Origin: a virus
Reading direction: 5' to 3' (one strand)
DNA: 64,000 bases
Virus record (IMG/VR): IMGVR_UViG_3300028615_000023
Coordinates: 1-64,000 of that record
Positions within the stretch are counted from its first letter, which is position 1. Every line of letters begins with the position of its first letter. Both the position numbers and the translations under genes were made by a program. This document shows, piece by piece, positions 1-64,000 of this stretch. A model generated the notes under the pieces. The model ran no database searches. It was given only the letters and a program-made list of their open reading frames with translations, and was not told the origin of the DNA.

Positions 1-116
1 GTTTCTAAATCTGAGCGACTACCTAATAACTGAACTCCCGCGAAAGCCTTAGCGACCTTCGCGGGAGAAGCATTAGATAAGTCTCTATATGTTGGTTGCT
101 TCTTCTTAGCTGCCAT
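1..116 (-). CDS. N-terminus of an unknown protein, cut by the window edge
   Basis: An open frame starts with ATG at 116 and runs off the left edge (38 residues visible, beginning MAAKKKQPTYRDLSNA). A GTAGGTAA sequence upstream could act as a weak ribosome site. It follows the single-stranded DNA-binding protein gene with only 5 bases between, so it probably belongs to the same DNA-metabolism operon. Too little is visible to assign a family. Confidence 0.6.
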   Translation of the reverse strand, partial: MAAKKKQPTYRDLSNASPAKVAKAFAGVQLLGSRSDLE

Positions 117-121
117 AGAAA

Positions 122-1213
122 TTACCTACGAGTTTTCTTCTTAGCTGCTTTCTTAGCAGGAGCCCTCTTCTTAGCAGGAGCCCTCTTAGCCGGTGCCTTA
201 TTCTTAGATCCCGGCTTTCTTCCAGGCCGTTTCTTAGGTGCGGGCTCCTCTTCCTCATCTTCATACTCATCGTCTTCTTCCTCATCCTCAGACTCTTCTT
301 CTTCATCATCTTCCTCATCCTCAGACTCTTCTTCTTCATCATCTTCCTCATCATCATCTTCTTCGTCTCCCTCCTCTTCCTCATCATCATCTTCTTCGTC
401 TTCAGTTTCTTCTTCTTCGTCGTCTTCTTCCTCATCCTCTATATCATCATCTTCCTCCTCATCCTCAGGCTCTTCTTTCTTAGTTGTTTTCTTACCTCCC
501 TTTTTCTTCTTAGGTTCTTCATAATCTTCTTCGTCGTCTTCTTCTTCACTTTCAAAGTCATCACTCATGAACCTAACCATTTCCTTAAGTTCATCAGCCG
601 GTTTAGTATTATCTTTCACGACTGCCTCAAGGTCCTTAAGTTCCTTTTCCCACTTCTTATACGGAATAGGAACCCCACTCTTTGCAATGTTAGGTATGTG
701 TTCTGGATAATCACCATGCACAGAAGTTTTGATTCTTATATTACAACCGTTCTTTGGATCAGTGATATCAATACCTACGCTATCTCCATCCTCATCTTCG
801 TCATCATCTGCACCAAAGAGATAAGTTAGTTTCTCTAGCAATTTCTTGCCATAGGAAAGTACCTGAACGCCATCATCAGGCTTACGGCAATCAATAACAT
901 TGGATAGAAACTGTTCGGCTCTGTAAAACTTCTTACCTCGACTAACATCCTCTGGATCAGTAGAGTTAAAAAGTTTGTCACCAATTACACAAATAGGGCA
1001 ACGCTTTCCAAACGTATGTTTAGGGCATACAACCCGCGTCCTATTTATGAAGTGAGCATAAAACTTATAATAAAAAGGTCCATCTTCCTCAGGAGGAAGA
1101 AATCGAAGAATTGAAGAACGCTCTTTCGAGAGCGTATACTCATCTTCAAAACGATTCTTACCTCCACTTTTAAGATCATTCCTAACCGCATTCAAATCAG
1201 TTTTTCCAGCCAT
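122..1213 (-). CDS. gp32-like single-stranded DNA-binding protein with acidic and basic tails
   Basis: This 363-aa protein resembles the T4 gp32 family, which coats single-stranded DNA during replication and recombination. The zinc knuckle is visible as C63, H66, C72 and C75 (CPKHTFGKRCPIC), inside an N-terminal core of about 215 residues. Residues from about 215 to 325 are almost pure Glu/Asp, interrupted by a short Lys stretch near 235; such acidic tails recruit partner proteins in gp32. Unusually, the acidic tail is followed by about 37 residues rich in Lys, Arg, Pro and Ala, including an AT-hook-like RPGRKPGSK and histone H1-like KAPAK units. A good AAAGGAGTTAG site supports the start. 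The acidic part is internally repetitive (EDEEEDDEEEE units), so its length may vary between relatives. Confidence 0.8.
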   Translation of the reverse strand: MAGKTDLNAVRNDLKSGGKNRFEDEYTLSKERSSILRFLPPEEDGPFYYKFYAHFINRTRVVCPKHTFGKRCPICVIGDKLFNSTDPEDVSRGKKFYRAEQFLSNVIDCRKPDDGVQVLSYGKKLLEKLTYLFGADDDEDEDGDSVGIDITDPKNGCNIRIKTSVHGDYPEHIPNIAKSGVPIPYKKWEKELKDLEAVVKDNTKPADELKEMVRFMSDDFESEEEDDEEDYEEPKKKKGGKKTTKKEEPEDEEEDDDIEDEEEDDEEEETEDEEDDDEEEEGDEEDDDEEDDEEEESEDEEDDEEEESEDEEEDDEYEDEEEEPAPKKRPGRKPGSKNKAPAKRAPAKKRAPAKKAAKKKTRR

Positions 1214-1232
1214 TATATACTAACTCCTTTAC

Positions 1233-1778
1233 TTAGTCTTCAGTAATATCAATATCCAACTTACTACCTTTGATTCCATGCTTACGTATCACATTGAACA
1301 AATGCTCCTTCATTTCTACTCTATAGTTTGCACCCAAACCTATTAATGAATTCATCTTATGATCAAGAGCTTTATTAACTCCCTTGATTCGATCAACTAA
1401 GAACTGCGCATGCCTTATATCCTCCTTAATACTTATTATTGAACGTTGCCTAGCTATCCACGCTGAAACATCCGGTGCTGTGGGCTTGCCCGTATGTCCT
1501 GTACGATCACTATACCTCCGTGTATCCCAAAACTTCTTTCTTAATTGTGCCTCACGAACCTCAAGTTCATTTTCTTTCTTCTTGAGATATGCCTTAACTG
1601 CTGCTTCATGATTAGCAACGAACGCAGTTAATGATGCTTGTCTATTTAACTCGTCATTAATATCATCTCCAACATCTAGAATCTTATTTAGATCAATAAC
1701 ATTTTCACTAGTCGAAACCTTAGATGAATCGACTGGCACTATTCTAAGTGCTTTGTTCCGTCGCTCCTTCTCTGCCAT
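1233..1778 (-). CDS. Unknown coiled-coil-like protein beside ssb
   Basis: A 181-aa protein I do not recognise. The N-terminal 50 residues look disordered (MAEKERRNKALRIVPVDSS), and residues about 55 to 95 are highly charged and helical (KAYLKKKENELEVREAQLRKK), suggesting a coiled coil. There is no signal peptide or membrane segment. Its position directly upstream of the gp32-like gene, with 19 bases between, suggests a role in replication or recombination, for instance as a loader or mediator, but nothing in the sequence proves it. The 3' part of the upstream small membrane protein gene overlaps its start by 35 bases. Confidence 0.75.
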   Translation of the reverse strand: MAEKERRNKALRIVPVDSSKVSTSENVIDLNKILDVGDDINDELNRQASLTAFVANHEAAVKAYLKKKENELEVREAQLRKKFWDTRRYSDRTGHTGKPTAPDVSAWIARQRSIISIKEDIRHAQFLVDRIKGVNKALDHKMNSLIGLGANYRVEMKEHLFNVIRKHGIKGSKLDIDITED

Positions 1779-2001
1779 GATATTCTTTCAAATGATTATT
1801 ATATGTTCTTATCAATACATCAATCTTCGCATCAAACTTCCCTGTTCCATGATCATCCATATGTTCACGCAACCAATTATTAGTTTGCTCAATACCTTCA
1901 CGCCGACTATTCTGCACTCCCTTAATTACTCGCTCAGCTATCCAATATAATCCAACTAAAAAAACAAATAGCCATATGTAATCAGATATTATCTCGATCA
2001 T
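1744..2001 (-). CDS. Small single-pass membrane protein
   Basis: An 85-aa protein with one N-terminal hydrophobic helix (about residues 7 to 24, IWLFVFLVGLYWIAERV) and a charged cytoplasmic-type tail. I place the start at 2001 (MIEIISDY) because that ATG overlaps the TGA of the upstream zinc-ribbon ORF as ATGA, and a GAGGAG lies upstream; an in-frame ATG at 2025 lies inside the upstream gene. Function unknown. A single membrane helix alone does not make it a holin. Confidence 0.65.
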   Translation of the reverse strand: MIEIISDYIWLFVFLVGLYWIAERVIKGVQNSRREGIEQTNNWLREHMDDHGTGKFDAKIDVLIRTYNNHLKEYHGREGATEQST

Positions 2002-2108
2002 ACGGTTAGCATCTCCTCGATACACCTACGGCAATGAATACGTTCCTTATTTGTAGTCTTGAATCTCTTTTCACAACGAGGGCATTTCTTATTTACTGGT
2101 TTTTGCAT
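1998..2108 (-). CDS. 36-aa zinc-ribbon protein
   Basis: A very short gene with two CxxC-type pairs: CPRC near residue 9 and HCRRC near residue 27, with basic residues between (MQKPVNKKCPRCEKRF). This is a typical minimal zinc ribbon. Its start overlaps the end of the DUF6283-like gene and its TGA overlaps the ATG of the membrane protein, so it is probably translated by coupling. Function unknown; nucleic-acid or protein binding is likely from the fold. Confidence 0.6.
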   Translation of the reverse strand: MQKPVNKKCPRCEKRFKTTNKERIHCRRCIEEMLTV

Positions 2109-2496
2109 TCTTTAAAACCTCCTTACATTCCATATGATGTTCTACAAACTCTTCCAAAGAATTAAAAACGGGAGCATCCATATCTAACTTAGTATGATCA
2201 TACAAACCTAATCGTTCAGCTATACGCATCATTTGATTAGGTCGTTCGATCTTTTCAAGCAGTATCATAGCTCCCGCACAATGTTGTTCCTTACCAGTCT
2301 CTTTCAACGGAGGTGTTTCATATTCATCCTCATCATAATCTTCTTCGTACTCTGTAGTTTCGTGACATAAGAATGTTTTATCGTTCTTAAGTGAATCAGC
2401 AATTTCAGCAGAGAAAGTTTTTAACCATCCTTTTAAACAGTCAGTTCTGAACGGGCATAATTCACACGGTCTTATCAACGTAAACTTAATAGACAT
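2089..2496 (-). CDS. DUF6283-like Cys-rich protein
   Basis: A 135-aa protein starting MSIKFTLIRPCELCPFRTDC. The CxxCPFRxDC opening, a later FLCHE and HCAGAMI are features I associate with DUF6283 proteins, which occur in phages and actinobacteria and have no assigned biochemical role. The cysteines and histidines probably bind a metal. An acidic loop (EYEEDYDEDEYE) lies near residue 50. It is the first gene after the conserved-spacer promoter at 2511-2539, with the GGAG ribosome site starting almost at the predicted transcription start. Confidence 0.65.
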   Translation of the reverse strand: MSIKFTLIRPCELCPFRTDCLKGWLKTFSAEIADSLKNDKTFLCHETTEYEEDYDEDEYETPPLKETGKEQHCAGAMILLEKIERPNQMMRIAERLGLYDHTKLDMDAPVFNSLEEFVEHHMECKEVLKNAKTSK

Positions 2497-2510
2497 TTAT
2501 CTCCTACACT

Positions 2511-2539
2511 ATTCTATAATGCTTTTCGGTTATGTATAA
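2511..2539 (-). promoter_or_regulatory. Conserved-spacer promoter 1
   Basis: On the minus strand: TTATAC (2539-2534), a 17-base spacer ATAACCGAAAAGCATTA, and TAGAAT (2516-2511). The spacer is nearly identical to that of three other sites in the window. Transcription would start near 2504, just upstream of the GGAG of the 2089-2496 gene. Confidence 0.6.
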
Positions 2540-2550
2540 ACATTCAATTT

Positions 2551-5361
2551 CTAAGACGCATCGGCATAATACTCCGGTGGCTGTTCGAAATCCTTAGTTA
2601 AGAACTTATATAATGCCTTTGGCCGCTTCATATACTTCTTAACAAAGTCATCATCAACTTCTATGTTACTGCCCATATGCCTACCTATCTTTCCTTCAAC
2701 CTCGAACTTAATAACACGCAAGCTCTTAGTTGTTATAGACTCCATGATATTCTTTACCTTCACATAGAATTCCATAGCTTGTTCAACCGGCACTTCGTAA
2801 GACAATGAGTCATGCACCTCCTGTATTATCTTGACTTGTTTATATTCACTCTTAATAAGTTCATACGTTCGACGTGCAGCAAGATAAGTAACATCTGAAG
2901 CAGTTCCCTGGATAGGAGTATTTCTAGCTTGTCGCAATGCATGAGATTGTATCTTCCTATCACTAGAGTATACGTCTTCTAAGTAACGCCTACGACCGAA
3001 ATCAGTTTCAGCGTAACCGTTATCCTCTGCGAACTCCTCAAACGTATCGAACATATTTTCGAGTCCAGTGAACTGACTTAGTATTTCATCCATGCATCGG
3101 GCCGACTCATCAAAAGGTATCTCAGCTTCCTTTGATATCTTATCAGGACCGCCACCGAATAAGATAACCCACCAAACAGTCTTAGCAATCGAACGATACT
3201 CTTTATACTTCTTATACAATTTATTAAGCTTCGGGTCCTTATCTCTCTCTTCCTTACTACTTTTGTAAACATTCATCATCTGATCATAAGGAATGCTGTA
3301 AGCTATGCATGCCGCATAACAGTGAATATCCTTACCATCACGAATGATCTCTAATAACAATCTATCGCCGGACTTAATTGCAGCTATCCTAACTTCCAGG
3401 TTCCTATAGTCAAACATCAAAAGCACATTACCGTCTTCTGCTTTTACCATGCGCTTAATAATAGGAACACGCGCCCAATTCTGAGGATTAGGGTCGTTAC
3501 CTGCACGTCTAAATGTTTCAGTTCCATTCAATAAATAAGTTGAATGGATACGACCATCCAGCCCGATGTACTTTTGCGCACCTCTAGCATATCGAGATAG
3601 ATAGGTTGAATCCTTTTTGAAAGATTGCAATCTCTTAACAAAATCCCTCTGCTTATCTGTTAGTGGAGCATAAGAAACTAAACCACTGAGAAAGTCAGAG
3701 TTAGTAGTTAAGTTTCCTTTGTCTGTTGTGAACTCGATTGAAGTTAAAAACGTCGGCCATTTAAGTCTTCGAGAAACACCATGAACATCAGCATATCTAT
3801 TGAATGGATATCTCTTACGCTCTCTTGCTGGATCAAAGTCAATAAGCATGCGTAAAGCGTTACCAGCTTGAGGTGCAGAATTAAAATTAACTACTCCAGT
3901 CTTCTTACTAGCTACTGCCTCCTTAATATGTTTAGGTAACAGCTTGCTTAATTCCTTCGAACCTTCCTCCATTCTCCGTTCATAATACTTAACAAGACTT
4001 TTTCTATACTCCTCATCAACCGCATAGCCATTGGATTCCATCTCACAATAGGGATAGACACCGGGCATAACGTGTTTACCAAAGAACTTAAATAGCTTTC
4101 GCTCCTGAAGTGTAGGCTTAAGTTTAAAGAACGTTCGATATGTACATACAGAATCAGCAGCACCATAACGACCCACTACATCAAGATCAATCTTAGTATA
4201 ATCTCTGTTCTTCGGCTCTATACCTCGCTCATTAAACCACTTCTCTAGCTGAAGTTCATAACCTCCCATGTTTACGAGCCATGCCAAATGCTTAAGAGAA
4301 TGAATCCCCTTAGCACTATCAATATTATGAGACATAAGCATCGTATCAGCATAGGGATTTAATAACTCAACACCTAGAACGCCAACAAACCAGTTACGTT
4401 CAAACTGAAAATGATGTGATATCTTCCTAAGCTTAATTTTTGCAAACCATCTTAAGAAGTCTATAACCTCGGCATACGTGTCTGGATCATCCTCCCATAC
4501 TTGCGGGTCTTGATGATCTACCGGAAGGTAAACACCATAATCGTTACTCCACGAAAAAGAAATCCCACCTATTAACGGAGGAACTTCTTTCATCTTCTGA
4601 GGTATCTGAGCTTTATCACTGCTAGGGTCGGAGTTAGTTTCAAAGTCGTGAGCTATATGAGTATCTGAAGGAAGGGATTGAATTGTCTTTTTAAGTTTTA
4701 GGAATTGCTTTCGAGTCTTAATAACTTCTAATTCTATGTCTGCAAGCGGATCAACATTAGTATTTTCGTTCTTTATGAATTCACCAAAGTTAAGAAACGC
4801 TTGCTCTATGCGCTTCATAGCTTCGGGCTGTCTTAGTCCGTAGGCTGGATGGATAATAGGCATATAAAACCTGCCATCTCTTTGAATGATGCTACCGTTA
4901 TCCTTTGTTATGCTAGCACCTCTACCGATAACAGATTTCTCAGCAGGACCACCAAACAGCACAACATATTTAGGATTAACTGCTTCGATTTCCTCATCTA
5001 AATAAGGCTTACACGTCTTAACTTCTGCGTCTGTTATCTTACCATCATACCCCTTAAAGCATTTTGTCGCATTAGTAATATATACGTCCTTACGTTCTAT
5101 TCCTATCTTATCTAGAAGCTTCTGAACTACTTTACCGGAAGGCGCATTAGGGTTGAACAGTATTCCAGTTTGATCTTCAATATCTCCAGGTCCTTCACCT
5201 ATGATCATTAACCTAGGTTTATACGGACCCCTCCCCCATATTGGCCGTTGCGCTGTCTTATGTAACGGACATAACGTACAGTTCTTAACAACGTTGATAC
5301 CTTCCGGCCTTATCCTTTTCTTTCTAAGTGCTTCTCTTGTTTCCCTGAATTGTGATTTCAT
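2551..5361 (-). CDS. DNA polymerase I family replicative polymerase with N-terminal uracil-DNA glycosylase
   Basis: A 936-aa fusion. Residues 1 to about 195 look like an iron-sulphur family 4/5 uracil-DNA glycosylase: C28, C31, C101 and C117 fit cluster ligands, with motifs GEGPGD (55-60) and HPAY (171-174). Residues from about 230 form a 3'-5' exonuclease with DFE (D239, E241), a HHFQFERN motif and the YxxxD-type motif GRYGAADS. The C-terminal half is a family A polymerase: motif A DYRNLEVR near 650, motif B KTVWWVILFGGG near 727 and motif C EVHDS near 850, where the usual VHDE has Ser instead of Glu. It should copy phage DNA with proofreading; the glycosylase may remove uracil as synthesis proceeds. 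It is almost certainly the replicative polymerase, as no other is present. Confidence 0.93.
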   Translation of the reverse strand: MKSQFRETREALRKKRIRPEGINVVKNCTLCPLHKTAQRPIWGRGPYKPRLMIIGEGPGDIEDQTGILFNPNAPSGKVVQKLLDKIGIERKDVYITNATKCFKGYDGKITDAEVKTCKPYLDEEIEAVNPKYVVLFGGPAEKSVIGRGASITKDNGSIIQRDGRFYMPIIHPAYGLRQPEAMKRIEQAFLNFGEFIKNENTNVDPLADIELEVIKTRKQFLKLKKTIQSLPSDTHIAHDFETNSDPSSDKAQIPQKMKEVPPLIGGISFSWSNDYGVYLPVDHQDPQVWEDDPDTYAEVIDFLRWFAKIKLRKISHHFQFERNWFVGVLGVELLNPYADTMLMSHNIDSAKGIHSLKHLAWLVNMGGYELQLEKWFNERGIEPKNRDYTKIDLDVVGRYGAADSVCTYRTFFKLKPTLQERKLFKFFGKHVMPGVYPYCEMESNGYAVDEEYRKSLVKYYERRMEEGSKELSKLLPKHIKEAVASKKTGVVNFNSAPQAGNALRMLIDFDPARERKRYPFNRYADVHGVSRRLKWPTFLTSIEFTTDKGNLTTNSDFLSGLVSYAPLTDKQRDFVKRLQSFKKDSTYLSRYARGAQKYIGLDGRIHSTYLLNGTETFRRAGNDPNPQNWARVPIIKRMVKAEDGNVLLMFDYRNLEVRIAAIKSGDRLLLEIIRDGKDIHCYAACIAYSIPYDQMMNVYKSSKEERDKDPKLNKLYKKYKEYRSIAKTVWWVILFGGGPDKISKEAEIPFDESARCMDEILSQFTGLENMFDTFEEFAEDNGYAETDFGRRRYLEDVYSSDRKIQSHALRQARNTPIQGTASDVTYLAARRTYELIKSEYKQVKIIQEVHDSLSYEVPVEQAMEFYVKVKNIMESITTKSLRVIKFEVEGKIGRHMGSNIEVDDDFVKKYMKRPKALYKFLTKDFEQPPEYYADAS

Positions 5362-5371
5362 ATGTCAAACC

Positions 5372-5608
5372 TCAATCGCCTTCATCCTCCTCTGGAAAGT
5401 AAAAATAACATCTAGAAAAACTGTGAAACACGGACAGTGCTTTATCCGATGTACTAAACCTAATTGGTTTATAATCATTATCTTTGTAGTTCATAACAAA
5501 TGGTTGAACTGGTTTATACTCCTCAGGCACCGGCGATTCATCAGGTTGAGGAGAAGTATCATACAATACTACATTGCTCCATTGACTTCTAGCTAATAAT
5601 TTCGCCAT
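5372..5608 (-). CDS. Unknown 78-aa protein upstream of polymerase
   Basis: A small soluble protein (MAKLLARSQWSNVVLYD, ending FPEEDEGD) without recognised motifs. It lies 10 bases upstream of the polymerase gene and downstream of paired TATA palindromes, so it may be co-regulated with the polymerase. Its ATG overlaps a 16-codon ORF that has the better ribosome site, which suggests translational coupling. Function unknown. Confidence 0.6.
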   Translation of the reverse strand: MAKLLARSQWSNVVLYDTSPQPDESPVPEEYKPVQPFVMNYKDNDYKPIRFSTSDKALSVFHSFSRCYFYFPEEDEGD

Positions 5609-5643
5609 TTACATACCTCGCTACATTGATAAACATATTTCAT
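5593..5643 (-). CDS. Possible 16-aa leader peptide
   Basis: ATG at 5643 follows a canonical AGGAGTTAATA ribosome site, the commonest type in this genome, and encodes MKYVYQCSEVCKWRNY before TAG. It overlaps the start of the 78-aa gene in another frame. The strong ribosome site argues for translation. It may act as a leader that couples or tunes translation of the next gene. Confidence 0.4.
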   Translation of the reverse strand: MKYVYQCSEVCKWRNY

Positions 5644-5659
5644 TATTAACTCCTGAGTC

Positions 5660-5673
5660 TGGTATATATACCA
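5660..5673. promoter_or_regulatory. TATA palindrome, operator-like copy 1
   Basis: Perfect dyad TGGTATATATACCA, matching the core of a second copy at 5706-5721. The pair flanks a terminator-like hairpin between the RlaP gene and the genes leading to the polymerase. Likely a repressor site; the protein that binds it is unknown. Confidence 0.5.
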
Positions 5674-5678
5674 AACGT

Positions 5679-5703
5679 AAAAAGCCCGAATTTTGCAGGG
5701 TTT
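5679..5703 (-). terminator. Weak rho-independent terminator after the RlaP gene
   Basis: On the minus strand, AAACCC and GGG(C)TTT form a short stem with one bulge, followed by TTTTT. The stem is short, so termination may be partial. Confidence 0.4.
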
Positions 5704-5705
5704 CG

Positions 5706-5721
5706 TTGGTATATATACCAA
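5706..5721. promoter_or_regulatory. TATA palindrome, operator-like copy 2
   Basis: Perfect 16-bp dyad TTGGTATATATACCAA, centred 47 bp from the first copy. It lies immediately after the stop codon of the RlaP-type gene. Confidence 0.5.
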
Positions 5722-5722
5722 A

Positions 5723-6520
5723 TCATAATTTGAACCACTCTGAAAGAATACGAATGCAAAGCTCATTAATAGCATCTGTGTTTGGATACTTTGACAAGTT
5801 ACTATCAAAGGCAGCATCTTCGATTTCTAGAAAAAGCTTATCAGCATGATTCTTTACTTCCACTAAGGACCATTCCCCATTCTTAATTGCAATCAACTCA
5901 TCAGCATCATGCTCTCTGAATACGTTTAACTTCTTATCTCTTAGAAACTCAATGCCCATACGGAGCAATCGAATCAGGTGAGAAGCGTTCTTAGTATCAT
6001 AACCAAACTTACGGACTAGTTCCTTGCGCTTCTCCCCCATATAACCTTTGAACTCAGTCCGTTCCATCTTCTTAAGTTGATTGTAAGCATAACCCAAGAT
6101 TGCTTGATAGCCGCTCATGCTAATGAATAGATCACGATTGTTAATAAGCTCCTGACCTAATGGATGAACAATCAAATAATGTTCATCTCTCAACCACAGC
6201 AAGCTCATAACGTTTGGATTGAATCCAATGGCCAACCTTACGAACTTAAGAAACTCGTACGTTACTGCGTCCCATTCATCAACGAACTTTTCATATTGAT
6301 CAAACCTAATGCCTGGAAAGTATCTCGTCGAAAAGTAATTGCCGATATCACCGATAGCCACACCTAACAAATCTTTATCATCAATCGAGTTCGGATCATC
6401 ATTAGGACGGTAAGTCCCATGAGATATAGAACCGCGATATCCTAACAAGATAGTTTGATCATGAATGATACCACGCTCTTTCAACATATTAATAGTTTCA
6501 TCCTTATTCATTATCATCAT
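5723..6520 (-). CDS. RlaP-type nucleotidyltransferase (polymerase beta superfamily)
   Basis: A 265-aa protein with the nucleotidyltransferase core LLGYRGSISHGTY near residue 20, followed by DDKDLLGV near residue 48. The GSxSHGT and DxD-like features match the RNA repair pathway DNA polymerase beta family (RlaP, PF10127). Members are predicted to add nucleotides to RNA ends, and some occur in phages, where they may repair tRNAs cleaved by host defence; that role is inferred for this copy. The rest is helical. The ribosome site GGAG precedes a cluster of ATGs (6520, 6517, 6511); 6511 (MNKDETINM) has 10-base spacing, so the exact start is uncertain. It overlaps the upstream gene. Confidence 0.75.
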   Translation of the reverse strand: MMIMNKDETINMLKERGIIHDQTILLGYRGSISHGTYRPNDDPNSIDDKDLLGVAIGDIGNYFSTRYFPGIRFDQYEKFVDEWDAVTYEFLKFVRLAIGFNPNVMSLLWLRDEHYLIVHPLGQELINNRDLFISMSGYQAILGYAYNQLKKMERTEFKGYMGEKRKELVRKFGYDTKNASHLIRLLRMGIEFLRDKKLNVFREHDADELIAIKNGEWSLVEVKNHADKLFLEIEDAAFDSNLSKYPNTDAINELCIRILSEWFKL

Positions 6521-6719
6521 TCTCCAAAATAGTAACTAAGGCTTTCAAGCCTGTTATCTGACTTCCCTCAGGCTTGAACCTATCAATAGCAACATCAACA
6601 ATAACATCAACATTACCATAACACTCATCAGCTTTAAGCTTGTTATTCCTAAGCGCAGCATCAACCAATGCGTTATGAACTTCCTCCTCAGTAAACTCAA
6701 CTATTATTTTTCGCTTCAT
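6504..6719 (-). CDS. Unknown 71-aa protein
   Basis: A small alpha/beta-looking protein beginning MKRKIIVEFTEEEVHNAL. No known motif. It is the first gene behind the conserved-spacer promoter at 6738-6766 and overlaps the RlaP-type gene, suggesting they are made together. Confidence 0.65.
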   Translation of the reverse strand: MKRKIIVEFTEEEVHNALVDAALRNNKLKADECYGNVDVIVDVAIDRFKPEGSQITGLKALVTILENDDNE

Positions 6720-6737
6720 AGTTTTCTCACCCTCACA

Positions 6738-6766
6738 ATTCAGTAATGCTTTCCGGTCAGAGTCAA
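6738..6766 (-). promoter_or_regulatory. Conserved-spacer promoter 2
   Basis: Minus strand TTGACT (6766-6761), a 17-base spacer CTGACCGGAAAGCATTA, and CTGAAT (6743-6738). It shares ACCGnAAAGCATTA with three other promoters. The 5' leader to the 6719 start is short and contains GGTGAG. Confidence 0.55.
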
Positions 6767-6805
6767 ATTTAAAGAAAGAAAGGACACAAAGAAAGAAAGA
6801 AGATA

Positions 6806-6962
6806 GGAACTCCCTACGGGAGTTCCTTAGGGCGAAGCCCTAAAGAAAAGAAAAACACGATCCCTATATACTACGTATATAGGTATCTGTAAAAAGAAAG
6901 TGCTCAGTTATTAACATTCCATTCCTTCGGAAGCAACTACGCTGCGCTCGCCTACGGCGAGC
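6806..6962. repeat. Cluster of four compact hairpins, three with a TAC/GTA triloop
   Basis: Four perfect stem-loops in a gene-free stretch: 6806-6826 (9-bp stem, loop TAC), 6827-6843 (7-bp stem, loop GAA), 6863-6883 (9-bp stem, loop TAC) and 6946-6962 (7-bp stem, loop TAC). The stems differ but three loops are identical. On the minus strand the 6806-6826 hairpin is followed by a pyrimidine-rich TATCTTCTTTCTTTC run, so it may terminate transcription. The rest of 6767-6973 has no open frame I would call. Confidence 0.6.
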
Positions 6963-6973
6963 TTGCTGCGTTG

Positions 6974-7162
6974 CTAATGCTTTTTTAAGTCTACTGAAAG
7001 ATTATTAACTAGATCAGCAATAGCTTCTCGATAAGCCATCTTCAGAGCATCACGTCTACATTCACGGCAACCTCTACGTTTATATCCACTGCCATGCTCG
7101 CATCTTGCTTTATCATCTTCTAACCATGCTTCAGATTGTAGTTGTAGCTTTGGTATAAACAT
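6974..7162 (-). CDS. 62-aa Cys/His protein
   Basis: A short protein with a compact metal-site candidate CEHGSGYKRRGCREC near residues 21 to 35, followed by a helical tail (MAYREAIADLVNNL). The start has the common TAGGAGTTAATA site. It sits 9 bases after the sigma-like gene. Function unknown. Confidence 0.6.
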   Translation of the reverse strand: MFIPKLQLQSEAWLEDDKARCEHGSGYKRRGCRECRRDALKMAYREAIADLVNNLSVDLKKH

Positions 7163-7171
7163 TATTAACTC

Positions 7172-7801
7172 CTATTCAAAATCTGTTTGACGCCATACAC
7201 CATCAGTCTTGATCAGATAACGACCGTATGAACTCGTTACTGAATACTTAACAAGATTTTCCTCCATTATTAACAGATATTTTCTTATGGTTGATCGAGG
7301 TAGATCCAGAGCTATCTGAATCGTATTTTCCTCGTCAGTAATCTTATTACTAATCCACCTATAGGTAGCTGCTTTGATCAGATATATAGCACGTTCAGGA
7401 CCTACCAACATTACTGCTATGTTGATTATTAAGTCCATAGTTTCGACTGCACGGTAATCGCTGAAGATAGCTGAGGAAGGCATGCCGATGAGTTCTTCAG
7501 CATTGACAGTAGTAGAATTAGCTCCACGCTTCTTATTAGTTAACGCTGAACGAAGTCGATATATTACAGAATTTTCTCCAGTCCTGTATGCTAACATACA
7601 TGCTTGATTATAACTCTTGTGACGGTAGCGGTAGAGGGCAATCCACATATTAACAGCTACATCATTCTCCAAATCTTCGGTAGGTATATGAAGTATGTAC
7701 GCTGATCTAGCTATGTACGAATGCAATAGCTTCATACAATAAATTAATATTTCTTCTCGTTTCTTTCTTACTAATATCTTTGGCCTCTTCTTTTTTACCA
7801 T
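7172..7801 (-). CDS. Probable phage-encoded sigma factor of the sigma-70 superfamily
   Basis: A 209-aa protein with the layout of a small sigma factor. A helical region 2-like part (about residues 15 to 90) contains IPTEDLENDVAVNMWIALYR, resembling the polymerase-binding and -10 recognition helices. A C-terminal helix-turn-helix (about 150 to 185) reads IQIALDLPRSTIRKYLLIME, resembling region 4. The middle looks like a linker. If correct, it would redirect host RNA polymerase to phage promoters such as the conserved-spacer class. The match is by pattern only; a general DNA-binding regulator is the alternative. The start overlaps the end of the upstream Cys-rich gene. Confidence 0.6.
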   Translation of the reverse strand: MVKKKRPKILVRKKREEILIYCMKLLHSYIARSAYILHIPTEDLENDVAVNMWIALYRYRHKSYNQACMLAYRTGENSVIYRLRSALTNKKRGANSTTVNAEELIGMPSSAIFSDYRAVETMDLIINIAVMLVGPERAIYLIKAATYRWISNKITDEENTIQIALDLPRSTIRKYLLIMEENLVKYSVTSSYGRYLIKTDGVWRQTDFE

Positions 7802-8241
7802 ACAATATCATCTCCGGACCTTGCTCGTTTTCTTCGTTCAGTAATTTTTCGTTTACTATGAAACGTTCTTGTTAACTTACGCCACTGAGGACATTTACAA
7901 CCACCGACGTTACACTTAGTTGCTATTGAAGCAGTAGAACCAACATGGTCAGCATATACATGACTGCAATCTGAACAAGGGAAATCTCCATAAGGATTTA
8001 TGTACATATCACAATTGCATGTTACGCAATCGACATATAAATTACCTTCGAATATATGAGTATGTCCACACGTAACACACAATGGTCCGATTTCTCTTCT
8101 TAAGTTTCTTACCTTTCTAACTCTTTTTTTCATCCTAGGTGTATCCTTTTTAAGTTCTCTTATTAACTTAAATTCGTTCTCTAGGCTAAACTCTAGAGGG
8201 TAGGAAAGCTTAGCCATATCAGTAACATACACAATTGGCAT
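7795..8241 (-). CDS. 148-aa protein with multiple zinc-binding Cys/His clusters
   Basis: Basic N-terminal half (TPRMKKRVRKVRNLRREI) followed by repeated metal-binding motifs: CVTCGHTH, CVTCNC, CSDCSH and CNVGGCKC between about residues 54 and 118, then a basic tail. The cysteines occur in evenly spaced pairs, suggesting two zinc sites. It overlaps the sigma-like gene by 7 bases, so the two could act together, for example as an anti-sigma or accessory factor; this is only a contextual guess. Confidence 0.65.
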   Translation of the reverse strand: MPIVYVTDMAKLSYPLEFSLENEFKLIRELKKDTPRMKKRVRKVRNLRREIGPLCVTCGHTHIFEGNLYVDCVTCNCDMYINPYGDFPCSDCSHVYADHVGSTASIATKCNVGGCKCPQWRKLTRTFHSKRKITERRKRARSGDDIVW

Positions 8242-8269
8242 ATCATTTGCAGAATCAGTTACTTTTTTC

Positions 8270-8656
8270 TTAGCTATATATGTTACCTTCTGACTTAATG
8301 ACTTTCTTACATCTTATGCAGTGTCTATGAAGTTCTCGCTTCTTACATAAACATTCATTAAGCGAGGGCGCATGGCCCTCGCTTGAACAACCTCGATTAC
8401 TTCTTATGATACCGTGCCGCATATCGCTCTGCCATATCCATTTATTAACTATCCGTTTATCTCCCATCTCGTCGATCATAAGAACTGTTTGCTTATCAGT
8501 TCTCAATGCCTTGATTTTTCTTTTTGTACTTTCATCCCAATACCATTTATTAAGAATTACTTTTGGAAGCTTAGTAACTTCATGACCTAACATTTTCATT
8601 GAATGCTTCAACTGTATTTCACGGGCATACTCCTCTATCCGTTTTACTATATTCAT
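8270..8656 (-). CDS. Unknown 128-aa protein with C-terminal Cys cluster
   Basis: Starts MNIVKRIEEYAREIQ. The first 90 residues have no recognised motif. The last 40 contain CLCKKRELHRHCIRCKK, a probable zinc ribbon. Upstream, the TGA-interrupted ORF ends one base before this ATG. Function unknown. Confidence 0.6.
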   Translation of the reverse strand: MNIVKRIEEYAREIQLKHSMKMLGHEVTKLPKVILNKWYWDESTKRKIKALRTDKQTVLMIDEMGDKRIVNKWIWQSDMRHGIIRSNRGCSSEGHAPSLNECLCKKRELHRHCIRCKKVIKSEGNIYS

Positions 8657-8657
8657 T

Positions 8658-8984
8658 TTAGTACCTTGCTCTTTTGAATATATTCTCTTTTTCTTTTTTC
8701 AATGTTTTAAGATATGTATCCGCATCATTCCCAAAACCTAACCAGTCTGCAACACTTAAGAGAGCTTTCCAAGATATAGAAGTACTGCCACTATTATCAA
8801 AAGCAACATAACCTCCATGAGTAAAACTAATTTTTGCGCCGCGATCACGCGCGACGTTTCCAGCCGGTCATAAATCTATCTCTCCATTCTTCCTACGTCT
8901 ACCCCAATACTCACCACTTCCGAAATAAGTTGCTGTACGTGCTAGTTCTTTTTCTTTTTCAGTAAGATGTGTAATACCAACCAT
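8658..8984 (-). pseudogene. 108-codon gene interrupted by an in-frame TGA
   Basis: ATG at 8984 has an excellent TTAGGAGGTAAAAGA ribosome site. The frame reads MVGITHLTEKEKELART and on to NGEIDL, meets TGA at 8870-8868, then continues without another stop for 69 codons (PAGNVARDRGAKISFTHGG, ending NIFKRARY) to TAA at 8658. Both halves have coding character, and the second ends next to the following ATG as an intact gene would. TGA could come from CGA (Arg) by one change. TGA clearly ends other genes here, so general recoding is unlikely. Readthrough, or restart at the ATG overlapping the TGA, cannot be excluded, but that restart frame ends after 8 codons. Confidence 0.6.
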
Positions 8985-8996
8985 TTCTTTTACCTC

Positions 8997-9458
8997 CTAA
9001 AAATAGTAATTAACTTGACTCCGTGTGATCTTATCTACAGCAAGTGTTCTTAGTTTTTCAGTAATAGAGTAATCACTCGTTGCTACATTCTTTTCACCTG
9101 GAATAAGTTTGAACCCGTAAACGGTTCTTAGCCTTCTCCAAATAAGTTTACGATCTTCTCTAGAAATACAATATTCTGGTTTCTTAAAACCAGAATTCTC
9201 TAGTTTTCTGAATGCGCCTTTGAGTGCAAGCTTTCTCTGAATGATATGATTAGGACCGAACATATTGAATGCTTTTACAGTATGCGTTGCTATAGCCAAT
9301 AGATTTTTAGTTTCTTGCTCCTCAATTCTAACGCTAGCTGTAGTAAATAGACAAGGTTCATTAACTTTACGGCCCCACGGTGGAACAAACAAACTCTCGC
9401 CGGTATCATAGTTGAAGCCAATAACAGCAACTCTCTTGTTATCAATCTTGATTCTCAT
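8997..9458 (-). CDS. Unknown 153-aa protein
   Basis: I place the start at 9458 (MRIKIDNKRVAVIGF), which follows AAGGAGACTAATA; longer in-frame starts overlap the upstream gene and lack a ribosome site. The protein has a beta-rich N-terminus and a basic C-terminal half (RKLIWRRLRTVYGF). No family recognised. Its start overlaps the 3' end of the 48-aa zinc-ribbon gene by 17 bases. Confidence 0.65.
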   Translation of the reverse strand: MRIKIDNKRVAVIGFNYDTGESLFVPPWGRKVNEPCLFTTASVRIEEQETKNLLAIATHTVKAFNMFGPNHIIQRKLALKGAFRKLENSGFKKPEYCISREDRKLIWRRLRTVYGFKLIPGEKNVATSDYSITEKLRTLAVDKITRSQVNYYF

Positions 9459-9588
9459 TATTAGTCTCCTTGACTTTATAAACACCAATCTTATGACTAC
9501 TACATACGCCACAGAACTTAGGTTTCTTATACCACGTATGTGAGTACCTATTGTTACATTCAAAACAATAGACTAAATATGTCTTCAT
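9442..9588 (-). CDS. 48-aa zinc-ribbon protein
   Basis: Starts MKTYLVYCFECNNRYSHTW behind GAGGAGGTTGA. Two CxxC pairs, CFEC at about 8 to 11 and CGVC at about 27 to 30, form a minimal zinc ribbon, followed by a polar tail. Function unknown; one of many tiny Cys-rich proteins in this genome. Confidence 0.65.
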   Translation of the reverse strand: MKTYLVYCFECNNRYSHTWYKKPKFCGVCSSHKIGVYKVKETNNENQD

Positions 9589-9597
9589 TCAACCTCC

Positions 9598-9870
9598 TCA
9601 CTTGTAAAGATCAAACTCGCGACACATACATTTACTTTCGTCTCCCATACAGCATTCCATCCTTTTCATTCCTGATTCACGTTGATCGAACTCAGTACGA
9701 CTATCACACATAACAAGTGTCTCCAGATTTATTCCCTTCTTAAGTAACTGTTTCTTAATTTCCCCGATAGCCGCATCGGCCTCAGCATCGGTTCCATACT
9801 TAATATCTACAAACACCTTATCATCTTTAGTGCTTAGTACTACTTTCGGCTTCGGCCTTGTCTTGTGCAT
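9598..9870 (-). CDS. Unknown 90-aa protein with Cys-rich C-terminus
   Basis: The N-terminal 60 residues look alpha/beta (VVLSTKDDKVFVDIKYGTDAEADAAI). The C-terminus holds MECCMGDESKCMC, a possible metal site. The second of two tandem ATGs (9870) has the better spacing from GGGAG. It overlaps the upstream membrane protein gene by more than 40 bases in another frame, unusually long for this genome. Function unknown. Confidence 0.6.
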   Translation of the reverse strand: MHKTRPKPKVVLSTKDDKVFVDIKYGTDAEADAAIGEIKKQLLKKGINLETLVMCDSRTEFDQRESGMKRMECCMGDESKCMCREFDLYK

Positions 9871-10282
9871 CATGTACTCCCTTCATAGCTCTGAGTATTT
9901 CCTGCCTCTTCTTAAATTCCTCTATACGTTTCTTTGATTCATCAGCCGAAGTATATAAGAAATTTGTTATGAGATAGGATGTTGCTCCTCCTATATAAAG
10001 ATCAAAGAAAGAAATCAATGTTATGCATTGAGCAACTTGTATCAAGGCTAATTTATGTTTATCAAGAGATCCATTAATAAGTGATATTAATAAACCTATA
10101 CCTACAAGAACGCTTGCAAGTAAAGTTATTATTGTCCATACAATGTAAAGTCCCATAACATTAGGCAGTGAGTTTAAAATCTCCATGCTAAATATATATA
10201 GGGCATAAGATGTACAGAAGCTTACCTGTACCATAGTTATAAAAAGGTATAATAATACCTTAAGCAGAAACAGTATTGTCAT
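9827..10282 (-). CDS. Multi-pass membrane protein
   Basis: 151 aa with three to four hydrophobic segments (about residues 3 to 30, 42 to 70 and 82 to 110) followed by a charged helical tail (KKRIEEFKKRQEILRAMKGV) likely to be cytoplasmic. No family recognised. Topology would fit a holin, superinfection-exclusion or envelope-remodelling protein, but there is no endolysin nearby and I do not assign one. Confidence 0.6.
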   Translation of the reverse strand: MTILFLLKVLLYLFITMVQVSFCTSYALYIFSMEILNSLPNVMGLYIVWTIITLLASVLVGIGLLISLINGSLDKHKLALIQVAQCITLISFFDLYIGGATSYLITNFLYTSADESKKRIEEFKKRQEILRAMKGVHDAQDKAEAESSTKH

Positions 10283-10285
10283 TTA

Positions 10286-10876
10286 TTAAATCTCCTCTCT
10301 CAACAGTGCTTTAATCTCTGATCTAACAAACATTAACAATGACCCTAACATATCTGCTCCAGCGAATCCCCAATACATATCATAAGGACTGTTTTCATGT
10401 AGTATTGAATCACCAGTGGCTAACAATCTCTTTTTTAAGTGAGCATTCTGTTCAAATTTACATGAGAGTCCAACATACATTATAGAAGGCTTAATAGTAT
10501 TCCATTCTGATCTTATCTTTACCTCCTTACCAACTTTCTTAGCGTCACCTGGAGTATGACAATTCAATATCAATTCTCTATCCGTTTCATCTTCACACTT
10601 CATATACTGATAGTAATGTTCAACAGTACGGAAGGTAATATTATTAAACTCGAATGGCGATACCCAAAAGTTAGATAGGAATTGAAAATGAATATTAGTG
10701 CTACCCCAAAAGAATATATGCCGCTGGCCTTTGTGATCAACCTCAAATGGTTTATGTCTCATCTTATGATACGAATATCTATACCAAACTCGTTTACAGG
10801 GACACTTAATATTATATTTAATTACACCGCTAAGCTCATGACCACACAAACAATTGAAAGTAATTCTCGTATCCAT
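10286..10876 (-). CDS. NADAR (YbiA-like) domain protein with N-terminal zinc ribbon
   Basis: 196 aa. The first 30 residues carry two CxC pairs (C9, C11, C25, C27). From about residue 54 the NADAR signature is clear: FFWGSTNIHFQFLSNFW, SPFEF, TFRTVEHYYQYMK (E86 in the conserved EH), a TPGDAKKVGKEVKIRSEW segment, CKFEQNAHLKKRLLATGD, and SPYDMYWGF with a final LLMFVRSEI. NADAR proteins act on ADP-ribose-linked substrates; members have been reported to remove ADP-ribose from guanine in DNA, reversing DarT-type toxins. In a phage this suggests counter-defence. That role is inferred. Confidence 0.9.
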   Translation of the reverse strand: MDTRITFNCLCGHELSGVIKYNIKCPCKRVWYRYSYHKMRHKPFEVDHKGQRHIFFWGSTNIHFQFLSNFWVSPFEFNNITFRTVEHYYQYMKCEDETDRELILNCHTPGDAKKVGKEVKIRSEWNTIKPSIMYVGLSCKFEQNAHLKKRLLATGDSILHENSPYDMYWGFAGADMLGSLLMFVRSEIKALLREEI

Positions 10877-11751
10877 TATTTACCTCGCTTTGAAACTACA
10901 CTTCTGAATTGACTTCTCAGTTTATTAATCTGTTGAAGTTCTTCAGTGTACTTTTTACCAGTAACATCTTCGATGGCTTTTACTTTGCGACCCATATGCT
11001 CAAAGCTTATATCACTACTGTCAATAGTAGATTGCGATACCGCCCTTTTGCCTTCAGCAAATCGTTGAAGCTTAGTAGTTCTGAAGCCAACCTCATCCAT
11101 GAACTCTTCTTTAAACGCTATCTCTATTGCCTTTTTAGCTTCTTCTGTATCAATCAAGCCGAAGTAGTGAAGGTAACAGTTATCTCCACACGACTCTGCG
11201 AGGCTAGACAAGTTCTTAATAAGGTCAGCATATCTATTTGTTACGTAGTAGATACCTCCACGTTCACGAATAGTAATACCCAAAGCTTCATGCTTAATAA
11301 CTCTCACTAGATAGCTTCGGATATCTTGAGCTGTAAACACGCCCATATATCTATCGAAAGCATCTTTCAGTCTCTCGATACGAGAACCTTTGAACCTTAT
11401 ATACTCATTACGCTTATCATAAATAACTATCGACTCCTTATCATAGTTAACATCTGACTCACGTTTGTTTATTTGTTCTTTCACTACAGCATAAACAACA
11501 CGATCATCATTAGCATCAATTTGTCTAATAAGTCTCTTTGCTGACAAAGCTTTCAAAGCTTTTCGAAGTGCTGCCTTATGAGTAACGTTTGCCACTTCAT
11601 CTTCCGGCAAATTGAATTCACATACATTCTCTATGAACTTATTACGAGGCACCTCAATGTTTGCTATGTTCCAATAAACTGTGTAGCCAATGCAAGGCAA
11701 TTCCCGCGACTGTTTAGCAAGTTTCGATGCCAATGAGTTACCATATGCCAT
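10876..11751 (-). CDS. Unknown 291-aa protein (possibly DUF6744 family)
   Basis: Starts MAYGNSLASKLAKQS. It is helical and charged, with what may be a winged-helix-like segment near residues 55 to 100 (THKAALRKALKALSAKRLIRQI) and a basic C-terminus (INKLRSQFRSVVSKRGK). It resembles proteins annotated DUF6744 in other phages, but I cannot confirm this. It is the first gene after the terminator at 11824-11857 and ends on the first base of the NADAR gene start, so the two are probably co-translated. Confidence 0.6.
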   Translation of the reverse strand: MAYGNSLASKLAKQSRELPCIGYTVYWNIANIEVPRNKFIENVCEFNLPEDEVANVTHKAALRKALKALSAKRLIRQIDANDDRVVYAVVKEQINKRESDVNYDKESIVIYDKRNEYIRFKGSRIERLKDAFDRYMGVFTAQDIRSYLVRVIKHEALGITIRERGGIYYVTNRYADLIKNLSSLAESCGDNCYLHYFGLIDTEEAKKAIEIAFKEEFMDEVGFRTTKLQRFAEGKRAVSQSTIDSSDISFEHMGRKVKAIEDVTGKKYTEELQQINKLRSQFRSVVSKRGK

Positions 11752-11788
11752 TTTTATACTCCTTCATATTGTAAAAATGTACCAAAAT

Positions 11789-11887
11789 GACGCCTAAATT
11801 TGCTTTCTAAGGCCACTTTACACAAAAAAGGCCGGTTACCCTACATAGGACCGGCCTAGATGCGTTCTGAAAGCAATTATAGGCGTC
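11789..11887. repeat. 19-bp inverted repeat enclosing a terminator
   Basis: Left arm 11789-11807 and right arm 11869-11887 are inverted copies identical at 17 of 19 positions (GAAAGCAAwTwTAGGCGTC). The terminator hairpin 11824-11857 lies between them. The right arm overlaps the last codon of the AAA+ ATPase gene. The nested structure could form a large hairpin in RNA or a cruciform in DNA. Confidence 0.7.
11824..11857 (-). terminator. Rho-independent terminator after the AAA+ operon
   Basis: Minus strand AGGCCGGT, a 13-base loop and ACCGGCCT, followed by a run of T. A perfect 8-bp GC-rich stem directly after the ATPase gene. Confidence 0.85.
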
Positions 11888-13749
11888 TAATCTTGCTCAC
11901 CACTACGTGCCCTAGGTGCTCGAAAACCCATAGGCTCGCGAGCTTTTCTCTTCTTAGCTTGCTTAATAAGTGTATCACGATCACCTTGCATGGATTCAGG
12001 AAGAGTTGAAAGATCGTTAACCTCCATCATAGCAAGCCCCGTCATGAACTTAATATCATCGGGTTGAACAGTCGGCATAATAACATCCTGAGCAAACCGG
12101 ATATTATCAACAGTCGGTGTCTTATCTCCTGATAGAATTCTAACTTTCCTAACAATCTCCTCCATATCAGCCGGGACCCAATTGTCAGTGGAAGCAATTA
12201 GTGAATCCAAAGCTTCACGATATTTAACTTTCTTCCACAAAGAATCATCTGCTACACCGTGCTTTTTGAAGAGTACCTTAAAAATCTCTTCTCTAGCATC
12301 GGGAGCTGGAGGTAGAATAGCGATCTTCTTATCAAACCTACCTGCACGTTTCAACGCAGCATCCATAAGATCCGGTCTGTTAGTAGCTCCGAAAACTACA
12401 ACATCACCTCTATGACTATCATCACCTAAGAATTCAAGAATCCTTCCTGATACACGGCTAGACGTATCTCCTCCACTTCCACCGTCATGAAATCCACCAC
12501 GCCCAGGCAGAGCTTGATCAATCTCATCAATTAGCAAAATACAACCGATGCTAACCGCAAGGTTGAAAAGCTTTTCTAGGTTTCTCTCTGAGCTTCCTAG
12601 ATACATATTAAAGATGCGGCTCATTGATACGCGCAACATCAACATATTAGCTTCATATGCCAATGCCTCAGCGATCATACTCTTACCAACCCCCGGAGGG
12701 CCAGCCATAAGAATACCCATCGCACACCTAGACTTATCGTTATTAAGAAGCGGCTCAACTACATTCTCCCAAAAGATGCGCTTCATATAATTCATGCCAC
12801 CAACACGCTCACCCCAGCCCATAGTAGGCTCAACGATAGACGCTACATCATTAAAGCTTTCCTTAATAATAACGTCTTTACGCTGCTTGATATACTTCCG
12901 TGTTAGTTGATTAGTAGCATGCGCATGCAATAGCAAATCTTCAGTTTGTTTGAAGTTGAGTCCAGCCGTACTGCGAGCAATATCATTCTCATCCATGTTA
13001 GCAACGAAGCTATCATTTTTTGAGTAACCTTGCTCAATCTGAAAATCCCGCCACGTCTTAATAAAGATAGCACGGTCTTCAGTGCTAGGATAATGAACCT
13101 CCATCTTCTCAATACCGTTTTCAGGTTCTAGAAGTGCAGGATGCAACACGGTCCTATCTTGAGCAAGGAAGATAATAAGATGTTCATCTCTCCTAATATC
13201 ACTATCAATTGCCCACCTAAGAATGCGAACGATATTAGCATCAATATCATTCAATACTCCCCATCGAGGAGAGCTTAGATAAGCTTCTGAGAAATCGAAA
13301 ATGAACATGCATTTAACGATTTCTTCTTCTCGTTCTGTACTAGTTTCTGTCAACCTACCTTTTAGCAATCGCTCGACAGTGCGTAGAGCCATGCTAGGAG
13401 AGGTAGGGATAGGACCACTCGATTGCTGCTGTTGATTAGCAGCCACAGCCATTAAGTTCTGTTGTGTGTTACGACCTTCCGACGCATTAGAAACTCGAAC
13501 TAGGTTAGCTGCAAGTTCCTTCATGCCTTCTTTTTGATAAGTCCATTCATGCAAATCATACTTAGCAATAAGCTTAAATCTCTTTGCATAGTACTCCATC
13601 AACATATCAGGAAACCGCATCATACACATACCGCCGCCGGTCATAGGCAACTGTTGAAAATCCTGAACATTACCAGTGAATAGAAACTCGTGTGCTACTC
13701 CAGAGTCCCTATAGATATCATTGATCTTATCAATTACAGCGTTGCTCAT
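11887..13749 (-). CDS. Ycf46-like AAA+ ATPase
   Basis: 620 aa from the ATG at 13749 (MSNAVIDKIND), which follows GGGAGAG. The C-terminal half is a complete AAA+ module: Walker A GPPGVGKS near 350, Walker B LLIDEID near 409, and a second region of homology GATNRPDLMDAALKRAGRFD with arginine finger candidates near 455 to 470. The N-terminal half looks like a degenerate ATPase domain (KCMFIFDFSEAYL, HLIIFLAQDRTVLHPALLEP), the layout of Ycf46-type proteins. A Gln-rich linker lies near 115. It ends an operon that also encodes Ycf35-like and DUF2997-like proteins, an association I recall from bacterial genomes. Likely a remodelling motor; substrate unknown. Confidence 0.85.
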   Translation of the reverse strand: MSNAVIDKINDIYRDSGVAHEFLFTGNVQDFQQLPMTGGGMCMMRFPDMLMEYYAKRFKLIAKYDLHEWTYQKEGMKELAANLVRVSNASEGRNTQQNLMAVAANQQQQSSGPIPTSPSMALRTVERLLKGRLTETSTEREEEIVKCMFIFDFSEAYLSSPRWGVLNDIDANIVRILRWAIDSDIRRDEHLIIFLAQDRTVLHPALLEPENGIEKMEVHYPSTEDRAIFIKTWRDFQIEQGYSKNDSFVANMDENDIARSTAGLNFKQTEDLLLHAHATNQLTRKYIKQRKDVIIKESFNDVASIVEPTMGWGERVGGMNYMKRIFWENVVEPLLNNDKSRCAMGILMAGPPGVGKSMIAEALAYEANMLMLRVSMSRIFNMYLGSSERNLEKLFNLAVSIGCILLIDEIDQALPGRGGFHDGGSGGDTSSRVSGRILEFLGDDSHRGDVVVFGATNRPDLMDAALKRAGRFDKKIAILPPAPDAREEIFKVLFKKHGVADDSLWKKVKYREALDSLIASTDNWVPADMEEIVRKVRILSGDKTPTVDNIRFAQDVIMPTVQPDDIKFMTGLAMMEVNDLSTLPESMQGDRDTLIKQAKKRKAREPMGFRAPRARSGEQD

Positions 13750-13753
13750 TTTA

Positions 13754-14701
13754 TTAAACTCTCCCTTCATAGGTTTTCTTAACTTCACCTTTTGACTTAC
13801 TGCCCCTCATATGATGCGGTACAAACACCGTCACATTTGCTAGTCTGCCAAACAACTTATTATCTCCTGTATACGTATGGTAGGATGCACGCACAGAATG
13901 TAAGTTTCTCTCCGCTCCAGACGCATAACTATCGAGCTTCATAACTCTTTGTTTCTTACCGCTACCTAGCTTAACTGCTAGTACATGATAAGCATCATCA
14001 TTCGTAGTACCTAGCCGTTGTAATCTTCTACGTTCTGCTCGATTGCCTTTTAGTATAGCTTCAGATGTAGTAGTCACATTATGTATCTGACTAAGCATGT
14101 ACATTGCACCGATAGCTGGCCTTGTTGCATGATTTAAGCATCCAGCCACTTCAGGAGTTAATGGTACGAAATTAATTTCATCTCCCTTCCTTACACTATT
14201 AACAGAAGAGGTTAGTCCAATAACTCCAGTCCTAGAACCTTGATCATCATCATACATATAAACTTTCCCACCATCGAAACTACTCATGAAAGTATTTATG
14301 TGATCATGATACGGATCGGTTATATCTCTTGGACCATCCTCCTTAGTTATGAATGTAACTTTGTAGAGGATATTAACTACATTCGACACATACTCATTTG
14401 TCCAAACAATACAATATACATTCTTCTCCTTTGTCTCTAACTTATATCTTTCAAAAAGCTTTTCTCTTTCCTCCTCAGTTTTTGCCTTCTTAATAATATC
14501 CAATATACTACGTGGCATAATCTTCACAATTATTGGATAACACCATGCCGTTTCCCTGTATGGCAAGCGCGGATTTCTCCGCGCTTGCTCAGGATTCTCC
14601 TTCATCATTTGAATGTAAGCGTAAATGTCTGGTAAGGCTGGCTCCAAATCGAAGATAGTAAACTCAGGTTCCTTACGTAAAATGTCAACATACTGTAGCA
14701 T
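13754..14701 (-). CDS. Unknown 315-aa partner protein in the AAA+ operon
   Basis: Start at 14701 (MLQYVDILRKEPEF) after AAGGAGTTCAGC; an in-frame ATG at 14725 lacks a site. It looks alpha/beta with a basic segment near 220 (LKGNRAERRRLQRLG) and a positively charged C-terminus. No catalytic motif seen. It lies between the DUF2997-like gene and the ATPase with 4 to 10 base gaps, so it is very likely part of the same complex or pathway. It may be the effector or substrate adaptor of the ATPase; this is inference from context. Confidence 0.65.
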   Translation of the reverse strand: MLQYVDILRKEPEFTIFDLEPALPDIYAYIQMMKENPEQARRNPRLPYRETAWCYPIIVKIMPRSILDIIKKAKTEEEREKLFERYKLETKEKNVYCIVWTNEYVSNVVNILYKVTFITKEDGPRDITDPYHDHINTFMSSFDGGKVYMYDDDQGSRTGVIGLTSSVNSVRKGDEINFVPLTPEVAGCLNHATRPAIGAMYMLSQIHNVTTTSEAILKGNRAERRRLQRLGTTNDDAYHVLAVKLGSGKKQRVMKLDSYASGAERNLHSVRASYHTYTGDNKLFGRLANVTVFVPHHMRGSKSKGEVKKTYEGRV

Positions 14702-14711
14702 GCTGAACTCC

Positions 14712-14915
14712 TTATTTAGTAACACGCTCCTTCTCTGTAACCACTTGCTTACCAGTCCGCTTATCAGTTACTCGCTCGGAATTAGTATTAACTCCAAGAG
14801 AGCTAAGCCTATCGAGGATTCGCTGACCTAGTTCATAACAAGACGTGCCTTCGAATCCCTCGAAGTCTGCCTCTACCTTATTGTCCTTTACTGTGTACTT
14901 AACTTGTCTCGACAT
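14712..14915 (-). CDS. DUF2997-like small protein
   Basis: 67 aa (MSRQVKYTVKDNKVEADF). The pattern of a short beta-strand region, then GFEGTSCYELGQRILDRL, matches my memory of DUF2997 proteins, whose hallmark is GFxGxxC followed by a helix. DUF2997 genes often neighbour DUF1257 and AAA+ genes in bacteria, exactly as here. The start has AAGGAGTTAATAAT. Function unknown. Confidence 0.65.
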   Translation of the reverse strand: MSRQVKYTVKDNKVEADFEGFEGTSCYELGQRILDRLSSLGVNTNSERVTDKRTGKQVVTEKERVTK

Positions 14916-14931
14916 ATTATTAACTCCTTTC

Positions 14932-15327
14932 TTAGAAATCGGCTAGAACTTCAACGCTATCTTTGAGTGACTGAATACCTCTGATAGAACCACCTTCCTC
15001 ACTTACTGCCCTAGCAACACAGAGCGCAGTGTAAGTATTCTCAATTCCCTTTTCTACTCCACTCCATTCAGTATTTTGCATAAACTTATCACCCACATAG
15101 GTAGGTGGCTTGCCATTCTGAAAACGAACGCCCATAGGATAACTTAGGTTATTGCCACTAACGGCAATATCAACTCGCTCTTTGTTGCCGTAGTAGTCTC
15201 GAACCTCAGCGTTCTGAGTTACACAAGTGTAACCTTTTTCCTCACAGTAAGCTTCGACCGCGCTTGTGAAAAGCTGACGATCAACATCACCTACAAGACT
15301 CGATTGAAAAATTCCATTGTGTGACAT
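14932..15327 (-). CDS. DUF1257 (Ycf35)-like protein
   Basis: 131 aa. Typical features are the MSH start, a region with V-D-I-A-V, then LSYPMGVRFQNGKPPTYVGD, which resembles the PxGxxxNGxxxxVGD core of Ycf35/DUF1257 proteins. Two cysteines near the N-terminal third are not obviously metal-binding. With the DUF2997-like protein and the Ycf46-like ATPase it completes a three-gene association conserved in bacteria and some plastids, of unknown biochemical role. Start supported by AAAGGAAGTTAATA. Confidence 0.6.
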   Translation of the reverse strand: MSHNGIFQSSLVGDVDRQLFTSAVEAYCEEKGYTCVTQNAEVRDYYGNKERVDIAVSGNNLSYPMGVRFQNGKPPTYVGDKFMQNTEWSGVEKGIENTYTALCVARAVSEEGGSIRGIQSLKDSVEVLADF

Positions 15328-15348
15328 TATTAACTTCCTTTCTTTTGG

Positions 15349-15636
15349 TTAAACCATGACACTAAAAGAGTCACGGCTGACAATATTACGAGCTTCGCTA
15401 AGCTCGACACCTGTCTTACGTTTGAAATCCTGAGTAGTAGGAACAGGATTCAAATTCGCTAGCCTTCTATTAAGTTCCTCCTTTGTAATTTCTCCTCTCT
15501 TAAGTTGCTGCCTATGAAACTCTACATTCTTGGAATGGTTAGTTACTAGGTTATCATGAAACTTAATAGCACGAGTAATAGCGCCTAGCCGACGAACCTT
15601 CCTAGCTTCTCTACCTTTTCGCAAATGTCTCGACAT
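15349..15636 (-). CDS. Unknown basic 95-aa protein
   Basis: Strongly basic N-terminus (MSRHLRKGREARKVRRLG) and a helical middle (KNVEFHRQQLKRGEITKEEL). It could bind nucleic acid. It has an AAAGGAGATATT site and is embedded in the AAA+ operon. No family recognised. Confidence 0.6.
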   Translation of the reverse strand: MSRHLRKGREARKVRRLGAITRAIKFHDNLVTNHSKNVEFHRQQLKRGEITKEELNRRLANLNPVPTTQDFKRKTGVELSEARNIVSRDSFSVMV

Positions 15637-15676
15637 AATATCTCCTTTACTTACTATTCAACTAACTCATAATCAG

Positions 15677-16078
15677 TCACGCACTTTTCCTCATCTTAGT
15701 TTCTTCCACCGATAGGCGCTCGACCTTAGGTTTAGTTTCTCCCTTTCCAATCTTAGCAAGTTTGGCCCAAAGCTTTTCACTAAGTAGTGCTTTGCTTTCT
15801 CCGATAAGTACTCTTAGCATTTTGGATCTACGCTTAGGCTCCTTCACATATTTAAGAAGCTCATTAACGTCAACCGTAGTAACGTTGTCTTGCTTCATGG
15901 ATACTTTGAAGTTCTTAGCTTTGAGAACATCTCCTGTATCAAAACCTTCTTCATCGAGTACTGTTCTCAATTCCTCGCATGCTTTCTTGTAATCCTTTTC
16001 AATTCTACTCTTAGCTTCCTTAAGAACACCAACCCCGTCGATGAGCTTTATAAGTTCTTCTCGTTTAGCATTGTTCAT
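15677..16078 (-). CDS. Unknown 133-aa helical protein
   Basis: Start at 16078 (MNNAKREELIKLIDGVG) after TAGGAGTTGATA. Predominantly helical and charged; residues about 8 to 45 could form a coiled coil. The segment NVTTVDVNELLKYVKEPKRRS is reminiscent of Gam-like or host-nuclease-inhibitor domains, but too weakly to assign. It ends with TGA, showing that TGA is a normal stop in this genome. Confidence 0.6.
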   Translation of the reverse strand: MNNAKREELIKLIDGVGVLKEAKSRIEKDYKKACEELRTVLDEEGFDTGDVLKAKNFKVSMKQDNVTTVDVNELLKYVKEPKRRSKMLRVLIGESKALLSEKLWAKLAKIGKGETKPKVERLSVEETKMRKSA

Positions 16079-16100
16079 TATCAACTCCTATCAATTAACA

Positions 16101-16134
16101 ATGGGGAGATAACCGAAGTTGGCTACCTCCCCAT
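16101..16134 (-). terminator. Hairpin between the histone-like gene and the rest of the AAA+ operon
   Basis: ATGGGGAG (16101-16108) pairs with CTCCCCAT (16127-16134), with further pairing inside. On the minus strand it is followed by TGTTAATT, not a clean T run, so it may be a partial terminator or an RNA-processing or stability element lowering expression of downstream genes. Confidence 0.45.
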
Positions 16135-16166
16135 CTAAGTATCAAGCAATGATTACCTCACGCTTC

Positions 16167-17087
16167 TTACTTCTTCTGAGTAACTAGGTTCTTCTCTTGC
16201 AGCGTAATCAAGGTTCGACGCGCAAGACCAAGACCGTTCCTCCAATACTTATCAACATAATGTTTAAGCTCTCCGTTTCGAGCATCCTTATTAAGAAGCT
16301 CTGCGAACTGATCAATATCAATCCCAGGATTCTTCTTAAGAACGTCAACAGCAATGCCAAGCATACCGCGAGGAGTATAGCTCTTAGCTGCCCCCTTACT
16401 TAGTGTGAACGTACCAGCCAAGGCAGTTAGCGGCCTACCCATACGAGACGAGCCTTTAGACTCCTTACTAACTGCCTTCTTTGCAGGAGCTTTCTTAACG
16501 GCCTTTTTTGCAGCCTTCTTTTTAGGTGCTGCTGTAACAGTCTTCTTAGCTGCCTTTTTCTTAGCCGCTTTCTTCACAGTCTTCTTAGCCTTACGTTCCG
16601 GAGTTGCAGTCTCCTGCTCTTCGACTGTAGCATCAGTTACCCTTTTAGCTTTCTTAGTCTTCATCGTTTTAGTTCCTTCCTCTTCTTGTTTATTATTATC
16701 TTCTAGTTCTTCTAACAAACTTTTCTTTGTAGGCTGTTTAGCTTCAGCCTTACCTTTACTCACTTCAGATATTAACTCGTTCTCATCTCTAGGTCCTTTC
16801 TTAAGAAGTTGTTCTCTATGTCTAAGCATCACCTCCTTTTGATCCAGCGATAAAGCTTCACTCTCAAGCGCAACAGCCCAAGCTACTAACCTATATAGAA
16901 AGCCAACATCGTTATGCTTGAGAGGAATCTTCTGACCTTTATAATGAAACCTAATTAGGTTTCTCAATCTAATAGGCTCATATGATCGTATCTCCATCAA
17001 TACTTTATTACGTCCAGCAGCATTGCCGTTTGCAAAAGCTGAGACGAGCCTATTAAATCTTTTCTCAATTACGGCTTCGTTAGCCAT
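16167..17087 (-). CDS. Histone H1-like Lys/Ala-rich DNA-binding protein
   Basis: 306 aa in three parts. Residues 1 to about 110 are helical (FANGNAAGRNKVLMEIRSYE). Residues about 110 to 205 are Lys/Ala-rich with KKAAKK and KKAPAK units as in histone H1 and bacterial Hc1-type proteins. The C-terminal 95 residues form a compact domain (RGMLGIAVDVLKKNPGIDIDQFAELL) resembling a winged helix. It starts with GGAGTAAGTAA behind a conserved-spacer promoter, so it is probably made in quantity. Likely role: condensing or marking phage DNA, or binding it to bring in the downstream AAA+ complex. Confidence 0.7.
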   Translation of the reverse strand: MANEAVIEKRFNRLVSAFANGNAAGRNKVLMEIRSYEPIRLRNLIRFHYKGQKIPLKHNDVGFLYRLVAWAVALESEALSLDQKEVMLRHREQLLKKGPRDENELISEVSKGKAEAKQPTKKSLLEELEDNNKQEEEGTKTMKTKKAKRVTDATVEEQETATPERKAKKTVKKAAKKKAAKKTVTAAPKKKAAKKAVKKAPAKKAVSKESKGSSRMGRPLTALAGTFTLSKGAAKSYTPRGMLGIAVDVLKKNPGIDIDQFAELLNKDARNGELKHYVDKYWRNGLGLARRTLITLQEKNLVTQKK

Positions 17088-17102
17088 TTACTTACTCCTG
17101 TA

Positions 17103-17131
17103 ATTATATAATGCTTTTTAGCACTTCATAA
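17103..17131 (-). promoter_or_regulatory. Conserved-spacer promoter 3 (AAA+ operon)
   Basis: Minus strand TTATGA (17131-17126), a 17-base spacer AGTGCTAAAAAGCATTA, and TATAAT (17108-17103), with a perfect -10 box. The predicted start is just before the GGAG of the histone-like gene. Shares AAAAGCATTA with the other three members. Confidence 0.65.
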
Positions 17132-17317
17132 ATTTTCATTTATTGGGTATTGTCTAACCCTTCCACCTCTTTTACGTCTATATGCATTCCTCTTTCGTTC
17201 ACGTTCTTTCAAATTACATTCATCACAAAGCTCCTTATACTTAGTACGTTCTGAACCGCATTGTCTACACCGTCCTTTAGCTATCATTTTTTTCTGCCAT
17301 TCGCGCTGTCTACTCAC
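17126..17317 (-). CDS. 63-aa basic zinc-ribbon protein, GTG start
   Basis: Start chosen at the GTG at 17317 (reads MSRQREWQKKMIAKG), 10 bases after GGAGG and overlapping the upstream TGA; upstream TTG options lack a site. Metal site CRQCGSERTKYKELCDEC, then a highly basic tail (KERERKRNAYRRKRGG). Probably nucleic-acid binding. Confidence 0.6.
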   Translation of the reverse strand: MSRQREWQKKMIAKGRCRQCGSERTKYKELCDECNLKERERKRNAYRRKRGGRVRQYPINENL

Positions 17318-17391
17318 ATTAATATAACCTCCGTTTCCCAAAGATAGAAAGAATAAGTAACATCAACGTTCTCGTTATTAACACTGCTCAT
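17314..17391 (-). CDS. 25-aa small ORF
   Basis: ATG at 17391 after AGAGGTAG encodes MSSVNNENVDVTYSFYLWET and ends EVILM, its TGA overlapping the GTG start of the zinc-ribbon gene. It sits just downstream of a plausible sigma-70 promoter. It may be a real microprotein or serve translational coupling. Confidence 0.4.
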   Translation of the reverse strand: MSSVNNENVDVTYSFYLWETEVILM

Positions 17392-17405
17392 CATCTACCT
17401 CTAGT

Positions 17406-17433
17406 TTAATAACACAGACTTACATAAAGTCAA
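17406..17433 (-). promoter_or_regulatory. Sigma-70-like promoter
   Basis: Minus strand TTGACT (17433-17428), 16-base spacer, TATTAA (17411-17406), upstream of the 25-aa ORF and the zinc-ribbon gene and overlapping no coding sequence. Confidence 0.45.
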
Positions 17434-17436
17434 CCG

Positions 17437-17700
17437 TTAACTAGCCACCTCGAACAAAAGTTTTTCATAATCCTTTGGCCGATATATGTAACCCTTCTTA
17501 AGTCCGCGTTTTATAACAACAAACTTACTATTAACCTTCTCAACTTCACCCCGATAGGCATAGCCATCTTCCCCTTCATACCAAAGCATATCGCCAGGTT
17601 CTAGGTCCTTAACAATGTCAGGACTACCGCGCTCAAATACTATAGTATTAGGTTCTCCTTTTGGACTATTGCCGTCCATTATTGCAACTAGATCACTCAT
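17437..17700 (-). CDS. Unknown 87-aa beta-rich protein
   Basis: MSDLVAIMDGNSPKGEPN, with LEPGDMLWYEGEDGYAYRG and a following strand pattern resembling SH3/KOW-like small barrels, which often bind nucleic acids or proteins. Ribosome site AAAGGAGGATATAGATA. No family assigned. Confidence 0.6.
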   Translation of the reverse strand: MSDLVAIMDGNSPKGEPNTIVFERGSPDIVKDLEPGDMLWYEGEDGYAYRGEVEKVNSKFVVIKRGLKKGYIYRPKDYEKLLFEVAS

Positions 17701-17716
17701 TATCTATATCCTCCTT

Positions 17717-18193
17717 TTATGAACTTTCTTTCTCCTGCAAATACCTAAGAACCGTTCCGGCTAAGTCTTCAATAACATCTTGATCCGCCCCAGCAAAAAT
17801 CTGAGCTACAAGAAGTGCAACAGGTAATTCGAATGTAGCATTCTTAATATGGTTCGGCATGGTATCTTTCTCCTCCTCATCAACATCCTCACTATCTTCA
17901 TAGTCTTCAAGTCTAACCTCTGACTTACGTTTTGGGTTGCATGTTAGCTGAAGAGCTTCCTTAACATCACTATAGATATCATCATGCATTCGCATAACAT
18001 AAGCCAATGGAGTTGGTTGAGAAGCGTGATCTTCACGTTCATCCAAAACTATTCCTTGATTAGTTATGTAGTCGCCTATACTATCCATTAGTCTTTCAGA
18101 CTCTCCTACTACTGCAAAAATAGTGTCAATTAGATCATCCTTAGTAAGTCTTCTCAAAGAATGAATCATTGCTGTTTTATCACTACCTTTCAT
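17717..18193 (-). CDS. Unknown 158-aa protein with acidic linker
   Basis: Helical N-terminal half (LRRLTKDDLIDTIFAVVGES), an acidic stretch near 100 (YEDSEDVDEEEKD) and a C-terminal helical domain (NATFELPVALLVAQIF). No motifs or membrane segments I trust. Starts with GGAGGATTAA spacing. Lies in a run of small genes of one orientation. Confidence 0.6.
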   Translation of the reverse strand: MKGSDKTAMIHSLRRLTKDDLIDTIFAVVGESERLMDSIGDYITNQGIVLDEREDHASQPTPLAYVMRMHDDIYSDVKEALQLTCNPKRKSEVRLEDYEDSEDVDEEEKDTMPNHIKNATFELPVALLVAQIFAGADQDVIEDLAGTVLRYLQEKESS

Positions 18194-18204
18194 TTAATCC
18201 TCCT

Positions 18205-18582
18205 TCACTTATTTATATATGATGACACTTGCTGACACCTAAGACACTCAATGTCTTCTGGATGAAAAGAAGTAGAAGTCATCTCCTTAATTATATGCTC
18301 TCCACAATAAGTAACTTTATTTCCAAGCTTATGACCATGAACTACTTTGTTCTTATCAATTGTAGTACATACTGTAGTAGGTTGTGCATCTTTCAGGAAT
18401 GGATAAGAAATATAGTCGGATGGTTCTGAACTGTAACGAATGATCAAAGTGCTAGGCGTACCGTCCTTATTAACATGAAGATAAATATTAGTTAGCTTAT
18501 CTTCCTCTCCATGCCAACCCATCCATACACAACCACCCGCACCACATTGATGCTCATAAGGTTCAATTATTTTTTGCGACAT
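18205..18582 (-). CDS. 125-aa protein with Cys/His pairs at both ends
   Basis: N-terminal HQCGAGGC, central TTVCTT and YCGEH, and C-terminal ECLRCQQ near residue 115. These probably make one metal site built from distant parts. The rest is beta-like (LTNIYLHVNKDGTPSTLIIRY). The AAAGGAGGAATGAT site supports the start. Function unknown. Confidence 0.6.
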   Translation of the reverse strand: MSQKIIEPYEHQCGAGGCVWMGWHGEEDKLTNIYLHVNKDGTPSTLIIRYSSEPSDYISYPFLKDAQPTTVCTTIDKNKVVHGHKLGNKVTYCGEHIIKEMTSTSFHPEDIECLRCQQVSSYINK

Positions 18583-18605
18583 ATCATTCCTCCTTTAATT
18601 TAATA

Positions 18606-19172
18606 TCATTCGATAGGAATTTTGTTAATTTTCTGTTCCTCTTTCATCTCCTTAACTTGCTTTTCGAATGCATATTCTCTTCTCCATACGCTATGAAGAT
18701 ACTCTAGGACATGCTTAGTAGAGATAATATGTTCACAATCAACAGTAATTTCTTCTCCTAATTTTATCCGTTCAATAGTGTGCTCATACTCATAATTACA
18801 CTTCCATTCATCGTAGTTTACAGTTGAATAAACAACATATGACTTCCTATGATTATGATTAGAAAGATGACCATAAAAAGCCCGTACCCATTTAGGTTTC
18901 TCAACTGGTTCCGTATTAGTAAACCAAAGATAAAATCCATAACAAGTACAGATTTTAAGAGAATCATCCTCATCCTTAATAGTCTTTACGTCATAATGGC
19001 CGTTACATTTTCCCAAACCTGAATGCTCAGAGATATAGTGACCACAGACACATAGGTTCGGATGGATAGTTACCTTTTCCACGGGCCGATTTCTTATCTC
19101 CTCTAGAATTCTTTCATTCCTATCCTTAATAACTTTTCGCGCCACCCGAAATTGACTATTCTTAATATCCAT
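18606..19172 (-). CDS. Unknown 188-aa protein with CxCGH metal motif
   Basis: Start at 19172 (MDIKNSQFRVARKVI), preceded by AAAAGGAGTGATC; longer in-frame starts run into the terminator region. Metal-site candidates are LCVCGHYISEHSGLGKC and ICTCYGFYLWF. The C-terminal part is helical and charged (FEKQVKEMKEEQKIN). The CxCGHxxxxHxxxxGxC pattern recalls small zinc domains in other phages. Function unknown. Confidence 0.6.
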   Translation of the reverse strand: MDIKNSQFRVARKVIKDRNERILEEIRNRPVEKVTIHPNLCVCGHYISEHSGLGKCNGHYDVKTIKDEDDSLKICTCYGFYLWFTNTEPVEKPKWVRAFYGHLSNHNHRKSYVVYSTVNYDEWKCNYEYEHTIERIKLGEEITVDCEHIISTKHVLEYLHSVWRREYAFEKQVKEMKEEQKINKIPIE

Positions 19173-19239
19173 GATCACTCCTTTTCTATGAACACTAAAT
19201 GTAACCGAAAAATATGATGGCTCGCATAATATCCTCATT

Positions 19240-19280
19240 AAGAAGAAGCCGGGATACCTCAATTAAGAAATACCCCGGCT
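19240..19280 (-). terminator. Rho-independent terminator after the 88-aa gene
   Basis: Minus strand AGCCGGGGTA and TATCCCGGCT form a 10-bp stem (one G-T pair) with a 14-base loop, followed by TCTTCTT. Separates the small-gene cluster from the 18606-19172 gene. Confidence 0.65.
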
Positions 19281-19293
19281 CATGACTAACCAA

Positions 19294-19560
19294 CTATGCC
19301 CATTGCAAATCTTCAGGGAGTCCCTGATAGATTTGTTCACACGCTTCTTCGAACCTTACCTGCTCTTTCTTAGCTTTCTTCTTCTTAGCATAGAGAATAA
19401 CCCCGCGATTAAAACAGTAACGAGCTAGGGTCTTCGCTATCTTAAGATATCCCGGTCTTGAATCACCTATCACTTCTCGTGCTTTCTTTCTATCACCGCT
19501 ATCCAAATCGAAACCAAGCTTCATAACTTCACTAAAATTCAACTTATCAATATTAACCAT
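19294..19560 (-). CDS. Unknown 88-aa protein
   Basis: MVNIDKLNFSEVMKLGFD with a central Lys-rich helix (ILYAKKKKAKKEQVRF). Possibly RNA- or DNA-binding from charge alone. Ribosome site TAGGAGATGATACAAGC. Last gene before the terminator at 19240-19280. Confidence 0.6.
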   Translation of the reverse strand: MVNIDKLNFSEVMKLGFDLDSGDRKKAREVIGDSRPGYLKIAKTLARYCFNRGVILYAKKKKAKKEQVRFEEACEQIYQGLPEDLQWA

Positions 19561-19613
19561 GCTTGTATCATCTCCTAAGATGCATCAAATAATTCAATCT
19601 CATTCATAAGTTT

Positions 19614-19661
19614 TTAAGAGTTAAGAAGCCCGATAGGTGGTGCACGTGGTTTATTAGTCAT
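19614..19661 (-). CDS. Possible 15-aa ORF
   Basis: ATG at 19661, 11 bases after GGAG, encodes MTNKPRAPPIGLLNS before TAA. After that stop the same frame continues with a further ATG-led 10-codon stretch to TAG. It may be a decayed small gene or untranslated spacer; included because the 19561-19668 gap is otherwise empty. Confidence 0.25.
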   Translation of the reverse strand: MTNKPRAPPIGLLNS

Positions 19662-19668
19662 AAGTGAA

Positions 19669-19869
19669 TCATCTCCTAGCTACTCTTTTCTTCCGTCTCT
19701 TCTTTTTAACTATGCGTGTACGCTTAGGTTTCATGCCTTTACGTTCTGCCCATTGCTCAAGAGTTAGATTCTCTGAATCCTTCCAACATGGAGAACAGAC
19801 GCCACTTCGATTAGTAGTTTTACGTCCGCACTTCCACCTACATAGGTCGGTCTTCTCTCCTCTAGGCAT
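19669..19869 (-). CDS. 66-aa zinc-knuckle protein with Lys/Arg tail
   Basis: CRWKCGRKTTNRSGVCSPCW near residues 10 to 29 is a four-Cys zinc site. The C-terminus is very basic (KPKRTRIVKKKRRKKRVARR). Probably binds nucleic acid. The start has GGAGGATAACTGC. Confidence 0.6.
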   Translation of the reverse strand: MPRGEKTDLCRWKCGRKTTNRSGVCSPCWKDSENLTLEQWAERKGMKPKRTRIVKKKRRKKRVARR

Positions 19870-19875
19870 ACGCAG

Positions 19876-20331
19876 TTATCCTCCTAGCTTCTTACCAGTA
19901 ATGAAAAATCCGTTTCGTTCTATACCACCGTCTGGATAGATAATAACAAGTGGATTTCCTGTTTTCCTAGCCATTCTAATAGTGGACCACGTACCGGACC
20001 TTACTTCTTCCGTCATAGTATTAGGTGTGCCAATGTATGCATGACACTCCTTAACTATGACTTTATTACGTTCATGATATGGACGACGTGGATAGATAAC
20101 ATCCGATTTAGTATCAGCAGCAAACGCAAGATTCTGAGGACGATGAGCAAACGTTGTATAGTTTCCTAGTGAGGTAGCTATACGGAAACCTTGTTCATCT
20201 GCCCCTATACAATCGCCGTGGTGAAACTCAATATCCTCACGCCATATTGAAATACCAACTAGCAACATACGAAGAGCCGCTTGCTGTTTACTAGTCATAC
20301 CTCTTCTCGAACCAGTGAATCCTACTTTCAT
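19876..20331 (-). CDS. SLOG-superfamily protein (YpsA/DprA-like Rossmann fold)
   Basis: 151 aa. The start MKVGFTGSRRGMTSKQQAAL contains the GxTGSR loop and the middle has FHHGDCIGADEQGF, both hallmarks of YspA/cpYpsA-type SLOG proteins; AHRPQNLAFAADTKSD and YHERNKVIV follow in the usual order. SLOG proteins are predicted to bind nucleotides or NAD-derived molecules, and some sense or process ADP-ribose signals in conflict systems. In this phage it co-occurs with a NADAR protein. It lies 6 bases from its neighbour in the small-gene cluster. Confidence 0.85.
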   Translation of the reverse strand: MKVGFTGSRRGMTSKQQAALRMLLVGISIWREDIEFHHGDCIGADEQGFRIATSLGNYTTFAHRPQNLAFAADTKSDVIYPRRPYHERNKVIVKECHAYIGTPNTMTEEVRSGTWSTIRMARKTGNPLVIIYPDGGIERNGFFITGKKLGG

Positions 20332-20349
20332 ATGCTTCCTCCTCAGTAT

Positions 20350-20727
20350 TCAATTACAAACGAACAACACCGCTACGTTAATAAGCGATCCGTCCTTACG
20401 TTCGAATATTCGGTTAGAAGTAAAGGCTCTAACCTTCTTACCATCTATAGAAACTTTACCTTCCAATTGATAGCCAGACTCACGAACGTTCTGAAGAGTG
20501 CGCATACCATAAATTGTTAAAGGCATGCGCGTAGTATCACAATGGTCCTTAGGAAATGGATGGGAAATTGCAAGCGCACTGTACTTAGTAATAACTTGCC
20601 ATTGTCCAGTGGTTTCTATTTTACCTCGAAGCTCATCAGTAACACCATTAAGCTCCGGTATATCTTCGGCTGGATAAGTACAGCTAGGCCACTCGTTAGC
20701 ATAAACAATCAATTTGTTAGTCTTCAT
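20350..20727 (-). CDS. Unknown 125-aa protein
   Basis: Start at 20727 (MKTNKLIVYANEWPSC), after AAGAGGTTAAT. Beta-rich with DHCDTTRMPLTIYGMRTL and VSIDGKKVRAFTSNRIF. It ends in TGA. No family recognised. The upstream 169-aa gene ends two bases after this start, so the pair is coupled. Confidence 0.6.
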   Translation of the reverse strand: MKTNKLIVYANEWPSCTYPAEDIPELNGVTDELRGKIETTGQWQVITKYSALAISHPFPKDHCDTTRMPLTIYGMRTLQNVRESGYQLEGKVSIDGKKVRAFTSNRIFERKDGSLINVAVLFVCN

Positions 20728-20728
20728 A

Positions 20729-21238
20729 TTAACCTCTTTTCTTGGAAGCATAATCGTCGCCTAGCTTCCTGAAAGCCGATGCTAGTTCACGTGTATATTC
20801 ATCATCCTTCTTAAGCTCTTCCTCTGCCTCCTCGACGAGCTTATCAATAAGCTTTCTATCTCTCTCCCGTCCATCAATAGCATCGGGAACTAGATCATCA
20901 ATAGTTCGGTAAACAGTAGCCAATGCATACGCATACCCCATATAGTATCTAGCTCCTCGATCATCTCCTGAACGAGTAGCTACTATTGCATCACGAAGGT
21001 ACTTCTTAATATCATCAAGTATACGCTCTTGACGCATAACTCTAGCTGCTATGAACTTGACTACTTCAGTTCCAAGTTCAATTTTAGTATTGGACTTATC
21101 ATGAAGAGTAACTGTAATACTTGCACCGTGATACTTAATGATAGGTATATCCGTTTTGATATCCACAAAAATCTCTCTGGTTCTTCGACGAAAGGTCCCG
21201 GTAATCAACTTCGCCTTGCTCACAAGTCTATTTAGCAT
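20729..21238 (-). CDS. Unknown 169-aa helical protein
   Basis: A basic N-terminus (LVSKAKLITGTFRRRTREIF), a beta segment and a long helical C-terminal half with many charged residues (KLIDKLVEEAEEELKKDDEY). AAGGAGACTATT precedes the start. No catalytic motif visible. Confidence 0.6.
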   Translation of the reverse strand: MLNRLVSKAKLITGTFRRRTREIFVDIKTDIPIIKYHGASITVTLHDKSNTKIELGTEVVKFIAARVMRQERILDDIKKYLRDAIVATRSGDDRGARYYMGYAYALATVYRTIDDLVPDAIDGRERDRKLIDKLVEEAEEELKKDDEYTRELASAFRKLGDDYASKKRG

Positions 21239-21255
21239 AATAGTCTCCTTCTTAT

Positions 21256-21462
21256 TTATTCGAAAACAGCATTGAGATTCGTATCATCTAAGTAATCATA
21301 ACCATCAAGCTTACAGTCACAAGATTTCATTGGATTGTTATCAATTAAAACATAACAACCGTAAGCAAGATGATATTTAATAGGATGCTTGCAGTTAGGG
21401 CATGGTTCCTCTGCCCTTACAAACTCAAACAAATTATCTTGCTGTTCTTTGTTCATAAACAT
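21256..21462 (-). CDS. 68-aa zinc-ribbon protein
   Basis: PCPNCKHPIKYHLAYGC followed by SCDCKLDGYDYL gives a CxxC/CxC metal site. The ribosome site is a start-associated repeat (21468-21488) with CGGGGAAAAA instead of CGGGGAGG. Two ATGs (MFM) are close together; the first is used here. Confidence 0.6.
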   Translation of the reverse strand: MFMNKEQQDNLFEFVRAEEPCPNCKHPIKYHLAYGCYVLIDNNPMKSCDCKLDGYDYLDDTNLNAVFE

Positions 21463-21467
21463 TTTTT

Positions 21468-21488
21468 CCCCGATAGCAGTTAATAACC
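21468..21488 (-). repeat. Start-associated repeat, copy 1
   Basis: Minus strand GTTATTAACTGCTATCGGGG. It contains the TAA of the upstream gene at 21480 and the GGGG ribosome site of the gene starting at 21462. Confidence 0.75.
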
Positions 21489-21704
21489 TTCGTGACGCCT
21501 AGCTAATGCTTTACGCTTACGTTTTGGAGGAGTAGCTTTATGCGCTACTTTGTTTGCACGTCTCTCCCTGTAGTCTACTTCAGATTGCAGTCTAGAAAGC
21601 TCAGCATAATCCTCAGGTGAGTTCACTGGCTTAGTTTCCATCCATGCAATATGATCATTCAGTTTCTTCTTTGCTGCGACCACTTGGTTAAGAAGTGTCT
21701 TCAT
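21480..21704 (-). CDS. Unknown basic 74-aa protein
   Basis: MKTLLNQVVAAKKKLNDHIA is helical; the C-terminus is basic (HKATPPKRKRKALARRHEG). The TAA stop is supplied by the start-associated repeat. Function unknown. Confidence 0.55.
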   Translation of the reverse strand: MKTLLNQVVAAKKKLNDHIAWMETKPVNSPEDYAELSRLQSEVDYRERRANKVAHKATPPKRKRKALARRHEGY

Positions 21705-21708
21705 AAAG

Positions 21709-21855
21709 CTACTCCCCTTCCAGTTCCTTAACTAGCTTGTCCGCATAGGTCCTGATCTTCTTAAGACCATGAACTGTTTCCTCATATGGTATCATGCCAT
21801 CGCCAAAGAAGTTATAAATAGCTTTGCATATCTCTTCAGGACTCATTGAACTCAT
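21709..21855 (-). CDS. 48-aa helical protein
   Basis: Starts MSSMSPEEICKAIYNFFGDG behind GAGGAGAATTGTT and ends KELEGE with TAG just before the next gene. Codon usage and ribosome site support a real gene. No homologue recognised. Confidence 0.6.
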   Translation of the reverse strand: MSSMSPEEICKAIYNFFGDGMIPYEETVHGLKKIRTYADKLVKELEGE

Positions 21856-21873
21856 AACAATTCTCCTCTTAGG

Positions 21874-22152
21874 TTAAACCTCCAATGCCTGTTCGAACAA
21901 TCGTTGAACATTAGCAAAGTCTTCATGCATACCTTCGATAACTGCAACTTCCTCATCCTGAAATAGAACAGTAGCATGCATGCCATCGAGAGCGTCGAGC
22001 ATCATAGTGAACTCGTTATCAGAGTTAGGAGTTAGTTCACTGTAAGGAACACCTCGAAACTCAACAACGAAACCGCGACCATCCCTAACTAGCAAGACGC
22101 CATCTTCCCCCTGATTAGGTGCGCTAAGGTGAAAAGCTCTGGTCCTTCTCAT
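21874..22152 (-). CDS. Unknown 92-aa protein
   Basis: MRRTRAFHLSAPNQGEDGVL; alternates short strands and helices, ending in an acidic helix (MHEDFANVQRLFEQALEV). Overlaps the end of the upstream zinc-ribbon gene by 29 bases. Function unknown. Confidence 0.6.
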   Translation of the reverse strand: MRRTRAFHLSAPNQGEDGVLLVRDGRGFVVEFRGVPYSELTPNSDNEFTMMLDALDGMHATVLFQDEEVAVIEGMHEDFANVQRLFEQALEV

Positions 22153-22375
22153 TATTATCTACCACCTTCCTAAGTGTCCCATTGGGCAGAAGAACTATAC
22201 TAAGTTCCTCATAGTCATCAGGACTGTTCTTAAATTGTCTCTTAAGATAATCTTGCCCACCATCAACAGCTACTCCACAACTGCACTGACGGAAATCATG
22301 GCGGTGCAGTGAAAGCAGTACCACTTTACAGGTATTACACTTGATCATATTTATTATTATCTTTTCCTCTGGCAT
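22124..22375 (-). CDS. 83-aa zinc-ribbon protein of a widespread phage family
   Basis: Start at 22375 (MPEEKIIINMIKCNTC) after AAAGGAGAGCTAAC. The pattern IKCNTCKVVLLS, RHDFRQCSCG, then AVDGGQDYLKR matches a small phage family I recall (possibly DUF7695) with CxxC...HDFxxCxCG...VDGG. Metal binding is nearly certain; function unknown. Confidence 0.7.
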   Translation of the reverse strand: MPEEKIIINMIKCNTCKVVLLSLHRHDFRQCSCGVAVDGGQDYLKRQFKNSPDDYEELSIVLLPNGTLRKVVDNNEKDQSFSP

Positions 22376-22376
22376 G

Positions 22377-22781
22377 TTAGCTCTCCTTTGTAGCTTTGAC
22401 TCTTGCGTAGTCTCCTGAACCTGAGAAGTACCAGCCGTAATATATACGACCATTGATAGCTTTGAACCTAATGGACCTACGCTCAGCATTGAATACATGA
22501 AACGGAGAACCTAGCACACAATGATGAGCTAAGATATCGCCGGTCCAAGTAGTTACTTTCCGTTCCTTTTCATTTACATAACAGAAGTAGCGGTCAGGTT
22601 TATCATGTATGAATTCATAAACTTCAATAGCTGACCACTCATCGTTAGTAATTCTTGCATTGGCTGGCACTTCATCAGCATAGTAAGGACCACTATTCAG
22701 CGTATGCCAGTCTTGAAACCGCTGCCAACGATCACATAATTCAATGTACCGTGCCTTTGATATCTTATGAATTGCTAACAT
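22377..22781 (-). CDS. Unknown 134-aa beta-rich protein
   Basis: MLAIHKISKARYIELCDRWQ with many aromatic residues and a C-terminal INGRIYYGWYFSGSG. The start uses a start-associated repeat (CTATCGGGGGAATC then ATG). No family recognised. Confidence 0.6.
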   Translation of the reverse strand: MLAIHKISKARYIELCDRWQRFQDWHTLNSGPYYADEVPANARITNDEWSAIEVYEFIHDKPDRYFCYVNEKERKVTTWTGDILAHHCVLGSPFHVFNAERRSIRFKAINGRIYYGWYFSGSGDYARVKATKES

Positions 22782-22785
22782 GATT

Positions 22786-22807
22786 CCCCCGATAGCAGTT
22801 AATAACC
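22786..22807 (-). repeat. Start-associated repeat, copy 2
   Basis: Minus strand GGTTATTAACTGCTATCGGGGG. It supplies the stop of the 53-aa gene and the ribosome site of the gene starting at 22781. Confidence 0.75.
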
Positions 22808-22960
22808 TGCTTTCTCAAGTTCCTTTTGAACTTCGTAGTTTTGAAACTCACGAACGTCTTTCATCTTCTGCCTATAGTAATAGGCATTGTATAGGAATCG
22901 CTCGTAAGAATGATTGAAGTACCGGAAGTTAGGTGTGAACTCTCGCCTTCTTGTTACCAT
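22799..22960 (-). CDS. 53-aa aromatic-rich basic protein
   Basis: Start at 22960 (MVTRRREFTPNFRYF), after AAAGGAGCAAGAAAG. Rich in Tyr, Phe and Arg (HSYERFLYNAYYYRQKM). Stop codon lies in the repeat. Function unknown. Confidence 0.55.
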   Translation of the reverse strand: MVTRRREFTPNFRYFNHSYERFLYNAYYYRQKMKDVREFQNYEVQKELEKAGY

Positions 22961-23011
22961 CTTTCTTGCTCCTTTCTTTCTTAATATGATCACACGGCTG
23001 GAGGGCATACG

Positions 23012-23089
23012 TTAGATTCGAAACTGTTCGAGAAGAAAGAAAGCGATAGTAATAATCGCCAACATAATAAACAATACTACATCAATCAT
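23012..23089 (-). CDS. 25-aa membrane microprotein
   Basis: ATG at 23089 overlaps the TGA of the upstream gene (ATGA) and follows AGGTGGTGTCC. The peptide is one hydrophobic helix (MIDVVLFIMLAIITIAFFLL) with a short polar end (EQFRI). The length and character fit a single-pass membrane microprotein. Function unknown. Confidence 0.5.
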   Translation of the reverse strand: MIDVVLFIMLAIITIAFFLLEQFRI

Positions 23090-23289
23090 GGACACCACCT
23101 ACATTTATGCTCGTGAGGTTTACAATCTCTACCAAGATAAGGACCGGACTTATGAAGTTGAACAGCCCATCCAAGTTCATATCGAACCACGCGCTTAGTA
23201 TGATCGAAACGTGACTCAGTAATTCTATTCATAATATTCCTGGCTTCCACGTAAGTAGGATAATAGAAGATTCCATTCTTAACTTTCAT
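23086..23289 (-). CDS. 67-aa Cys/His protein
   Basis: MKVKNGIFYYPTYVEARNIM; the C-terminus DCKPHEHKCRWC is a likely metal site. Its start overlaps the TGA of the 410-aa gene and its stop overlaps the microprotein start, so three genes are translationally chained. Confidence 0.6.
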   Translation of the reverse strand: MKVKNGIFYYPTYVEARNIMNRITESRFDHTKRVVRYELGWAVQLHKSGPYLGRDCKPHEHKCRWCP

Positions 23290-24518
23290 GCGGCCACCTC
23301 CGCTATTACTTTTGCTTTAGTAGGACGTGATGCAAACGCGAACGTCTCATCACGGTCAGAACGTTTTAGTAAAGCTTCAAACTCTACTGTGTCGCCTTCG
23401 TTAAGTGTATGATGATTTATGTTACTAGGAATGGTGGACCATACGCGGAAGCCGCGCGGATCTTCAACCGTCATTTTCCAAACGTCACCATACATGGATG
23501 AGTTACATTTAATCTTAAGAACCTTGCCACTAACCTTGACTCTTTCACCGATAGGCGCGGGCATTGACGGTTTACCTTTGCGTTCTTCTTCTTTCCTCTT
23601 CTTAGTTTCCTCCTTTTCCATGGCGCGATCATAAGCGCGAGGTGCGCTTACTATTAAACCCCAATGCTTAAGACTAGTAACTTCATCTCTTACAAACAGA
23701 ACCTTAAGATTATGGAGGTAATCATTGCCTCTGGTATCGAGATTACGTACCCACTCGATAACATCGGCGGCTTTCTTATTAAGCTTCTCTCGATACTCCT
23801 TATCAACCGGAGCATTGATCTTCTCTCGAAGCTCCTTACCATATTTGTCAGAACAGAAAAGGTAGTCCTGACAAACATACTTAGTAGGCTGATCAAAGTC
23901 GTTTGTTGTAGGTACGAAGCCAAGGCGTTCGATAATAAGCACAGCAACCTCAACAACCACTTGCAGTGGCATTATGGGATCACCATGACGGCCACCATTA
24001 TATTCATCATCACCCATGGCCCCGATAGCAGTTAACAAACCGTAAAACTTAAATTTGTTAATAACAGATTCAGGCGAATCTGTACCTAGGAAATCTCGCA
24101 AGCAAGTACGTCCAACCTGCTTGAAGGTTCTACCCTTCTTAACTATGAACACGTCTTTACGCTGTCGGTTGTGTCCACAGTGGTCACACTTATCAGTAGT
24201 GTTACGATACTTACTAGGTAGAGCATCCTCCTGACCGGGAACATGATGCAACAAACAGTCTTTATTAACAAACTCGATACGTGCTAGAAACTCCCATCCT
24301 TCCAACATAACAGGAGCATCGGAAACCTCAACGTCGATTAGCACACGTTCGATTTTAACTGTCTCCCCGGTAACTGGAGAATACTTCTCAAGAAAAACAC
24401 TATAAGGCTCTCCGAACGAATACGTTATCTCACACCCAAGCTTCGAGCCTTTGGCAGCTAGCTTAGCAAGCGCAATCTCAGCAGCGGACTTGAACATCTC
24501 TTTAATAGTAACTTTCAT
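23286..24518 (-). CDS. 410-aa zinc-binding protein with a C-terminal OB-like region
   Basis: The largest protein of the small-gene cluster. A metal motif CDHCGHNRQRKDVFIV near 110, then a QVGRTCLRDFLG motif near 138, is a combination I have seen in hypothetical proteins of phages and plasmids. A Lys/Glu-rich linker near 310 (EKEETKKRKEEERKGK) leads to a beta-rich C-terminal part (GERVKVSGKVLKIK) resembling an OB fold. Likely nucleic-acid binding. Oddly, a perfect start-associated repeat (24020-24040) is embedded in frame, encoding LLTAIG just before AMGDDE, as if two genes had fused or an internal start existed. Confidence 0.65.
   Translation of the reverse strand: MKVTIKEMFKSAAEIALAKLAAKGSKLGCEITYSFGEPYSVFLEKYSPVTGETVKIERVLIDVEVSDAPVMLEGWEFLARIEFVNKDCLLHHVPGQEDALPSKYRNTTDKCDHCGHNRQRKDVFIVKKGRTFKQVGRTCLRDFLGTDSPESVINKFKFYGLLTAIGAMGDDEYNGGRHGDPIMPLQVVVEVAVLIIERLGFVPTTNDFDQPTKYVCQDYLFCSDKYGKELREKINAPVDKEYREKLNKKAADVIEWVRNLDTRGNDYLHNLKVLFVRDEVTSLKHWGLIVSAPRAYDRAMEKEETKKRKEEERKGKPSMPAPIGERVKVSGKVLKIKCNSSMYGDVWKMTVEDPRGFRVWSTIPSNINHHTLNEGDTVEFEALLKRSDRDETFAFASRPTKAKVIAEVAA
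24020..24040 (-). repeat. Start-associated repeat inside a coding region
   Basis: Minus strand GTTTGTTAACTGCTATCGGGG, followed by CC and an in-frame ATG. It lies within the 410-aa gene and is translated as LLTAIG, the only intact copy embedded in a gene. Confidence 0.7.
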
Positions 24519-24548
24519 TCGCTTCCCCCCTCCGATAAGGTAGTTAAG

Positions 24549-24878
24549 TTACAGTCTGCCCTCAGTGTTAAGAATTATTTCTGCATCGAACACGTCTTCA
24601 GATGTTCCATTTATGAATTCATGATTACCTAACAACTTCAGAACAAAGTGCTCGGCTGGATAGTAGCTCTTGAGTCCTGAGTAACGGGACCCAGGATTTT
24701 CAGAGTAACCTTTACGAGTTACTAGCAAGGTATTGCGCCGCTCATCATAAGCTCGCAATCTTACCTCCCCCACTTCGCCACTAAACTCAACGTGACTTGT
24801 GGACTTGTTAAAGTTAAGAAGTTTCATATTAGGTTTGATTGAACCATCCTCAAATCTACAGTGCTTACATAGTGCCAT
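24549..24878 (-). CDS. Unknown 109-aa protein with N-terminal CxxC
   Basis: MALCKHCRFEDGSIKPNMKL. CKHC alone is insufficient for a zinc site, so dimerisation or a different role is possible. The rest is beta-rich. It starts from a variant repeat (24886-24904). Confidence 0.6.
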   Translation of the reverse strand: MALCKHCRFEDGSIKPNMKLLNFNKSTSHVEFSGEVGEVRLRAYDERRNTLLVTRKGYSENPGSRYSGLKSYYPAEHFVLKLLGNHEFINGTSEDVFDAEIILNTEGRL

Positions 24879-24885
24879 GAGCTTT

Positions 24886-24904
24886 TCCTCCCCGATAGAA
24901 AATT
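24886..24904 (-). repeat. Start-associated repeat, variant copy
   Basis: Minus strand CTAATTTTCTATCGGGGAGG, retaining the 3' CTATCGGGGAGG core but with a divergent 5' part. Ribosome site for the gene starting at 24878. Confidence 0.65.
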
Positions 24905-25355
24905 AGTTTCTACCTGCGAACTCTGGATAGTGACAAACGTGAGTGTGACCATCTTCCTTAGTTGGGACGGCTAGCGTATCCCAAGACGGCTCAAGTTCAG
25001 GATGCTTTTTACAGTAGTCACAATTACAACCTCCGCACGGCCTACGCAGTTCAGAAGGCAGTGATACGAAAATTACATCTGAGTTTTTTCTAACTTGTGT
25101 ATGCCTACCATTCATGTTCCCGTGCTTAGGACTCGACTTCTTAATAGCTTCAGTAACAGCAGGAGGTTTAATAGGTCTCGGCTCCATAACGGCTTGCAAG
25201 ATTTTATCATTCCACTCTGCCATTTGTTGCGCCATGCTAAGAAGTAGCTGCTCGATTTCGTTTGGACTGGAAGAGTAATACTCTGCAATGCGCTCGATGC
25301 TCTCGCCTTCCATAACCATGTTCACAATGTCACTACGCTCTACTTTTGTAAACAT
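24903..25355 (-). CDS. 150-aa protein with N-terminal helix-turn-helix and C-terminal Cys/His cluster
   Basis: The first 45 residues (FTKVERSDIVNMVMEGESIE, then RIAEYY) look like a small helix-turn-helix as in sigma region 4 or transposase-like domains. The C-terminal third has CGGCNCDYCKKH and HTHVCHY. Could be a DNA-binding regulator; target unknown. GGAGGTTCTT precedes the start. Confidence 0.6.
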   Translation of the reverse strand: MFTKVERSDIVNMVMEGESIERIAEYYSSSPNEIEQLLLSMAQQMAEWNDKILQAVMEPRPIKPPAVTEAIKKSSPKHGNMNGRHTQVRKNSDVIFVSLPSELRRPCGGCNCDYCKKHPELEPSWDTLAVPTKEDGHTHVCHYPEFAGRN

Positions 25356-25364
25356 AAGAACCTC

Positions 25365-25760
25365 CTAATTATCTATGTCGCTATAAGTATACTGTTTAGT
25401 AAGCCACTCATAGAAACAGTTATCTATGTAGCTTTTTATGCCTTCGTAATTACTACCAGTGACTTTTACAACAAAGTCTTCTGAAAGACTCGCTGTTATA
25501 ATAACATCGTGATAGGTCCACTTAACATACATACCTTCTTCATTCATATGATGGAAGGCAGTATGAAAGACTAGTTTCTTGTGGTTGCTATTCACCTCAT
25601 CAAGTTGAGTTCCATTGTCAAAGCCTGAACCGGAAGGAGCTTCTGACATTAGCTTCTTAATTCTCTTATCGAAGTTCTCAACCCATGTTCCATTGCCTTC
25701 CTTAATTGCGTTCTTCTTATCATCAACGTTCTGAGCAAGTCCAGTATAAATGTATGGCAT
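25365..25760 (-). CDS. Unknown 131-aa protein
   Basis: MPYIYTGLAQNVDDKKNAIK; mixed alpha/beta without Cys motifs. The start is fixed by a start-associated repeat, CGGGGAGGAAACGCGC then ATG. Function unknown. Confidence 0.6.
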   Translation of the reverse strand: MPYIYTGLAQNVDDKKNAIKEGNGTWVENFDKRIKKLMSEAPSGSGFDNGTQLDEVNSNHKKLVFHTAFHHMNEEGMYVKWTYHDVIITASLSEDFVVKVTGSNYEGIKSYIDNCFYEWLTKQYTYSDIDN

Positions 25761-25768
25761 GCGCGTTT

Positions 25769-25790
25769 CCTCCCCGATAGCAGTTAATAA
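25769..25790 (-). repeat. Start-associated repeat, copy 3
   Basis: Minus strand TTATTAACTGCTATCGGGGAGG, then AAACGCGC and the ATG at 25760. A canonical copy. Confidence 0.8.
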
Positions 25791-25794
25791 TCTT

Positions 25795-26244
25795 TTACTT
25801 AGTTAGTTTCGCGTTCATCTCTTCAACACGAGAAAGCTTATCAATAAGAGACTCAATCCTTTCCCTAGTTGATCTAGTTGAGCATGCGAACATATTATGT
25901 TTAGTATGCTCAAGTGCTGTCCTCATTAGGTGAACTTCCAATGGAGAGAACCGATGCTCCTCAGTTGGTTTCCTAGTTTGGTAACAGTGGTACACACCTT
26001 CGTCTCGCAAAACTATAAAGCACTCCTCAATACCTCCTGCTGTTATTTGGTGTGCGTATCGAATCACAGTGCTCCGTCTCTTTGCCGTCCAGTCACACGC
26101 CTTTCCATTGTTAGGGTTTATGCTTCTAGGAGTTCCATCTTTGTTAAGAATGAAACCGGCATAACCATACTGCCACATACCATCAATTGACTTATGAGGT
26201 TCACAACCGACAGCCAAGTCCATATGAAATTCATAACGTGCCAT
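25795..26244 (-). CDS. Unknown 149-aa protein
   Basis: Start at 26244 (MARYEFHMDLAVGCEP), directly after the repeat plus TAAAGCGC; a longer frame would translate the repeat itself. Contains KDGTPRSINPNNGKACDW. C-terminal half helical (STRERIESLIDKLSRVEEM). No family recognised. Confidence 0.6.
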   Translation of the reverse strand: MARYEFHMDLAVGCEPHKSIDGMWQYGYAGFILNKDGTPRSINPNNGKACDWTAKRRSTVIRYAHQITAGGIEECFIVLRDEGVYHCYQTRKPTEEHRFSPLEVHLMRTALEHTKHNMFACSTRSTRERIESLIDKLSRVEEMNAKLTK

Positions 26245-26252
26245 GCGCTTTA

Positions 26253-26275
26253 CCTCCCCGATAGCAGTTAACAAC
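26253..26275 (-). repeat. Start-associated repeat, copy 4
   Basis: Minus strand TTGTTAACTGCTATCGGGGAGG, then TAAAGCGC and the ATG at 26244. Confidence 0.8.
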
Positions 26276-26277
26276 CT

Positions 26278-26553
26278 TCAAACACTTTTTCTACTTTTCA
26301 CTTCTCCGTTAATGCAAATACGGCTATGATAATCCTTCAATAAAGCCACTTCACTAGGTGTTAGTATACGACATTCACTAGGATGCCATGCTACTTCATG
26401 ATGAAGCTTCTTATCTTTTAGACCATACGTTCCTACTCCCCGTACCATACATAAACAATGCAACTTAACCGGCAAACCATAATCTTCTATCTCACCATGG
26501 TCCAAGAATTCTACCTTACTAATCGGAATAACTATTCCGAAAGAGTGAGCCAT
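26278..26553 (-). CDS. Unknown 91-aa protein
   Basis: MAHSFGIVIPISKVEFLDHG. The central part contains LHCLCMVRGVG, and the tail is basic. Its ATG directly follows the TGA of the 28-aa gene. No clear ribosome site of its own; the upstream AAAGATGGA may serve. Probably coupled. Confidence 0.55.
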   Translation of the reverse strand: MAHSFGIVIPISKVEFLDHGEIEDYGLPVKLHCLCMVRGVGTYGLKDKKLHHEVAWHPSECRILTPSEVALLKDYHSRICINGEVKSRKSV

Positions 26554-26640
26554 TCAAGCAAATCCATCTTTAAACTCACTCTTTCTACGTAATACATAAC
26601 GGCCAACGTATTTCTTAAATGTGCTCTCACGTATTGCCAT
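26554..26640 (-). CDS. 28-aa basic protein with start-associated repeat
   Basis: Encodes MAIRESTFKKYVGRYVLRRK and SEFKDGFA. It has a full repeat and ribosome site upstream (26648-26670), exactly like its larger neighbours, which strongly supports translation despite its size. Function unknown. Confidence 0.6.
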   Translation of the reverse strand: MAIRESTFKKYVGRYVLRRKSEFKDGFA

Positions 26641-26647
26641 GCGCTTT

Positions 26648-26670
26648 ACCCCCCGATAGCAGTTAACAAA
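26648..26670 (-). repeat. Start-associated repeat, copy 5
   Basis: Minus strand TTTGTTAACTGCTATCGGGG, then GGTAAAGCGC and the ATG at 26640 of the 28-aa gene. Confidence 0.8.
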
Positions 26671-26671
26671 C

Positions 26672-26887
26672 TTACAAACTAAGTTTGTCTAGGTCGGCTT
26701 CAGTTACATAATCGTAACTGTATAAACCACGCTTAACCGGAACTCTCACACGTTCAGGACTACGTTTCCATACCTTAGGCTGGCCATTTACTCTCCATCG
26801 TCGCGGAGTACCGTCTGCGTTCTGAGCATCGACTTGATGGAGAATATCTCCGGGCTTCAGGTTCTTAGCTTGTTCCAATGTTATCAT
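26672..26887 (-). CDS. 71-aa SH3/KOW-like protein
   Basis: MITLEQAKNLKPGDILHQVD followed by basic beta strands (RWRVNGQPKVWKRSPERVRV). The LKPGDxL opening is common in small barrel proteins. A paralogue-like fold is encoded next door (26900-27157). Ribosome site AGGAGGAAATACTA. Confidence 0.6.
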   Translation of the reverse strand: MITLEQAKNLKPGDILHQVDAQNADGTPRRWRVNGQPKVWKRSPERVRVPVKRGLYSYDYVTEADLDKLSL

Positions 26888-26899
26888 TAGTATTTCCTC

Positions 26900-27157
26900 C
26901 TAAACTTTTGCATAACGACCGTCTGAACCTTTGCTAACTTCAAACCGAAGTTTAACAGCCGACTTGATAGTAACTTCCCGTTTAGTAATCATATTGACGC
27001 CAGCCATGCGCGTCGTTTCCCGATAGGTTATACGACCGGCAAACTGATCATAACTAGGAATCGACTTCTTAGCTATGCGAACTATCTTTACTGGAACCAG
27101 ACGACCGGAAATCTTAGCTGCGTAAATCTTACCTTCAACTACTTCGTTAAGCTTCAT
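26900..27157 (-). CDS. 85-aa small-barrel protein
   Basis: MKLNEVVEGKIYAAKISGRL with basic strands (RITYRETTRMAGVNMITKRE). The pattern VVEGKIYAAKxSGRLVPVKI suggests an SH3-like fold. Ribosome site is the variant repeat 27163-27183 (CTATTGGGAGGG). Confidence 0.6.
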   Translation of the reverse strand: MKLNEVVEGKIYAAKISGRLVPVKIVRIAKKSIPSYDQFAGRITYRETTRMAGVNMITKREVTIKSAVKLRFEVSKGSDGRYAKV

Positions 27158-27162
27158 AACTT

Positions 27163-27183
27163 TTCCCTCCCAATAGGTAACTA
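27163..27183 (-). repeat. Start-associated repeat, diverged copy
   Basis: Minus strand GTTAGTTACCTATTGGGAGGG, upstream of the ATG at 27157. Core CTATCGGGGAGG has drifted to CTATTGGGAGGG. Confidence 0.6.
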
Positions 27184-27363
27184 ACCTGCTTTATGTAGTT
27201 CCTTCCATTGCTCCATAGCTAGCATGCCTTCAATGAATGATTCAGCATCTCTGAGAGAAGAAAGAAACTTGCTTTTTTCATCTCCATAACTAACGCACCA
27301 ACCCTTAAGGCCACCGTTTACAAATACTGGTTTAATCGTTAGTGTATCCTTAATGTTAATCAT
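27181..27363 (-). CDS. Unknown 60-aa protein
   Basis: Start at 27363 (MINIKDTLTIKPVFVN), after GAGGAGACAAAAATC. Short beta hairpins then a helix (RDAESFIEGMLAMEQWKELH). Function unknown. Confidence 0.55.
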   Translation of the reverse strand: MINIKDTLTIKPVFVNGGLKGWCVSYGDEKSKFLSSLRDAESFIEGMLAMEQWKELHKAG

Positions 27364-27419
27364 GATTTTTGTCTCCTCGGCTATTGCTTGTTTGAGATAC
27401 AGCACACATTTTCTTAGGT

Positions 27420-27629
27420 TTAGTCATCTATGCATTCCTCCTTTTCGAAAACCGCCTCATAGAAGCGCTCTGCACTGAATTGCGGGTTGTCTTCGGACAG
27501 CGCGTCCACGACAGCATGATAAGCGCAAAGAAATCCATTGTCCGATTTGAGATCAAAATCTGTATGATGTAAACGAATGTAGGCGTCGTGGAGCTTACTT
27601 GCTATTAACTGGTAATCCTTTTTATGCAT
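27420..27629 (-). CDS. Unknown 69-aa protein
   Basis: Start at 27629 (MHKKDYQLIASKLHDAY), following the repeat CTATCGGGAGAAAAAAAAGA. Resembles small helical phage proteins with the pattern ALSEDNPQFSAERFYEAVF. Acidic C-terminus (FEKEECIDD). Function unknown. Confidence 0.6.
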   Translation of the reverse strand: MHKKDYQLIASKLHDAYIRLHHTDFDLKSDNGFLCAYHAVVDALSEDNPQFSAERFYEAVFEKEECIDD

Positions 27630-27639
27630 TCTTTTTTTT

Positions 27640-27683
27640 CTCCCGATAGGAAATAACAAACTCCCCGATAGGAAATAACAAAC
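27640..27683 (-). repeat. Two start-associated repeats in tandem
   Basis: Two head-to-tail copies of TTTGTTATTTCCTATCGGG occur back to back; the second carries the ribosome site of the gene starting at 27629, the first has no gene start of its own. Direct evidence that the element duplicates. Confidence 0.8.
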
Positions 27684-27684
27684 T

Positions 27685-27852
27685 TTAGAACACCTCAACT
27701 ATAGGTTCAAGGCAGTTCTCACAAGTATGGTCGTCGCGACAGTACTCGAAAAAGATAGGAGTGACGGACTCACTATTACGATTGCCATCGAAGCAATCTA
27801 AACAGTAGATAGCATCGTCTTCTGCATAACCTACAACTTCAGATATGTTCAT
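27685..27852 (-). CDS. 55-aa protein with two CxxC motifs
   Basis: Start at 27852 (MNISEVVGYAEDDAIY), after AAGGGAATGGGT. CLDC near 17 and CENC near 44 make a zinc ribbon. Its leader holds a start-associated repeat whose GGGGAGG is locked in a hairpin (27877-27897), leaving the AAGGGA site downstream. Confidence 0.6.
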   Translation of the reverse strand: MNISEVVGYAEDDAIYCLDCFDGNRNSESVTPIFFEYCRDDHTCENCLEPIVEVF

Positions 27853-27876
27853 ACCCATTCCCTTCTTATTTGTTAG

Positions 27877-27914
27877 GGGGAGGCGTCGAGCCTCCCCGAT
27901 AGGAAATAACAAAC
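27877..27914 (-). repeat. Start-associated repeat with a hairpin over its ribosome site
   Basis: Minus strand TTTGTTATTTCCTATC then GGGGAGGC, 5-base loop and GCCTCCCC. The perfect 8-bp stem covers the Shine-Dalgarno of the repeat. Confidence 0.75.
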
Positions 27915-27924
27915 GCTTACTTAA

Positions 27925-28098
27925 CTATGCCCACGACCTCCACTTGATCCCATACTTATCCGCGAGTTCATCAACATCATCCCTAGACAAACACTCATTC
28001 ACTACTGCCTGAGATAGGATTACTCCTAACTCTTCTTCAGTAACATTGTCTGCAATGATATCGAAGAACTCAACTGGTACTATAATCTTTTGTTCCAT
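27925..28098 (-). CDS. 57-aa acidic protein
   Basis: Starts MEQKIIVPVEFFDIIADN, 8 bases after AAGGAG (a second ATG 6 bases upstream is too close to the site). Helical with acidic clusters (VTEEELGVILSQAV). Fills what would otherwise be a gap. Confidence 0.6.
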   Translation of the reverse strand: MEQKIIVPVEFFDIIADNVTEEELGVILSQAVVNECLSRDDVDELADKYGIKWRSWA

Positions 28099-28118
28099 GT
28101 TCATAACTCCTTTCTTAG

Positions 28119-28304
28119 TTAAAGACAGAACTCCTCATGACATAGCGGACACTGCCAATCGTATCCGCCTCCACTTAATAAGAACGCTGCGCCATGATGC
28201 TGTAACGGATCACTAGCAAGCGGGCAATCCTCCGGCGAGTACTGTCCCACTTGAGCTTCCGCTTCCTGTAGAAGCTCACTTAACATATGTTGTAAGTCTG
28301 CCAT
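28119..28304 (-). CDS. 61-aa protein with C-terminal CxxC
   Basis: Start at 28304 (MADLQHMLSELLQEAE), directly after the repeat and AAACGCGC. A helical N-terminus, then CPLASD and WQCPLCHEEFC. Probably one zinc site. Function unknown. Confidence 0.6.
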   Translation of the reverse strand: MADLQHMLSELLQEAEAQVGQYSPEDCPLASDPLQHHGAAFLLSGGGYDWQCPLCHEEFCL

Positions 28305-28313
28305 GCGCGTTTC

Positions 28314-28335
28314 CCTCCCGATAGCAGTTAAGAAA
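28314..28335 (-). repeat. Start-associated repeat, copy 6
   Basis: Minus strand TTCTTAACTGCTATCGGGAGGG, ribosome site for the ATG at 28304. Confidence 0.8.
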
Positions 28336-28336
28336 C

Positions 28337-28660
28337 TCACAGACTAGTATACAGTCCAGTGAGTCTTGTGAAACTCTCCTGAAGTGTATCGCAGTACACT
28401 TCAGTTTCCCGTCCTACCATCTCTACGTATGGTGCTTTCTTAGTAATACGCCACACGCTAACTGTGTATGTGTCGGAAGGTTCAAGATCAATCTGAACCT
28501 TGCTAACTTTCTTGCCGTTGCATCTAGCATTAGGAACATGAAACAGAACACCTTTTTCTGTTACGGTAACACCCCTTACGCCCGTCATAGCTGCGAACCT
28601 TCCGGCTCCAAGCTGTTTCATGATCGTTTCCGCGACTTCATAAGCTATGCTTGCCTTCAT
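28337..28660 (-). CDS. Unknown 107-aa protein
   Basis: Start at 28660 (MKASIAYEVAETIMKQL) after GAGGAGGTACGTT. The order helix, strands, then VWRITKKAPYVEMVGRETEV suggests a compact alpha/beta fold. The ending DTLQESFTRLTGLYT is helical. Similar proteins occur in other phages as hypotheticals; no function known. Confidence 0.6.
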   Translation of the reverse strand: MKASIAYEVAETIMKQLGAGRFAAMTGVRGVTVTEKGVLFHVPNARCNGKKVSKVQIDLEPSDTYTVSVWRITKKAPYVEMVGRETEVYCDTLQESFTRLTGLYTSL

Positions 28661-28675
28661 AACGTACCTCCTCAA

Positions 28676-28891
28676 TTAGTAATTATAACGAATTGTGTCG
28701 ATGTTTTGTACCCAATCATCCTGACAGATGTTAAGAAGCTTTTCCTTAACTTCCTTGACCTTCATATCTTTGTATTTAGTTAGCAACCCTTCAAGCACTC
28801 GGTACAAAGCTTGCCTAACTTTACAGTCATCTTCATAGACCATGCCGTTACCTATTTCGATTGCCATATCCATTGCTCTATTCTTTTTCAT
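28676..28891 (-). CDS. Unknown 71-aa helical protein
   Basis: MKKNRAMDMAIEIGNGMVYE, then charged helices (LTKYKDMKVKEVKEKLLNIC). Starts from the repeat 28900-28922 (CGGGAGGAAAAATCT). Function unknown. Confidence 0.6.
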   Translation of the reverse strand: MKKNRAMDMAIEIGNGMVYEDDCKVRQALYRVLEGLLTKYKDMKVKEVKEKLLNICQDDWVQNIDTIRYNY

Positions 28892-28899
28892 AGATTTTT

Positions 28900-28922
28900 C
28901 CTCCCGATAGGAAATAACAAAC
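28900..28922 (-). repeat. Start-associated repeat, copy 7
   Basis: Minus strand GTTTGTTATTTCCTATCGGGAGG upstream of the ATG at 28891; the TATTTCC variant shared with the 27.6 and 29.2 kb copies. Confidence 0.8.
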
Positions 28923-28929
28923 GAGAAAC

Positions 28930-29136
28930 TTAGTTTCGGTTCCGCTTCCTAACTATTACCTTGCCAGTGTATACCGGCTTCACGCTAGGATTGAAATCAG
29001 CTACGCACCATTCCCGGCCTGACTCATAATCTCGTTCCCTAGCAACAGCACGAGCGCCAGACTGATTAGTAGCACCATTCAAACGGGCATTGTTTCTCCA
29101 CGATTTCATAATCTGATCAACACGTCGCATGCTCAT
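28930..29136 (-). CDS. Unknown 68-aa basic protein
   Basis: MSMRRVDQIMKSWRNNARLN, Arg-rich, ending KVIVRKRNRN. Preceded by AAGGAGAATGAGC. Function unknown. Confidence 0.55.
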   Translation of the reverse strand: MSMRRVDQIMKSWRNNARLNGATNQSGARAVARERDYESGREWCVADFNPSVKPVYTGKVIVRKRNRN

Positions 29137-29155
29137 TCTCCTTATCAGTTAACAA

Positions 29156-29192
29156 GGGGCCGCCACGGCGGCCCCGATAGGAAATAACAAAC
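29156..29192 (-). repeat. Start-associated repeat ending in a 9-bp GC hairpin
   Basis: Minus strand GTTTGTTATTTCCTATC then GGGGCCGCC, 2 bases and GGCGGCCCC. The hairpin 29156-29175 replaces the ribosome site, and a separate AAGGAG serves the gene at 29136. Confidence 0.75.
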
Positions 29193-29194
29193 TC

Positions 29195-29311
29195 CTACTT
29201 AACTAGTTTCAACCGTCCCTTGCATCGGCATACGATACGAGACAGAAGCACGTTCTTAGGAATACGCTTCTGTTTATTACACCTCACACACTCAACGAGC
29301 TTGGTCTTCAT
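29195..29311 (-). CDS. 38-aa zinc-ribbon protein
   Basis: Starts MKTKLVECVRCNKQKRIP behind GGAGGAAGACAT. CVRC and CRCK pairs form a minimal metal site; the rest is basic. Similar in style to the 36- and 48-aa ribbons near 2.1 and 9.5 kb. Confidence 0.65.
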   Translation of the reverse strand: MKTKLVECVRCNKQKRIPKNVLLSRIVCRCKGRLKLVK

Positions 29312-29334
29312 ATGTCTTCCTCCTTATCGGTTTG

Positions 29335-29652
29335 TTACCTTGTGTAGATACCGTGGCGTCTCCGATAATCGTAAAGCCGAAAAGTGTATTCAGCATCACA
29401 CACACTCGAATGATTCTTAGTTCTGCATCTACAATTCCTAGGAAGCTCCGGATCAGGTCTCTCCTTAGCAAGGTTATACCTTGCAGAATTCGTACTTGCC
29501 GGAAGCTTAGTATAGGTCCTGTTTCCGCATTCCCTATACCTATGGCTTCGACCATTCTTCACTTCAAGCACGTGATCACACCTAAACTTGCGTCCCGCTT
29601 CAATCACTGTAGCATGATCACACTTATTACAAACTACGTTCAACAGTTTCAT
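29335..29652 (-). CDS. 105-aa Cys-rich protein, first gene after the long leader
   Basis: Start at 29652 (MKLLNVVCNKCDHATVI) after GTGGAGGTTACT. CNKCDH and FRCDH near the N-terminus, and later ECGN and CRCRTKNH, suggest two metal sites. First gene downstream of the promoter at 30569-30597, so probably among the earliest expressed; it could regulate the region. That is inference from position. Confidence 0.6.
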   Translation of the reverse strand: MKLLNVVCNKCDHATVIEAGRKFRCDHVLEVKNGRSHRYRECGNRTYTKLPASTNSARYNLAKERPDPELPRNCRCRTKNHSSVCDAEYTFRLYDYRRRHGIYTR

Positions 29653-30562
29653 AGTAACCTCCACTTTATTAGTTAACATTCCACACACTGAGACTAACTA
29701 GGTTGTCTCAATTAGGAGCACTAGCGTCCGCCCATTAGGGTTTGCCTAACTAGTGCTCCACGTTCAAACAACCTTGCCGTTGTTATGATTTTTTACACTT
29801 CATAATCGCTCGACTATTTTCGCTGGTCTAAGATCGCTGCACCTAGTTAATAATGCTGTCACCTATTACTAACTAGGCGTCGATGCGCCATGGTTACTTA
29901 TGAACTCTCGAACTCATGCAAGAGTCTGAGTCTAACAACATGAGTTTTACTGATTACTGTTTGCGCCGTTCGTCTGGATAGCTAAGTCCAACCAACGGCT
30001 AGTTAACTATTAGACTCCCTGGGGTCCGCGTGTTAACTTGCTTACGTCCATCGCCTAACAGCATCATTAGAGAGTAACTCACGTTCACCATGTTTTATCG
30101 TTTGAATATCCAGCCCATCTTAATTCTGCGTTCGCAGAACGCCCGATAGAATTTTTTGTTAACTAATAAATAGGCTATCAACTCTATGCTTATTAGTTAA
30201 CGCGACTCCCTAGGTTCGCATGAAAAACGCTATCAAGGTTTGGCTAGTGGATTGATTATGAAGTAGCCCGTTTTGTTGATGGTGGCAAATCCATCGAAGC
30301 TCCGGACAGTCTTCTTAGTAGCGCGATTCGCACGGCTACAATTTGCGTCGGTCGGCTTTCCTTCCACGTACTAGCCTTTATACCTGCGCCTTTTTTCGTT
30401 CGAGGTGGCTCGGTTCCGTTTCCTCGCACTGGCCACAGACAGTTCGCTTTCCATTGAAGATGGCCATCTTCAACCCGTCTCGCGCCAGTGATTCAATTTT
30501 GAAAGAGCAATCGGCTATGGGCTCCCTGGGTCCCTGTGCCGCGACAGTCAAACTGTCAATGT
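29653..30562 (-). ncRNA. Candidate structured leader RNA, about 900 bases without genes
   Basis: Between a strong promoter and the first gene there is no convincing open frame. Inverted repeats on this segment: 29715-29724/29750-29759 (10 bp), 29911-29918/29939-29946 (8 bp), 29965-29970/29994-29999 plus an inner 4-bp arm, 30124-30139 (6 to 7 bp), 30158-30168/30191-30201 (11 bp), and a perfect 20-bp palindrome at 30454-30473. A degenerate repeat of the form ACTCCCTGGGGTCCGCG occurs near 30013, 30205 and 30521. I found no tRNA cloverleaf. It may be a regulatory RNA, a long attenuated leader or an uncharacterised ncRNA. A variant of the start-associated repeat lies at 30141-30163. Confidence 0.45.
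30543..30557. promoter_or_regulatory. Operator-like dyad just downstream of the promoter
   Basis: Perfect inverted repeat GACAGTcaaACTGTC, placed at about +5 to +19 relative to the predicted transcription start near 30562. Such a position suits a repressor site. Confidence 0.5.
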
Positions 30563-30568
30563 TCCTGT

Positions 30569-30597
30569 AGTATGCCAGTATCAGGACTATGTGTCAA
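30569..30597 (-). promoter_or_regulatory. Strong extended -10 sigma-70 promoter
   Basis: Minus strand TTGACA (30597-30592), 17-base spacer ending TGG, and CATACT (30574-30569), giving TGgCATACT. A perfect -35 box with optimal spacing. Probably the main early promoter for the small-gene region. Confidence 0.75.
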
Positions 30598-30755
30598 CGG
30601 AGAAAAAGAAAAAATCGACCAATAGCCAACTTTATAAGTACTTGAATTTATTGACTTTTTTCGGTTGACGTGAAAAAAACGACTGTTGAAAGCGTTTTGT
30701 ATATGCAATTGCATATACAATCGAATACGAATCGAGATGGCTCTAGAGAGCAGGG

Positions 30756-30772
30756 ACAGACATTTGTATGGT
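30756..30772. repeat. 17-mer direct repeat, copy 1
   Basis: ACAGACATTTGTATGGT, matching 30842-30858 at 16 of 17 positions. The copies are 86 bp apart and interleave with the palindromes, as iterons do. Confidence 0.6.
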
Positions 30773-30841
30773 ATGGAGATAGCAGTACATTGCATATGCA
30801 ATGTATATGGAATGTACTTAATATGTAAGTGGAAGGTTTAA

Positions 30842-30858
30842 ACAGACGTTTGTATGGT
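30842..30858. repeat. 17-mer direct repeat, copy 2
   Basis: ACAGACGTTTGTATGGT, same orientation as copy 1. Confidence 0.6.
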
Positions 30859-30882
30859 TAGATGTTGCATATGCAATGCATA

Positions 30883-31902
30883 TTACATGTAGTGTATATG
30901 TAGGTCAGACAATTTCCCGTTACGGATTGTAAAGTAATCGGCTGGATCGGTCTTAATAGGTAACTGTAAAACTCGAACACGTCTTACGGTCCATAGTTTT
31001 GATTTAATAATAGAGGCTAGCTTCTTTGCATCCTTAATAGCATCATAGTCTAGCAACACGTCAATGTATCTTACATTCTTCTCTGCAAGTTTAGCAATCT
31101 GTTCATCTGATATAGTCTTACCTAACAACGCTATACCATTAAGCTTAGAACATAGAACATCGAAGACGCCTTCCATAATAACTAATGGTGTATCCTTTCG
31201 CTCACATATATTATCATAGTTGAATATTACGTTTCGCATATCTGTCCCACACTCTTCTTCAGTAGGATTTATATACTTATTATCTTCCTCACTAGCAAAC
31301 AAAACTCTCCTGCCTTGCCAAGCAACACATTGACCATTCATGAATATCGGAAAGATAGCGCATCCTTCATACTTACCTTTAGTTGCAAAACCTATTCTAT
31401 ACTTTCTAATTTGTTTAGGATGCACAAGTCTAGTAAGTACTATATAACGTCTGATAGCTATACCTATACGTGAATTGCTAAAATCAATACGATACCCCTC
31501 AATTCTATCTAATTGTTCCTCAAGATCCATAAATCTAGGAATGGACGGAGGAGTTTTGTTAATTCTAAGAAGCTTGTTCTTCATATCTGATAGTGAAGGA
31601 GCTACAGTATACTGATCAATCAACGTCTCATTAGTAAACTGTGGAACAAGGTCAGGTATTTCCAATTGAGTTAGTAACTTCTCTATGGGATTACGTTTCT
31701 CTTTCTTTGATCCAGCTATATTACATCTAAAACATTTCCAACTATCCTTAGATGGCCGAAAGTACAGTGTCTCTCTTACTTTCTTATGTATGCGCGTACA
31801 CTTCGGACAAACAAAGCTAACTTCTCCATTATGTTGTTCTGTAAACTTGATGCCACGGTGCCTAGCTACGTTCAGTAGATTATTAACTAAGTATGTATTC
31901 AC
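30883..31902 (-). CDS. DNA primase (CHC2 zinc finger plus Toprim)
   Basis: 339 aa. The zinc-binding domain has C32, C35, C57 and C60 (VCPKC and KCFRC). A linker follows, then a Toprim domain with VIMEGVFDVLCS near 240 and LDYDAIKDAKK near 290, supplying the acidic metal-binding residues. It makes RNA primers for lagging-strand synthesis and would work with the DnaB-type helicase encoded immediately upstream (no intergenic bases). Size fits stand-alone phage primases rather than the bacterial DnaG, which has an extra C-terminal domain. Confidence 0.9.
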   Translation of the reverse strand: MNTYLVNNLLNVARHRGIKFTEQHNGEVSFVCPKCTRIHKKVRETLYFRPSKDSWKCFRCNIAGSKKEKRNPIEKLLTQLEIPDLVPQFTNETLIDQYTVAPSLSDMKNKLLRINKTPPSIPRFMDLEEQLDRIEGYRIDFSNSRIGIAIRRYIVLTRLVHPKQIRKYRIGFATKGKYEGCAIFPIFMNGQCVAWQGRRVLFASEEDNKYINPTEEECGTDMRNVIFNYDNICERKDTPLVIMEGVFDVLCSKLNGIALLGKTISDEQIAKLAEKNVRYIDVLLDYDAIKDAKKLASIIKSKLWTVRRVRVLQLPIKTDPADYFTIRNGKLSDLHIHYM

Positions 31903-33339
31903 CTAATCTCCTCCATAATGCGCATCAAGGTCGCTATCGGGCCGAACTATCCCCTTACGTTTACGTGTACCTCTAGGTGATCCATCTTTATTAACTCTAA
32001 ATCCCGCGTTCCGCATTATCTCTACATACTTATTAACTTCTATCTCAACCATACGAAGGTAGTCCCAATTAGTTCTACAGAACACCATAGTCCCACGCTT
32101 CTCACCCCTAGTCTTATCACAATATAGACGGCACACACCGGCTGTATATTCATCTTCAGTCTGACAAACTACTATTGCATTATCTACAGTCGCGGCCTTA
32201 ACAATTCTTGCATCATAAGAATCAGTCGCATGATACAGCCATTTATCTACAGTCTCTTGGCCACTTTGTGAAGCAGTAAATAAATGAATACCAAACTCAC
32301 TTGCCATGGCTCGTTCGTCTTCATACATCTCTGATAGCTGCTGTTGACGGTTTGTTAACTGTCCTTCATACCTAACAAGGTCAGAGTAATCTAAGAATGC
32401 TGCATCTATATCTTCTTGACTTTTAGACATTGATATATGTGACCTAATAGTATCATGCGTTATAGCTCTACCCGGAAAGAACTTAACCCATAGTTCACCG
32501 CCACTTCTTAACCTAAATAATCTAAGAGCTTCATCAACTTTCTTAATATTATCTATCATTCCAGCCGTCTTAACTCTTGCTAGATTTGCATAGAACCTCA
32601 TCATTAACCGCCAGTCTTTAATCTCTAGTGTATAGTAAATAACTTTATGCCCGCGTAGTGCCGCGCCTAGAGCCATATTACCCATAGTTGCCGTCTTACC
32701 CCTATTAGGTGGAGCAACTACTAAACTCATCTCACCGGGATAGAAACCTCCTACTGCGTGTTGAAGATGGGGAAAGTTAATATTCAACTGTTCCATCTCA
32801 TCGGAGTACCTAAGAAGTACATTCTTAGGCGATTCTCTAAGTCTTAAACCCATATCTCCTGCACCGAAACCTTCACTATATGCATTGTCGATTGTTCTTT
32901 TCATACCTGAAAAGTCACCACGATCTAGCATATCAATACTTTTAGATAAGGCCACTTTCATAGTTTGATATCTCGCGGCCTTTATTACTTGGTCCTTTAT
33001 GAAATCGCCATCGGAAATATCAACCTTATATATTTGAGTTATTAATGTATCGTATCCTTTGTAAAGATTATTATCTTCATCAATCTTATCTTTCAGTATC
33101 TTCCTCATACTAGACCGTTGAGGAAGCTTACCGTAGCTACTCCAGAATTCACGAAGCCATAAGCACACGTCTTTATGGTATTGAGAATCGAATAAGGAAG
33201 GTTTAATAATATCGCCGTACAAGCTCATAAAATAAGGTTCTCGTACAGCGATTGCTAATACACGAGTTTGGAAGCCGGTTTCGAAACGCTCAGATAATGA
33301 AACAGATTTAGGTGTCCTGAAAGTATTCTTAATTGTCAA
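31903..33339 (-). CDS. DnaB-family replicative helicase
   Basis: 478 aa, TTG start overlapping the TGA of the upstream gene, with GAGGGGG before it. The N-terminal 170 residues resemble a helicase/primase-interacting domain; the RecA-like core has Walker A PPNRGKTATMGN near 211, a Walker B-like AAFLDYSDLV, and a QLSEMYEDERAMASEF segment typical of SF4 helicases. It would unwind DNA at the fork as a hexamer. Order helicase then primase recalls T7-like and T4-like modules split into two proteins. Confidence 0.9.
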   Translation of the reverse strand: MTIKNTFRTPKSVSLSERFETGFQTRVLAIAVREPYFMSLYGDIIKPSLFDSQYHKDVCLWLREFWSSYGKLPQRSSMRKILKDKIDEDNNLYKGYDTLITQIYKVDISDGDFIKDQVIKAARYQTMKVALSKSIDMLDRGDFSGMKRTIDNAYSEGFGAGDMGLRLRESPKNVLLRYSDEMEQLNINFPHLQHAVGGFYPGEMSLVVAPPNRGKTATMGNMALGAALRGHKVIYYTLEIKDWRLMMRFYANLARVKTAGMIDNIKKVDEALRLFRLRSGGELWVKFFPGRAITHDTIRSHISMSKSQEDIDAAFLDYSDLVRYEGQLTNRQQQLSEMYEDERAMASEFGIHLFTASQSGQETVDKWLYHATDSYDARIVKAATVDNAIVVCQTEDEYTAGVCRLYCDKTRGEKRGTMVFCRTNWDYLRMVEIEVNKYVEIMRNAGFRVNKDGSPRGTRKRKGIVRPDSDLDAHYGGD

Positions 33340-33770
33340 ACCGGAATCCCCCTCTCTTTACAGTACTTAACAAAGTTATCTTCATATTCTCTAAGCCTCT
33401 TAGTTGATACTCTCGTACTAGGTTGAATAGTAGATAATGAAATAGGTTTATTAGACTTAAGTGCTCGCCTACATCTAGGCAATTGCAATACACTCCTTAC
33501 CCACGGATCAAATGGATAGCCGCTGTATTTTATCCATATCGCTAGTTCAGCAATGTAAAACCATGCTCTAGTATATTTCTTTTTACCATCTTCTACAGAG
33601 TAGATTCTATAAAACGGAACAAATAATGATGATTGAAACGTTGCTTTACTTCGCTCTTCAGCTACTATCCTTGCTAATGCCATTGCTACACATACTAAGT
33701 ATTCATCTGTTATCTTATGCTTCTTAAGTTTCTTTTTAAGCCATTGCTTATATTGCTTAACATCAGTCAC
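33336..33770 (-). CDS. Unknown 144-aa protein between two helicases, GTG start
   Basis: Start chosen at the GTG at 33770 (reads MTDVKQYKQWLKKKLKK), 7 bases after AGGAG and overlapping the end of the UvsW-like gene as GTGACTGA. Basic and helical, ending LREYEDNFVKYCKERGIPV. Position between the UvsW-like and DnaB-like genes suggests a helicase loader or accessory factor comparable to T4 gp59, but no sequence motif confirms this. Confidence 0.6.
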   Translation of the reverse strand: MTDVKQYKQWLKKKLKKHKITDEYLVCVAMALARIVAEERSKATFQSSLFVPFYRIYSVEDGKKKYTRAWFYIAELAIWIKYSGYPFDPWVRSVLQLPRCRRALKSNKPISLSTIQPSTRVSTKRLREYEDNFVKYCKERGIPV

Positions 33771-35325
33771 TACTCTTCTCCTGATTAGCAAGAGCTTTGA
33801 AGTATTCTGAGGAAGGTAGTTTATTAACTTGCTCTACATCAGGAAACAGTTTTTCTATGTTGACAGAATCATTATTAACAACTTTTATATCGAATTCACT
33901 TTCCTCCTGATACTGAGAAAGTCTATCCATTGAGTGATTACGTAGGTGTTTATTGTTCATCACCATAACATCTATGATAATAGCTCTGTTTGTTCCACTG
34001 CTTTTTCTACGTATTCCTCTACCTAATCTCTGCTCAATCTTAATACTGCTTTTTCCCCCAGCCGCGATCACTAGTTGTCTAATGTTAGGAATATCAACTC
34101 CTTCATCATAGATAGTCGTAGCTATAATCGCATCTATCTTTCCTTTATTAAGTCTCTTTCTAGTACGCTCTCTTACTGCACTATCAATTTTACCTGTAAG
34201 ATTCTCTGCTTTGATTTTATTAGCTTTCAATAGCTTGTGTAAATCTTTACCTAAGTCTATGGAATTACCCACTACTATAAGCGTTGTTTCACCGGCTTCA
34301 GTGGCCGCTTTGGTAGCATCTAAAACTACTCTATGTACCTTTGGATTTTTTATTAATAGTTGCTTTCTAGCTTCATGCCATTTTTCAGACTCCCATTTTC
34401 TATCCCCGCCAACCGGAGCACAAAATACGACTGGCCTAGCGAGTCTTCCTCTCTTAATAAGTTTAGACATACCACATTTTGCTACTATAGGACCCATACT
34501 TGATAACACTGAAACATCTCCAGCATTCATCTTAGTTATATTATTATTCCACTTTTGAAATGGCCTAGCTGATATACCTAATCGAGCCATAGGGTGCAGT
34601 GCGGCGATCATTCTTTTACTTTGTTCAGAACGTTGATGATGTACCTCATCATACACGACCATATTAATTCCTAGATCACACAATTTTTTGAATAACTTAA
34701 TATCCTTTCCTTGAGAAGCGTTACGTATTATCGTATCAACTGTCTGTATCGTACCAACTAATATGCGTCTATTGCCATAATGAATACCTGATTGAACTCT
34801 TCCAACGTTAACACCTAATCGTAATTTTATTCTATTAGTAGCTTGTGTTAATAAGTCTTTTGTATTTACAAGAAACAATATCTTAGTATTTGAAGTATGC
34901 TTGAGCACTTGCTTCATTATGGCGCATGCTATCTCAGTCTTACCTGATCCAGTTGCATACCATATCAACCCCATTGATCCAGACTTGAACCATCTATTTA
35001 TTGCATACAATTGGTCCTTCTCTAACGTAATACCTTTTAAGAAATCTTTTTCTACTGTAGGAGGAGCAATCCTACGTACCTTAAACGATCTTTTATACGG
35101 TATCTTATTATCTTCGAAATGTTTCTTTACGTGCGGCCAAAGCCCACGAGAGAAAGCCTGATTCTTTTTATCAAAAAATCTTATCTTTCCGTCCCATTTC
35201 TTCTTCCTCATCCAAAAAGAATTAGGAACTTTAGAACTTAATAACCGTGATAGATAGTTAGACATATCTCTACCACATACTACTTTTACGATAGTATTCT
35301 TCACTATAAAATGTGTTGTACTCAT
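33763..35325 (-). CDS. UvsW-like superfamily 2 helicase
   Basis: 520 aa with ordered SF2 motifs: Walker A YATGSGKTEIA near 128, DEVHH near 228, LGISARPF (motif III-like) near 253, a GEG-like region, and QRLGRGIRRK (motif VI) near 432. T4 UvsW unwinds branched DNA and R-loops during recombination and the switch to late replication. The ATG lies only 4 bases after the -10 region of its promoter with no ribosome site, so the message may be leaderless. It heads the replication operon. Confidence 0.85.
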   Translation of the reverse strand: MSTTHFIVKNTIVKVVCGRDMSNYLSRLLSSKVPNSFWMRKKKWDGKIRFFDKKNQAFSRGLWPHVKKHFEDNKIPYKRSFKVRRIAPPTVEKDFLKGITLEKDQLYAINRWFKSGSMGLIWYATGSGKTEIACAIMKQVLKHTSNTKILFLVNTKDLLTQATNRIKLRLGVNVGRVQSGIHYGNRRILVGTIQTVDTIIRNASQGKDIKLFKKLCDLGINMVVYDEVHHQRSEQSKRMIAALHPMARLGISARPFQKWNNNITKMNAGDVSVLSSMGPIVAKCGMSKLIKRGRLARPVVFCAPVGGDRKWESEKWHEARKQLLIKNPKVHRVVLDATKAATEAGETTLIVVGNSIDLGKDLHKLLKANKIKAENLTGKIDSAVRERTRKRLNKGKIDAIIATTIYDEGVDIPNIRQLVIAAGGKSSIKIEQRLGRGIRRKSSGTNRAIIIDVMVMNNKHLRNHSMDRLSQYQEESEFDIKVVNNDSVNIEKLFPDVEQVNKLPSSEYFKALANQEKSSD

Positions 35326-35328
35326 AGT

Positions 35329-35357
35329 ATTCTATAATGCTTTTCGGTCTTGTATAA
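35329..35357 (-). promoter_or_regulatory. Conserved-spacer promoter 4 (replication operon)
   Basis: Minus strand TTATAC (35357-35352), 17-base spacer AAGACCGAAAAGCATTA, TAGAAT (35334-35329). Nearly identical to the site at 2511-2539. The predicted start falls at the ATG of the UvsW-like gene. Confidence 0.65.
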
Positions 35358-35364
35358 ACTCGAA

Positions 35365-35395
35365 TAAAAAAGGCGCGAACTTATGCTCGCGCCTT
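35365..35395 (-). terminator. Strong terminator ending the late region
   Basis: Minus strand AAGGCGCGA, 8-base loop, TCGCGCCTT, followed by TTTTTATT. Perfect 9-bp stem. It isolates late transcription from the replication operon promoter just downstream. Confidence 0.9.
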
Positions 35396-35416
35396 CTTAT
35401 CATACACGTTATTGTT

Positions 35417-35677
35417 TTAGTTTTCAGAAGGAGGTGCCGAAGGAGTAGGTACTATAAAATCCGTATCCTTATTATCTTCCTTCTCTTGTGTTGATTTAAT
35501 AAGTTGCTTCTTTAAATTAGCAGATACTTCTTTTTCCGCACCCAATTGAATAACACAAGCACTATGCAAATTAGCCATATGATTATATGCATTTGTCAAT
35601 GCAGATTTACTAATATTAACTTCCTGCGCTGCTACGGTCGTTGCAATCGACATAATAATAAAAACTATTAAGGACAC
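35417..35677 (-). CDS. 86-aa exported protein, GTG start
   Basis: Start at the GTG at 35677 (reads MSLIVFIIMSIATTVAAQ), 6 bases after AAGGAGG. The N-terminal hydrophobic run with VAA-Q is a Sec signal peptide; the mature part is helical and ends in a Pro/Ser-rich tail (FIVPTPSAPPSEN). Last gene before the terminator. Small exported helical proteins at this position can be spanin-like, but no lipobox is present, so I leave it unassigned. Confidence 0.6.
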   Translation of the reverse strand: MSLIVFIIMSIATTVAAQEVNISKSALTNAYNHMANLHSACVIQLGAEKEVSANLKKQLIKSTQEKEDNKDTDFIVPTPSAPPSEN

Positions 35678-36057
35678 GCTGTACCTCCTTCTTGTCTTTG
35701 AGCCCAAGCTGAATACTTGGCTTTTACACCTTTAGATTCAAACACAGTACATTTAATATTATGCGGAACATCACTATCTTTTGCAAATGGGATCATCCAT
35801 TCATCAATGTCTATCTCTTCTTCTTGAGCCTCAAATTGTTTCTTAGCTTCAACCCAATCATCAAAAACACTAAGAAGTTTTGATGTTACAAAATCTCGTG
35901 TTTGTACAGAATCGCATGATGCTCCTGCTTCCTGTGTACATGCAAATATAGCTCCAGCATCTTGTTCTGCTGTAGTAGTAAAATGATTCCAGTCCGCAGC
36001 ATTAATCGTAAAAGTTACAGCCACAAAACTAATAAAAATTAATATTAACTTTTTCAT
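35668..36057 (-). CDS. 129-aa exported protein
   Basis: Start at 36057 (MKKLILIFISFVAVTF) after AAGGAGATTATT. Clear signal peptide cleaving after INA. The mature protein has four cysteines (FACTQEAGASCD, IKCTVF, TACP) that could form two disulphides in the periplasm. No family recognised. Overlaps the next exported protein gene by 10 bases. Confidence 0.65.
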   Translation of the reverse strand: MKKLILIFISFVAVTFTINAADWNHFTTTAEQDAGAIFACTQEAGASCDSVQTRDFVTSKLLSVFDDWVEAKKQFEAQEEEIDIDEWMIPFAKDSDVPHNIKCTVFESKGVKAKYSAWAQRQEGGTACP

Positions 36058-36067
36058 AATAATCTCC

Positions 36068-37387
36068 TTATGGTTCAATTGCAATCTGTTGTGCCGCCCC
36101 GGTCTGGAAAATCACCATGAGACGTGTCTTACCCGCACCATTGTCTTCTGCATAAATTCGAGCAACATCTGTAGTACCGGATGGTGCGGACCCTTCCTCC
36201 GGCAATTGGATGGGACCACTGTTAACAACAAAGCCAGTACCTTCCGGTTCTAATACTAAGTTATCATTACCTGCTGCTGTACCGCCTCCAACGACACGCA
36301 CTGTTCCCGCACTGGCAGTACGTACCATCTCGATGCGTTCATAATTTGTTAAATCATCATCGTCCCTAGTTACCGAAACAATACCGGTCCCCAATGTCGT
36401 CGGACCAACGCTCAAATGACCGCTTGCTGCTTGATACAATGCTGTATCAGTCGTGCCTCCAATAGTAGTTTTAAACTGAATGGAACGCATGACTTTTATT
36501 AGTACATTGTTGATATCAGTTATAAGAGCATACCCGCCACTCGTTTCGTCAAGCACACCAAAGAAACCTGAGCTATTATCAATAGCGGCGATAACATCAC
36601 CCGAACCAGTAGGTTCCAACCGGATATTGACGTTATCACCACCAGTCCCCGCTGTTTGCGCTTGAAATAAGATGTTATTAAGAGCCGTGTCGATGCCAAT
36701 GCGAACGCCCTCATAATCCGTCCCACTATCATCATCCCTTATCTGAATGAACATATTACTAGGACCAGATGTTGTAGTAACGTTAAGCTTCTCGCTACCC
36801 GTCTTACAGCCAATGCATACATTACCTCCACCATAATTGATGGACGTGTTATATGCGTTCTCACCATTAATAGTAAATGGTCTTGATGAAGCTCCTTCAT
36901 AATTAACAACTACTGTACCACCCAAGGAATATCTACGTATACCTCCTAAATTAGTTGCTCCAGTTTCAAATGTTATGCCTTCGCCATTATTCTGAATTTC
37001 AAACTCTAATGCTGAAGGGGAACCCTGTGTAATACAAAAGAATGGACCATTATGTCTAACACATTGTAGTATAGAACCGGATTCAGGTTTCCAGTCAACG
37101 CCCTCTGGATGAAATAATTGAGTTCCAGTAAAATCAATAGTTGTATTATTATCATTTATTAATATCCATACTTGTTGACCCTCTACAGCATCATCTAAAT
37201 AAGTAATAGTAGTTGGACTACTGTTATTAGTTATGAACCACGTACCTCCAGAAACACTTGGAGTAGTATCACCATCGGAAAATACTTGAGCCGGTCCAAA
37301 CTGAAACTCTGGACGTATAGCATCTTGAGCAAATGCCCAAGGAACAAACATTAGTAAATAAAACAAAAGTATGTAAAATAATTTCAT
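36068..37387 (-). CDS. 439-aa exported beta-rich protein, possible fibre or surface protein
   Basis: Start at 37387 (MKLFYILLFYLLMFVPW) after TAGGAGAATAGTT; longer frames lack a site. The signal peptide ends FAQ. The mature part is Gly, Thr and Asn rich with short repeats (GSGDVIAAIDNSSGFF; NLVLEPEGTGF), typical of beta-helical fibre proteins. A signal peptide on a fibre-like protein is unusual, because virion proteins assemble in the cytoplasm. It may be an outer-surface or periplasmic protein acting on the host. Confidence 0.6.
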   Translation of the reverse strand: MKLFYILLFYLLMFVPWAFAQDAIRPEFQFGPAQVFSDGDTTPSVSGGTWFITNNSSPTTITYLDDAVEGQQVWILINDNNTTIDFTGTQLFHPEGVDWKPESGSILQCVRHNGPFFCITQGSPSALEFEIQNNGEGITFETGATNLGGIRRYSLGGTVVVNYEGASSRPFTINGENAYNTSINYGGGNVCIGCKTGSEKLNVTTTSGPSNMFIQIRDDDSGTDYEGVRIGIDTALNNILFQAQTAGTGGDNVNIRLEPTGSGDVIAAIDNSSGFFGVLDETSGGYALITDINNVLIKVMRSIQFKTTIGGTTDTALYQAASGHLSVGPTTLGTGIVSVTRDDDDLTNYERIEMVRTASAGTVRVVGGGTAAGNDNLVLEPEGTGFVVNSGPIQLPEEGSAPSGTTDVARIYAEDNGAGKTRLMVIFQTGAAQQIAIEP

Positions 37388-37397
37388 AACTATTCTC

Positions 37398-37631
37398 CTA
37401 AACACCATATCTCGCCCACAAGTTATCACCACTTAAAGGAGCTGTACCTAAGGTTATAGTTGTGCCACTTATACTATATTCACCGACACCAGGACTTCCA
37501 CTTCTTATTAAGGCTTGAACGCCATGAACTACTAATAAAGTCTCAATTATAGGCGCGCTACTGATAGTAAACGTTTTATTAGATCCATCTTTAGTACCAG
37601 CTAAATCCTCTATTGTATAAGTAATCGCCAT
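37398..37631 (-). CDS. 77-aa tail fibre module
   Basis: MAITYTIEDLAGTKDGSNKT. Its C-terminal half (GVGEYSISGTTITLG) is closely similar to the end of the neighbouring 256-aa protein (GVAEYSISGTTITTG), indicating duplication of a small beta domain, likely a fibre tip or trimerisation unit. Overlaps the upstream gene by one base. Confidence 0.6.
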   Translation of the reverse strand: MAITYTIEDLAGTKDGSNKTFTISSAPIIETLLVVHGVQALIRSGSPGVGEYSISGTTITLGTAPLSGDNLWARYGV

Positions 37632-38401
37632 TATACATTCCTATATTGAACAATTAAGTCCTCATATGTTTGCACTTCATCACCCGTAGTTATAGTAGTT
37701 CCACTGATAGAGTACTCCGCAACACCTGGAGCCGACGCTACACGATATAAATACATTCCCGGTCCCGATGGGGTACTACGGCGAAGAAGAACTGTTAACG
37801 TATTAAGATCGGGACTATTAGTAATTGTAAACGTATTTCCAGGCTTTGCTCCAGCGGCTTGTTCTATATTCCATACTCCAGTATCCGCACTAGGAGTACT
37901 AACAACCGGAGGGTCAGTATCAGTAAACACGTTTCCTACTATCTGAATTTCTGAAGTGGCAAGTGTTCTATTAAACTTAGTTAATTTCTTAATATCAGCA
38001 TTATTACCAACCCAATTACCACTCGCATCTATAGGATTCGAATCAGTAGGAGTATGTTTATAAACATTATCCTCGAACCATACTAGTGTACTTAGATCGT
38101 CAAGATTATTAGATGGTGCAAAACTTAGAGATTCAGACTTAGCACTATCAAACCCTATACCTAAAGGAATAGCAGCGGATTGCCAGTTGAATCTAGGTTC
38201 ATCAACAGCTACAGAATGACTTTGTAAATCTCTATAAGTGGCACTATCAGTAGAAGCTCTAGTAAACGTTATGTCACCCCTACCTATAGGTAATTTAAGA
38301 TTACCAATTAACGGTGCATAAAAGACAATACTTCTAAAGATAGTTCGAGGCAATCTATTAAGATCAGAGTCAGCTAATAAGTATCCTACAATCGACGGCA
38401 T
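37631..38401 (-). CDS. Probable tail fibre or receptor-contact protein (256 aa)
   Basis: MPSIVGYLLADSDLNRLPRT. The segment RGDITFTRASTDSATYRD resembles the start of many phage lectin-like fibre domains. The C-terminal 90 residues share the EYSISGTTIT module with the 77-aa neighbour. Located among tail-tip genes. Function inferred from sequence style and position. Confidence 0.6.
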   Translation of the reverse strand: MPSIVGYLLADSDLNRLPRTIFRSIVFYAPLIGNLKLPIGRGDITFTRASTDSATYRDLQSHSVAVDEPRFNWQSAAIPLGIGFDSAKSESLSFAPSNNLDDLSTLVWFEDNVYKHTPTDSNPIDASGNWVGNNADIKKLTKFNRTLATSEIQIVGNVFTDTDPPVVSTPSADTGVWNIEQAAGAKPGNTFTITNSPDLNTLTVLLRRSTPSGPGMYLYRVASAPGVAEYSISGTTITTGDEVQTYEDLIVQYRNV

Positions 38402-38410
38402 AGTTAACTC

Positions 38411-39280
38411 CTATACAGAAATAATATCTACTCTATGTTTCGCTTTTGCTTTACTAATATTAACACCTTCACAAGATATAAACTCTACCATTTTCAATAC
38501 AGCATTCGTCCAGTCTACTCCTGTAAAATCGCATGCTATGAATTTACATCTATGAAGTATAGCATCTTTTAAATTTACTCCTCTAAAGGAACAATTAACA
38601 CACTTACGAAGGAACGCTATATTAGCTTCTTCCATATTAACAAAAGAGAAATTAACATCTTTGAACGAAGTAGTAGCTGCACCGAATTTTAATCGTTTAC
38701 AATCTGCTCTACTAAAATCGGACTTATTAAAATCGCTTGCTACAAACAAAGCATCTCGAAGTATAGCTTCTCTGAAATCAGTTCCATGAAACGTAGAACT
38801 AATAAACTTTACATCAGATAAATCAGCAAGCTGAAAATTAACATTAGATGCATCAATCTTTCTTAGGACTATTCCGCATGCTCGAACTGCTTTCATTATG
38901 GAGCCTTTTAATGAAACAGACTCCATACTAAGTCCTGAAAGACTAGACTCTAGAAAATTAGTTTTCTCTAGATTAGCATCATTCAGAATTGTATCTTGTA
39001 TAGAAGATAGTTTGATAGTTGACCCGCTTAAATCAACGCCTTCCATATCACAGTGGGCAAACCTCGCCTTATCTAATATCATATTTTGCATCTGAAGTTT
39101 AGCAAGAGATACGCGCCTTAACTTCAAACCTATGCAACTTAATCCATTGAACGGATCAGTGAACTTAACATCTTCAAACAGTAACTCTTTTGGAGACAAC
39201 TCATTGAGCGAAGAAATGAGATCATTAGCTTTCTCACTTAACACTCTTTTGTTGCCATCACTATCAAATATATAATACAT
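38411..39280 (-). CDS. Pentapeptide-repeat protein in the tail module
   Basis: 289 aa, almost entirely pentapeptide repeats of the A(D/N)Lxx type, for example LDKARFAHCDMEGVDLSGST near 75 and ADLSDVKFISSTFHGTDF near 155. These fold into a right-handed square beta-helix. Known roles include DNA mimicry and gyrase protection (MfpA, Qnr), but many are structural. Its place between the tip protein and fibre genes favours a virion or host-contact role. Many cysteines occur in the repeats. Confidence 0.8.
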   Translation of the reverse strand: MYYIFDSDGNKRVLSEKANDLISSLNELSPKELLFEDVKFTDPFNGLSCIGLKLRRVSLAKLQMQNMILDKARFAHCDMEGVDLSGSTIKLSSIQDTILNDANLEKTNFLESSLSGLSMESVSLKGSIMKAVRACGIVLRKIDASNVNFQLADLSDVKFISSTFHGTDFREAILRDALFVASDFNKSDFSRADCKRLKFGAATTSFKDVNFSFVNMEEANIAFLRKCVNCSFRGVNLKDAILHRCKFIACDFTGVDWTNAVLKMVEFISCEGVNISKAKAKHRVDIISV

Positions 39281-39500
39281 TATTGATTTTCTTTCTTTAA
39301 AAGTTTCTTTCTTCTAACATCGACTCTATCAATAATTCGTCGCTCCTGAATATCCTTCCAGTCCTCTTCATCAATATCTTGACCAACTAACAAAAAGGCT
39401 CGTTTATCGTCTTGGATGGATCTTGATCACCTGACATAACAACAGTTCCCTTTAACATTCCAGTAATATGATCGTATAGTACAATTTTCTTTTCTCTCAT
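39280..39500 (-). pseudogene. Frameshifted 73-codon gene after the tip protein
   Basis: ATG at 39500 begins MREKKIVLYDHITGMLKG, and the frame ends at TAG (39389-39387) after 37 codons. In the -1 frame, coding resumes with FLLVGQDIDEEDWKDIQERR to TAA at 39280, overlapping the next ATG as TAATG. The junction has a run of five T (TTTTTG), where a -1 slip would restore the frame. Overlapping stop/start and coding character of the second half argue for a single gene. Indel, sequencing error or programmed slip remain possible. Confidence 0.55.
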
Positions 39501-39511
39501 TGATCTGTCCT

Positions 39512-42500
39512 TTACTTCTTCAATTCGATGGCCTGTAACCGTACATTGTTCGCACTCGTGCCAGATGCACCACCGGTAAACAACTTTGAATACATTCTAT
39601 AAGTATGCGATGCAGCCGTGGGTGTATCAATATGCTGACATAGAACCTGAACCTCTTCACTATCGGCTGGGCTATAGTGCATCGCGGTATCCATCAAAGT
39701 CCCCTGACCAGTATCAGCAGTTCCACCCCGTCTCAATTCAAAACCTAACTCCGCATCACCGTTTGCAGGCCACATAACAGCTTTTGCAATAATTAAAACA
39801 GGTTCGCCAGTGGTTGTTATTGTTACTTCCCCAATATCCGTTCCGTCCGAGCCTTCTTGTAACGTATCATTCGTATAAGACTGGAAAGCTGTGGTCGCAT
39901 CATCAGCAATCTTACCTGTTGTAACTTGAAGGTCATCAATCTTAGCTGTTTTAATTGACGCATTGTTAATATGTATAGTATCAACAAGAGCATTCTCAAT
40001 CTGCGCAGCTACAGTAATAACTGCAATATCTGTTCTTAACTCACTACCAGTAATAGTATTTGCTTCGATCTCTGTAGCTGAGACAGCGCCCGTATCAATC
40101 TTACCTGCTACAACTTGTGCTGTTCCTATTGTTCTAGCTATGATTTCACTTGTAGCAATATCTTCTTCACGAATTGTTCTGAATGAGATTTTAGATGTAG
40201 TTACTGCGCTACCATCTAACTTAAGATTCTCTACAGCAAAATCAGCAATCTCAGATGTATCAACTGCTTCTGCAAAAATCTTAAGTTGAGTAATAGAATC
40301 ATCGACTAATTCAGCAGTATCAACACCCGCTGTAGTTGCGCTTACTCCAGTAGTATATGAACCTGTTACTCCATTTACTTTAACAGCACGTATACGATAC
40401 CACTTAGTAACTCCTCTACCAACCTGCTCATCAACATAACTAAGTCCATCAATAAAAGCTAAAGTTACTACTCCAATTGAAAAACCGGAATCATCTGCAC
40501 GCTGCACTTCATAACCTGCAAGTTCAAAATAAGCTTCAGGATTCAAGTTCCATGAAAGACCAATTGCAGTTATAAAACCTGTAGCTGATAAACCTGTAGG
40601 TGTAGCCGGAGGGTCAGCACTGGTTACGTCACTATCCTCAACTCCTGTTAATGTTGCTCCGGTTCCTGAATCAATCCATGCGCTTTGGTTTCCAGTATAG
40701 TCAACACTTCTAGCTCTTGCCCATATTTCCGTATCAATAGATTCTAATGGTAATAAATATGATTTCCTAACTACAAGTGTTCCACTAGGAGATTGATCAG
40801 AAACAGCAGAAACTCTATCTGATTTAACTAATGTTCCGCCTATAGAACCTCTTCTTAACTCAATATCAACTCCACCGAAATCAGCAGCTAAAGGTGCGGT
40901 TAAATCAATCTGAACTTCCACAGATTTAAACTCAGCTTCAATCGAAACAGTAGTAGGAGCAGCCGGAGCACTAGTATCTCCAACAGTAGTTATACTTTTT
41001 TCCCATCTGCCAACAGTTCTAAATTGTCCGGATCTAGATACAGGAGTAAATCTATAATTAAAAGTCTCTCCTGAATTAGTACTAAGAATATCGTGAGTAG
41101 TCCCTCCAGCAGTGAATAAGTGAATCCATGCACCATCATTATCTTCCTCAGATACTTCTACCCTAAAACCACCATATTCCCCAACATCCTCCCACTCCAC
41201 TTCATATTCACTTGTATTATCAGGATTAACATTCCATGCTTCAGTAACAGTTGCTATCTTAGTGCTTTCTACATAATCTCCAATACTTCTCTCTTGTCCA
41301 ACTCCGGTACCAGCTACTATCCTAATAGTCGAACCATTATAATAATCATCAACTCCAGCAGCATCACTATCTAATGTAATAGTATTTGAAGCTCCAGCCT
41401 GAGCAGTACCAGCTTCAATAAGTGGACCAGGAGTTACTGAAAAAAGTAGATTAGTTCTAGTTGATCCATCAACATTAATAACAACTTCCTCTGTAACAGC
41501 AACATCTCGTAAAGGAGTCGGTAATTCAGGAATAAGAGAAAATGATCTACGTTGAGATTTTGAAGGAAGTATTTCCTGAGTATAAACATTAGGAACATAT
41601 TCACTAACTAATAATTTGAACTGACCTTGTTCATCAGGTCCTTCTATTTCCTTAACTCTTACGTCAACAACATGATTATTTTGTTCACCTAATACCCATA
41701 TCGCACCACCCTTAGGGGTTTTAGTAAATGAAGAAATATTAACTTCCGTCCACGTTCCTGAACCGGTTAGTACCGTATGAGACTCAACGCTAGTATCATT
41801 CTCTTCTTGATGATATATAGTTAATATATAAGTTTTAGCAGGATCAAGTGTAACTGTAATCCCAAGACTTAACTTATTAGATGTTGCCGCTCCGTTCTGG
41901 ACAAAACCATTCCATCCACGTTTATTATTCGTCGTCGGATAAGTAAGTTGATGAATATCAAACGGTTCAGAAATAGCAGCATTCATTGGAGTCTTAAACG
42001 TCCAATGTCTCCTTACTAGAGCAGACTTCTTAACTTCATACATCAACTCTCTATACACATTAGATGGTCGAGTTAATGTTCTATATGTTCTTCTCCCTGG
42101 ATTTAAAGGTTCAAGTAAAGCACTAGTCTGATCACCTGGATCGGTTAATATTCCAGTATCAATAAAGTCCCGAACAGAAGTTAAGTAATCATCATCTTCA
42201 TTTTTAAAATCACCTGCAAATGCATTATAGGTTTCTTCTCTTCCTATTTCAGTTTCCAAGCTAGAGGCAATCATATTAGTTCCTCCAGCATACGGAAACC
42301 CCGGTGTTCCGGCCTTATCTACAACTAATTTCCATTGGCCACCGGACGGAAATATTACACCTCTACCTTCAGCAGCAACGGTTTTAATAATATCCCAACC
42401 GTTACCATTTTCATTTAGTAGGAAATCACACCTATCTCGTTTCTCTTGTGGATCACCTGGGAATCCATCAGTCAATTCATCCCAATAATTAGCTGCGTCA

Positions 42501-43756
42501 AGGAATGATTGTTTATGTATCTCATCGGCTTCTATTCTATGACCTAACCCAACTTCATCATGAGTTAATAGATCCCTAATAATCCATGATCTATTATCTG
42601 TAAATTGCAGCGTTTCACTGGCACCATTCCAAACATTAGCATGTTTACCTTGGGATAAAGCACTAACACGTAGGTTTTGTAAGCTTCTAACTTGATCACC
42701 TGGAATGTTCTTAACTGCCAAAAGTGCAAAGTTATCATAAGTTTCTGTACGAAACTGTATTTCAATAACATTATAAAGAACAGCATCTCCTACAGCAGTG
42801 GAACGATCATTAAGAGCAGTGATTCTAATATCCCATTTATCAGTATTAGGAAGATCAAGTTCATAAGTAAAATAAAACGCAGCTTGGCTTTTCTTTTTAA
42901 TAGTTAAGTTAGCTTCAGCAGTTACCCAACTACCTCCACCGTTAGGCTTATGCTCAATCTTATATTCATATTTCGCAGCGGCGCGGCCACCATCACCCTT
43001 ATTTCTAAAGATACCTGTAGGCCAACCAAATACTAACCTAACTCTATCAACAGAACTACTTTGCGTAGTATAGATTATTGGAGTACCTTCAGTAGCAGGG
43101 TCCTCAGGTTCAGGTATGGAACGATTATCATGAAAAGCATTCTTAACTTCATCGAACCCAGGGATTAAGGTATTTGCTCCCGCACCTAATCTTACTTCAG
43201 TAGTAACTCCTTCAAAGTTACTTAAGTCTTTATTGTTAATCTGAATGTCAGTAATAGATTCGTAACCATCACCTCCTGTATTCCCCATAAAATACAGCAT
43301 ATCAGCGACCATACCATCGCCTTCAGGTTTAGTCTTAATATCTGAACCTATTACTAATCCAAAAATTCTTCGTGTACCCCAATGTGTAAATAAAGGAGTG
43401 CCTTCTTGAGTAGTGTTCTCAAGTCCGGCAATACCATGAACTTCTTTTCTATTATTAAGATTTGGTGTATTAGGAGTAGGTTGCATTGTCAGGCTAATAA
43501 TAGCCATAACAAGAGACAACACCACAGAAATAATAGCAAAGATAACCTTAGCTTCTACAAATAAATCAATCTTATCATTCTTAGTAGGAACAAAAGGTTT
43601 CCAATCATCTAACGGATCACCATTTACAAGTACCTTAATAATACCATTGGCTTGCTCACCGAACATATCACCTAAGGACTTGCCGTTATTATTAAATGAG
43701 TGGCGTTCAACGTCGCCATCGGGTGTATGAACTCTTAATAACATTCTTCTATCCAC
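39512..43756 (-). CDS. J-like tail tip / host specificity protein
   Basis: 1414 aa, the second largest structural size class here. An N-terminal beta-grasp-like part is followed by a hydrophobic stretch near 70 to 92 (VIFAIISVVLSLVMAIISL), as in lambda J and GTA gp15 relatives. The middle carries the tip-scaffold domains, with fibronectin type III-like repeats between about 850 and 1170 (GEYGGFRVEVSEEDNDGAW; PATPTGLSATGF). The C-terminal 200 residues have repeated short helices (TSEIADFAVENLKL) and a final beta domain. It sits in the order tape measure, DUF2460, DUF2163, NlpC, tip, as in GTA and lambda-like tails. The C-terminus probably contacts the receptor. Confidence 0.85.
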   Translation of the reverse strand: MDRRMLLRVHTPDGDVERHSFNNNGKSLGDMFGEQANGIIKVLVNGDPLDDWKPFVPTKNDKIDLFVEAKVIFAIISVVLSLVMAIISLTMQPTPNTPNLNNRKEVHGIAGLENTTQEGTPLFTHWGTRRIFGLVIGSDIKTKPEGDGMVADMLYFMGNTGGDGYESITDIQINNKDLSNFEGVTTEVRLGAGANTLIPGFDEVKNAFHDNRSIPEPEDPATEGTPIIYTTQSSSVDRVRLVFGWPTGIFRNKGDGGRAAAKYEYKIEHKPNGGGSWVTAEANLTIKKKSQAAFYFTYELDLPNTDKWDIRITALNDRSTAVGDAVLYNVIEIQFRTETYDNFALLAVKNIPGDQVRSLQNLRVSALSQGKHANVWNGASETLQFTDNRSWIIRDLLTHDEVGLGHRIEADEIHKQSFLDAANYWDELTDGFPGDPQEKRDRCDFLLNENGNGWDIIKTVAAEGRGVIFPSGGQWKLVVDKAGTPGFPYAGGTNMIASSLETEIGREETYNAFAGDFKNEDDDYLTSVRDFIDTGILTDPGDQTSALLEPLNPGRRTYRTLTRPSNVYRELMYEVKKSALVRRHWTFKTPMNAAISEPFDIHQLTYPTTNNKRGWNGFVQNGAATSNKLSLGITVTLDPAKTYILTIYHQEENDTSVESHTVLTGSGTWTEVNISSFTKTPKGGAIWVLGEQNNHVVDVRVKEIEGPDEQGQFKLLVSEYVPNVYTQEILPSKSQRRSFSLIPELPTPLRDVAVTEEVVINVDGSTRTNLLFSVTPGPLIEAGTAQAGASNTITLDSDAAGVDDYYNGSTIRIVAGTGVGQERSIGDYVESTKIATVTEAWNVNPDNTSEYEVEWEDVGEYGGFRVEVSEEDNDGAWIHLFTAGGTTHDILSTNSGETFNYRFTPVSRSGQFRTVGRWEKSITTVGDTSAPAAPTTVSIEAEFKSVEVQIDLTAPLAADFGGVDIELRRGSIGGTLVKSDRVSAVSDQSPSGTLVVRKSYLLPLESIDTEIWARARSVDYTGNQSAWIDSGTGATLTGVEDSDVTSADPPATPTGLSATGFITAIGLSWNLNPEAYFELAGYEVQRADDSGFSIGVVTLAFIDGLSYVDEQVGRGVTKWYRIRAVKVNGVTGSYTTGVSATTAGVDTAELVDDSITQLKIFAEAVDTSEIADFAVENLKLDGSAVTTSKISFRTIREEDIATSEIIARTIGTAQVVAGKIDTGAVSATEIEANTITGSELRTDIAVITVAAQIENALVDTIHINNASIKTAKIDDLQVTTGKIADDATTAFQSYTNDTLQEGSDGTDIGEVTITTTGEPVLIIAKAVMWPANGDAELGFELRRGGTADTGQGTLMDTAMHYSPADSEEVQVLCQHIDTPTAASHTYRMYSKLFTGGASGTSANNVRLQAIELKK

Positions 43757-44136
43757 CTATGTCTGAACACACGAATCTTAAATTGCTCGATTAGCGCATC
43801 GTCGCCAATAGCAATACCTGTATGCAAATCACTTTGATAAATCTTAGTTCCTTGAATAACAATTGCAAGATGAAACTTAGGTCCATAACCATACCTATAT
43901 CTATACATATTAACATCTAAGAATCTAGGATGATCACGACCCGCATCTATATCAGGTTTTACATTCTTGACATACCGTCTTTTAATGTTACCAAAAGACG
44001 ACTTAGCAGACGGAAAGCCAAACCGCACAAATAAATCACGTACAGCACCATAGCAGTCAAACTCACTATGAGGTTTACCACGCATTGACTCCATGTATGC
44101 AATGATTTCTTTCTTAAGTTCATCAGTTATAACCAT
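43735..44136 (-). CDS. NlpC/P60-family tail-tip peptidase
   Basis: 133 aa. FDCYGAVRDLF near 26 supplies the catalytic Cys, and FHLAIVIQG near 94 the catalytic His, the normal NlpC/P60 arrangement. Corresponds to lambda gpK or GTA gp14, thought to cleave peptidoglycan during DNA entry or act in tip assembly. Overlaps the tip gene and follows the DUF2163-like gene by a one-base overlap. Confidence 0.85.
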   Translation of the reverse strand: MVITDELKKEIIAYMESMRGKPHSEFDCYGAVRDLFVRFGFPSAKSSFGNIKRRYVKNVKPDIDAGRDHPRFLDVNMYRYRYGYGPKFHLAIVIQGTKIYQSDLHTGIAIGDDALIEQFKIRVFRHRWIEECY

Positions 44137-44642
44137 TAGAATATCCTTATACCGGATTTTACTATTCCAGGTAAATTCTTAACAAGTGCTACCTGCTTAG
44201 GTAACTTATCTCGTACTCCAATGTCTTTAGTGACTGTTACAGAAGCTACTTGTCTATTAGCTCTTATTCCTTTGATCTTATATTTCATAGACCAAAAGTT
44301 AGTAAGTGTAGCTAATAAATCCTTATGCAATAATTGAAGAAGTATTTCATTCTCAGTAATATCTAGTTCCTCAATATAATCTTCTGCAACACCTCCAATA
44401 TTAGATATTGTGACTGTCGCGCTAGGAAGTGACATTGTATTTGTTAACTTAACTTTTCCCCATGCCATACGAACTGGATCATATGTATTTCCATTAAATG
44501 AAAAGGAATCCTCAACATCAGCCCAATATTCATAAGTCGGAATATCGGGATCAATTGTTATTCTAACAGTCTTAATAAAGACACCTCCAGCCCATGTTCT
44601 ATTAAGTTTATCAATATAGTCAGCATCTAAAGTACGTGCCAT
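44136..44642 (-). CDS. DUF2163/gpL-like minor tail protein
   Basis: 168 aa (MARTLDADYIDKLNRTWAGG). The beta-rich middle with WADVEDSFSFNGNTYDP resembles minor tail proteins of the DUF2163/DUF1833 and lambda gpL group. Position between DUF2460-like and NlpC genes supports this. In lambda, gpL binds an iron-sulphur cluster, but no matching Cys set is visible here. Confidence 0.65.
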   Translation of the reverse strand: MARTLDADYIDKLNRTWAGGVFIKTVRITIDPDIPTYEYWADVEDSFSFNGNTYDPVRMAWGKVKLTNTMSLPSATVTISNIGGVAEDYIEELDITENEILLQLLHKDLLATLTNFWSMKYKIKGIRANRQVASVTVTKDIGVRDKLPKQVALVKNLPGIVKSGIRIF

Positions 44643-44643
44643 G

Positions 44644-45198
44644 TTACACCTGAGGAGTTTCTTCTAAAATAATACCACTTTCACTGTAGCTTTTAAATTG
44701 ATCAGCTATTTCAAACATAGCTTCTCCTTCATGAGCAATAACTACAGGAAACTCCATCCAATATTCAGCTTCTAAAACTACATCCGCGCCTGGAGCCGCA
44801 TCAAAAGTTAATGATCCAGTCGATTCTACTAAAGTCCATCCACCTTGTATATTCCCATCTTCATAAACAATAAGTGTAGGCTTTATTATGTTTCGGTTTG
44901 GTAATAACCACTGTGTTCTAGTTCCATCCCCTATACCAAATGGTTGTTTGCTAGACATACGACCAAACTGGCCGCCATCAAACCAAAATACTGTATCCCC
45001 TTGATGCAATCGAAAGAAATATAAAGCATCTTCCATCTCTTCCTTATTATCTCTTTCGAAATCAAACAAGAACCTAGCAACGTCTCTTTCCCTAACTCGT
45101 CTATGCTTTTTAAAAGCTCCTCCCATATCATCTCTTAAAGTTAATGATTGAGGAATTAAACGAGGAGGAATTGTAATAGTAGGAACCCAACCTATCAT
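44644..45198 (-). CDS. DUF2460/gpM-like minor tail protein
   Basis: 184 aa with the sequence pattern of tail-tip DUF2460 proteins: GDTVFWFDGGQFG, PFGIGDGTRTQWLLP (GDGxxTxF-like), and SLTFDAAPGADVVLEAEY. GTA gp12 and lambda gpM occupy the same place after the tape measure. It probably forms the ring joining tube and tip. Confidence 0.75.
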   Translation of the reverse strand: MIGWVPTITIPPRLIPQSLTLRDDMGGAFKKHRRVRERDVARFLFDFERDNKEEMEDALYFFRLHQGDTVFWFDGGQFGRMSSKQPFGIGDGTRTQWLLPNRNIIKPTLIVYEDGNIQGGWTLVESTGSLTFDAAPGADVVLEAEYWMEFPVVIAHEGEAMFEIADQFKSYSESGIILEETPQV

Positions 45199-48100
45199 GA
45201 TTCCATCTCCCTTCTAACTTCTCTTCTTATGATAGTATCATCACGGAAACCCTTAGCTACAATCCGCGTCATACGATCATCCTCATCCTCGAATAATGTC
45301 TGCCTATCAATTCTATTGATAACTGTTAGTTCAATTACAGTAGGCTGACTTCTATCTCTAAACATATTAGGATTAGTAAATGTAACTGGAATGCTCCTGT
45401 TATCAGGCAAAGGAACAGCCGCTTCAGTTTGGAAATTTTCACTTATTAATGTTGGTCTAGTACTAACACCTCCCTTAGCAGCTTTCGGCTTTTTTAATAA
45501 AGAACCTGCTATAGCAGCAGAACTTGAAGCACTTTGCGCAGCTCCTAATACTCCCTGTATCTTATTAAAGTTAGCTTGCTGCTTTTGAAAGTCTAACTGA
45601 GCTAGTCCTAAACTAGTTAAGTTTTGAATTCCCTGAACAACACTATTAATACCACGACCTAATATTTGAGTTTGATTTTGAAAGAATCCAGAGATAGCAC
45701 TTACCGCACTATCCCACGCACTTTTGATATTAGTAAATAAGTCACTAAACCAACCTCCAATAGAATCAGTTATTCGGTCCCATATAGAACCTTGCTGCGC
45801 TGTTTGTTGTCCTATAGTTTGCTGAATTACTTGTTGAGTTTGTTGACAACACTGAACAGCAGCAGAACCGGCTCCTGCACCGGCACCTCCAGGAATGTTA
45901 GGAATACCAGGAGTAGTAGGAGCTAATACAGTTCCTTGTCCAACAGTAGGTTGTTGTGTTTGCTGTTGTGTTGCACTAGGAGTTACGTTTCCTAGTACTA
46001 AATCAATAAACCTATCGAAGAAATCTCCTATAGAAGTTGACTGTCGAATAATAGTTTTTAAATGTTCAAAGAAAGTTTCGATACCTATTAACTCAATAAG
46101 AAGTCTTGCAGCCATATCAGAGATGATTCTGACAACGCTATGGCCCCAACCCCTTATGAAATCTTCAAAGCTAGTAAATTGTCCAGTTAACGTATTAAAT
46201 AGAACATCAGCAACAGTGTTTTGAATATTACGAGCCATCTGTTCGCCAACTTCCTGAATGAACTTGGACATATCACTAAACTTATTTTTAACCTGCTGTA
46301 CTTGATGATCCCTAATAAACTCAATATTAGCGATTGCTTTCTTAACTTTTTCAGTCATTGCCGGTGCGGCTGCGCCAGTACGTTCTAGAGTTAAGTTAAG
46401 CTCCGCAATTTCCTCTCTAGCTTCTTCATTTATTTTCTTAATTTGTAGAGCTTGATCTATTTCATCTTCAGTAGCTCCTTTTTGCAGCATGCTTCTTCTT
46501 ATTAATATATTCTCAATTTCTTTTTGTAAGTCCTTCTGCTTTTCATTAATATCTGCTACAGCTTCAGCCGCTTTTATAGCAGCCTCATCACGAGCTTCCT
46601 GAGCCGCAGTGGCTTTCTCAAGTAATTCAGCACTCCGCTCTAGTTCTCTATTCCTTTTTTCAAGAGCATCGAACGCAGCTATTACAGCGTCACGTTCCTT
46701 ATTAAGTGAAATAGTAAAAGCATCAATTCTACCTTGCGCGAATTCTGTTATCTCACCTTGTTCTGCGAATGCTTCAGTTAACTCCTCAGTTAATTTAGCA
46801 ATATCCTGATTTAGTTTAAATATAAGTGCTGCTCTACTTCCTTCAGTTGCCTCTAACAATTGAGCTTGAAAATTCGTAGCTTGACTTCTTAAGTTATCAA
46901 TAAGAGCTTCAACCTGATCATTAATATCTTCTAAATTCTGTACTCCAGATAAACCTAATTTTTCTATAGCCTCTTCATTTTTCTTAACAAGTTCTTCGGT
47001 TTCCTTTGCTGCCCTATTAAGTTTCTCTTGCTGTTCTCTTAAAGCACGTATTCTCTTAACTTCAGGATTATTAGCAAGCTCTTGTTCTAATTCACGTCTT
47101 CTCTGTCTAATAACTTGAAGTTGTCTTCTTAAATCTCTAAGTCTCTTATCAGGAAGAGTCGAACCTCCACCTGCAAAATCAAATGAAGCAGCTTCTTCTT
47201 CTAATTCCCTAAATCTCTGATTTATCTCATCCGCAACTCTACTAGCTTCATTATTAAGTTCATTTAAGCTCTCCAATTGTCCTTCAACGGAATTTCTCTG
47301 AATAAGTTCTAATGCTATCCAACCTGCCCCAACAGTAGCTAGAATAGGAACAATACCAGCAAGCACCGTTCCCATAATACTAAGAGCAGGAGCCACAAGC
47401 TTAATTCCAATTACTAATTGAGATACACCTATCAATACAGGACCAAGCGCAGCGGCTAATGATCCGGTAATTCCTATAGTCTGCAATGCCGTTTCATTGA
47501 AGTTACCGATCATTCTTATTACCTTAGTTAAGGTCACAGATATCTTATTTAGACCCTCCTCATTAGCTTCGACAATACGTCTATTTAATTCAGTCCAAGC
47601 AGACTGTAACTCAACTAGTCTACCTTGTAGACCTTCCATCTGAATTGATTCAATCTTCTGAGCAACTTCTCCTATTTCGAGAAGTTTGTCTGTCATCTCC
47701 TGAATACTATCAGCACCTTGTAATGCCAATGCCTGAATAGCTGATACTTGCCGTGTACCAAATAAGTTAGCAAGTGCGCTAATAGCAGCGGTAGAACCTA
47801 AGTCGAATTGTTCAATCTGTCTTATAACATCAGCTAAACTACTAATCCTCCCCTCAGCTACTACACTCTCCAAACCGAACTGCTGTAAAGATTTAGTAGC
47901 GTCATTAGACTTATTACCTAAATCACCAGCCGCACGAGCTAGCCTTAATAATACTTGTCTTAGAATTCTACCGGCCTGACCTCCCTGAATACCAGCGTTA
48001 CCTAATGCACCTAAAACTGAAACGACTTCTTCGAAATCAATACCAGCCGAACGTGCTTGTGGACCAACAAACTTAAATGATTGTCCCAAGTCAGTCAGAC

Positions 48101-48683
48101 TAATATTAGCTCCAGTAAAACCAGCGACCATAACATCAATAGAATCGTTAAGCTCGTCGCCTTCTTTACCGAAACCAGCCATAACATTAGTTACAATATC
48201 AGCCGAACTAGCTAAGTCTAACTGAGCAGCCGTAGCTAATCTTAATGTTCCGGGCAGAGCTTCAACAATTTCTAATGCCTGATTACCAGCAATAGCTAAG
48301 AACTTAGCACCTTGTGAAACTTCTCTAGCAGTAAATCGAGTTGTTAAACCTAATTCAGCAATAGTGTCTTTAAGTTCTGCTACATGCCCTTCCGTTACAG
48401 CAATATCGTCTGCTGTAGCTAACAATACACCTCGAACGAAGTTAAGTTCTCTTTGAAAGTTAGTAAACGTTCTAATTGCTAGCCCACCTAAGATAGTAAG
48501 AGGAGCAGTTACCTTCAACGATAAGCTTTTACCTATCGAATCAAGCGACTTACTCATCCTATCAAGAGCTCGCATAGCACGCTTAGTTGCTTCCTTTACT
48601 ACTGTTGGAATAACCGACATAGCTCTACGAAACGCAGAGATATCAGCACCAACATCAGCAAATAGTGATAACTGCTCTCCCAT
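45195..48683 (-). CDS. Tape measure protein
   Basis: 1162 aa. Residues about 60 to 350 match the TP901/PhageMin tail domain (DLASSADIVTNVMAGFG; GNAGIQGGQAGRILRQV). Hydrophobic segments lie near 395 to 460, followed by long coiled coils (about 465 to 830) and a Gln-rich region near 930 to 1000 (QQQTQQPTV; CCQQTQQVIQQTIGQQ). It sets tail length and probably enters the host membrane during DNA delivery. Length predicts a tail of roughly 170 nm if the usual 1.5 angstrom per residue applies. Confidence 0.92.
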   Translation of the reverse strand: MGEQLSLFADVGADISAFRRAMSVIPTVVKEATKRAMRALDRMSKSLDSIGKSLSLKVTAPLTILGGLAIRTFTNFQRELNFVRGVLLATADDIAVTEGHVAELKDTIAELGLTTRFTAREVSQGAKFLAIAGNQALEIVEALPGTLRLATAAQLDLASSADIVTNVMAGFGKEGDELNDSIDVMVAGFTGANISLTDLGQSFKFVGPQARSAGIDFEEVVSVLGALGNAGIQGGQAGRILRQVLLRLARAAGDLGNKSNDATKSLQQFGLESVVAEGRISSLADVIRQIEQFDLGSTAAISALANLFGTRQVSAIQALALQGADSIQEMTDKLLEIGEVAQKIESIQMEGLQGRLVELQSAWTELNRRIVEANEEGLNKISVTLTKVIRMIGNFNETALQTIGITGSLAAALGPVLIGVSQLVIGIKLVAPALSIMGTVLAGIVPILATVGAGWIALELIQRNSVEGQLESLNELNNEASRVADEINQRFRELEEEAASFDFAGGGSTLPDKRLRDLRRQLQVIRQRRRELEQELANNPEVKRIRALREQQEKLNRAAKETEELVKKNEEAIEKLGLSGVQNLEDINDQVEALIDNLRSQATNFQAQLLEATEGSRAALIFKLNQDIAKLTEELTEAFAEQGEITEFAQGRIDAFTISLNKERDAVIAAFDALEKRNRELERSAELLEKATAAQEARDEAAIKAAEAVADINEKQKDLQKEIENILIRRSMLQKGATEDEIDQALQIKKINEEAREEIAELNLTLERTGAAAPAMTEKVKKAIANIEFIRDHQVQQVKNKFSDMSKFIQEVGEQMARNIQNTVADVLFNTLTGQFTSFEDFIRGWGHSVVRIISDMAARLLIELIGIETFFEHLKTIIRQSTSIGDFFDRFIDLVLGNVTPSATQQQTQQPTVGQGTVLAPTTPGIPNIPGGAGAGAGSAAVQCCQQTQQVIQQTIGQQTAQQGSIWDRITDSIGGWFSDLFTNIKSAWDSAVSAISGFFQNQTQILGRGINSVVQGIQNLTSLGLAQLDFQKQQANFNKIQGVLGAAQSASSSAAIAGSLLKKPKAAKGGVSTRPTLISENFQTEAAVPLPDNRSIPVTFTNPNMFRDRSQPTVIELTVINRIDRQTLFEDEDDRMTRIVAKGFRDDTIIRREVRREMES

Positions 48684-48687
48684 ATTA

Positions 48688-49008
48688 CTATCCCCTTAGA
48701 CGCCTAGGTGCAGCGTGTTTAACAGTCTGTTGAGGCTGTTTATTAGCTGCCTCCATAGCCGCTTTTTTCTTAGCTTCTTCTTCTGCTCTCTTTTGTTTTT
48801 CGTTTTCAAGAATGAACCATAGACGCCATGCGCGTTGTTCAAGTCTTGGTAAACTATGAAAGTAATCCAGCGATAGTCCTATATCCTTACACAGACTCAT
48901 ATCATAAGATAATGGAGTCATTACTTTATAAGGATCAGGATTTACGCTTGCCCTAGGGTCATTAAAGACCTTTTCATAGAGTTCATCGGGGAACCCTAGG
49001 GCGATCAT
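48688..49008 (-). CDS. Probable second tail assembly chaperone
   Basis: 106 aa (MIALGFPDELYEKVFNDPRA), ending in a Lys/Ala-rich tail. It lies directly upstream of the tape measure and overlaps the previous gene as TAATG. In lambda the equivalent product is made by a -1 frameshift (G and GT); here two coupled genes appear to replace it. Confidence 0.65.
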   Translation of the reverse strand: MIALGFPDELYEKVFNDPRASVNPDPYKVMTPLSYDMSLCKDIGLSLDYFHSLPRLEQRAWRLWFILENEKQKRAEEEAKKKAAMEAANKQPQQTVKHAAPRRLRG

Positions 49009-49640
49009 TATTCCGAATCTTCATTTTCCTTCTGAAGTTTCGTCAAATTAGTAATAGCTTTATTCAATTCCTTAAGATGATCAGGAGACATACCCGACTG
49101 CTTAAGAACTTCGATAGCACGAGCAGCATTATAAACCTGAGTAGGTTCATTAATGCCATTGCTCTTAACAAGCAAAGTACCATCAGTATCTTCTAGATTC
49201 ATATTAAGTCCATGAAGGATAATCTTCCAGCCAGCTTGCTGGTTCTGCTGTTCACGCATCTTAAGATATCCTTCATCGGCTTCGTCAATATATCTAACTA
49301 CAACATCATGCTTATATCCCAAAGCCTGACCTTCAGGACTATTCTTCTTAATAGTACGAAGAGTAGTTGGAGGATTAACAACCGCTTCATTGCTGATAGT
49401 TTCCATAAGCTCTGTGATACCAGTGCTCTTAATAGGTACACGAACTATATACTCTTCCATCTCATCATTTTCGATAGTCGAAACTTTAAGATCACAGTAA
49501 CCCCACGCGGCGAACGGTTGTTCACCAGCTTTCAAACTAGTAAGAGTTCTTACCTTTTCATGCTTACCTGCTCCTGTTTCCCGAACTACCTTTGCCAACT
49601 CCATAGTATCATCATTGCGGTTTTCTACCGTATCAGACAT
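49008..49640 (-). CDS. Probable tail assembly chaperone
   Basis: 210 aa (MSDTVENRNDDTMELAKVVR). Acidic, with a compact middle (VRVPIKSTGITELMETISNE) and a helical C-terminus (LNKAITNLTKLQKENEDSE). Position before the tape measure is diagnostic; sequence alone is not. No slippery heptamer was noticed at its end. Confidence 0.6.
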   Translation of the reverse strand: MSDTVENRNDDTMELAKVVRETGAGKHEKVRTLTSLKAGEQPFAAWGYCDLKVSTIENDEMEEYIVRVPIKSTGITELMETISNEAVVNPPTTLRTIKKNSPEGQALGYKHDVVVRYIDEADEGYLKMREQQNQQAGWKIILHGLNMNLEDTDGTLLVKSNGINEPTQVYNAARAIEVLKQSGMSPDHLKELNKAITNLTKLQKENEDSE

Positions 49641-49705
49641 TGTTAAACTCCTTTTAGCTAAAGTTAATATTTAGTAACCAACATCAAAATACCATTTATT
49701 ATTTT

Positions 49706-49714
49706 CTATGGCAT
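49706..49714 (-). other. Two-codon ORF (ATG-CCA-TAG) with a perfect ribosome site
   Basis: AAAGGAGGTGTG is followed by ATG CCA TAG in the gap between the BppU-like gene and the chaperone gene. Minigenes of this type in lambda can trap peptidyl-tRNA. Here it may simply be the remnant of a lost gene. Confidence 0.3.
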
Positions 49715-49727
49715 CACACCTCCTTTC

Positions 49728-50051
49728 TTAACTAGGGTCAATAACCTTAACAGCTAACCATCCATCGGTAGGATACTTTTCAATTTTACTATTTAAGGTT
49801 ATCTCAAACCAACCATAATAATCACCCACGGTATCTACATCATCAGCGGCCCAACTATATTGAATACCTCCATCAGTTCCATCGGTAATAAACGCAGCCG
49901 CTTTCTGACTAACTTTAATAGTACCATCTTTGACAGACACCATAGTAAAAACTTTAGATGTAGCAGAGCTAATATCTTTCGATACTTGTATTTTAAGAGC
50001 AGGTCCACGAGACCCCTTAATAATACGAAAGACTTGATTAACAGTAGTCAT
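49728..50051 (-). CDS. BppU-N-like tail protein
   Basis: 107 aa. The pattern GPALKIQVSKDISSATSKVF, WAADDVDTVGDYYGWFEI and KYPTDGWLAVKVI matches the small immunoglobulin-like domain at the start of lactococcal BppU and many tail proteins (DTxxxGxYxxxF and fPxxGxixvxI). Likely a virion accessory or tail tube decoration. Confidence 0.65.
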   Translation of the reverse strand: MTTVNQVFRIIKGSRGPALKIQVSKDISSATSKVFTMVSVKDGTIKVSQKAAAFITDGTDGGIQYSWAADDVDTVGDYYGWFEITLNSKIEKYPTDGWLAVKVIDPS

Positions 50052-50062
50052 ATCAATTTTCC

Positions 50063-51594
50063 TTAGTCTATGAGTTTCGTAAACTTATCACGAATTATCT
50101 TCGTAGTTACTCCACCCTGCTTAATACTATCACTATCTCTTATTAACTTAATTGATGCTCTATCACCAACTAATATAAAATCGTTAGGATTAACCGGAAC
50201 AATCTGAAAAGCTGCTGTTATAGGGAGCGCAGAATCAGTTTCAAAAGCTATCCCAACACTAAGTATTCCAGAGATAACAGTAACAGATAACGCTGCGTCT
50301 GTCTCTGAAACAATACTAACTAATCTACTAATAGGATTATCAATATCCTGAGCCGTGTCAATTTCTATAGCATTATTGACAAGCCTACTAATAGGATTAG
50401 AAATATCCTGAGCCAAGTTTGATTCTATAACCTTGACTAAATCTTTTTGTTTTGATCTTTCAATTAGTCTAGCAAGATCAGATTCAGACGCAATCTGTAT
50501 ACTTTTACTATGACTAGAAGTTAATGTTCTCGAAACATCTATTTCAGTAGACAATCCAAGAACAGAAGCTTTCAACTTATTAATAGTTCTAGCTAAGTCA
50601 GTTTCCGATGCCAACCCTAATGCATATAAGCGTTCTGGAGTTATTAATATTGATTGATCAGTTTCCGTAGCTGTACTTACTAACCTACTAATAGGACTTT
50701 CTTTAATTAACTGAGCTAGATCAGTCTCTAGAACCTGAGCAACAGTTAATTCAGCAGGTATATTAATATCTCTAGATAAATCAGTTTCCGAAGCTATAGT
50801 TAATTGTTCAGTCTTTTCTCCACTAATAGAAATAGATGTATCAGTTTCCAAAGATTTAAGTAAAGAAGAAACCTTTGATTTGCTAATAACTCTTGATGAA
50901 TCTGTTTCTAATATCTGATTTAGTAGTCTAGTCTTTATAGCATTTATAGCTCTTGAATTATTAACTTCAATTGCTATACCAGTGGTGCGACTTTTTAGAT
51001 TTCCGATTACTTGTGATACTTCACTCTCGTTAGCTTGTGATACATCCTTATTTTTTAACTTACCTAATGATTGAGAAATATCAGTTTCAGTTACTTGAAA
51101 GACTGTCTCAGTAATTGTATCAGGCAATGATATAATCCTAGCTAAATCAGTCTCCGTAGCTATATTTACTAATCTACTAATAGGATTCTCAGATACATTC
51201 TGAGCAAGGTCAGTTTCCAAAGCTTGCACCAATTCCTTAACTTTCAAACTGCTTAAAGGTTGAGATGTATCTAATTCATTAGCTCTAGTAATCAATCTAT
51301 GAATTGGATTAACAGTTAATATCTGTGCAATGTTAGTTTCTAAAGCTTGTGAAATATTCTTCGTCTTCACATTGTTAAGAGCCTGAGATAAATCTGTTTC
51401 CGATGCACTAGATAATATCTTAGTTTTAAAGAATACTACTGTCTGTGAAATATCAGTTTCATTAACTTGAGTTAATAACTTAAACTTAGTAGAAACTAAT
51501 GCTTGAGCTAAATCAGTTTCCGTAACAGTATTTACTAACTTATGAATTGGATTGATAACTATTGCTTGAGACGTGTCAGTTTCCGTAGTTAGTT
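50063..51594 (-). pseudogene. ETD-repeat protein, downstream (C-terminal) part after a frameshift
   Basis: Continues the repeats of the preceding gene in the +1 frame. A GTG at 51370 could start a 435-aa protein, but the same frame is already open and repetitive from about 51594, so the natural product is probably one large protein of about 870 residues. It holds more than 20 copies of a 20 to 21-residue unit, E-T-D-x-A/S-Q/R-x-I followed by a K/P-rich half and a small hydrophobic stretch. Last 70 residues are non-repetitive (VNPNDFILVGDRASIKLIRD). Function probably structural. Confidence 0.6.
51447..51585. repeat. 139-bp perfect direct repeat, copy A
   Basis: Identical to 51703-51841, offset 256 bp. 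Because 256 is not a multiple of three, the two copies lie in different frames of the interrupted ETD-repeat gene. Confidence 0.9.
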
Positions 51595-52673
51595 TCAGTA
51601 GAAATAACTAAAGCCTTCTGCTTTAACCTATTTATAACTTGCGCAAGACTAGTCGTACCAGTCTGAACAACAGTTATAACTTTTGGATTACTAATAGCTT
51701 GAGAAATATCAGTTTCATTAACTTGAGTTAATAACTTAAACTTAGTAGAAACTAATGCTTGAGCTAAATCAGTTTCCGTAACAGTATTTACTAACTTATG
51801 AATTGGATTGATAACTATTGCTTGAGACGTGTCAGTTTCCGCAGTTATAACTTTTGGATTACTAATAGCTTGAGAAATATCAGTTTCCGTAGTTTGATTT
51901 ATAGACTTCTGTTTTAGCTTATTTATAACCTGAGCAAGATCAGTTTCTGACACAAGAGCAACGGACTTATTAATAGCCGTTGATCCAGGTATAGTAGTTT
52001 TACTTGATCCAGGTTTATATATAGGTGGATGATCAACTTGACCTACAGTACCAGTAAGAGTCCATAATCCACCGTCAATAAAATCGCGTTCGTTCCCAGA
52101 CCCACTTAAACCTGGAAGATAAGAAATCAAACTTTCTGGACGTACAAGCAACGGGCTGAACCCGTTTGCCAACATCGCAATTTCTTCATCCGTTAATGCT
52201 ACATCCCAAAGCCCGAACTCCGCAAACCGACCCGTATCGTTTGTGTAGGTCGTACCGGCCCATCGCGTAGTCGCGATGCTAAGCTCATCGCAATTGCCAA
52301 CAGAGATATTTCCAGTATTTGTACCTTTGTTTCCCCCATCAAGAAGCACTGCTCGATCATTACTCGCAATGAACTTGCCGCATACATGGTGCCAAGTGTT
52401 AGCGCTGTAGCCCGAAGAGGACGAAGCGATGCCGTTACCAAAAACGTTTACGGAGGTAAATGCCCGACACGGATCGCCGCCTAGGTCACCGGACAAGTCA
52501 ACCGTATGAGACTTATTATTATTTCCACTGACCGTTAAGGACATGCATGGATGATAACTCGTGATATCATCCACGTATGCCCACATCGCCATCGTAAACG
52601 GCTCCGACCCGTCAAAGCTGCCCGGCGGAGTGCGACGAAGATATTCACCACTTCCAAAATCACCACGTGCCAT
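51576..52673 (-). CDS. LamG-like lectin domain plus ETD repeats, upstream (N-terminal) part
   Basis: 365 aa. Residues 1 to about 220 form a concanavalin/LamG-like domain (FTMAMWAYVDDITSYHPCMS; RFAEFGLWDVALTDEEIAML), typical of phage adhesins that bind glycans. Then six ETD repeats precede the frameshift stop TGA at 51576. Located between the major tail proteins and the tape measure, it may decorate the tail tube. Confidence 0.75.
   Translation of the reverse strand: MARGDFGSGEYLRRTPPGSFDGSEPFTMAMWAYVDDITSYHPCMSLTVSGNNNKSHTVDLSGDLGGDPCRAFTSVNVFGNGIASSSSGYSANTWHHVCGKFIASNDRAVLLDGGNKGTNTGNISVGNCDELSIATTRWAGTTYTNDTGRFAEFGLWDVALTDEEIAMLANGFSPLLVRPESLISYLPGLSGSGNERDFIDGGLWTLTGTVGQVDHPPIYKPGSSKTTIPGSTAINKSVALVSETDLAQVINKLKQKSINQTTETDISQAISNPKVITAETDTSQAIVINPIHKLVNTVTETDLAQALVSTKFKLLTQVNETDISQAISNPKVITVVQTGTTSLAQVINRLKQKALVISTETNYGN
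51703..51841. repeat. 139-bp perfect direct repeat, copy B
   Basis: Same sequence and orientation as copy A. The repeat covers several ETD units. Confidence 0.9.
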
Positions 52674-52692
52674 TTCAACAGCCTTTTACGGT

Positions 52693-53193
52693 TTAAGTCT
52701 CTTCGATCTTCACGAAACGAATTTGGGCATCTCCAGTCAAATCATCATCGGCATGGCTTGGATCTCTACTAATCTTTATACGGAAGGCATCTCCTGCAAC
52801 AATGGAATCCATATCCACTCCATCAGTAAAGGTTATGTCTGCATAACTTAATTCACCAGAAGCACTAGCTTCAGTATCAGTAACAGAATTCGCCGCAGCA
52901 AAACCATCTGAATCCATATCCTGAGCATCATCAGCTAAACGTTCAAACGCTACATCCCATCTAACATCATTAGGACCGACAGTAGTATCAGCAGCAGACC
53001 ACCCAATAGTAACTGTTAAGCCTCCACCTCCATAGTTATCAGGCATAACATCGAAGAAAACAATATGTTCCTGAGTGGTATCATCAAACTCCAATACCGG
53101 ATGCTGATTCCTTAGCGCAAATGCGGCGGTATTAGCTGATAAAGGTTCCAGTTCCTTAGGTGTAAATAAAGCTAATCTATCTCCAGACGCCAT
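52693..53193 (-). CDS. Virion-associated beta-rich protein (166 aa)
   Basis: MASGDRLALFTPKELEPLSA and YGGGGLTVTIGWSAADTTVG suggest a jelly-roll structural domain. Similar hypothetical proteins sit next to fibre or head-fibre genes in other phages. Probably virion; role unknown. Confidence 0.55.
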   Translation of the reverse strand: MASGDRLALFTPKELEPLSANTAAFALRNQHPVLEFDDTTQEHIVFFDVMPDNYGGGGLTVTIGWSAADTTVGPNDVRWDVAFERLADDAQDMDSDGFAAANSVTDTEASASGELSYADITFTDGVDMDSIVAGDAFRIKISRDPSHADDDLTGDAQIRFVKIEET

Positions 53194-53208
53194 TATTATG
53201 TTTCCTTA

Positions 53209-53478
53209 CTATTCTAAAGCCTTATTTCTATGGCTTTCGACAACACCATTTATTAACGTATCCCAAACTCCCGACAACGACTCAGTATCTAAAGAGTTTA
53301 ACGAACTATTAAGCGTAGATACATTGCCTTCTAAAACAGTACCAGTTACATCTGGATTATGAGTCTGGAATGCTGTTCTAACTGTTTTTAACGTATTAAT
53401 AGCTGAACGTATGATTTGGATTTGTTCAGCAGCCACATTAACCATAGTTTGTACTTTTTTCTTATCATTCAAAGCCAT
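53209..53478 (-). CDS. Unknown 89-aa helical protein
   Basis: MALNDKKKVQTMVNVAAEQI, an all-helical amphipathic protein (IQIIRSAINTLKTVRTAF). Possibly a small bundle on the virion or an assembly factor. First gene after the terminator at 53492-53537. Confidence 0.55.
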   Translation of the reverse strand: MALNDKKKVQTMVNVAAEQIQIIRSAINTLKTVRTAFQTHNPDVTGTVLEGNVSTLNSSLNSLDTESLSGVWDTLINGVVESHRNKALE

Positions 53479-53491
53479 AATAAGTTCCTAA

Positions 53492-53537
53492 AAATAGAAA
53501 AGGCTAGCTCGTAAATAAGAAACACTTCGAGCTAGCC
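53492..53537 (-). terminator. Rho-independent terminator within the late region
   Basis: Minus strand GGCTAGCTCG and CGAGCTAGCC (10-bp stem, 16-base loop) followed by TTTTCTATTTTT. It likely reduces expression of the accessory genes after the 156-aa protein. Confidence 0.85.
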
Positions 53538-53569
53538 CTCTCAAGTTGAACAAGAAAGTATTTTTCTTA

Positions 53570-54040
53570 TTAACTAGCTCTAAAGAATCCCGCTGCATCA
53601 ATTTGCGCTGTAATATCAGAGCCATCGGGTGTCACCGAAAAATCATGTTGCGTTAACGGTACAATATTAGCGTCCGTTCCCGCGCCAGAATCATTATCAT
53701 AAGCAATAACTAAATCAGTCCAGTTATCACCAGCCGAAACAGAAGTCCAAGTTTGATCAGGAATATCAAGATCAACTCGATCATTAGCATCATCTGGAGA
53801 GAACGCAACAATATCAGAATCAGTTAATGATTTAAATGAATATCCAGTGTTAGTAGCTTCAGCCGTATTAGCATCACCAAAAACAGCACCAATATCATCT
53901 AAGTCAATTAAGGTCGCGTCTCCCGCCGTTGTTACGATTGCATAAACAATAAGAATTGAATTTGCAGGGTCATTCGTATCAACCCTATTATAAAGTTCGG
54001 CTGCTCTACCTTTTGCAATATTATAAACAAAGTTACCCAT
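53570..54040 (-). CDS. Probable structural protein (156 aa)
   Basis: MGNFVYNIAKGRAAELYNRV, then an Ala/Asp/Thr-rich beta domain (ILIVYAIVTTAGDATLIDLD). This type is common near tail or head decoration genes. Overlaps the stop of the 204-aa gene by one base. Just upstream of a terminator, so likely abundant. Confidence 0.6.
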   Translation of the reverse strand: MGNFVYNIAKGRAAELYNRVDTNDPANSILIVYAIVTTAGDATLIDLDDIGAVFGDANTAEATNTGYSFKSLTDSDIVAFSPDDANDRVDLDIPDQTWTSVSAGDNWTDLVIAYDNDSGAGTDANIVPLTQHDFSVTPDGSDITAQIDAAGFFRAS

Positions 54041-54654
54041 TAGTCTGCCCCTCCTTCCTTAACATTAGTCCAGTCCTGAGGAGCTACGTTAGCAAGCTTT
54101 CTCCGTCTCAGTTCAAAAGCATAGGATTTTGCTTCTTCCTTAGTTGCGGGTTCACCAAATGCTTCCCCCTGATTAACAAGAGTATACGAATTAATCTTCG
54201 TATATCCATGCGGATTAGTTATATCAGGAGAACCTTCTCCAGAGTGATTCTCTTCAACATGAATCATACCTACTGTCTTATCTCCCTGAACACGTGTCCC
54301 ACCATCAACAATTTCAACTCCGCAATAGCAGCAATAATAACCAGGAGTGCGAGCAATAATAAACTCAATATCTCCTTTATTAAGTGTCTTAAGAATTACC
54401 TTACCATCTGCCATGGAAAGCCAACCCTCAGCTACACCTCTATGAATATATTTTGGACTAAGCTCTTGAACTTCAGGAACACGTTTTGCTTCAACCCCCT
54501 TAACCATCTCAGGAGTATGCGGCATGATATCTAATACATAATCATGAGCTTCCTTAGGATTCTTTCCTTTATTAACTAAGTCTTGCTCTTTCTTAGCTCT
54601 AGCTTCTTTTAGAGGAGCAAGCTTCTCACCATAATATTGTCTCTTTAGCAACAT
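54040..54654 (-). CDS. Unknown 204-aa protein with CxxC zinc motif
   Basis: Basic helical N-terminus (LKEARAKKEQDLVNKGKN), a beta section ending CCYCGVEI near 111, and HVEENH, a combination that might form a zinc site. C-terminus SYAFELRRRKLANVAPQDW. Its place among structural genes does not explain a zinc domain. Function unknown. Confidence 0.6.
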   Translation of the reverse strand: MLLKRQYYGEKLAPLKEARAKKEQDLVNKGKNPKEAHDYVLDIMPHTPEMVKGVEAKRVPEVQELSPKYIHRGVAEGWLSMADGKVILKTLNKGDIEFIIARTPGYYCCYCGVEIVDGGTRVQGDKTVGMIHVEENHSGEGSPDITNPHGYTKINSYTLVNQGEAFGEPATKEEAKSYAFELRRRKLANVAPQDWTNVKEGGAD

Positions 54655-54657
54655 TTT

Positions 54658-54909
54658 TTAATTTTCCTCCTCCTTACAATTAATAACCATGCTGCCATAG
54701 TCTGTCATAAATGTTTCATCCCATACCTGACGCTCATGCGATTGAGCCTGACAATACGCTTTAACAAGTGGCACAACAGCTTTTTTAGTAACTTCTTCTT
54801 GAGCCTCAGGCATAAAGTTAAAAAGTACAACCACCAACGAAACAATAACCCCACCTATCGCAGCACCTTTTGATTGTTCTTTAGCTTTCTTCTTAGTTTC
54901 TTCTTTCAT
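54658..54909 (-). CDS. 83-aa membrane protein in the structural operon
   Basis: Lys-rich N-terminus, one membrane helix (about 16 to 34, AAIGGVIVSLVVVLFNFM) and a polar tail with two cysteines. The charged amphipathic layout recalls tail-module membrane proteins or holin-like antigens. No function assigned. Confidence 0.6.
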   Translation of the reverse strand: MKEETKKKAKEQSKGAAIGGVIVSLVVVLFNFMPEAQEEVTKKAVVPLVKAYCQAQSHERQVWDETFMTDYGSMVINCKEEEN

Positions 54910-54918
54910 AAAATCACC

Positions 54919-55548
54919 TTAAGAAGCCGTCAATTCTGTACCAGGCGTGGTGAATGATGTAATTGCCGTAACGTTTCCATAAACCTGACCAGATAAGTTA
55001 ATAGTAACACTATCCGCAGCTTCAACTACAGATTGATCACCTGGAGGAAAATAGACTTCAGTAATCTTACGTCCATCAGCTTGTCCACCCCCGAAAATAG
55101 ACCATAGTACCTCAACATCAACACAAACCTTAACCGGATCGGTAAACGTTGGAAGAGTTACTAAGTTACCAGACAAACCAGCCTTACGTCCGGTACTAGT
55201 TCCTTTAGTAGTAGTCAACGCAGTAGGAACGCTACCAGCCTCCCACGTAGCTTGCTGACCGGCTGCAAACCTAATACCAATGAACTCATGAATTAAATCC
55301 TTAACTCCACTGTCGAGCATAAAGCTCATAGTAAGAGTAGTAGGCTCCAAAATAGGATCATCAAGACCTTGAATGTAACTTAAATTATCATCCAATTGTC
55401 CACGGTTCATTCGCGGAATTTCCTCCGGTCTCCCAGAGCCTTCCGGAACATTAATATCCATATTTGAGAACAGAACAACTACATAATTAGGAGTACCCGT
55501 TCCATCATACAAGCGTAGTTCTCCATTTTTACCATAATAAATAGCCAC
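54919..55548 (-). CDS. Major tail (tube) protein, paralogue 2
   Basis: 209 aa. Begins MAIYYGKNGELRLYDGTGTP and contains RPEEIPRMNRG and LDDNLSYIQGLDDPILEPT, both nearly identical to the upstream 351-aa protein, so the two are tandem duplicates. Size and position before the chaperones fit a siphophage tail tube protein. Confidence 0.75.
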   Translation of the reverse strand: MAIYYGKNGELRLYDGTGTPNYVVVLFSNMDINVPEGSGRPEEIPRMNRGQLDDNLSYIQGLDDPILEPTTLTMSFMLDSGVKDLIHEFIGIRFAAGQQATWEAGSVPTALTTTKGTSTGRKAGLSGNLVTLPTFTDPVKVCVDVEVLWSIFGGGQADGRKITEVYFPPGDQSVVEAADSVTINLSGQVYGNVTAITSFTTPGTELTAS

Positions 55549-55566
55549 TTATTAACTCCTCCTTCC

Positions 55567-56622
55567 TTATAACCTATATCCAAACCTAGTTAAATCTGTT
55601 CTAACTGAACCATAAATCTGTCCTGTAATATTCATAGTTATTCCATCCGCAGCCTCTACTAATTGTAGATCAGACTCCAGAAATAGTACTTCGTTATATT
55701 CTCTAAACACCCTATTTGCAGGAGTATCAGGGAATATATCCCACCTCATTTGCACTGCGATTGTTTTCTTATCTGGGTCAGTAAATGCAGGAGCACTTAC
55801 TAAGTTACCAGACAAACCGGCTTTCATTTGAGAATCAGTTTTAGTACTAATTCCTGTTTTTACCCACGTTCCATCTGTTGCAGCATTGTTAGGATTACCA
55901 CATAACAATGCTTCTCTAAGAGCACTTCGATTAGTTACTGAATCAATTAAACATGACCACGTTATAGCGGATGGTTCCAAAATAGGATCATCAAGACCTT
56001 GAATGTAACTTAAATTATCATCTAAGGAACCTCTATTCATCCTAGGAAGTTCTTCAGGACGACCTCTACCTTCCGGCGCATTAAGGTCCATTTGACAAAA
56101 GATAACTTCAAAATATTGACCGCTACTAGGTTCTATCAATTCAGCAACTGGATCGGTAGCTACAGTATTTGTAGTTCTAAATCTAACATAATAAAGCGTA
56201 GTACCTGTAGTCGGTGGATCATTCTTTGCCCAATTGCTAGGAACATCGAATTCGATAGTTCCATCTTGTTGCATAGTATTTCCACCAGATGCGGTTCCAT
56301 CTAATAAATTACTAACAGCAACCCAAGAACTTCCATTCCAGTACTCACAAATTAATGCCCCACCATCAGCACTAGCAAATGAATCTAGATCAATAGTAAT
56401 TTTTGAAAACTTAAAAATCTGACCAACATAAACATAATCATTAACATCTTCGAGTACAGCTTGAGTACTCCCACTAGCACTTAACATAGCTGCTGTTATG
56501 TCAGAGTGAGACACATTAAATTCAGAAATATGAACTTCCTTAGGTCCACTCTGACTAAGATCACGTCCCTTCGTACTATCGAAGAGTCTTAATATTCCAT
56601 TTTTTCCGTAGTAAATAGACAT
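55567..56622 (-). CDS. Major tail (tube) protein, paralogue 1 with inserted domain
   Basis: 351 aa. Shares its start (MSIYYGKNGILRLFDST) and the RPEELPRMNRGSLDDNLSYI block with paralogue 2, but has about 130 extra residues between about 25 and 165 (GALICEYWNGSSWVAVSNLL; GTTLYYVRFRTTNTV), resembling an Ig-like domain. Such domains project from tail tubes and bind cell surfaces. Either both are in the virion or one is a minor ring. Confidence 0.75.
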   Translation of the reverse strand: MSIYYGKNGILRLFDSTKGRDLSQSGPKEVHISEFNVSHSDITAAMLSASGSTQAVLEDVNDYVYVGQIFKFSKITIDLDSFASADGGALICEYWNGSSWVAVSNLLDGTASGGNTMQQDGTIEFDVPSNWAKNDPPTTGTTLYYVRFRTTNTVATDPVAELIEPSSGQYFEVIFCQMDLNAPEGRGRPEELPRMNRGSLDDNLSYIQGLDDPILEPSAITWSCLIDSVTNRSALREALLCGNPNNAATDGTWVKTGISTKTDSQMKAGLSGNLVSAPAFTDPDKKTIAVQMRWDIFPDTPANRVFREYNEVLFLESDLQLVEAADGITMNITGQIYGSVRTDLTRFGYRL

Positions 56623-56822
56623 TACAATCCTCTGGATGCAATGACCTTAGTTAAGTCAAACGATTGTTCTTCAGTAAATCCTTCCTCCACAAGAGCTTCA
56701 TAAAGTTGTCTTAGCTGAACAGCCGCCGGTAAAATACTTTCGGCGTACTTATCATTCAACGTTACTCTTATACGCTCTATCTGTTCATGTTCTCTAGGAG
56801 TTAAGTCTTCACGTTCTTCCAT
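56622..56822 (-). CDS. 66-aa helical protein
   Basis: MEEREDLTPREHEQIERIRV, acidic helices (LRQLYEALVEEGFTEEQSFD). Could be a small assembly factor. Its last base is the first base of the paralogue 1 start. Function unknown. Confidence 0.55.
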   Translation of the reverse strand: MEEREDLTPREHEQIERIRVTLNDKYAESILPAAVQLRQLYEALVEEGFTEEQSFDLTKVIASRGL

Positions 56823-56847
56823 TTCAAATCTTTCCTTAAGATAATTA

Positions 56848-57033
56848 TTAAGTATCTATCTCCTCTAGTTTCTTTAGGAGAACCTCAACAGCTAATCTTT
56901 TTTGAGTACTTAGTTTTTTAATAACAATCTCTTGCTCAGAAATCACCCTTTTAAGGTGTGCATTTTCAGCACATAAATCATCGTGCTGACAGTGCTTAAA
57001 ACAAGTATTACTATGTTTTTTCTTTGCAGCCAT
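56848..57033 (-). CDS. 61-aa Cys/His and coiled-coil protein
   Basis: CFKHCQHDDLCAEN near 11 to 24 is a possible metal site, then a coiled coil (LKRVISEQEIVIKKLSTQKR). Six bases from the tail terminator gene. Function unknown. Confidence 0.55.
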   Translation of the reverse strand: MAAKKKHSNTCFKHCQHDDLCAENAHLKRVISEQEIVIKKLSTQKRLAVEVLLKKLEEIDT

Positions 57034-57038
57034 GTTGT

Positions 57039-57548
57039 TTAACTAGGAAGTGATACAGTTCCAGGTGGCTCAAATTTTTCCTCATAGAATCCATCAACAG
57101 TGAAGTTATAAAGATATAAACTCTTATTTTCATCTTCACCTAAGTTACGTTCATCTAAATCAAAGCAAACAAATTTACCTATTTGATTCCCTCCACCCCC
57201 AGCCGTAGTATCTACAATAGGTATCTCTGTAGTCTCTTTAAACAATTCATGTAATACATCTCTAATTTCAGTTATTATGTATGGATTGCTTCCTTCAGCA
57301 GCTACTTTCTTAGCATTAATATTAATGTTCAACCAATACGAAACTATCGCACCTATTCTATTAGGTCCCATTTGTCTAGCAAACTGTCTATTACGAACTA
57401 ATAAAGTTGGTGTTATCCACGCATCATTATTCTTCTCTTCAAATGGTATACGGGTCCACTGAATTGCAGTTAATGAATAGTTATTATTCAAGTATGCAAA
57501 CAATGAACCTCGAACGTTCTCCATTCTCTGTTCATGCTGAATAGCCAC
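57039..57548 (-). CDS. Tail terminator-like protein
   Basis: 169 aa. The pattern RIPFEEKNNDAWITPTLLVR and VSYWLNININAK, with a later FVCFDLDER, fits tail terminator proteins (gpU-like), which cap the tube. Position between the gp10-like neck protein and the tube genes agrees. Confidence 0.6.
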   Translation of the reverse strand: MAIQHEQRMENVRGSLFAYLNNNYSLTAIQWTRIPFEEKNNDAWITPTLLVRNRQFARQMGPNRIGAIVSYWLNININAKKVAAEGSNPYIITEIRDVLHELFKETTEIPIVDTTAGGGGNQIGKFVCFDLDERNLGEDENKSLYLYNFTVDGFYEEKFEPPGTVSLPS

Positions 57549-57549
57549 T

Positions 57550-58047
57550 TTATAGTACCTTCCTCAACGCTTCTCTTTGTCTTCTAAACCTAGTTTGCTG
57601 ACTGGCCTTTTTCCATCCTTTAGTTAATGACTTTCTTAATGAAGCAGTTAATGCCTTATTCTGTCGTATCTCTGCCATGCTAATTCGCACCATACCTAAA
57701 GGCGATCTTGCACTGCTACCAAACTCTAGAAACCTTACATATTCAACATTATTTTGCATTCTGACAATATACTTATCTAAATTAGTAATAATATGATGTT
57801 CAGAATCTTCTCTTTTACTTTCCTGTGTTATCGGAATACTTAAACCTAATTCCTTACCACTAGCTTTCCATCCTGCTCTTGCTCTTCCAGTCTTAACGGG
57901 CATACGTCGAACAATTCGACGCAATAAGTCCAATGCTATCTTATTAATTGCCGTAGGAACATCCGCTCTCGTAGCAACTATGAATACATTAACAGCCCTA
58001 TTGAACTGCGTTGTATTCCATAACATTGATACTTTATCAGTTGCCAT
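57550..58047 (-). CDS. HK97 gp10-like neck/tail completion protein
   Basis: 165 aa. MPVKTGRARAGWKAS near 54 and VEYVRFLEFGSSARSPLGMV near 100 are the family signatures. These proteins join head and tail. C-terminal basic helix (RFRRQREALRKVL). Overlaps the membrane coiled-coil gene by 11 bases. Confidence 0.8.
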   Translation of the reverse strand: MATDKVSMLWNTTQFNRAVNVFIVATRADVPTAINKIALDLLRRIVRRMPVKTGRARAGWKASGKELGLSIPITQESKREDSEHHIITNLDKYIVRMQNNVEYVRFLEFGSSARSPLGMVRISMAEIRQNKALTASLRKSLTKGWKKASQQTRFRRQREALRKVL

Positions 58048-58465
58048 GATGCGTATCTATTTCCTCGCTAAGAATATCTATTTCACGTTCAAACCTAACC
58101 GCAACATTTTGTATATCTTTAGACAATGTTGAAGTATACCCATCTAATAATAATTGTATCTGCTCAGCGGTTAATGTTAATTCTCTAATCCTAGCATCAC
58201 AAATTTCATTTATTTCAGCTCTATTAAATTGACTGCTTTTTAGATCAGCAATATTAACTCGAATTGAACTTACATCCCTTCCAATAACAGCTACCGCATC
58301 AGCCATCATATTAAGATAAAAAGTCAATCCTATTGAAAGTACTAAACCGAAGCCACCTATGGCCCACGTAAGAAACTTATTATTTCTTCTTAAGGTTTCA
58401 ACTTCTGCAACACTCTTTAGTAATTCTTCCTTTCTCTTCTGTTCTATTTGTTCCATCTTAGACAC
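58037..58465 (-). CDS. Membrane-anchored coiled-coil protein
   Basis: 142 aa. A short cytoplasmic helix (MSKMEQIEQKRKEELLKS), one membrane segment (about 34 to 52, AIGGFGLVLSIGLTFYL) and a long outer coiled coil (DVSSIRVNIADLKSSQFNR). Not a normal part of a neck cassette. It could anchor assembly to the membrane or block superinfection. Confidence 0.6.
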   Translation of the reverse strand: MSKMEQIEQKRKEELLKSVAEVETLRRNNKFLTWAIGGFGLVLSIGLTFYLNMMADAVAVIGRDVSSIRVNIADLKSSQFNRAEINEICDARIRELTLTAEQIQLLLDGYTSTLSKDIQNVAVRFEREIDILSEEIDTHHGN

Positions 58466-59096
58466 CTGCTCTCCTTATGCTAATTCGAGCCGACGCTTCG
58501 ATAGGATCTACAAGGCGATCAACTATTTCATATTCCCTATAGATCACAAAACTCTTAGCATCTATGTTGCTGGCTACATTAGTTGTTAGCACTAGGGCAG
58601 CATTGCCATTGTCGGCTGACACAGTTTTAATAGAGTAATCGGTAGAGTCAATTCTTAATATATCTCCACCTAAGACACCATCCTCAATGAATTGTGTTGC
58701 TAAGCCTAAAACATTAGCACTGCCTGAACTTATAGTAATAGTGCCATGCGATGTTATTTCCTCTAGGACTCTATCATTAGGATTAAGTTGAAAGTTTAAT
58801 CTCTTCGGATCAAACATCAACCAATAATCACCGACCGCTAATTTAGCACCTACTCTTGTGGTTTGAGTTTCCTGACCTACTAACTTTTCTTCCGCAGTGA
58901 ACGTTCCTCGAACAGCATCAATAGGAATCTCAACCCACGTATTAGAAGCAGTGCCCGCCAATGGATCAAACGAATTACTAACATACCTCCTGTAAATGTA
59001 GTTATAAAGTCTCAAGCTATCATGCTCCATAAGAAGACGAGATTTCTCTCGTATCCTACCTAAGCGTTCAGGAGATAATATTCGATCAAAGTTCAT
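58458..59096 (-). CDS. Head closure / adaptor protein
   Basis: 212 aa. The start FDRILSPERLGRIREKSRL and the YNYIYRRYVSNSFDPLAGT segment resemble head-closure proteins of siphophages, with an inserted beta domain (about 110 to 175) also found in relatives. It lies between connector and neck genes. Confidence 0.6.
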   Translation of the reverse strand: MNFDRILSPERLGRIREKSRLLMEHDSLRLYNYIYRRYVSNSFDPLAGTASNTWVEIPIDAVRGTFTAEEKLVGQETQTTRVGAKLAVGDYWLMFDPKRLNFQLNPNDRVLEEITSHGTITISSGSANVLGLATQFIEDGVLGGDILRIDSTDYSIKTVSADNGNAALVLTTNVASNIDAKSFVIYREYEIVDRLVDPIEASARISIRRAGV

Positions 59097-59398
59097 TACT
59101 CGTTCTCTTCGCCAATATCGTCTGCTTCAGTATCACCAGTATTAAAAATATCTCTATATAATTGATTACAGTATCCGCTAATATCATACCACGTAGGCAC
59201 TGTAGCATGAACAAACTCTTTTTCACCACTAACATCACAATTAAGTTTTACTAGTTTATAAATAGGGCCAGAAGCTTCTACAACAGACTCAGTAATAGCT
59301 TGAAGCTCATCGACCTCCTTCTTCAATTCTTTTAAAGAAGTACCACTAACAAATGAAAAACTAATAAACACAAAAATAGTAATTAACAAACTTTTCAT
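59096..59398 (-). CDS. 100-aa exported protein
   Basis: Start at 59398 (MKSLLITIFVFISFSFV) behind AAGAAGGAGAAGAAA. The signal peptide ends VSG or SFVSG. The mature part is acidic with two cysteines (KLNCDVSG; GYCNQLYR), likely a disulphide in the periplasm. It overlaps the closure gene by one base. An exported protein among neck genes is unusual. Confidence 0.6.
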   Translation of the reverse strand: MKSLLITIFVFISFSFVSGTSLKELKKEVDELQAITESVVEASGPIYKLVKLNCDVSGEKEFVHATVPTWYDISGYCNQLYRDIFNTGDTEADDIGEENE

Positions 59399-59415
59399 TT
59401 TTCTTCTCCTTCTTC

Positions 59416-59817
59416 TTAGCAATCTAAATCATCCCAATAATGAGAATCATCATGAGCATTATGAAGTATATCATACTCCATATAGTCAATAGACTCGAAC
59501 GGACCTTCATCAATCTTATCTGCCTGTTCCCTGAGCATACTTGCACGATTCTTAAAATACTCAGGAACTTTTTGAGCATCAATTGATAATTCAGTTGCTA
59601 ATCTAAATCTTATTGCATCCGGTGCTTCACGAGTGCCGATAATATCACAAGCTTCAGCAGCGGCCCTCATAACAGAACCAAACATATTAACAAGACCGAC
59701 TAATTCTTCATCTTGAAAAATAGCAGGAGGATTATATTGATTATCAGGACGGTCAGGAATTAAGAGCCGTACCTTATCCTTATCGGATGATACCGCTTCA
59801 TTATAGGTATAAGACAT
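59416..59817 (-). CDS. Head-tail connector protein
   Basis: 133 aa. VRLLIPDRPDNQYNPPAIFQ, then DEELVGLVNMFGSVMRAAAE matches the gp6-like/adaptor fold (helical, next to the capsid gene). Ring formation at the portal is the expected role. Confidence 0.7.
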   Translation of the reverse strand: MSYTYNEAVSSDKDKVRLLIPDRPDNQYNPPAIFQDEELVGLVNMFGSVMRAAAEACDIIGTREAPDAIRFRLATELSIDAQKVPEYFKNRASMLREQADKIDEGPFESIDYMEYDILHNAHDDSHYWDDLDC

Positions 59818-59837
59818 TATTAGCTCCTTATCTTAAA

Positions 59838-59865
59838 GTAAGGGGAGCACGATGGCTCCCCTTAC
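59838..59865 (-). terminator. Terminator or attenuator after the major capsid gene
   Basis: GTAAGGGGAGC and GCTCCCCTTAC form a perfect 11-bp stem with a 6-base loop, followed by TTTAAG on the minus strand. It would allow capsid protein to be made in excess of the downstream genes. Confidence 0.75.
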
Positions 59866-59887
59866 TAATTAATAAGATCAAGTGAGC

Positions 59888-61075
59888 TTAGGAGCCTTTG
59901 ACCTTCATAACGAGCCTATGGTCAGCAGAGAAGATGCCGCCAAGGTAGCGCACCTTAAACCTAGCAACTAGGTCAGCAGCGAACGCAGACTCGGAATTAG
60001 CATCCTGCCTGAAAACCTGAATAGGCCAAATTTCCTGCCAGAAGAATTGACGGCTAAATTCTCCAAGATACCAGTCCGCATCCGCTCCAGTAATACCAGA
60101 GCGCGGAATGTAAGGAGAACTAAGAACCGTAAATCTACGAGCCATCGGGTTATTAAATACAGTCCTCTGATTAGTCGCAGTAGACTCAACAGTGGTAGCA
60201 TTAACAATCCGCATACCAGTACCTTCCAATGCCGGAGGCACTAGTAAGATATTAGGATTCCACAAAATAGGTTCATTGTCTCCAATTTGCCTATCAGTGC
60301 TAACTTCCTCAGCATGATACTGAAGAACTTCCTGAAGGTCAGTCCAGTCTTCAAGTGCAATAGCAGTGGTCCATCCAGCCGGACTAGTACCATCTCCAAT
60401 TAAGTTCTTATGTCCAGTATCGCCGGAGTAAAGAGCCGTAGGAACACCGCTAGGACGGTACACATTAGAGTTAAGATCAATTACCCCGTGGATAATAGTT
60501 TTTTCTCGCTCTTGTGCTGCTGCTTCACCAATACGCTGAGCGCGAACAAGTAACTGGCCGGTCTGATCTTCCATGATAGCTTCTTCAGAGATGCTAATGA
60601 TACGTCCCTTTTTGATAGCTTCGGTCGTTACGTACTTGTCCTCAATTCCGCTATCGAGATAAGCTTCCGATTCCTTAACTTCCAGCAAACCAGCTACGCT
60701 AGTAAAACCGGCTACATTCTCTAACCTGCGAGTACTATTCATAGTACTAACAAGTTGATCACCAATACCGCGTTGCATGTTGTAGCCTTCAATTACTCGA
60801 TTAGCGAGGAGTAACTTAGTAACTGCAACAAACGAGCTAGTATTAACTTCCTCACGCATATCTACATAAAGCGCACTTGCTCGCTTACTAGGAAGTGTTT
60901 CCTCAACTGGTCCGACAAGGCCCTCCCACAATGCACGGAGACTAAACTCAGAATCTTTCATCTTAAGTTCAGTTCCGTTAGGGAGTTTGTCACCTTCAAG
61001 TACATCACAAACTAGTTGCACGAACTGGCGCGGTCCATACTCTTCCTGTAGTCTTCGAATATCGTCACGTCTCAT
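59888..61075 (-). CDS. Major capsid protein (HK97 fold, gpT-like)
   Basis: 395 aa. Features: MRRDDIRRLQEEYGPRQFVQ, a KKGRIISISEEAIMEDQTGQ segment, ERTIxHG-like EKTIIHGVIDLN, and a C-terminal QDANSESAFAADLVARFKVR typical of HK97-fold capsid proteins such as Mu gpT. It follows the scaffold and decoration genes and precedes a terminator, as expected for the most abundant virion protein. Confidence 0.88.
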   Translation of the reverse strand: MRRDDIRRLQEEYGPRQFVQLVCDVLEGDKLPNGTELKMKDSEFSLRALWEGLVGPVEETLPSKRASALYVDMREEVNTSSFVAVTKLLLANRVIEGYNMQRGIGDQLVSTMNSTRRLENVAGFTSVAGLLEVKESEAYLDSGIEDKYVTTEAIKKGRIISISEEAIMEDQTGQLLVRAQRIGEAAAQEREKTIIHGVIDLNSNVYRPSGVPTALYSGDTGHKNLIGDGTSPAGWTTAIALEDWTDLQEVLQYHAEEVSTDRQIGDNEPILWNPNILLVPPALEGTGMRIVNATTVESTATNQRTVFNNPMARRFTVLSSPYIPRSGITGADADWYLGEFSRQFFWQEIWPIQVFRQDANSESAFAADLVARFKVRYLGGIFSADHRLVMKVKGS

Positions 61076-61108
61076 TTTATTAACTTAACCTCCTTCCTTA
61101 AAAATTAA

Positions 61109-61609
61109 TTAGTCAGCCGTAGGAGCCGAAGCATTATAACGGCCAACAAAATGCACGAGCATATTAGTTGCGCCCGTAACGGCCCTTCGTGCAACGGTGC
61201 CAATTGGATTAGTAGATCCAGGAATAACCTTCTGATCATCCGCAGTAGCAGTGCTTCCGTTATCAGTTGCATTAACTTCAACCTGAGAACCAACCTCAGC
61301 CGCAGAACCTAATGCATCACAATCCATCTGTGCAATACAATCCGTAGCAACTAAGATTTCTTGATCAACGGGATCGGTAGACCTACGACCGGTAATAGCA
61401 ACACCAGCAAAAATATCTGCTACCTGATCTTGAACGTTAGTAATACGATCATTAGCTGTAGCACCTGCAGCATCAGTCTCAACACCGGCTGGAGACATAC
61501 GTTCAGATTTAAGAACTAACAAATCACCGGGATCAATATCTAATGCATCGGTAGCTAGCCAACGTCTTTCGCGAACTTTTTCAACTACAACTCTTCCAGT
61601 TCTCGCCAC
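61109..61609 (-). CDS. Probable head decoration protein
   Basis: 166 aa (MARTGRVVVEKVRERRWLAT). Beta-rich, Ala/Asp/Thr-rich with DALGSAAEVGSQVEVNATD, ending HFVGRYNASAPTAD, like decoration proteins of the DUF2190 or gpD type. Located between the scaffold and capsid genes. Confidence 0.65.
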   Translation of the reverse strand: MARTGRVVVEKVRERRWLATDALDIDPGDLLVLKSERMSPAGVETDAAGATANDRITNVQDQVADIFAGVAITGRRSTDPVDQEILVATDCIAQMDCDALGSAAEVGSQVEVNATDNGSTATADDQKVIPGSTNPIGTVARRAVTGATNMLVHFVGRYNASAPTAD

Positions 61610-61639
61610 TTTTAGTTTCCTCCTTTCTTAATAACTCGA

Positions 61640-62125
61640 TTAGCTACGAAGAGAACGAATCGCATTAGCCTTAGCTTCAGCCGTCATTTCCTTATGTCCG
61701 TTTCCATCTCTCTGGCCTTCACTAAGATCACCACGAAGCGTACTAGCGGGCTTGTCACCATCACTCTTAGCAGCGTCAGCAGATGCTTGAGCCGCTTCTT
61801 CGAACTTCTTAATAACAGCCTTTTTCTCTTCCGTAGTTTTACCCTTTAGCATCGACTTAATGTCTTCGTCATTCTTAAAGCTATCAGGCAATTTCGATTC
61901 ATTAAGAAGTGTGGCGATTTCACCTTCCTCCTTACGTGCCTGTTCAGCAATATCACGCTCCTTAACAGTCTGCTTCAGAGTCTCATTCTCTTCCTTAAGA
62001 GTCTTGACCTGATTTTGCATATCTGCCCATTCCTGATTCTTCTTGAATTCCTCAGTGAACTCATCACGGAGAGACTTCATAAGTTCAGAATCTTTCTTAA
62101 CTTCCGAAAGCTGAATTCTATCCAT
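61640..62125 (-). CDS. Nested scaffold protein from an internal start
   Basis: Within the protease-scaffold gene, AAAGGAGGTAATAAAGTA precedes an in-frame ATG at 62125 (MDRIQLSEVKKDSELM). The 161-aa product would be a free scaffold: coiled coil (NQVKTLKEENETLKQTVKER), then a polar tail (TLRGDLSEGQRDGNGHKE). Lambda C/Nu3 uses the same arrangement. Confidence 0.7.
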   Translation of the reverse strand: MDRIQLSEVKKDSELMKSLRDEFTEEFKKNQEWADMQNQVKTLKEENETLKQTVKERDIAEQARKEEGEIATLLNESKLPDSFKNDEDIKSMLKGKTTEEKKAVIKKFEEAAQASADAAKSDGDKPASTLRGDLSEGQRDGNGHKEMTAEAKANAIRSLRS

Positions 62126-63538
62126 TACTTTATTACCTCCTTTATTATTATCTTTCTTATCGTTCTTATTGTTATCGTCGATGGTTTTATGTTCATTATC
62201 CCAAATCTTATGCTCAAACAGTCCATGCGTAGTAGCTGGCTCTGAAACAATATCGACGCTTCGAACCGCTACTATCTCTTCGACTACATCAATACCTCCT
62301 TCTTTCTTAATACGACCACTAGCAACGATGCTGTTACCAATGATCGACGGATTAGACCTTATAGTAGGTAAGATATGCTCCTCTACAATAGATTTACCTT
62401 TTATTAAATGGAGATTCGAATAGGTCATATTTTCTTTAACATAAACATCAGAATGATAACCTATTAACTCCTGAACAGTCCTAGGGTCTCCCGACTCAGC
62501 TTCTTTAGCATGATTAGCATAAGCACGAACGCCCTCGATCTTAGTAACAGCAGCCTCTTGAACCTGTACCGGATATTGTCTCCCATTAAGAGAAACGGGA
62601 CCTAACACTGCTACATTCTCAACAATATACTCAGTAGGCTGTTCGTTAATAACAGCCTCCTTCATAGCAGAGTCGAATCCTTCATAAAGAGGCTTAATAG
62701 GAATCGCCGGTTTAATGCCCTTCAATGAATTATTATTTCCCTCAGTAACCATATCGTCATCATCTAAATTATCTTGATCTTCATCAGCCGCTTCAAAAGT
62801 ATCTTGATCTAAAATAGTTCCCTCTGCTGAAATAATATTATCATTACTAGGGTCCTCACCAACCGGAACAAATACAGGCCGTACAGTAACGGGAGTTCCT
62901 AATGTAGCTTTGAAAACGTTATCAGACACTTCAAGCATGAATGGAACAAAAAGATACATTGGATCATTTTCGTTATGATTAAAACTTCGTCGTAGTATTG
63001 CCCGATCTAACCATAACTTATGAATAACGTACCTAGGAAAATCATCATTTGGATCATCAGAAGGGAAGGCTTCCTTAACAGCAGCCCATACAGTATCGTG
63101 TATCTCTTCAAAAGTATAATCACTTACAGATGTAACTTCCTCGATCTTAATATCTTCAGCTACATCGAAAGTAATTTCGGACTCTGTTTGGTCGCCTTCC
63201 TTAACGGGGAATCCATGCTGTTTCAGATACTCTTGAGCCTCTTCAGTATTAAAACGATCACGATCAAACGTAATAGACTTAATAAGAGTATCCTCGCCGG
63301 ATTTAACAAGATTAACACGTATACCGGCACTAATCTTAGTACCTTGTCTACGTGAATAATGCTTAGCTCCCTTCATGCTCTTAAACATCTGAACACGTTT
63401 TTCGTCTTTCTTAATAACGTCTGCCTTACTCTTTCGCACTGGCCCCAATGGTTTGTTCTTGCTTTTAGAAAAGAGCCGAAAACCTCCAGGCACTTTCCTT
63501 ACTATCTCATTGATGCCAACTACCGTTATACCATCCAT
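61640..63538 (-). CDS. Prohead protease fused to scaffold
   Basis: 632 aa in three parts. Residues 1 to about 300 are a charged N-terminal region, with an acidic stretch DEDQDNLDDDDMV near 255. Residues about 305 to 450 form a serine protease-like domain: SLNGRQYP, YANHAKEAESG (candidate catalytic His near 343), SIIGNSIVASG (candidate Ser near 401 to 404) and VDIVSEPATTHG. The C-terminal 161 residues are a scaffold coiled coil with a separate start. Protease and scaffold should cooperate in prohead maturation. Confidence 0.8.
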   Translation of the reverse strand: MDGITVVGINEIVRKVPGGFRLFSKSKNKPLGPVRKSKADVIKKDEKRVQMFKSMKGAKHYSRRQGTKISAGIRVNLVKSGEDTLIKSITFDRDRFNTEEAQEYLKQHGFPVKEGDQTESEITFDVAEDIKIEEVTSVSDYTFEEIHDTVWAAVKEAFPSDDPNDDFPRYVIHKLWLDRAILRRSFNHNENDPMYLFVPFMLEVSDNVFKATLGTPVTVRPVFVPVGEDPSNDNIISAEGTILDQDTFEAADEDQDNLDDDDMVTEGNNNSLKGIKPAIPIKPLYEGFDSAMKEAVINEQPTEYIVENVAVLGPVSLNGRQYPVQVQEAAVTKIEGVRAYANHAKEAESGDPRTVQELIGYHSDVYVKENMTYSNLHLIKGKSIVEEHILPTIRSNPSIIGNSIVASGRIKKEGGIDVVEEIVAVRSVDIVSEPATTHGLFEHKIWDNEHKTIDDNNKNDKKDNNKGGNKVMDRIQLSEVKKDSELMKSLRDEFTEEFKKNQEWADMQNQVKTLKEENETLKQTVKERDIAEQARKEEGEIATLLNESKLPDSFKNDEDIKSMLKGKTTEEKKAVIKKFEEAAQASADAAKSDGDKPASTLRGDLSEGQRDGNGHKEMTAEAKANAIRSLRS

Positions 63539-63561
63539 TTATTAACCCCTTCATTTATTAA

Positions 63562-63622
63562 GTAGGGACTTCAACCTAATAAGTCAAAGTCCCTACCGTA
63601 ACACGTTGCTGGCGAGGCAACG
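63562..63622 (-). promoter_or_regulatory. Two hairpins in the late leader
   Basis: 63562-63571/63587-63596 pair as a 10-bp stem (GTAGGGACTT with AAGTCCCTAC), and 63604-63609/63617-63622 as a 6-bp stem (CGTTGC/GCAACG). They lie between the promoter and the protease start and do not cover the AAGGGG ribosome site. Likely a message-stability or processing element. Confidence 0.55.
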
Positions 63623-63666
63623 GACCAAGTAAAGGAGAGATAATGAACTGCTTGCCATCGAAGTTT

Positions 63667-63694
63667 ATTATATATGTAAAACTAATATTATCAA
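63667..63694 (-). promoter_or_regulatory. Sigma-70 promoter for the structural operon
   Basis: Minus strand TTGATA (63694-63689), 16-base spacer, TATAAT (63672-63667). Located between the terminator at 63710 and the protease gene. A canonical box pair, not the conserved-spacer type. Confidence 0.7.
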
Positions 63695-63709
63695 CCTTAA
63701 ATTAGGTAC

Positions 63710-63741
63710 AAAAAAAGGAGCTTACGAAAGTGTAAGCTCCT
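63710..63741 (-). terminator. Strong terminator upstream of the structural operon
   Basis: AGGAGCTTAC, 6-base loop and GTAAGCTCCT (10-bp stem), then seven T on the minus strand. Confidence 0.9.
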
Positions 63742-63774
63742 TCTGTCACTTCTCAATTTAACTAAATAGTCTAG

Positions 63775-64000
63775 TTAAGTAGTTTCTTCTATTCTAGACC
63801 TAAAAACAGCATCTAATAGCCTTTTTTCGGGGTTTCTACACCTATTATTCCTATTGATTGAAGACATAGTATCTCTAACCATTCTAGCTATATTAACATC
63901 ATCCATTAATATCGAGACTGCATTAAGCGGGGTCTGACCGATAGCTTCTTTTCCATTGTAGATATTATTTCTAGTACATTTAAACTTAGCTTTCCAATTG
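63775..64000 (-). CDS. C-terminus of an unknown protein, cut by the window edge
   Basis: Open frame entering from the right edge, ending with TAA at 63775. The 74 visible residues include NNIYNGKEAIGQTPLNAVS and NPEKRLLDAVFRSRIEETT. No motif recognised. By position it may be upstream of the portal-protease cassette, but it could equally be an inserted gene such as a homing endonuclease. It ends just before the 63710 terminator. Confidence 0.55.
   Translation of the reverse strand, partial: NWKAKFKCTRNNIYNGKEAIGQTPLNAVSILMDDVNIARMVRDTMSSINRNNRCRNPEKRLLDAVFRSRIEETT

What the first reader, a model, noticed from the sequence alone, without database searches (positions are those of the whole stretch)
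10286..10876. NADAR protein with zinc ribbon: possible reversal of DNA ADP-ribosylation
The NADAR core is clear, and the family includes enzymes that remove ADP-ribose from DNA or act on ADP-ribose conjugates. Phages need such activity against DarTG-type defences. The extra four-Cys zinc ribbon may target it to DNA. It is coupled to an unknown 291-aa protein.
Basis: partly seen in the sequence, partly recalled or inferred. Interest (0 to 1): 0.7.

Follow-up and report, generated by a model that had tools for sequence, protein, structure and literature searches.

The report
Phage NADAR enzyme with zinc-ribbon-like tail
A phage gene encodes a NADAR enzyme with an intact active site, of the kind that removes ADP-ribose from guanine bases and probably helps the virus undo a bacterial attack; the enzyme is a familiar type, but it carries a short cysteine-rich extension at its front end that about 200 relatives lack.

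Summary
Window 10286-10876(-) encodes 196 aa: residues 55-188 are a NADAR domain (Pfam E 3e-31) and residues 9-27 hold C9-x-C11…C25-x-C27. The frame starts in a TAATG overlap with the 291-aa gene, behind GAGG. The AlphaFold2 core (pLDDT ~98) matches ADP-ribose-bound Phytophthora NADAR 8BAU (Z 19.5) and E. coli YbiA (Z 18.8), and DarT1-linked NADAR 8BAT less well (Z 10.1). Catalytic and ADP-ribose-contact positions are kept (E86, K93, E161, W125, D166, W169; two Arg contacts are Lys). It is a YbiA/Phytophthora-type NADAR, not a DarT1-linked antitoxin, and the record has no DarT or macrodomain match. Published YbiA and T4 NADARs cleave guanosine-ADP-ribose in vitro but do not rescue E. coli from DarT1, so the DarTG claim is only partly supported. 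NADARs are common in phages (842 of 50,697 records match). The unusual part is the N-terminal extension: none of 206 compared sequences has it; two other NADARs carry C-terminal zinc domains (one DUF7695) on different branches. Zinc binding and targeting are inferred. The 291-aa partner has no detectable relatives. Most likely role: an orphan phage guanosine-ADP-ribosyl hydrolase used as counter-defence.

The parts
10286..10876 (-). NADAR protein, 196 aa
   Evidence: Pfam NADAR 3.3e-31, NCBIfam TIGR02464 over cut-off, AlphaFold2 core pLDDT ~98, PDB 8bau Z 19.5 / 2b3w Z 18.8
10721..10876 (-). N-terminal extension, residues 1-52, with C9-x-C11 and C25-x-C27 (putative zinc ribbon)
   Evidence: sequence; low-confidence beta-hairpin E4-8/E14-18; no Pfam match; absent from all other NADAR loci compared
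10310..10714 (-). NADAR catalytic domain, residues 55-189; catalytic E86, K93, E161; contacts K117, W125, K129, D166, W169
   Evidence: residue roles from PMC11543638
10876..11751 (-). 291-aa protein of unknown function, upstream in the same operon; its stop overlaps the NADAR start (TAATG)
   Evidence: no relatives in phages or IMG/VR; no Pfam; single-sequence model pLDDT 44
9827..10282 (-). next gene downstream, 151 aa, strongly hydrophobic N-terminal two thirds (likely membrane protein)
   Evidence: starts 3 bases after the NADAR stop; only weak family matches
11824..11857 (-). terminator-like hairpin plus T6 between the AAA+ ATPase gene and the 291-aa gene; suggests that 291-aa plus NADAR begin a separate transcript
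   Evidence: sequence; fold -16.9 kcal/mol, z -3.3

Best explanation
The gene encodes an orphan phage NADAR of the YbiA/Phytophthora type: a hydrolase that cuts the N-glycosidic bond between ADP-ribose and guanine (probably on nucleic acid), made during infection to undo ADP-ribosylation imposed by a host defence ADP-ribosyltransferase. The N-terminal C-x-C...C-x-C module most likely folds as a zinc ribbon that helps the enzyme reach its target, nucleic acid or a protein on it. Shown here: NADAR family and predicted fold, intact active site, operon placement, no DarT in the record. Inferred from the family: guanosine-ADP-ribose hydrolysis. Inferred only: counter-defence role, zinc binding, targeting.
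For: NADAR by Pfam, NCBIfam, PHROGs and PDB; the model matches 8bau (with ADP-ribose) at Z 19.5 over 150 residues. Catalytic residues E86, K93, E161 and contacts are present, and E86 and K93 are invariant in 207 aligned sequences. K113, aligned with Phytophthora K75 and hence E. coli C7 K115 (the lysine needed in cells, not for catalysis), is present, whereas YbiA has Ala. All NADARs tested in PMC11125620 and PMC11833690 remove ADP-ribose from guanosine in DNA or RNA. DarT and macrodomain models find nothing in the record, so it does not look like half of a DarTG pair. [quoted passage not shown] text not available).
Against: YbiA and T4 NADAR do not protect E. coli from DarT1 despite in vitro activity. 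The family also includes riboflavin-intermediate N-glycosidase activity, and a viral survey argues that many phage NADARs act on small ADP-ribose derivatives. The ribbon is low confidence in the model (pLDDT 45-56), unmatched in Pfam, untested for conservation because no relative has it, and the knuckle pattern alone is weak. The host is unknown, so no matching host toxin could be sought.
Confidence: 0.5

Rival explanations
1. It degrades a soluble ADP-ribose-derived defence signal or toxic by-product (cyclic ADP-ribose variants, ADP-ribose-1''-phosphate) rather than nucleic-acid adducts.
For: The viral NAD-ADP-ribose survey favours low-molecular-weight substrates for phage NADARs. The same record has a SLOG/DprA-like protein at 19876-20331 (phrog_289; matches mycobacteriophage 'DprA-like' genes), a partner class that the survey reports as co-occurring with NADAR.
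Against: No direct biochemical demonstration for NADARs on such signals was found in the papers read; the SLOG-like gene is 9 kb away and its family assignment is tentative; a nucleic-acid-type zinc ribbon would not be needed.
Confidence: 0.25
2. It is a YbiA-like N-glycosidase of riboflavin or other nucleotide intermediates (metabolic damage control), with no role in conflict.
For: Best NCBIfam model is TIGR02464, riboflavin biosynthesis intermediates N-glycosidase, over its cut-off. Some phage NADARs lie beside GTP- or deazaguanine-related genes (L004; L096).
Against: No riboflavin or deazaguanine gene was seen in this window (family scans of selected ORFs and reading of the ORF list; not exhaustive). 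The model name reflects one characterised member, and YbiA itself also cleaves guanosine-ADP-ribose.
Confidence: 0.12
3. It is the antitoxin half of a toxin-antitoxin pair with the 291-aa neighbour as an ADP-ribosyltransferase (as in YarT-YbiA).
For: Translational coupling TAATG with the 291-aa gene; YarT-YbiA pairs exist.
Against: The 291-aa protein has no ART family match, DarT is not found, and its largely helical low-confidence model does not look like an ART (weak evidence).
Confidence: 0.05
4. The N-terminal extension is not a functional zinc ribbon, only unconserved leader sequence with chance cysteines (this can be true together with any of the enzyme roles above).
For: Two-knuckle pairing arises in 5% of shuffles given four Cys; low pLDDT; no family match.
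Against: Knuckle context C-x-C-G-H and C-P-C-K-x-x-W is ribbon-like; the model places hairpin strands beside the first knuckle; two unrelated NADARs also carry zinc domains, so such fusions recur.
Confidence: 0.25

Closest known systems
Phytophthora nicotianae NADAR (PDB 8bau)
   Same: Fold (Z 19.5, 150 residues, 30% identity), catalytic E43/K50/E125 and ADP-ribose contacts W89, D130, W133; hydrolyses guanine-ADP-ribose (PMC11543638)
   Different: Contacts R79 and R93 are Lys in the phage protein; Phytophthora has another fold extension instead of a Cys module
E. coli YbiA (PDB 2b3w) / TIGR02464
   Same: Fold (Z 18.8, 34% identity), glutamate type, over the NCBIfam cut-off
   Different: YbiA has no N-terminal Cys module and has Ala at the position of K113
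DarT1-linked NADAR antitoxins (DarG1; G. lovleyi 8bat, E. coli C7)
   Same: NADAR fold, catalytic Glu and Lys, lysine at the C7 K115 position
   Different: Catalytic Asp replaced by Glu161; much weaker structural match (Z 10.1, 11% identity); no DarT in the record
Phage stand-alone NADARs (phrog_1017; 842 phage records match) and orphan phage antitoxins against DarTG1 (Nat Commun 16:1598)
   Same: Orphan NADAR in a tailed phage
   Different: Cys-rich N-terminal extension not seen in the 206 sequences compared; relation to the published orphan antitoxins not tested
NADAR fused to C-terminal zinc domains (L033, DUF7695; L168, zinc-ribbon-like)
   Same: NADAR plus a small Cys-rich domain
   Different: Other end of the protein, other domain type, other branches of the tree

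Membership tests
NADAR superfamily (PF08719) | Profile match over the gathering score | tested here: met
   109 bits against 35.1
NADAR superfamily (PF08719) | Conserved catalytic Glu and Lys (Pn E43, K50) | tested here: met
   E86 and K93, invariant in 207 aligned rows
NADAR superfamily (PF08719) | NADAR fold | tested here: met
   predicted model: 8bau Z 19.5, 2b3w Z 18.8
YbiA-type subfamily | Glutamate (not Asp or His) in the last beta strand | tested here: met
   E161 aligned with Pn E125
YbiA-type subfamily | No fold extension ('naked' YbiA domain) | tested here: not met
   52-residue N-terminal extension; so a YbiA-type active site, not a plain YbiA
DarT1-linked NADAR (DarG1) | DarT1 gene next to it | tested here: not met
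   PF14487 DarT not found in the record; the record may be incomplete, but both neighbours of the gene are present and neither matches
DarT1-linked NADAR (DarG1) | Catalytic Asp (C7 D171) | tested here: not met
   Glu161 instead
T4 gp30.3 phage NADAR (PF08010) | Match to the Phage_30_3 family | tested here: not met
   13 bits against a cut-off of 36
Guanosine ADP-ribosyl hydrolase | Removes ADP-ribose from guanosine in DNA or RNA | not testable with these tools
   needs an enzyme assay
Zinc ribbon | Two paired Cys knuckles on beta hairpins binding zinc | tested here: inconclusive
   Cys pattern present, model low confidence, no family match

The most novel reading that the evidence does not exclude
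The N-terminal ribbon is a specificity module that directs a YbiA-type NADAR to a particular nucleic acid or complex (for example replicating phage DNA or a host RNA), and phages have attached different small zinc modules to NADARs several times independently for this purpose, which would explain why bare NADARs are active in vitro but fail as antitoxins in cells.
Probability: 0.15. Interest if true: 0.6.

Novelty: new variant of a known kind. Interest (0 to 1): 0.33.

Why it matters
It is still open why NADARs that all cleave guanosine-ADP-ribose in vitro differ in protecting cells (PMC11125620). Natural fusions of NADAR with small zinc modules, at either end, give directly testable constructs: the same catalytic core with and without its module. 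If the module sets the target, it would show one way phages tune counter-defence enzymes.

Tried and rejected
Close relatives of the full protein in IMG/VR: none. The match of L015 to residues 5-190 and of L089 to 10-189 looked like ribbon-bearing homologues but was spurious upstream alignment: neither has the four-Cys module. Phage-collection hits starting at residue 24-29 (H1, H2) also have ordinary starts. Ribbon alone against phages and PDB: only chance-level hits. Relatives of the 291-aa, AAA+ and 323-aa neighbours that would show a conserved operon: none close, so gene-order evidence is absent. DarT and macrodomain partners in the record: none. DUF7695 enrichment in NADAR-bearing viral records: 2 of 50 against 8 of 50,697 phage records by another method; not comparable, so not claimed.

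Full report
What is there. The ORF at 10286-10876(-) is exactly as described, 196 aa. The window is part of a 64,553-base virus record of a tailed phage: tape measure, head protease, DnaB-like helicase, primase and single-strand binding protein matches, and a uracil-DNA-glycosylase/DNA polymerase A fusion. The likely genes lie on the minus strand. Residues 55-188 are a NADAR domain by Pfam (3.3e-31), NCBIfam TIGR02464 (101 bits, cut-off 73.7), PHROGs and PDB sequence search.

Start and operon. The NADAR ATG overlaps the stop of the 291-aa gene by one base (TAATG) and has GAGG about seven bases upstream. The alternative start Met39, which would remove the Cys module, has no such site. The next gene downstream begins three bases after the NADAR stop. 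Between the AAA+ gene and the 291-aa gene lies a hairpin followed by six T on the minus strand (-16.9 kcal/mol, z -3.3), so 291-aa plus NADAR plausibly start their own transcript. The scanner did not list this hairpin; read by eye its loop exceeds or interrupts the scanner's loop limit of 8. Coupling to the 291-aa protein is thus real at the level of translation, but the 291-aa protein has no relatives in phages, IMG/VR or Pfam, and its single-sequence model is unusable (pLDDT 44), so no function can be read from it.

Active site. PMC11543638 gives Phytophthora NADAR E43, E125 and K50 and contacts R79, W89, R93, D130, W133. By the alignment these are E86, E161, K93, K117, W125, K129, D166, W169. 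In 207 aligned sequences E86 and K93 are invariant, W169 is kept in 206, D166 in 204, W125 in 203, E161 in 202; Lys at 129 is the usual residue (187) and Lys at 117 is one of several alternatives to Arg. The active site is intact. E161 places it with the glutamate type (YbiA, Phytophthora) and not with DarT1-linked NADARs (Asp) or the histidine type described for phage NADARs. The predicted model agrees: 8bau Z 19.5, 2b3w Z 18.8, 8bat 10.1. In the tree the target falls in a loose group with three phage sequences, an Elusimicrobiota sequence and the Phytophthora enzyme (support 90; long branches, few columns).

What it does. All NADARs assayed in PMC11125620 and PMC11833690 remove ADP-ribose from guanosine in DNA or RNA, and those tested on thymidine were inactive. 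Guanosine-ADP-ribose hydrolysis is therefore the likely activity. But YbiA and T4 gp30.3, active in vitro, did not rescue E. coli from DarT1, so the physiological substrate cannot be assigned from the domain. One detail favours a cell-active enzyme: K113 aligns with the lysine (Phytophthora K75, E. coli C7 K115) required in cells but not for catalysis, and YbiA has Ala there; however 149 of 207 sequences have Lys, so it is not diagnostic. The record has no DarT or macrodomain match, making this an orphan enzyme, the situation named in the title of a 2025 study of phage enzymes that neutralise DarTG1 (reference seen; the text was not available, and I recall from memory, unchecked, that those enzymes are NADARs). 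Rival substrates are soluble ADP-ribose derivatives, favoured for phage NADARs by the survey in PMC9503650, and riboflavin intermediates.

The Cys module. C9-L-C11-G-H and C25-P-C27-K-x-x-W look like zinc knuckles, but the evidence is thin: chance pairing 5% given four Cys, model pLDDT 45-56 with a hairpin at the first knuckle, no family or convincing PDB match. I compared 206 other NADAR sequences (204 from viral, phage and prokaryote loci, plus YbiA and Phytophthora): none has an N-terminal module of this kind. Two others have C-terminal zinc domains: L033, DUF7695 at 1.2e-16, and L168, a Spirochaetales MAG protein with a ribbon-like tail. They lie on other branches. So zinc modules were joined to NADARs more than once, which makes a function for this one more plausible without showing it. 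The same DUF7695 domain is a stand-alone gene in this window (22193-22363; 49% identical over 57 aa to the L033 tail).

How common. 842 of 50,697 phage records have a match to the query, so a phage NADAR by itself is ordinary. The library holds no paper describing a zinc ribbon-NADAR fusion under the terms searched, which is weak evidence of novelty because most subscription papers are missing. Records very near the window's own genome may also be hidden from the searches.

Verdict. Observation confirmed; interpretation partly supported; a new architecture of a known phage enzyme class. Interest is moderate: the enzyme is familiar, and the unusual part rests on one sequence.

Noticed in passing
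window 22124-22498 (-): Stand-alone DUF7695 zinc domain (PF24749, E 1.7e-19); the same domain is fused to the C-terminus of a NADAR in viral locus L033, a possible functional link between DUF7695 and NADAR.
   Followed up: partly
window 19876-20331 (-): SLOG/DprA-like protein (phrog_289 E 5e-10; about 35% identical to mycobacteriophage DprA-like genes), a class reported to co-occur with NADAR in viruses.
   Followed up: partly
window 2551-5361 (-): Uracil-DNA glycosylase fused to a 3'-5' exonuclease and family A DNA polymerase, 936 aa; about 27% identical to SPO1-type phage polymerases over 94% of its length.
   Followed up: partly
L096 1129-2976: Gene just upstream of the closest NADAR relative is a radical-SAM protein (QueE-like by eye) interrupted by an intein/Hint insert; the gene after the NADAR overlaps it by one base and is very Cys-rich.
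   Followed up: partly
window 7795-8241, 9442-9588, 18606-19262, 21256-21462 (-): Several small proteins with paired Cys motifs, so zinc-ribbon-like modules seem frequent in this phage.
   Followed up: no
window 5723-6520 (-): Nucleotidyltransferase of the RlaP type (RNA repair pathway DNA polymerase beta family; phrog_388 E 1.6e-44), 4 kb from the NADAR.
   Followed up: no
window 11887-13788 (-): 633-aa AAA+ ATPase whose AAA region resembles IetA-type defence ATPases (PADLOC E 2e-23, probably generic AAA similarity); the 323-aa protein gene upstream of it has no relatives found in phages.
   Followed up: partly

Follow-up and report, generated by a model that had tools for sequence, protein, structure and literature searches.

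A family of one-way 22-nt repeats, mostly close to gene starts, in the small-gene block of a siphophage

The source record is an IMG/VR virus of 64,553 bp, a siphophage, of which 64,000 nt were analyzed (the window). Nearly all genes of the window are encoded on the minus strand. In order of transcription they comprise the head and tail genes (63.5-39 kb), including those for a tape measure and a lambda-J-like protein; a DNA helicase, a DnaB-like helicase and a primase (35-31 kb); a noncoding stretch (30.6-29.65 kb) and the small-gene block behind it; and, last, the replication genes (21-0.1 kb), among them a family A DNA polymerase and an SSB. A search that was positive in 11 control genomes found no large terminase in the record, which is therefore incomplete, with genes missing.

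A PWM scan of the 64 kb retrieved 12 near-identical 22-nt copies of a repeat between 21,468 and 29,193, all on the minus (gene) strand (Table 1). The consensus of the block is [A/C]GTTTGTTAAYTSCTATCGGG[G/A], and its flanks are low in information, the 17 nt on the 5' side carrying 2.3 bits and the 21 nt on the 3' side 3.3 bits. Two subtypes, TTAACTGCTATCGGG (seven copies) and TTATTTCCTATCGGG (five copies), are distinguished by their 5' part, TTAACTGC or TTATTTCC, the five TTATTTCC copies having 20 identical bases. Along the genome the subtypes form four runs in 12, which is not convincing as clustering (exact runs probability ~0.08, calculated by hand). The repeat is asymmetric and faces the gene direction in 12/12 copies. 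Both the uniform direction and the two 5' subtypes had been described in an earlier note on this DNA, made from the sequence alone; it counted at least 13 copies in 8.7 kb. The family is real and has 12 strong members; the site at the note's right-hand end (~30149) was dropped as an 8-mer core without the 5' half, probably a chance match.

The copies stand well apart from the rest of the sequence. Their own-PWM scores are 33-39 bits (29.6-38.3 bits with the scored copy left out), the next-best site in the 64 kb has 7.4 bits, and the distribution is bimodal, without intermediates; the best site per shuffle averaged 4.9 bits over 30 shuffles, one of which gave 19.8. Searched with up to two mismatches, CTATCGGGGAGG was found 12 times against 1.9 expected (0/100 shuffles). 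The information content of the repeat is 32 bits, while 13.4 bits would suffice to locate 12 sites among 128,000 positions, an excess of a sort described for T7 promoters. No copy lies outside 21.47-29.19 kb in the window or the rest of the record, and none was found near the structural genes (39-64 kb) or the replication genes at 1-21 kb. Within the small-gene block, the copies mark off mini-operons of one to several genes each.

Table 1. Repeat copies and associated features. Copy positions are given as the C of CTATCGG; ATG distances are counted from the first G of the G-run.
Feature	Coordinates	C of CTATCGG	Strand	Remarks
Block of ~27 small genes	21256..29652		-	Holds every repeat copy; nearly all genes without recognizable family
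Best sigma-70-like promoter of the region's minus strand	30569..30597		-	TTGACA-17-CATACT with TG; 10/12 matches; upstream of small genes; hit total not above shuffles
Copy 1	29172..29193	29180	-	TTATTTCC; 36.8 bits; followed by GC hairpin
8-bp hairpin GGGGCCGC-CGTG-GCGGCCCC	29156..29175		-	Opens at first G of copy 1; gene 29130 has its ATG 45 nt from that G
Copy 2	28902..28923	28910	-	TTATTTCC; ATG +14
Copy 3	28316..28337	28324	-	TTAACTGC; ATG +15
Copy 4	27894..27915	27902	-	TTATTTCC; followed by GC hairpin
8-bp hairpin GGGGAGGC-TCGAC-GCCTCCCC	27877..27897		-	Opens at first G of copy 4; gene 27852 has its ATG 45 nt from that G
Copy 5	27663..27684	27671	-	TTATTTCC; abuts copy 6; without own start codon
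Copy 6	27641..27662	27649	-	TTATTTCC; tandem with copy 5; ATG +15
Degenerate copy CTATTGGGAGGG	27155..27176		-	Before ATG 27157; without 5' half
Partial copy	27009..27026		-	CTATCGGG + GCGCATGGC start; without 5' half; in frame within 85-aa ORF 26900-27157
Copy 7	26651..26672	26659	-	TTAACTGC; ATG +14
Copy 8	26256..26277	26264	-	TTAACTGC; ATG +15
Copy 9	25772..25793	25780	-	TTAACTGC; ATG +15
Partial copy	24875..24898		-	CTATCGGGGAGG + start region; without 5' half
Copy 10	24020..24041	24028	-	TTAACTGC; in frame within 410-aa gene 23286-24518; in-frame ATG +6
Copy 11	22787..22808	22795	-	TTAACTGC; includes upstream gene's stop; ATG +9
Copy 12	21468..21489	21476	-	TTAACTGC; includes upstream gene's stop; ATGs +9 and +15

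Megablast of 20 kb against phages gave no match, and exact-pattern scans of IMG/VR and the GTDB representatives returned contigs with a single match each, or none, the IMG/VR matches being inspected. Searches for related loci with PolA, DnaB, the 410-aa protein, a 632-aa head-region protein, J and one repeat-headed gene were likewise negative. Neither IMG/VR nor the GTDB representatives yielded a relative with the repeat, in searches from which near relatives may have been withheld. An Rfam search gave no match.

An ATG lies 6-15 nt past the G-run in nine of the 12 copies, once within another gene: six copies have it at 14-15 nt, two at 9 nt and the copy at 24028 at 6 nt. The exceptions are the copies at 29180 and 27902, which have ATGs at 39 and 45 nt, and the copy at 27671, directly after which the next copy begins. 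Random placement within the block never reached the observed number of copies within 15 nt of a gene start (0/20,000). The claim that the repeat almost always ends in the ribosome site thus stands for nine copies and fails for three, and the conserved block itself stops short of GGAGG, a sequence present in a minority of copies. Nor is the upstream stop codon often supplied by the repeat, as had been suggested: it lies inside the block in two copies (22795 and 21476) and touches the first base in two more. The gap upstream of a gene is longer where a copy is present (median 33 nt, vs 16 nt for the other genes, p = 0.006), for which the room taken by the element itself is part of the reason.

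Most of the information is located ahead of the Shine-Dalgarno (SD) sequence, with 25.8 bits upstream of the G-run, 5.7 bits in its first three bases and 2.0 bits in the following four, the SD tail. Upstream of CTATCGGGG, positions -13 to -1 hold 16.9 bits; the conservation that the earlier note had placed there, and whose absence would have refuted it, is thus real. Since the conservation lies upstream of the SD, recognition by something other than the 3' end of 16S rRNA is implied. The predicted SD pairing energy is alike in genes with a copy (mean ~-9.6 kcal/mol) and genes without (~-9.4 kcal/mol), and perfect copies occur where no well-placed SD follows (22795, 24028 and 27671). Complementarity of the repeat to E. 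coli 16S rRNA and to the noncoding stretch upstream was no better than that of shuffled queries, and pairing with either was rejected. Upstream inverted repeats were considered as counterparts of the ESAS of cluster K mycobacteriophages and rejected as well, because palindrome arms of 6-7 are present at two copies only (26659 and 28910); folding z-scores were unremarkable except at 27671.

These data bear directly on a possible role in translation, in which a phage or host protein or RNA would bind the block ahead of the SD in a long early mRNA and determine how efficiently, or when, selected genes are initiated. The distance of 14-15 nt between G-run and ATG in six copies, together with the alternative ATG at +15 of the copy at 21476, is consistent with such a role, as are the start region GCGCATGGC shared by several starts (four of its five minus-strand occurrences in the window adjoin copies or partial copies), a layout like that of the cluster K start-associated sequences (SASs), likewise limited to non-structural genes near start codons, and the presence of one good sigma-70-like promoter upstream of the whole block with none at the copies. 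Yet the SD tail is not conserved, SD strength is no better than in neighboring genes, complementarity to the E. coli 16S or the upstream noncoding region does not exceed chance, and in two perfect copies the G-run is held in an 8-bp hairpin with the ATG 45 nt away. With SD strength equal, the G-run in a hairpin at perfect copies and ~2 of 32 bits in the SD tail, the view of the repeat as an extended ribosome site is weakened.

In these two copies (29180 and 27902) the G-run forms the 5' side of an 8-bp stem that is GC-rich and perfectly paired. Stems of this kind occur at just six minus-strand loci of the window, and in two of the six the stem's first base is the first G of a copy. The two stems differ from each other at two pairs, both sides being changed in each, so that pairing is kept by compensation. 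Their leaders are otherwise related: both have TAGTTAAGTA upstream, and their SD-ATG ends are similar and equally distant. The compensated changes favor a real RNA hairpin beginning at the G-run, on the thin basis of two sequences.

Some copies are incomplete or lie in unusual places. The partial copies at 24898 and 27026 consist of the core and the start region GCKCATGGC and lack the 5' half, whereas the copies at 21476, 22795 and 24028 possess the 5' half and lack the start region; since each occurs without the other, the two parts are separable. One further diverged copy is found before 24518. The copies at 27671 and 27649 form an exact head-to-tail tandem, and because they abut exactly, the tandem period equals the block length. 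The family of the 410-aa gene, phrog_2319, continues through the site of the copy at 24028, which falls in a gap-rich part of the alignment; this copy may be an insertion into the gene, something not provable from such distant homologues.

The repeat could also have spread by recombination or templated copying and have little regulatory role, if any, its copies being identical because they are young or gene-converted. Such spread would fit the tandem with its period equal to the conserved block, the in-frame copy at a gap-rich place in a conserved gene, the lack of intermediate scores and an information content far beyond need. We regard this as unlikely, as all 12 copies share one orientation, nine adjoin an ATG, all are confined to one gene block, and the hairpin pairs are kept by double changes. 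The block-length tandem, the in-frame copy and the identity of copies in unrelated flanks led us to consider also that the 22-bp block is a minimal self-spreading leader, which would copy itself without flanks and place small genes new to the phage under a common phage-specific control; this we consider rather improbable. The earlier note had read the upstream conservation as binding or as duplication with each new gene. Its first alternative agrees with the recognition implied above; the second finds no support, the flanks being unrelated except in the pair 29180/27902 and the best hit among the small proteins in all-against-all blastp having E = 0.006, and gene duplication as the cause of the copies was rejected for want of similarity in either proteins or flanks.

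Sigma-70-like -35/-10 hexamers were absent from the repeat copies, and a sigma-70 promoter inside the small-gene block was rejected; promoter-like hits were no commoner than in shuffles. No RNA polymerase or sigma factor was recognized in the record. The polymerase profiles PF00940 and phrog_414 had no match in it, in searches that gave no signal in a positive control either. ORFs of more than 600 aa each have another identity, except ORF 61640-63538 in the head-gene region, which weakly matches a family whose function is unknown. Phage RNA polymerases do occur in siphoviruses, but rarely, and in KASIA the polymerase gene adjoins terL (PMC8541194); as that region is absent here, a polymerase may be encoded in the missing part.

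Our preferred reading, held tentatively and at somewhat less than an even chance, is that the repeat is a directional signal setting a 5' mRNA boundary at the G-run, by promoter activity or by processing. As a cis signal it would mark the heads of transcription or translation units in the small-gene block, which probably contains early or middle phage genes. The ~17 conserved bases before the G-run would be recognized by a trans factor, and the leader would begin with GGG(G), placing the 5' end at the G-run. The most likely route is a promoter at which a phage-specific polymerase or sigma factor, which would be encoded in the missing part, starts transcription; the second is that a single long early transcript is cut at CUAUC/GGGG. 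The leader start GGGAGG would double as the SD in most copies, and therefore the ATG would follow at 14-15 nt; at two copies, by contrast, the G-run would open a 5' hairpin, leaving the gene to use its own SD.

A boundary at the G-run would account for the asymmetry, the orientation, the conservation ahead of the SD, the 3' edge at the G-run, the hairpins, the ATG spacing and the confinement to one block. We count in its favor the asymmetry combined with 12/12 orientation, the excess over the 13.4 bits required and the location of ~26 bits before the G-run against 2 in the SD tail. To these are added the two of six GC stems that open at the G-run, with equal 45-nt leaders and paired stem changes, the perfect copies without a well-placed SD, the longer upstream gaps, the mini-operon division and the record's lack of terL. 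A phage-specific promoter is also the commonest natural object of such size and make-up. Against it stand the failure to recognize a polymerase or sigma factor in the record and the absence of copies from the structural and the 1-21 kb replication genes, a distribution that differs from that of phage promoters placed throughout a genome; translation explains the tight spacing of 14-15 nt before the ATG at least as well. Control of translation by an SAS-type signal is nearly as likely as the 5' boundary. That the repeat controls the genes at all, as the earlier note had it, is something we infer from sequence.

An operator for a phage DNA-binding protein, damping transcription of the small genes in the manner of cluster A stoperators, would be in keeping with many asymmetric one-way sites in short gaps of one transcription unit. 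It is very unlikely, as no repressor or integrase was recognized, the position of the repeat is tied to start codons and the G-run rather than to promoters, and the G-run hairpins would be left unexplained.

The natural variants (hairpin leaders, tandem, intragenic copy and copies without the 5' half) make the transcription and translation readings directly testable. If the repeat is a promoter, it would point to an unseen phage polymerase or sigma factor and offer an orthogonal promoter; if it acts in translation, it would be a means to switch the whole small-gene block.

Promoters of T7-type single-subunit RNA polymerases span 23 bp, from -17 to +6 (...CTATAGGGAGA), and the T7 gene 10 mRNA starts with a hairpin. 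The repeat resembles such promoters in its length, its single direction, a block ending in a G-run after CTAT and its many copies among small genes, but only CTAT-GGG is clearly common to both, and here no polymerase gene was seen and no copies are placed at late genes. Stoperators of cluster A mycobacteriophages are not known to be tied to start codons. They are 13 bp long (PMC3203893) and, like the repeat, consist of many short asymmetric sites aligned with transcription, but have a known role in transcription regulation, whereas no repressor was seen here.

Start-associated repeats have previously been described in phages of mycobacteria and Microbacterium. Cluster EF Microbacterium phages carry an SAS-like motif, GGGAAAGGACCCC, in ten copies at ribosome-site positions (PMC7302621); it too is conserved better than ribosome sites are, but is a 13-bp element of other sequence, situated at the ribosome site itself and linked to an upstream motif centered on GTAGAG. 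The SAS of cluster K mycobacteriophages has the consensus GGGATAGGAGCCC (PMC3203893) and a role still termed ill-defined. It occurs as 11-19 asymmetric one-way copies a few nt before start codons (~3-9 nt), only at non-structural genes; the repeat described here is likewise one-way (12/12) and confined to non-structural genes (21.47-29.19 kb, with structural genes at 39-64 kb); nine of its 12 copies have an ATG no more than 15 nt from the first G, and three do not. The repeat is longer, however, and does not match GGGATAGGAGCCC at up to two mismatches. In the cluster K phage Anaya, given the same treatment, the GGAG core of the SD is inside the conserved 13-mer, whereas here conservation lies upstream of the SD. 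About half of the cluster K copies are accompanied by an upstream 17-bp imperfect inverted repeat (the ESAS, which in Adephagia holds putative SigA promoters), a feature that is not regular here. Its sequence, the position of its conserved bases with respect to the SD and the absence of a regularly occurring ESAS mark the repeat, SAS-like in manner, as something other than a cluster K SAS; the parallel of layout with a different sequence drawn in the earlier note is upheld for a directional start-associated family. The layout is known from other phages; the present case has an unrelated sequence, in a phage with lambda-J-like tail genes, and its conserved part lies ahead of the SD and can be told apart from it.

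A stretch of ~900 nt, immediately downstream of the best sigma-70-like promoter and upstream of the block of small genes carrying the repeat copies, is devoid of convincing genes. It carries an ACCYNAGGGAGYC-like motif three times, along with repeated GTTAAC stems and several long hairpins. Its predicted RNA folding is strong (z = -4.7 against 20 shuffles), and no match to the stretch was found in Rfam. It may be a structured leader or several small RNAs. Elsewhere, two strong hairpins were observed, of which AAGGCGCGAGC...GCGCCTTTTTTATT looks like an intrinsic terminator. The 14-bp palindrome TGGTATATATACCA occurs as an intergenic pair within ~60 bp, operator-like in layout, and TACGGAAACTGATATTTC words recurring within structural genes are probably repeats of a tail or head protein.

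Features in the window
Feature	Position	Strand	Remark
Folded stretch	29650-30565	-	
Hairpin AAGGCGCGAGC...GCGCCTTTTTTATT	35360-35394	-	
Hairpin AGTAAGGGGAGC...GCTCCCCTTACTTT	59835-59862	-	directly 5' of gene start
TGGTATATATACCA pair	5660-5720		
TACGGAAACTGATATTTC words	50650-51900	-	
Small-gene block	21256-29652	-	
410-aa protein gene	23286-24518	-	

Within the small-gene block, strong matches to DUF7695 and to phrog_9437 were each obtained for one small protein, perhaps the same one. The 410-aa protein belongs to phrog_2319, a family that is uncharacterised and shows a CxHC...C cluster. The family occurs in Streptomyces and Microbacterium phages as well as in T4-like phages of Vibrio and Aeromonas.

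Follow-up and report, generated by a model that had tools for sequence, protein, structure and literature searches.

Long phage RNAs such as GOLLD, ROOL, the ICP1 RNA and the long non-coding RNAs of phage K can rank among the most abundant RNAs of infected cells, and their function is not known. In phage ICP1 the most abundant RNA is a non-coding transcript of ~800 nt that originates from a space of ~1 kb without open reading frames (ORFs) between gp139 and gp140 (PMC7567579). For phage K, a member of the Herelleviridae, the two long non-coding RNAs lnc001 and lnc002 were described, of which lnc001 possesses its own early promoter (PMC9241854). GOLLD forms an oligomer through intermolecular contacts, and copies of ROOL contact each other by kissing loops (PMC12286853). 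The putRNA of phage HK022 is an example of a leader RNA with an action on RNA polymerase (PMC9378689). A further candidate in a phage with unrelated DNA, which has a clear promoter and an operator-like array, would widen this kind of RNA. Its position directly ahead of an operon of small genes would make it an added case in which a leader function becomes testable.

The DNA analysed here, called the window in the following, covers 64,000 of the 64,553 bases of an IMG/VR virus record. The phage is unclassified, and nearly all genes of the window lie on the minus strand. Read from right to left, head and tail genes are followed by a helicase, a DnaB-like helicase, a primase (30883-31902, minus strand, stop codon at 30883), a gene-free segment, small genes and a DNA polymerase (2551-5361). 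The ORF-free gap behind the primase extends over 1194 bp (29689-30882) and is the largest of the window, the runner-up measuring 340 bp. Coding potential was scored by codon usage, trained on 55 long minus-strand ORFs of the window for which the 5th percentile was 0.12 per codon. No coding signal was found in the gap, where all minus-strand ORFs of at least 25 codons scored at most about 0.01 per codon. The claim of a first-pass annotation that the interval 29653-30562 lacks a credible gene is thus borne out. A plus-strand ORF of 52 codons (30670-30828) scored 0.12; it lies outside the structured part of the gap and overlaps the palindrome cluster described below. The gap consists of two unlike parts: a right part (30563-30882), which is rich in pyrimidines on the minus strand, and a left, structured segment (30562-29690) with a GC content of 46% compared to about 39% for the contig. 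The GC skew, about -0.2 across nearly all of the window, was near zero at 30001-31000, as expected for a region that lacks the minus-strand coding bias.

When both strands of the window were scanned for sigma-70-type promoters, the best consensus match was an extended -10 promoter, TTGACA-17-CATACT with a TG before the -10 element, on the minus strand at 30597-30569. It is directed into the structured segment, such that its earlier designation as the strongest promoter holds. The candidate RNA would be encoded by the minus strand from about 30562 to 29665, which corrects the earlier annotation; its start is taken from the promoter position, and 29665 is a nominal 3' limit only. The promoter had also been paired with an operator-like dyad (30558-30542), but this dyad belongs to the predicted transcript, of which it would be the 5'-most hairpin. 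Further upstream of the promoter, outside the interval 29653-30562, there are repeated operator-like palindromes. Allowing for at most one mismatch, the palindrome TTGCATATGCAA occurs 4 times in the window (0.21 expected), and all matches belong to one cluster at about 30697-30876/30905 that is built from two ~80-bp repeat units with the 17-mer ACAGACRTTTGTATGGT in common. Situated between the stop codon of the primase and the RNA promoter, the cluster constitutes a putative operator or replication iteron array. Rfam matches of the microRNA type on the cluster had scores far under the gathering scores and were dismissed as chance.

The structured segment contained 17 perfect hairpins with 6-bp arms in 873 nt. 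This is about three times the density of shuffled sequences (mean 5.7), of which none out of 300 reached 17, in agreement with its earlier description as hairpin-rich. The corresponding hairpin numbers for 70 windows elsewhere on the contig were a mean of 8.5 and a maximum of 16. A perfect 20-bp palindrome and an 11-bp dyad that had been reported before were located at 30454-30473 and 29715-29725/29749-29759, respectively. The minus-strand fold of the segment was 38.9 kcal/mol below that of the shuffles, with z-scores of -4.7 to -5.5; of the 19 minus-strand windows analysed, none had a larger excess. Other minus-strand (coding) windows of this phage also surpassed their shuffles, several with z-scores of -4 to -4.8. 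Since the coding strands fold better than shuffled sequences as well, the z-score alone is not decisive, and the segment stands out in folding energy without this being proof by itself. In 200-nt windows the segment had only a moderate folding advantage over the rest of the window, such that the folding signal resides mainly in the whole 0.87 kb. Structure above that of shuffles was also found for the plus strand (z about -3), though the minus strand folds better. The same script applied to phage RNAs that have been seen by RNA-seq provided z-scores of -5.7 for phage K lnc002, -3.3 for the ICP1 RNA and -2.2 for phage K lnc001. The z-score of -5.5 of the segment is comparable to or beyond these values.

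The predicted fold of the candidate RNA (29665-30562, minus strand) comprises the following parts, given from the 5' to the 3' end with pairing probabilities p. The promoter-adjoining dyad would form the 5' hairpin (30558-30542, p 0.73), followed by hairpin A with the apical element ACCCAGGGAG (30541-30512) and by three stacked helices of 7, 6 and 9 bp (30490-30427, p 0.95-0.98) that include the 20-bp palindrome. A multibranched domain (30392-30224) is closed by helices with p of 0.55-0.88. Hairpin B (30219-30202), which carries ACCTAGGGAG and a GCGA/UCGC stem, is predicted to compete with a long-range pairing to 29914-29921. Both repeats and the predicted fold support a 19-bp hairpin GUUAACUAAUAA.../...UUAUUAGUUAAC (30201-30158), behind which a local hairpin GUUCUGC-GAAC-GCAGAAU (30140-30123, p 0.92) is found. 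A second multibranched domain (30085-29937, p 0.72-0.97) includes hairpin C with CCCCAGGGAG (30038-30001) as well as a hairpin at 29999-29965. Towards the 3' end follow a 16-bp hairpin (29879-29840, p 0.94) and, again supported by repeats and predicted fold, a long hairpin of 24 bp (13 + 11 bp, 29777-29697) that lacks a subsequent U-run and is a possible RNase III processing site. Helices with pairing probabilities above 0.9 are spread along the length of the RNA, namely at 30490-30427, 30201-30158, 30140-30123, 30038-30001, 29999-29965 and 29879-29840 and in the core of 29777-29697. An 11-nt long-range complementarity (30264-30254 with 29807-29797) would, if formed, constitute a pseudoknot with the predicted fold.

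Hairpins A, B and C relate to a repeat that had been noted earlier. The element CTCCCTGGGGTCC is present in triplicate, at 30013, 30204 and 30520, and these are the only occurrences of CCYAGGGAG in the window. Its core is self-complementary, and each copy can form a hairpin, while the paired flanks differ (GGG/CCC, GCGA/UCGC and GGA/UCU). The three copies are thus real, but the triple is weak as evidence on its own: triples of similar quality were seen in about 3% of the shuffles, a proportion that was 8% for triples with flanking 3-bp stems, such that it remains a lead.

The first small gene (29335-29652, minus strand) has a GTGGAGG Shine-Dalgarno sequence at 29664-29658. It encodes a protein of 105 aa with cysteine pairs like those of a zinc ribbon, for which no family match was found. 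The second small gene (about 29196-29312) likewise appears by eye to encode a cysteine-rich, zinc-ribbon-like protein. On the minus strand no terminator-like site was found between the structured segment and the genes, and the transcript should therefore run into the 105-aa gene. Directly upstream of the Shine-Dalgarno sequence lies UGUUAACUAAUAAA (29678-29665, minus strand), whose 14 nt can pair perfectly with the 3' arm (30170-30157) of the 19-bp hairpin; a 14-nt match was obtained in 2 out of 400 shuffles. The same 12-mer, GTTAACTAATAA, is found at both competing positions, i.e. in the 5' arm of the hairpin (30201-30190) and in 29678-29665, such that the 3' arm can pair with only one of its two identical partners at a time. 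Mutually exclusive pairing with two identical partners is a layout known from RNA switches.

These features could also be explained by a purely cis-acting long 5' leader of the early operon, which would work as a structural switch or by put-like antitermination and would have no separate life as an RNA. The mutually exclusive states, the shared 12-mer and the uninterrupted path from RNA to gene argue for such a leader. So does the fact that the unit opens a long series of small genes on the minus strand, and HK022 putRNA, also a phage leader RNA that follows an early promoter, provides a precedent for action on RNA polymerase. However, HK022 putRNA as well as put-like and riboswitch leaders in general are far shorter than 0.9 kb, and the action on RNA polymerase is a property of putRNA. 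Moreover, the alternative pairing lies beside the Shine-Dalgarno sequence and not over it, and the 14-nt match was found after the fact. We consider a leader without further function to be possible but rather unlikely.

Comparison with known RNA families was carried out using Rfam covariance models. Within the window cmscan provided no match at gathering score, and in the region of interest only noise was seen at E-values up to 10. ARAGORN found neither tRNA nor tmRNA genes in the window, in agreement with the Rfam result; the exclusion of known RNAs that the first-pass annotation had proposed was thereby accomplished. The models of GOLLD and ROOL gave no match at gathering score or at E-values up to 10, and a GOLLD-like setting near tRNA genes is absent from the window, which holds no tRNA. 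No match was obtained either with the Rfam covariance models of OLE, raiA, HEARO, 6S, RNase P and group I and II introns. From the CsrB and RsmY models only a chance-level RsmY match resulted (10.9 bits compared to a gathering score of 57, E-value 9.5). CsrA sponges of this type carry many ANGGA motifs in hairpin loops; here A.GGA occurs 9 times compared to 4.5 expected, a count that 9 out of 300 shuffles reached. With the motif count only mildly raised and no model match, we set a CsrA sponge aside. The ICP1 RNA and phage K lnc001 and lnc002, which are known from RNA-seq, also matched no Rfam family, such that a missing match is no argument against an RNA.

The locus has the features by which long phage non-coding RNAs are described, namely a long region without ORFs, a promoter and above-chance structure; this is a description and not a homology family. 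The candidate resembles the ICP1 RNA in being a phage RNA of about 0.8-0.9 kb in an ORF-less space, with neither nearby tRNAs nor an Rfam family. In contrast to our predicted RNA, the ICP1 RNA has been shown by RNA-seq; it also lacks CCYAGGGAG and has a different gene neighbourhood. The phage K RNAs are likewise long and non-coding and have no Rfam family, with lnc001 being located behind its own early promoter, but they adjoin tRNA genes and lack CCYAGGGAG. With GOLLD the candidate shares a length above 800 nt and an elaborate structure, and with ROOL (about 0.66 kb) the occurrence in phages or prophages. It differs from both by the missing model match and the absence of tRNAs from the window, and kissing contacts as in ROOL are only suggested here.

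We favour a long structured non-coding RNA of ~0.9 kb that heads the transcript of the small genes and is possibly cut free from it, with a probability of roughly 60%. A long structured RNA at the head of the operon explains the promoter, the missing coding signal, the strand, the fold and the position. The earlier proposal of a long structured or regulatory non-coding RNA thus gains partial support, namely from non-coding statistics, hairpin excess, fold z-score, promoter and position. Against this interpretation stand the single sequence, the folding of coding strands, the structure of the plus strand and the lack of both an own terminator and a tRNA island. The best reading is an RNA of the same kind as the ICP1 RNA, the phage K RNAs, GOLLD and ROOL that is not a member of GOLLD or ROOL.

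For transcription, timing, processing and a structural or regulatory role we infer the following course. Early in infection an RNA of ~0.9 kb would be transcribed leftward from the promoter at 30597-30569, which is probably controlled by a protein bound to the palindrome cluster. Given that no terminator follows, the RNA would constitute the 5' portion of the transcript that covers the early small genes. Cleavage at the long 3' hairpin (29777-29697) would probably separate it from the mRNA, and the released RNA would persist, folded in several domains. By analogy to GOLLD and ROOL, RNA-RNA contacts could be established through the three self-complementary CCYAGGG elements, such that the RNA would serve as a scaffold; this molecular job is the weakest step. 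An improbable extension would be a new class of large ornate phage RNAs unrelated to GOLLD, ROOL and OLE, which self-assembles via the three CCYAGGG hairpins and the palindromic hairpin at 30454-30473 and switches the early operon via the duplicated GUUAACUAAUAA strand.

Alternatively, the segment may act as DNA, i.e. as replication origin, partition site or operator region whose dyads bind protein. The TTGCATATGCAA palindromes, confined to their cluster of ~80-bp units and adjoining the primase and the DnaB-like helicase, as well as an A+T-rich stretch (30600-30760) point in this direction. The palindrome repeats, however, lie outside the structured 0.87 kb, where the stems differ in sequence yet pair, as in RNA, and where folding is more favourable for the minus than for the plus strand. 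Furthermore, the window contains no DnaA box. For the segment we regard a DNA site as decidedly improbable, while the palindrome cluster, outside the interval 29653-30562, may have a partition or origin role. A packaging site, also suggested earlier, finds no support from a location in the middle of the contig between primase and small genes, with head and packaging genes 20-30 kb away. In favour of a decayed gene or mobile element, left over without function, one could invoke a size that is unusual in a compact phage and the lack of relatives. Yet compared to shuffles the segment shows a higher, not a lower, degree of order in hairpin count and fold, no intron or retroelement of Rfam matched, and the strong promoter ahead of the segment is intact, which makes decay highly improbable.

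The structured-RNA reading rests on one sequence, since searches for relatives found none. When the region was compared to phages and plasmids by blastn, the only match was a 32-nt chance match in the primase gene of a Klebsiella phage. Close protein relatives were found neither for primase, DnaB and PolA in the viral contigs of IMG/VR nor for DnaB and PolA in the genome contigs of GTDB, and a pattern scan for the DnaB Walker motif gave no match. The DnaB alignment scan of IMG/VR returned at least 80 loci, all with at most 30% identity among the matches listed; a few of the listed loci share the arrangement helicase-DnaB-primase-PolA, and the candidate RNA is absent there. DNA-pattern matches to pairs of CCYAGGGAG or to the palindrome unit were rejected as chance, as they came from unrelated phages with no third copy and no protein or DNA similarity. 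The replication proteins share about 24-29% identity with their counterparts in Herelleviridae and other phages, and several other proteins of the phage had no match at all. Neither homologous DNA nor a close protein relative turned up in the collections searched, which makes this phage an orphan. An unrelated viral contig that encodes a DnaB-like helicase contains a 776-bp stretch free of ORFs of 60 aa, which is a possible site of a long RNA.
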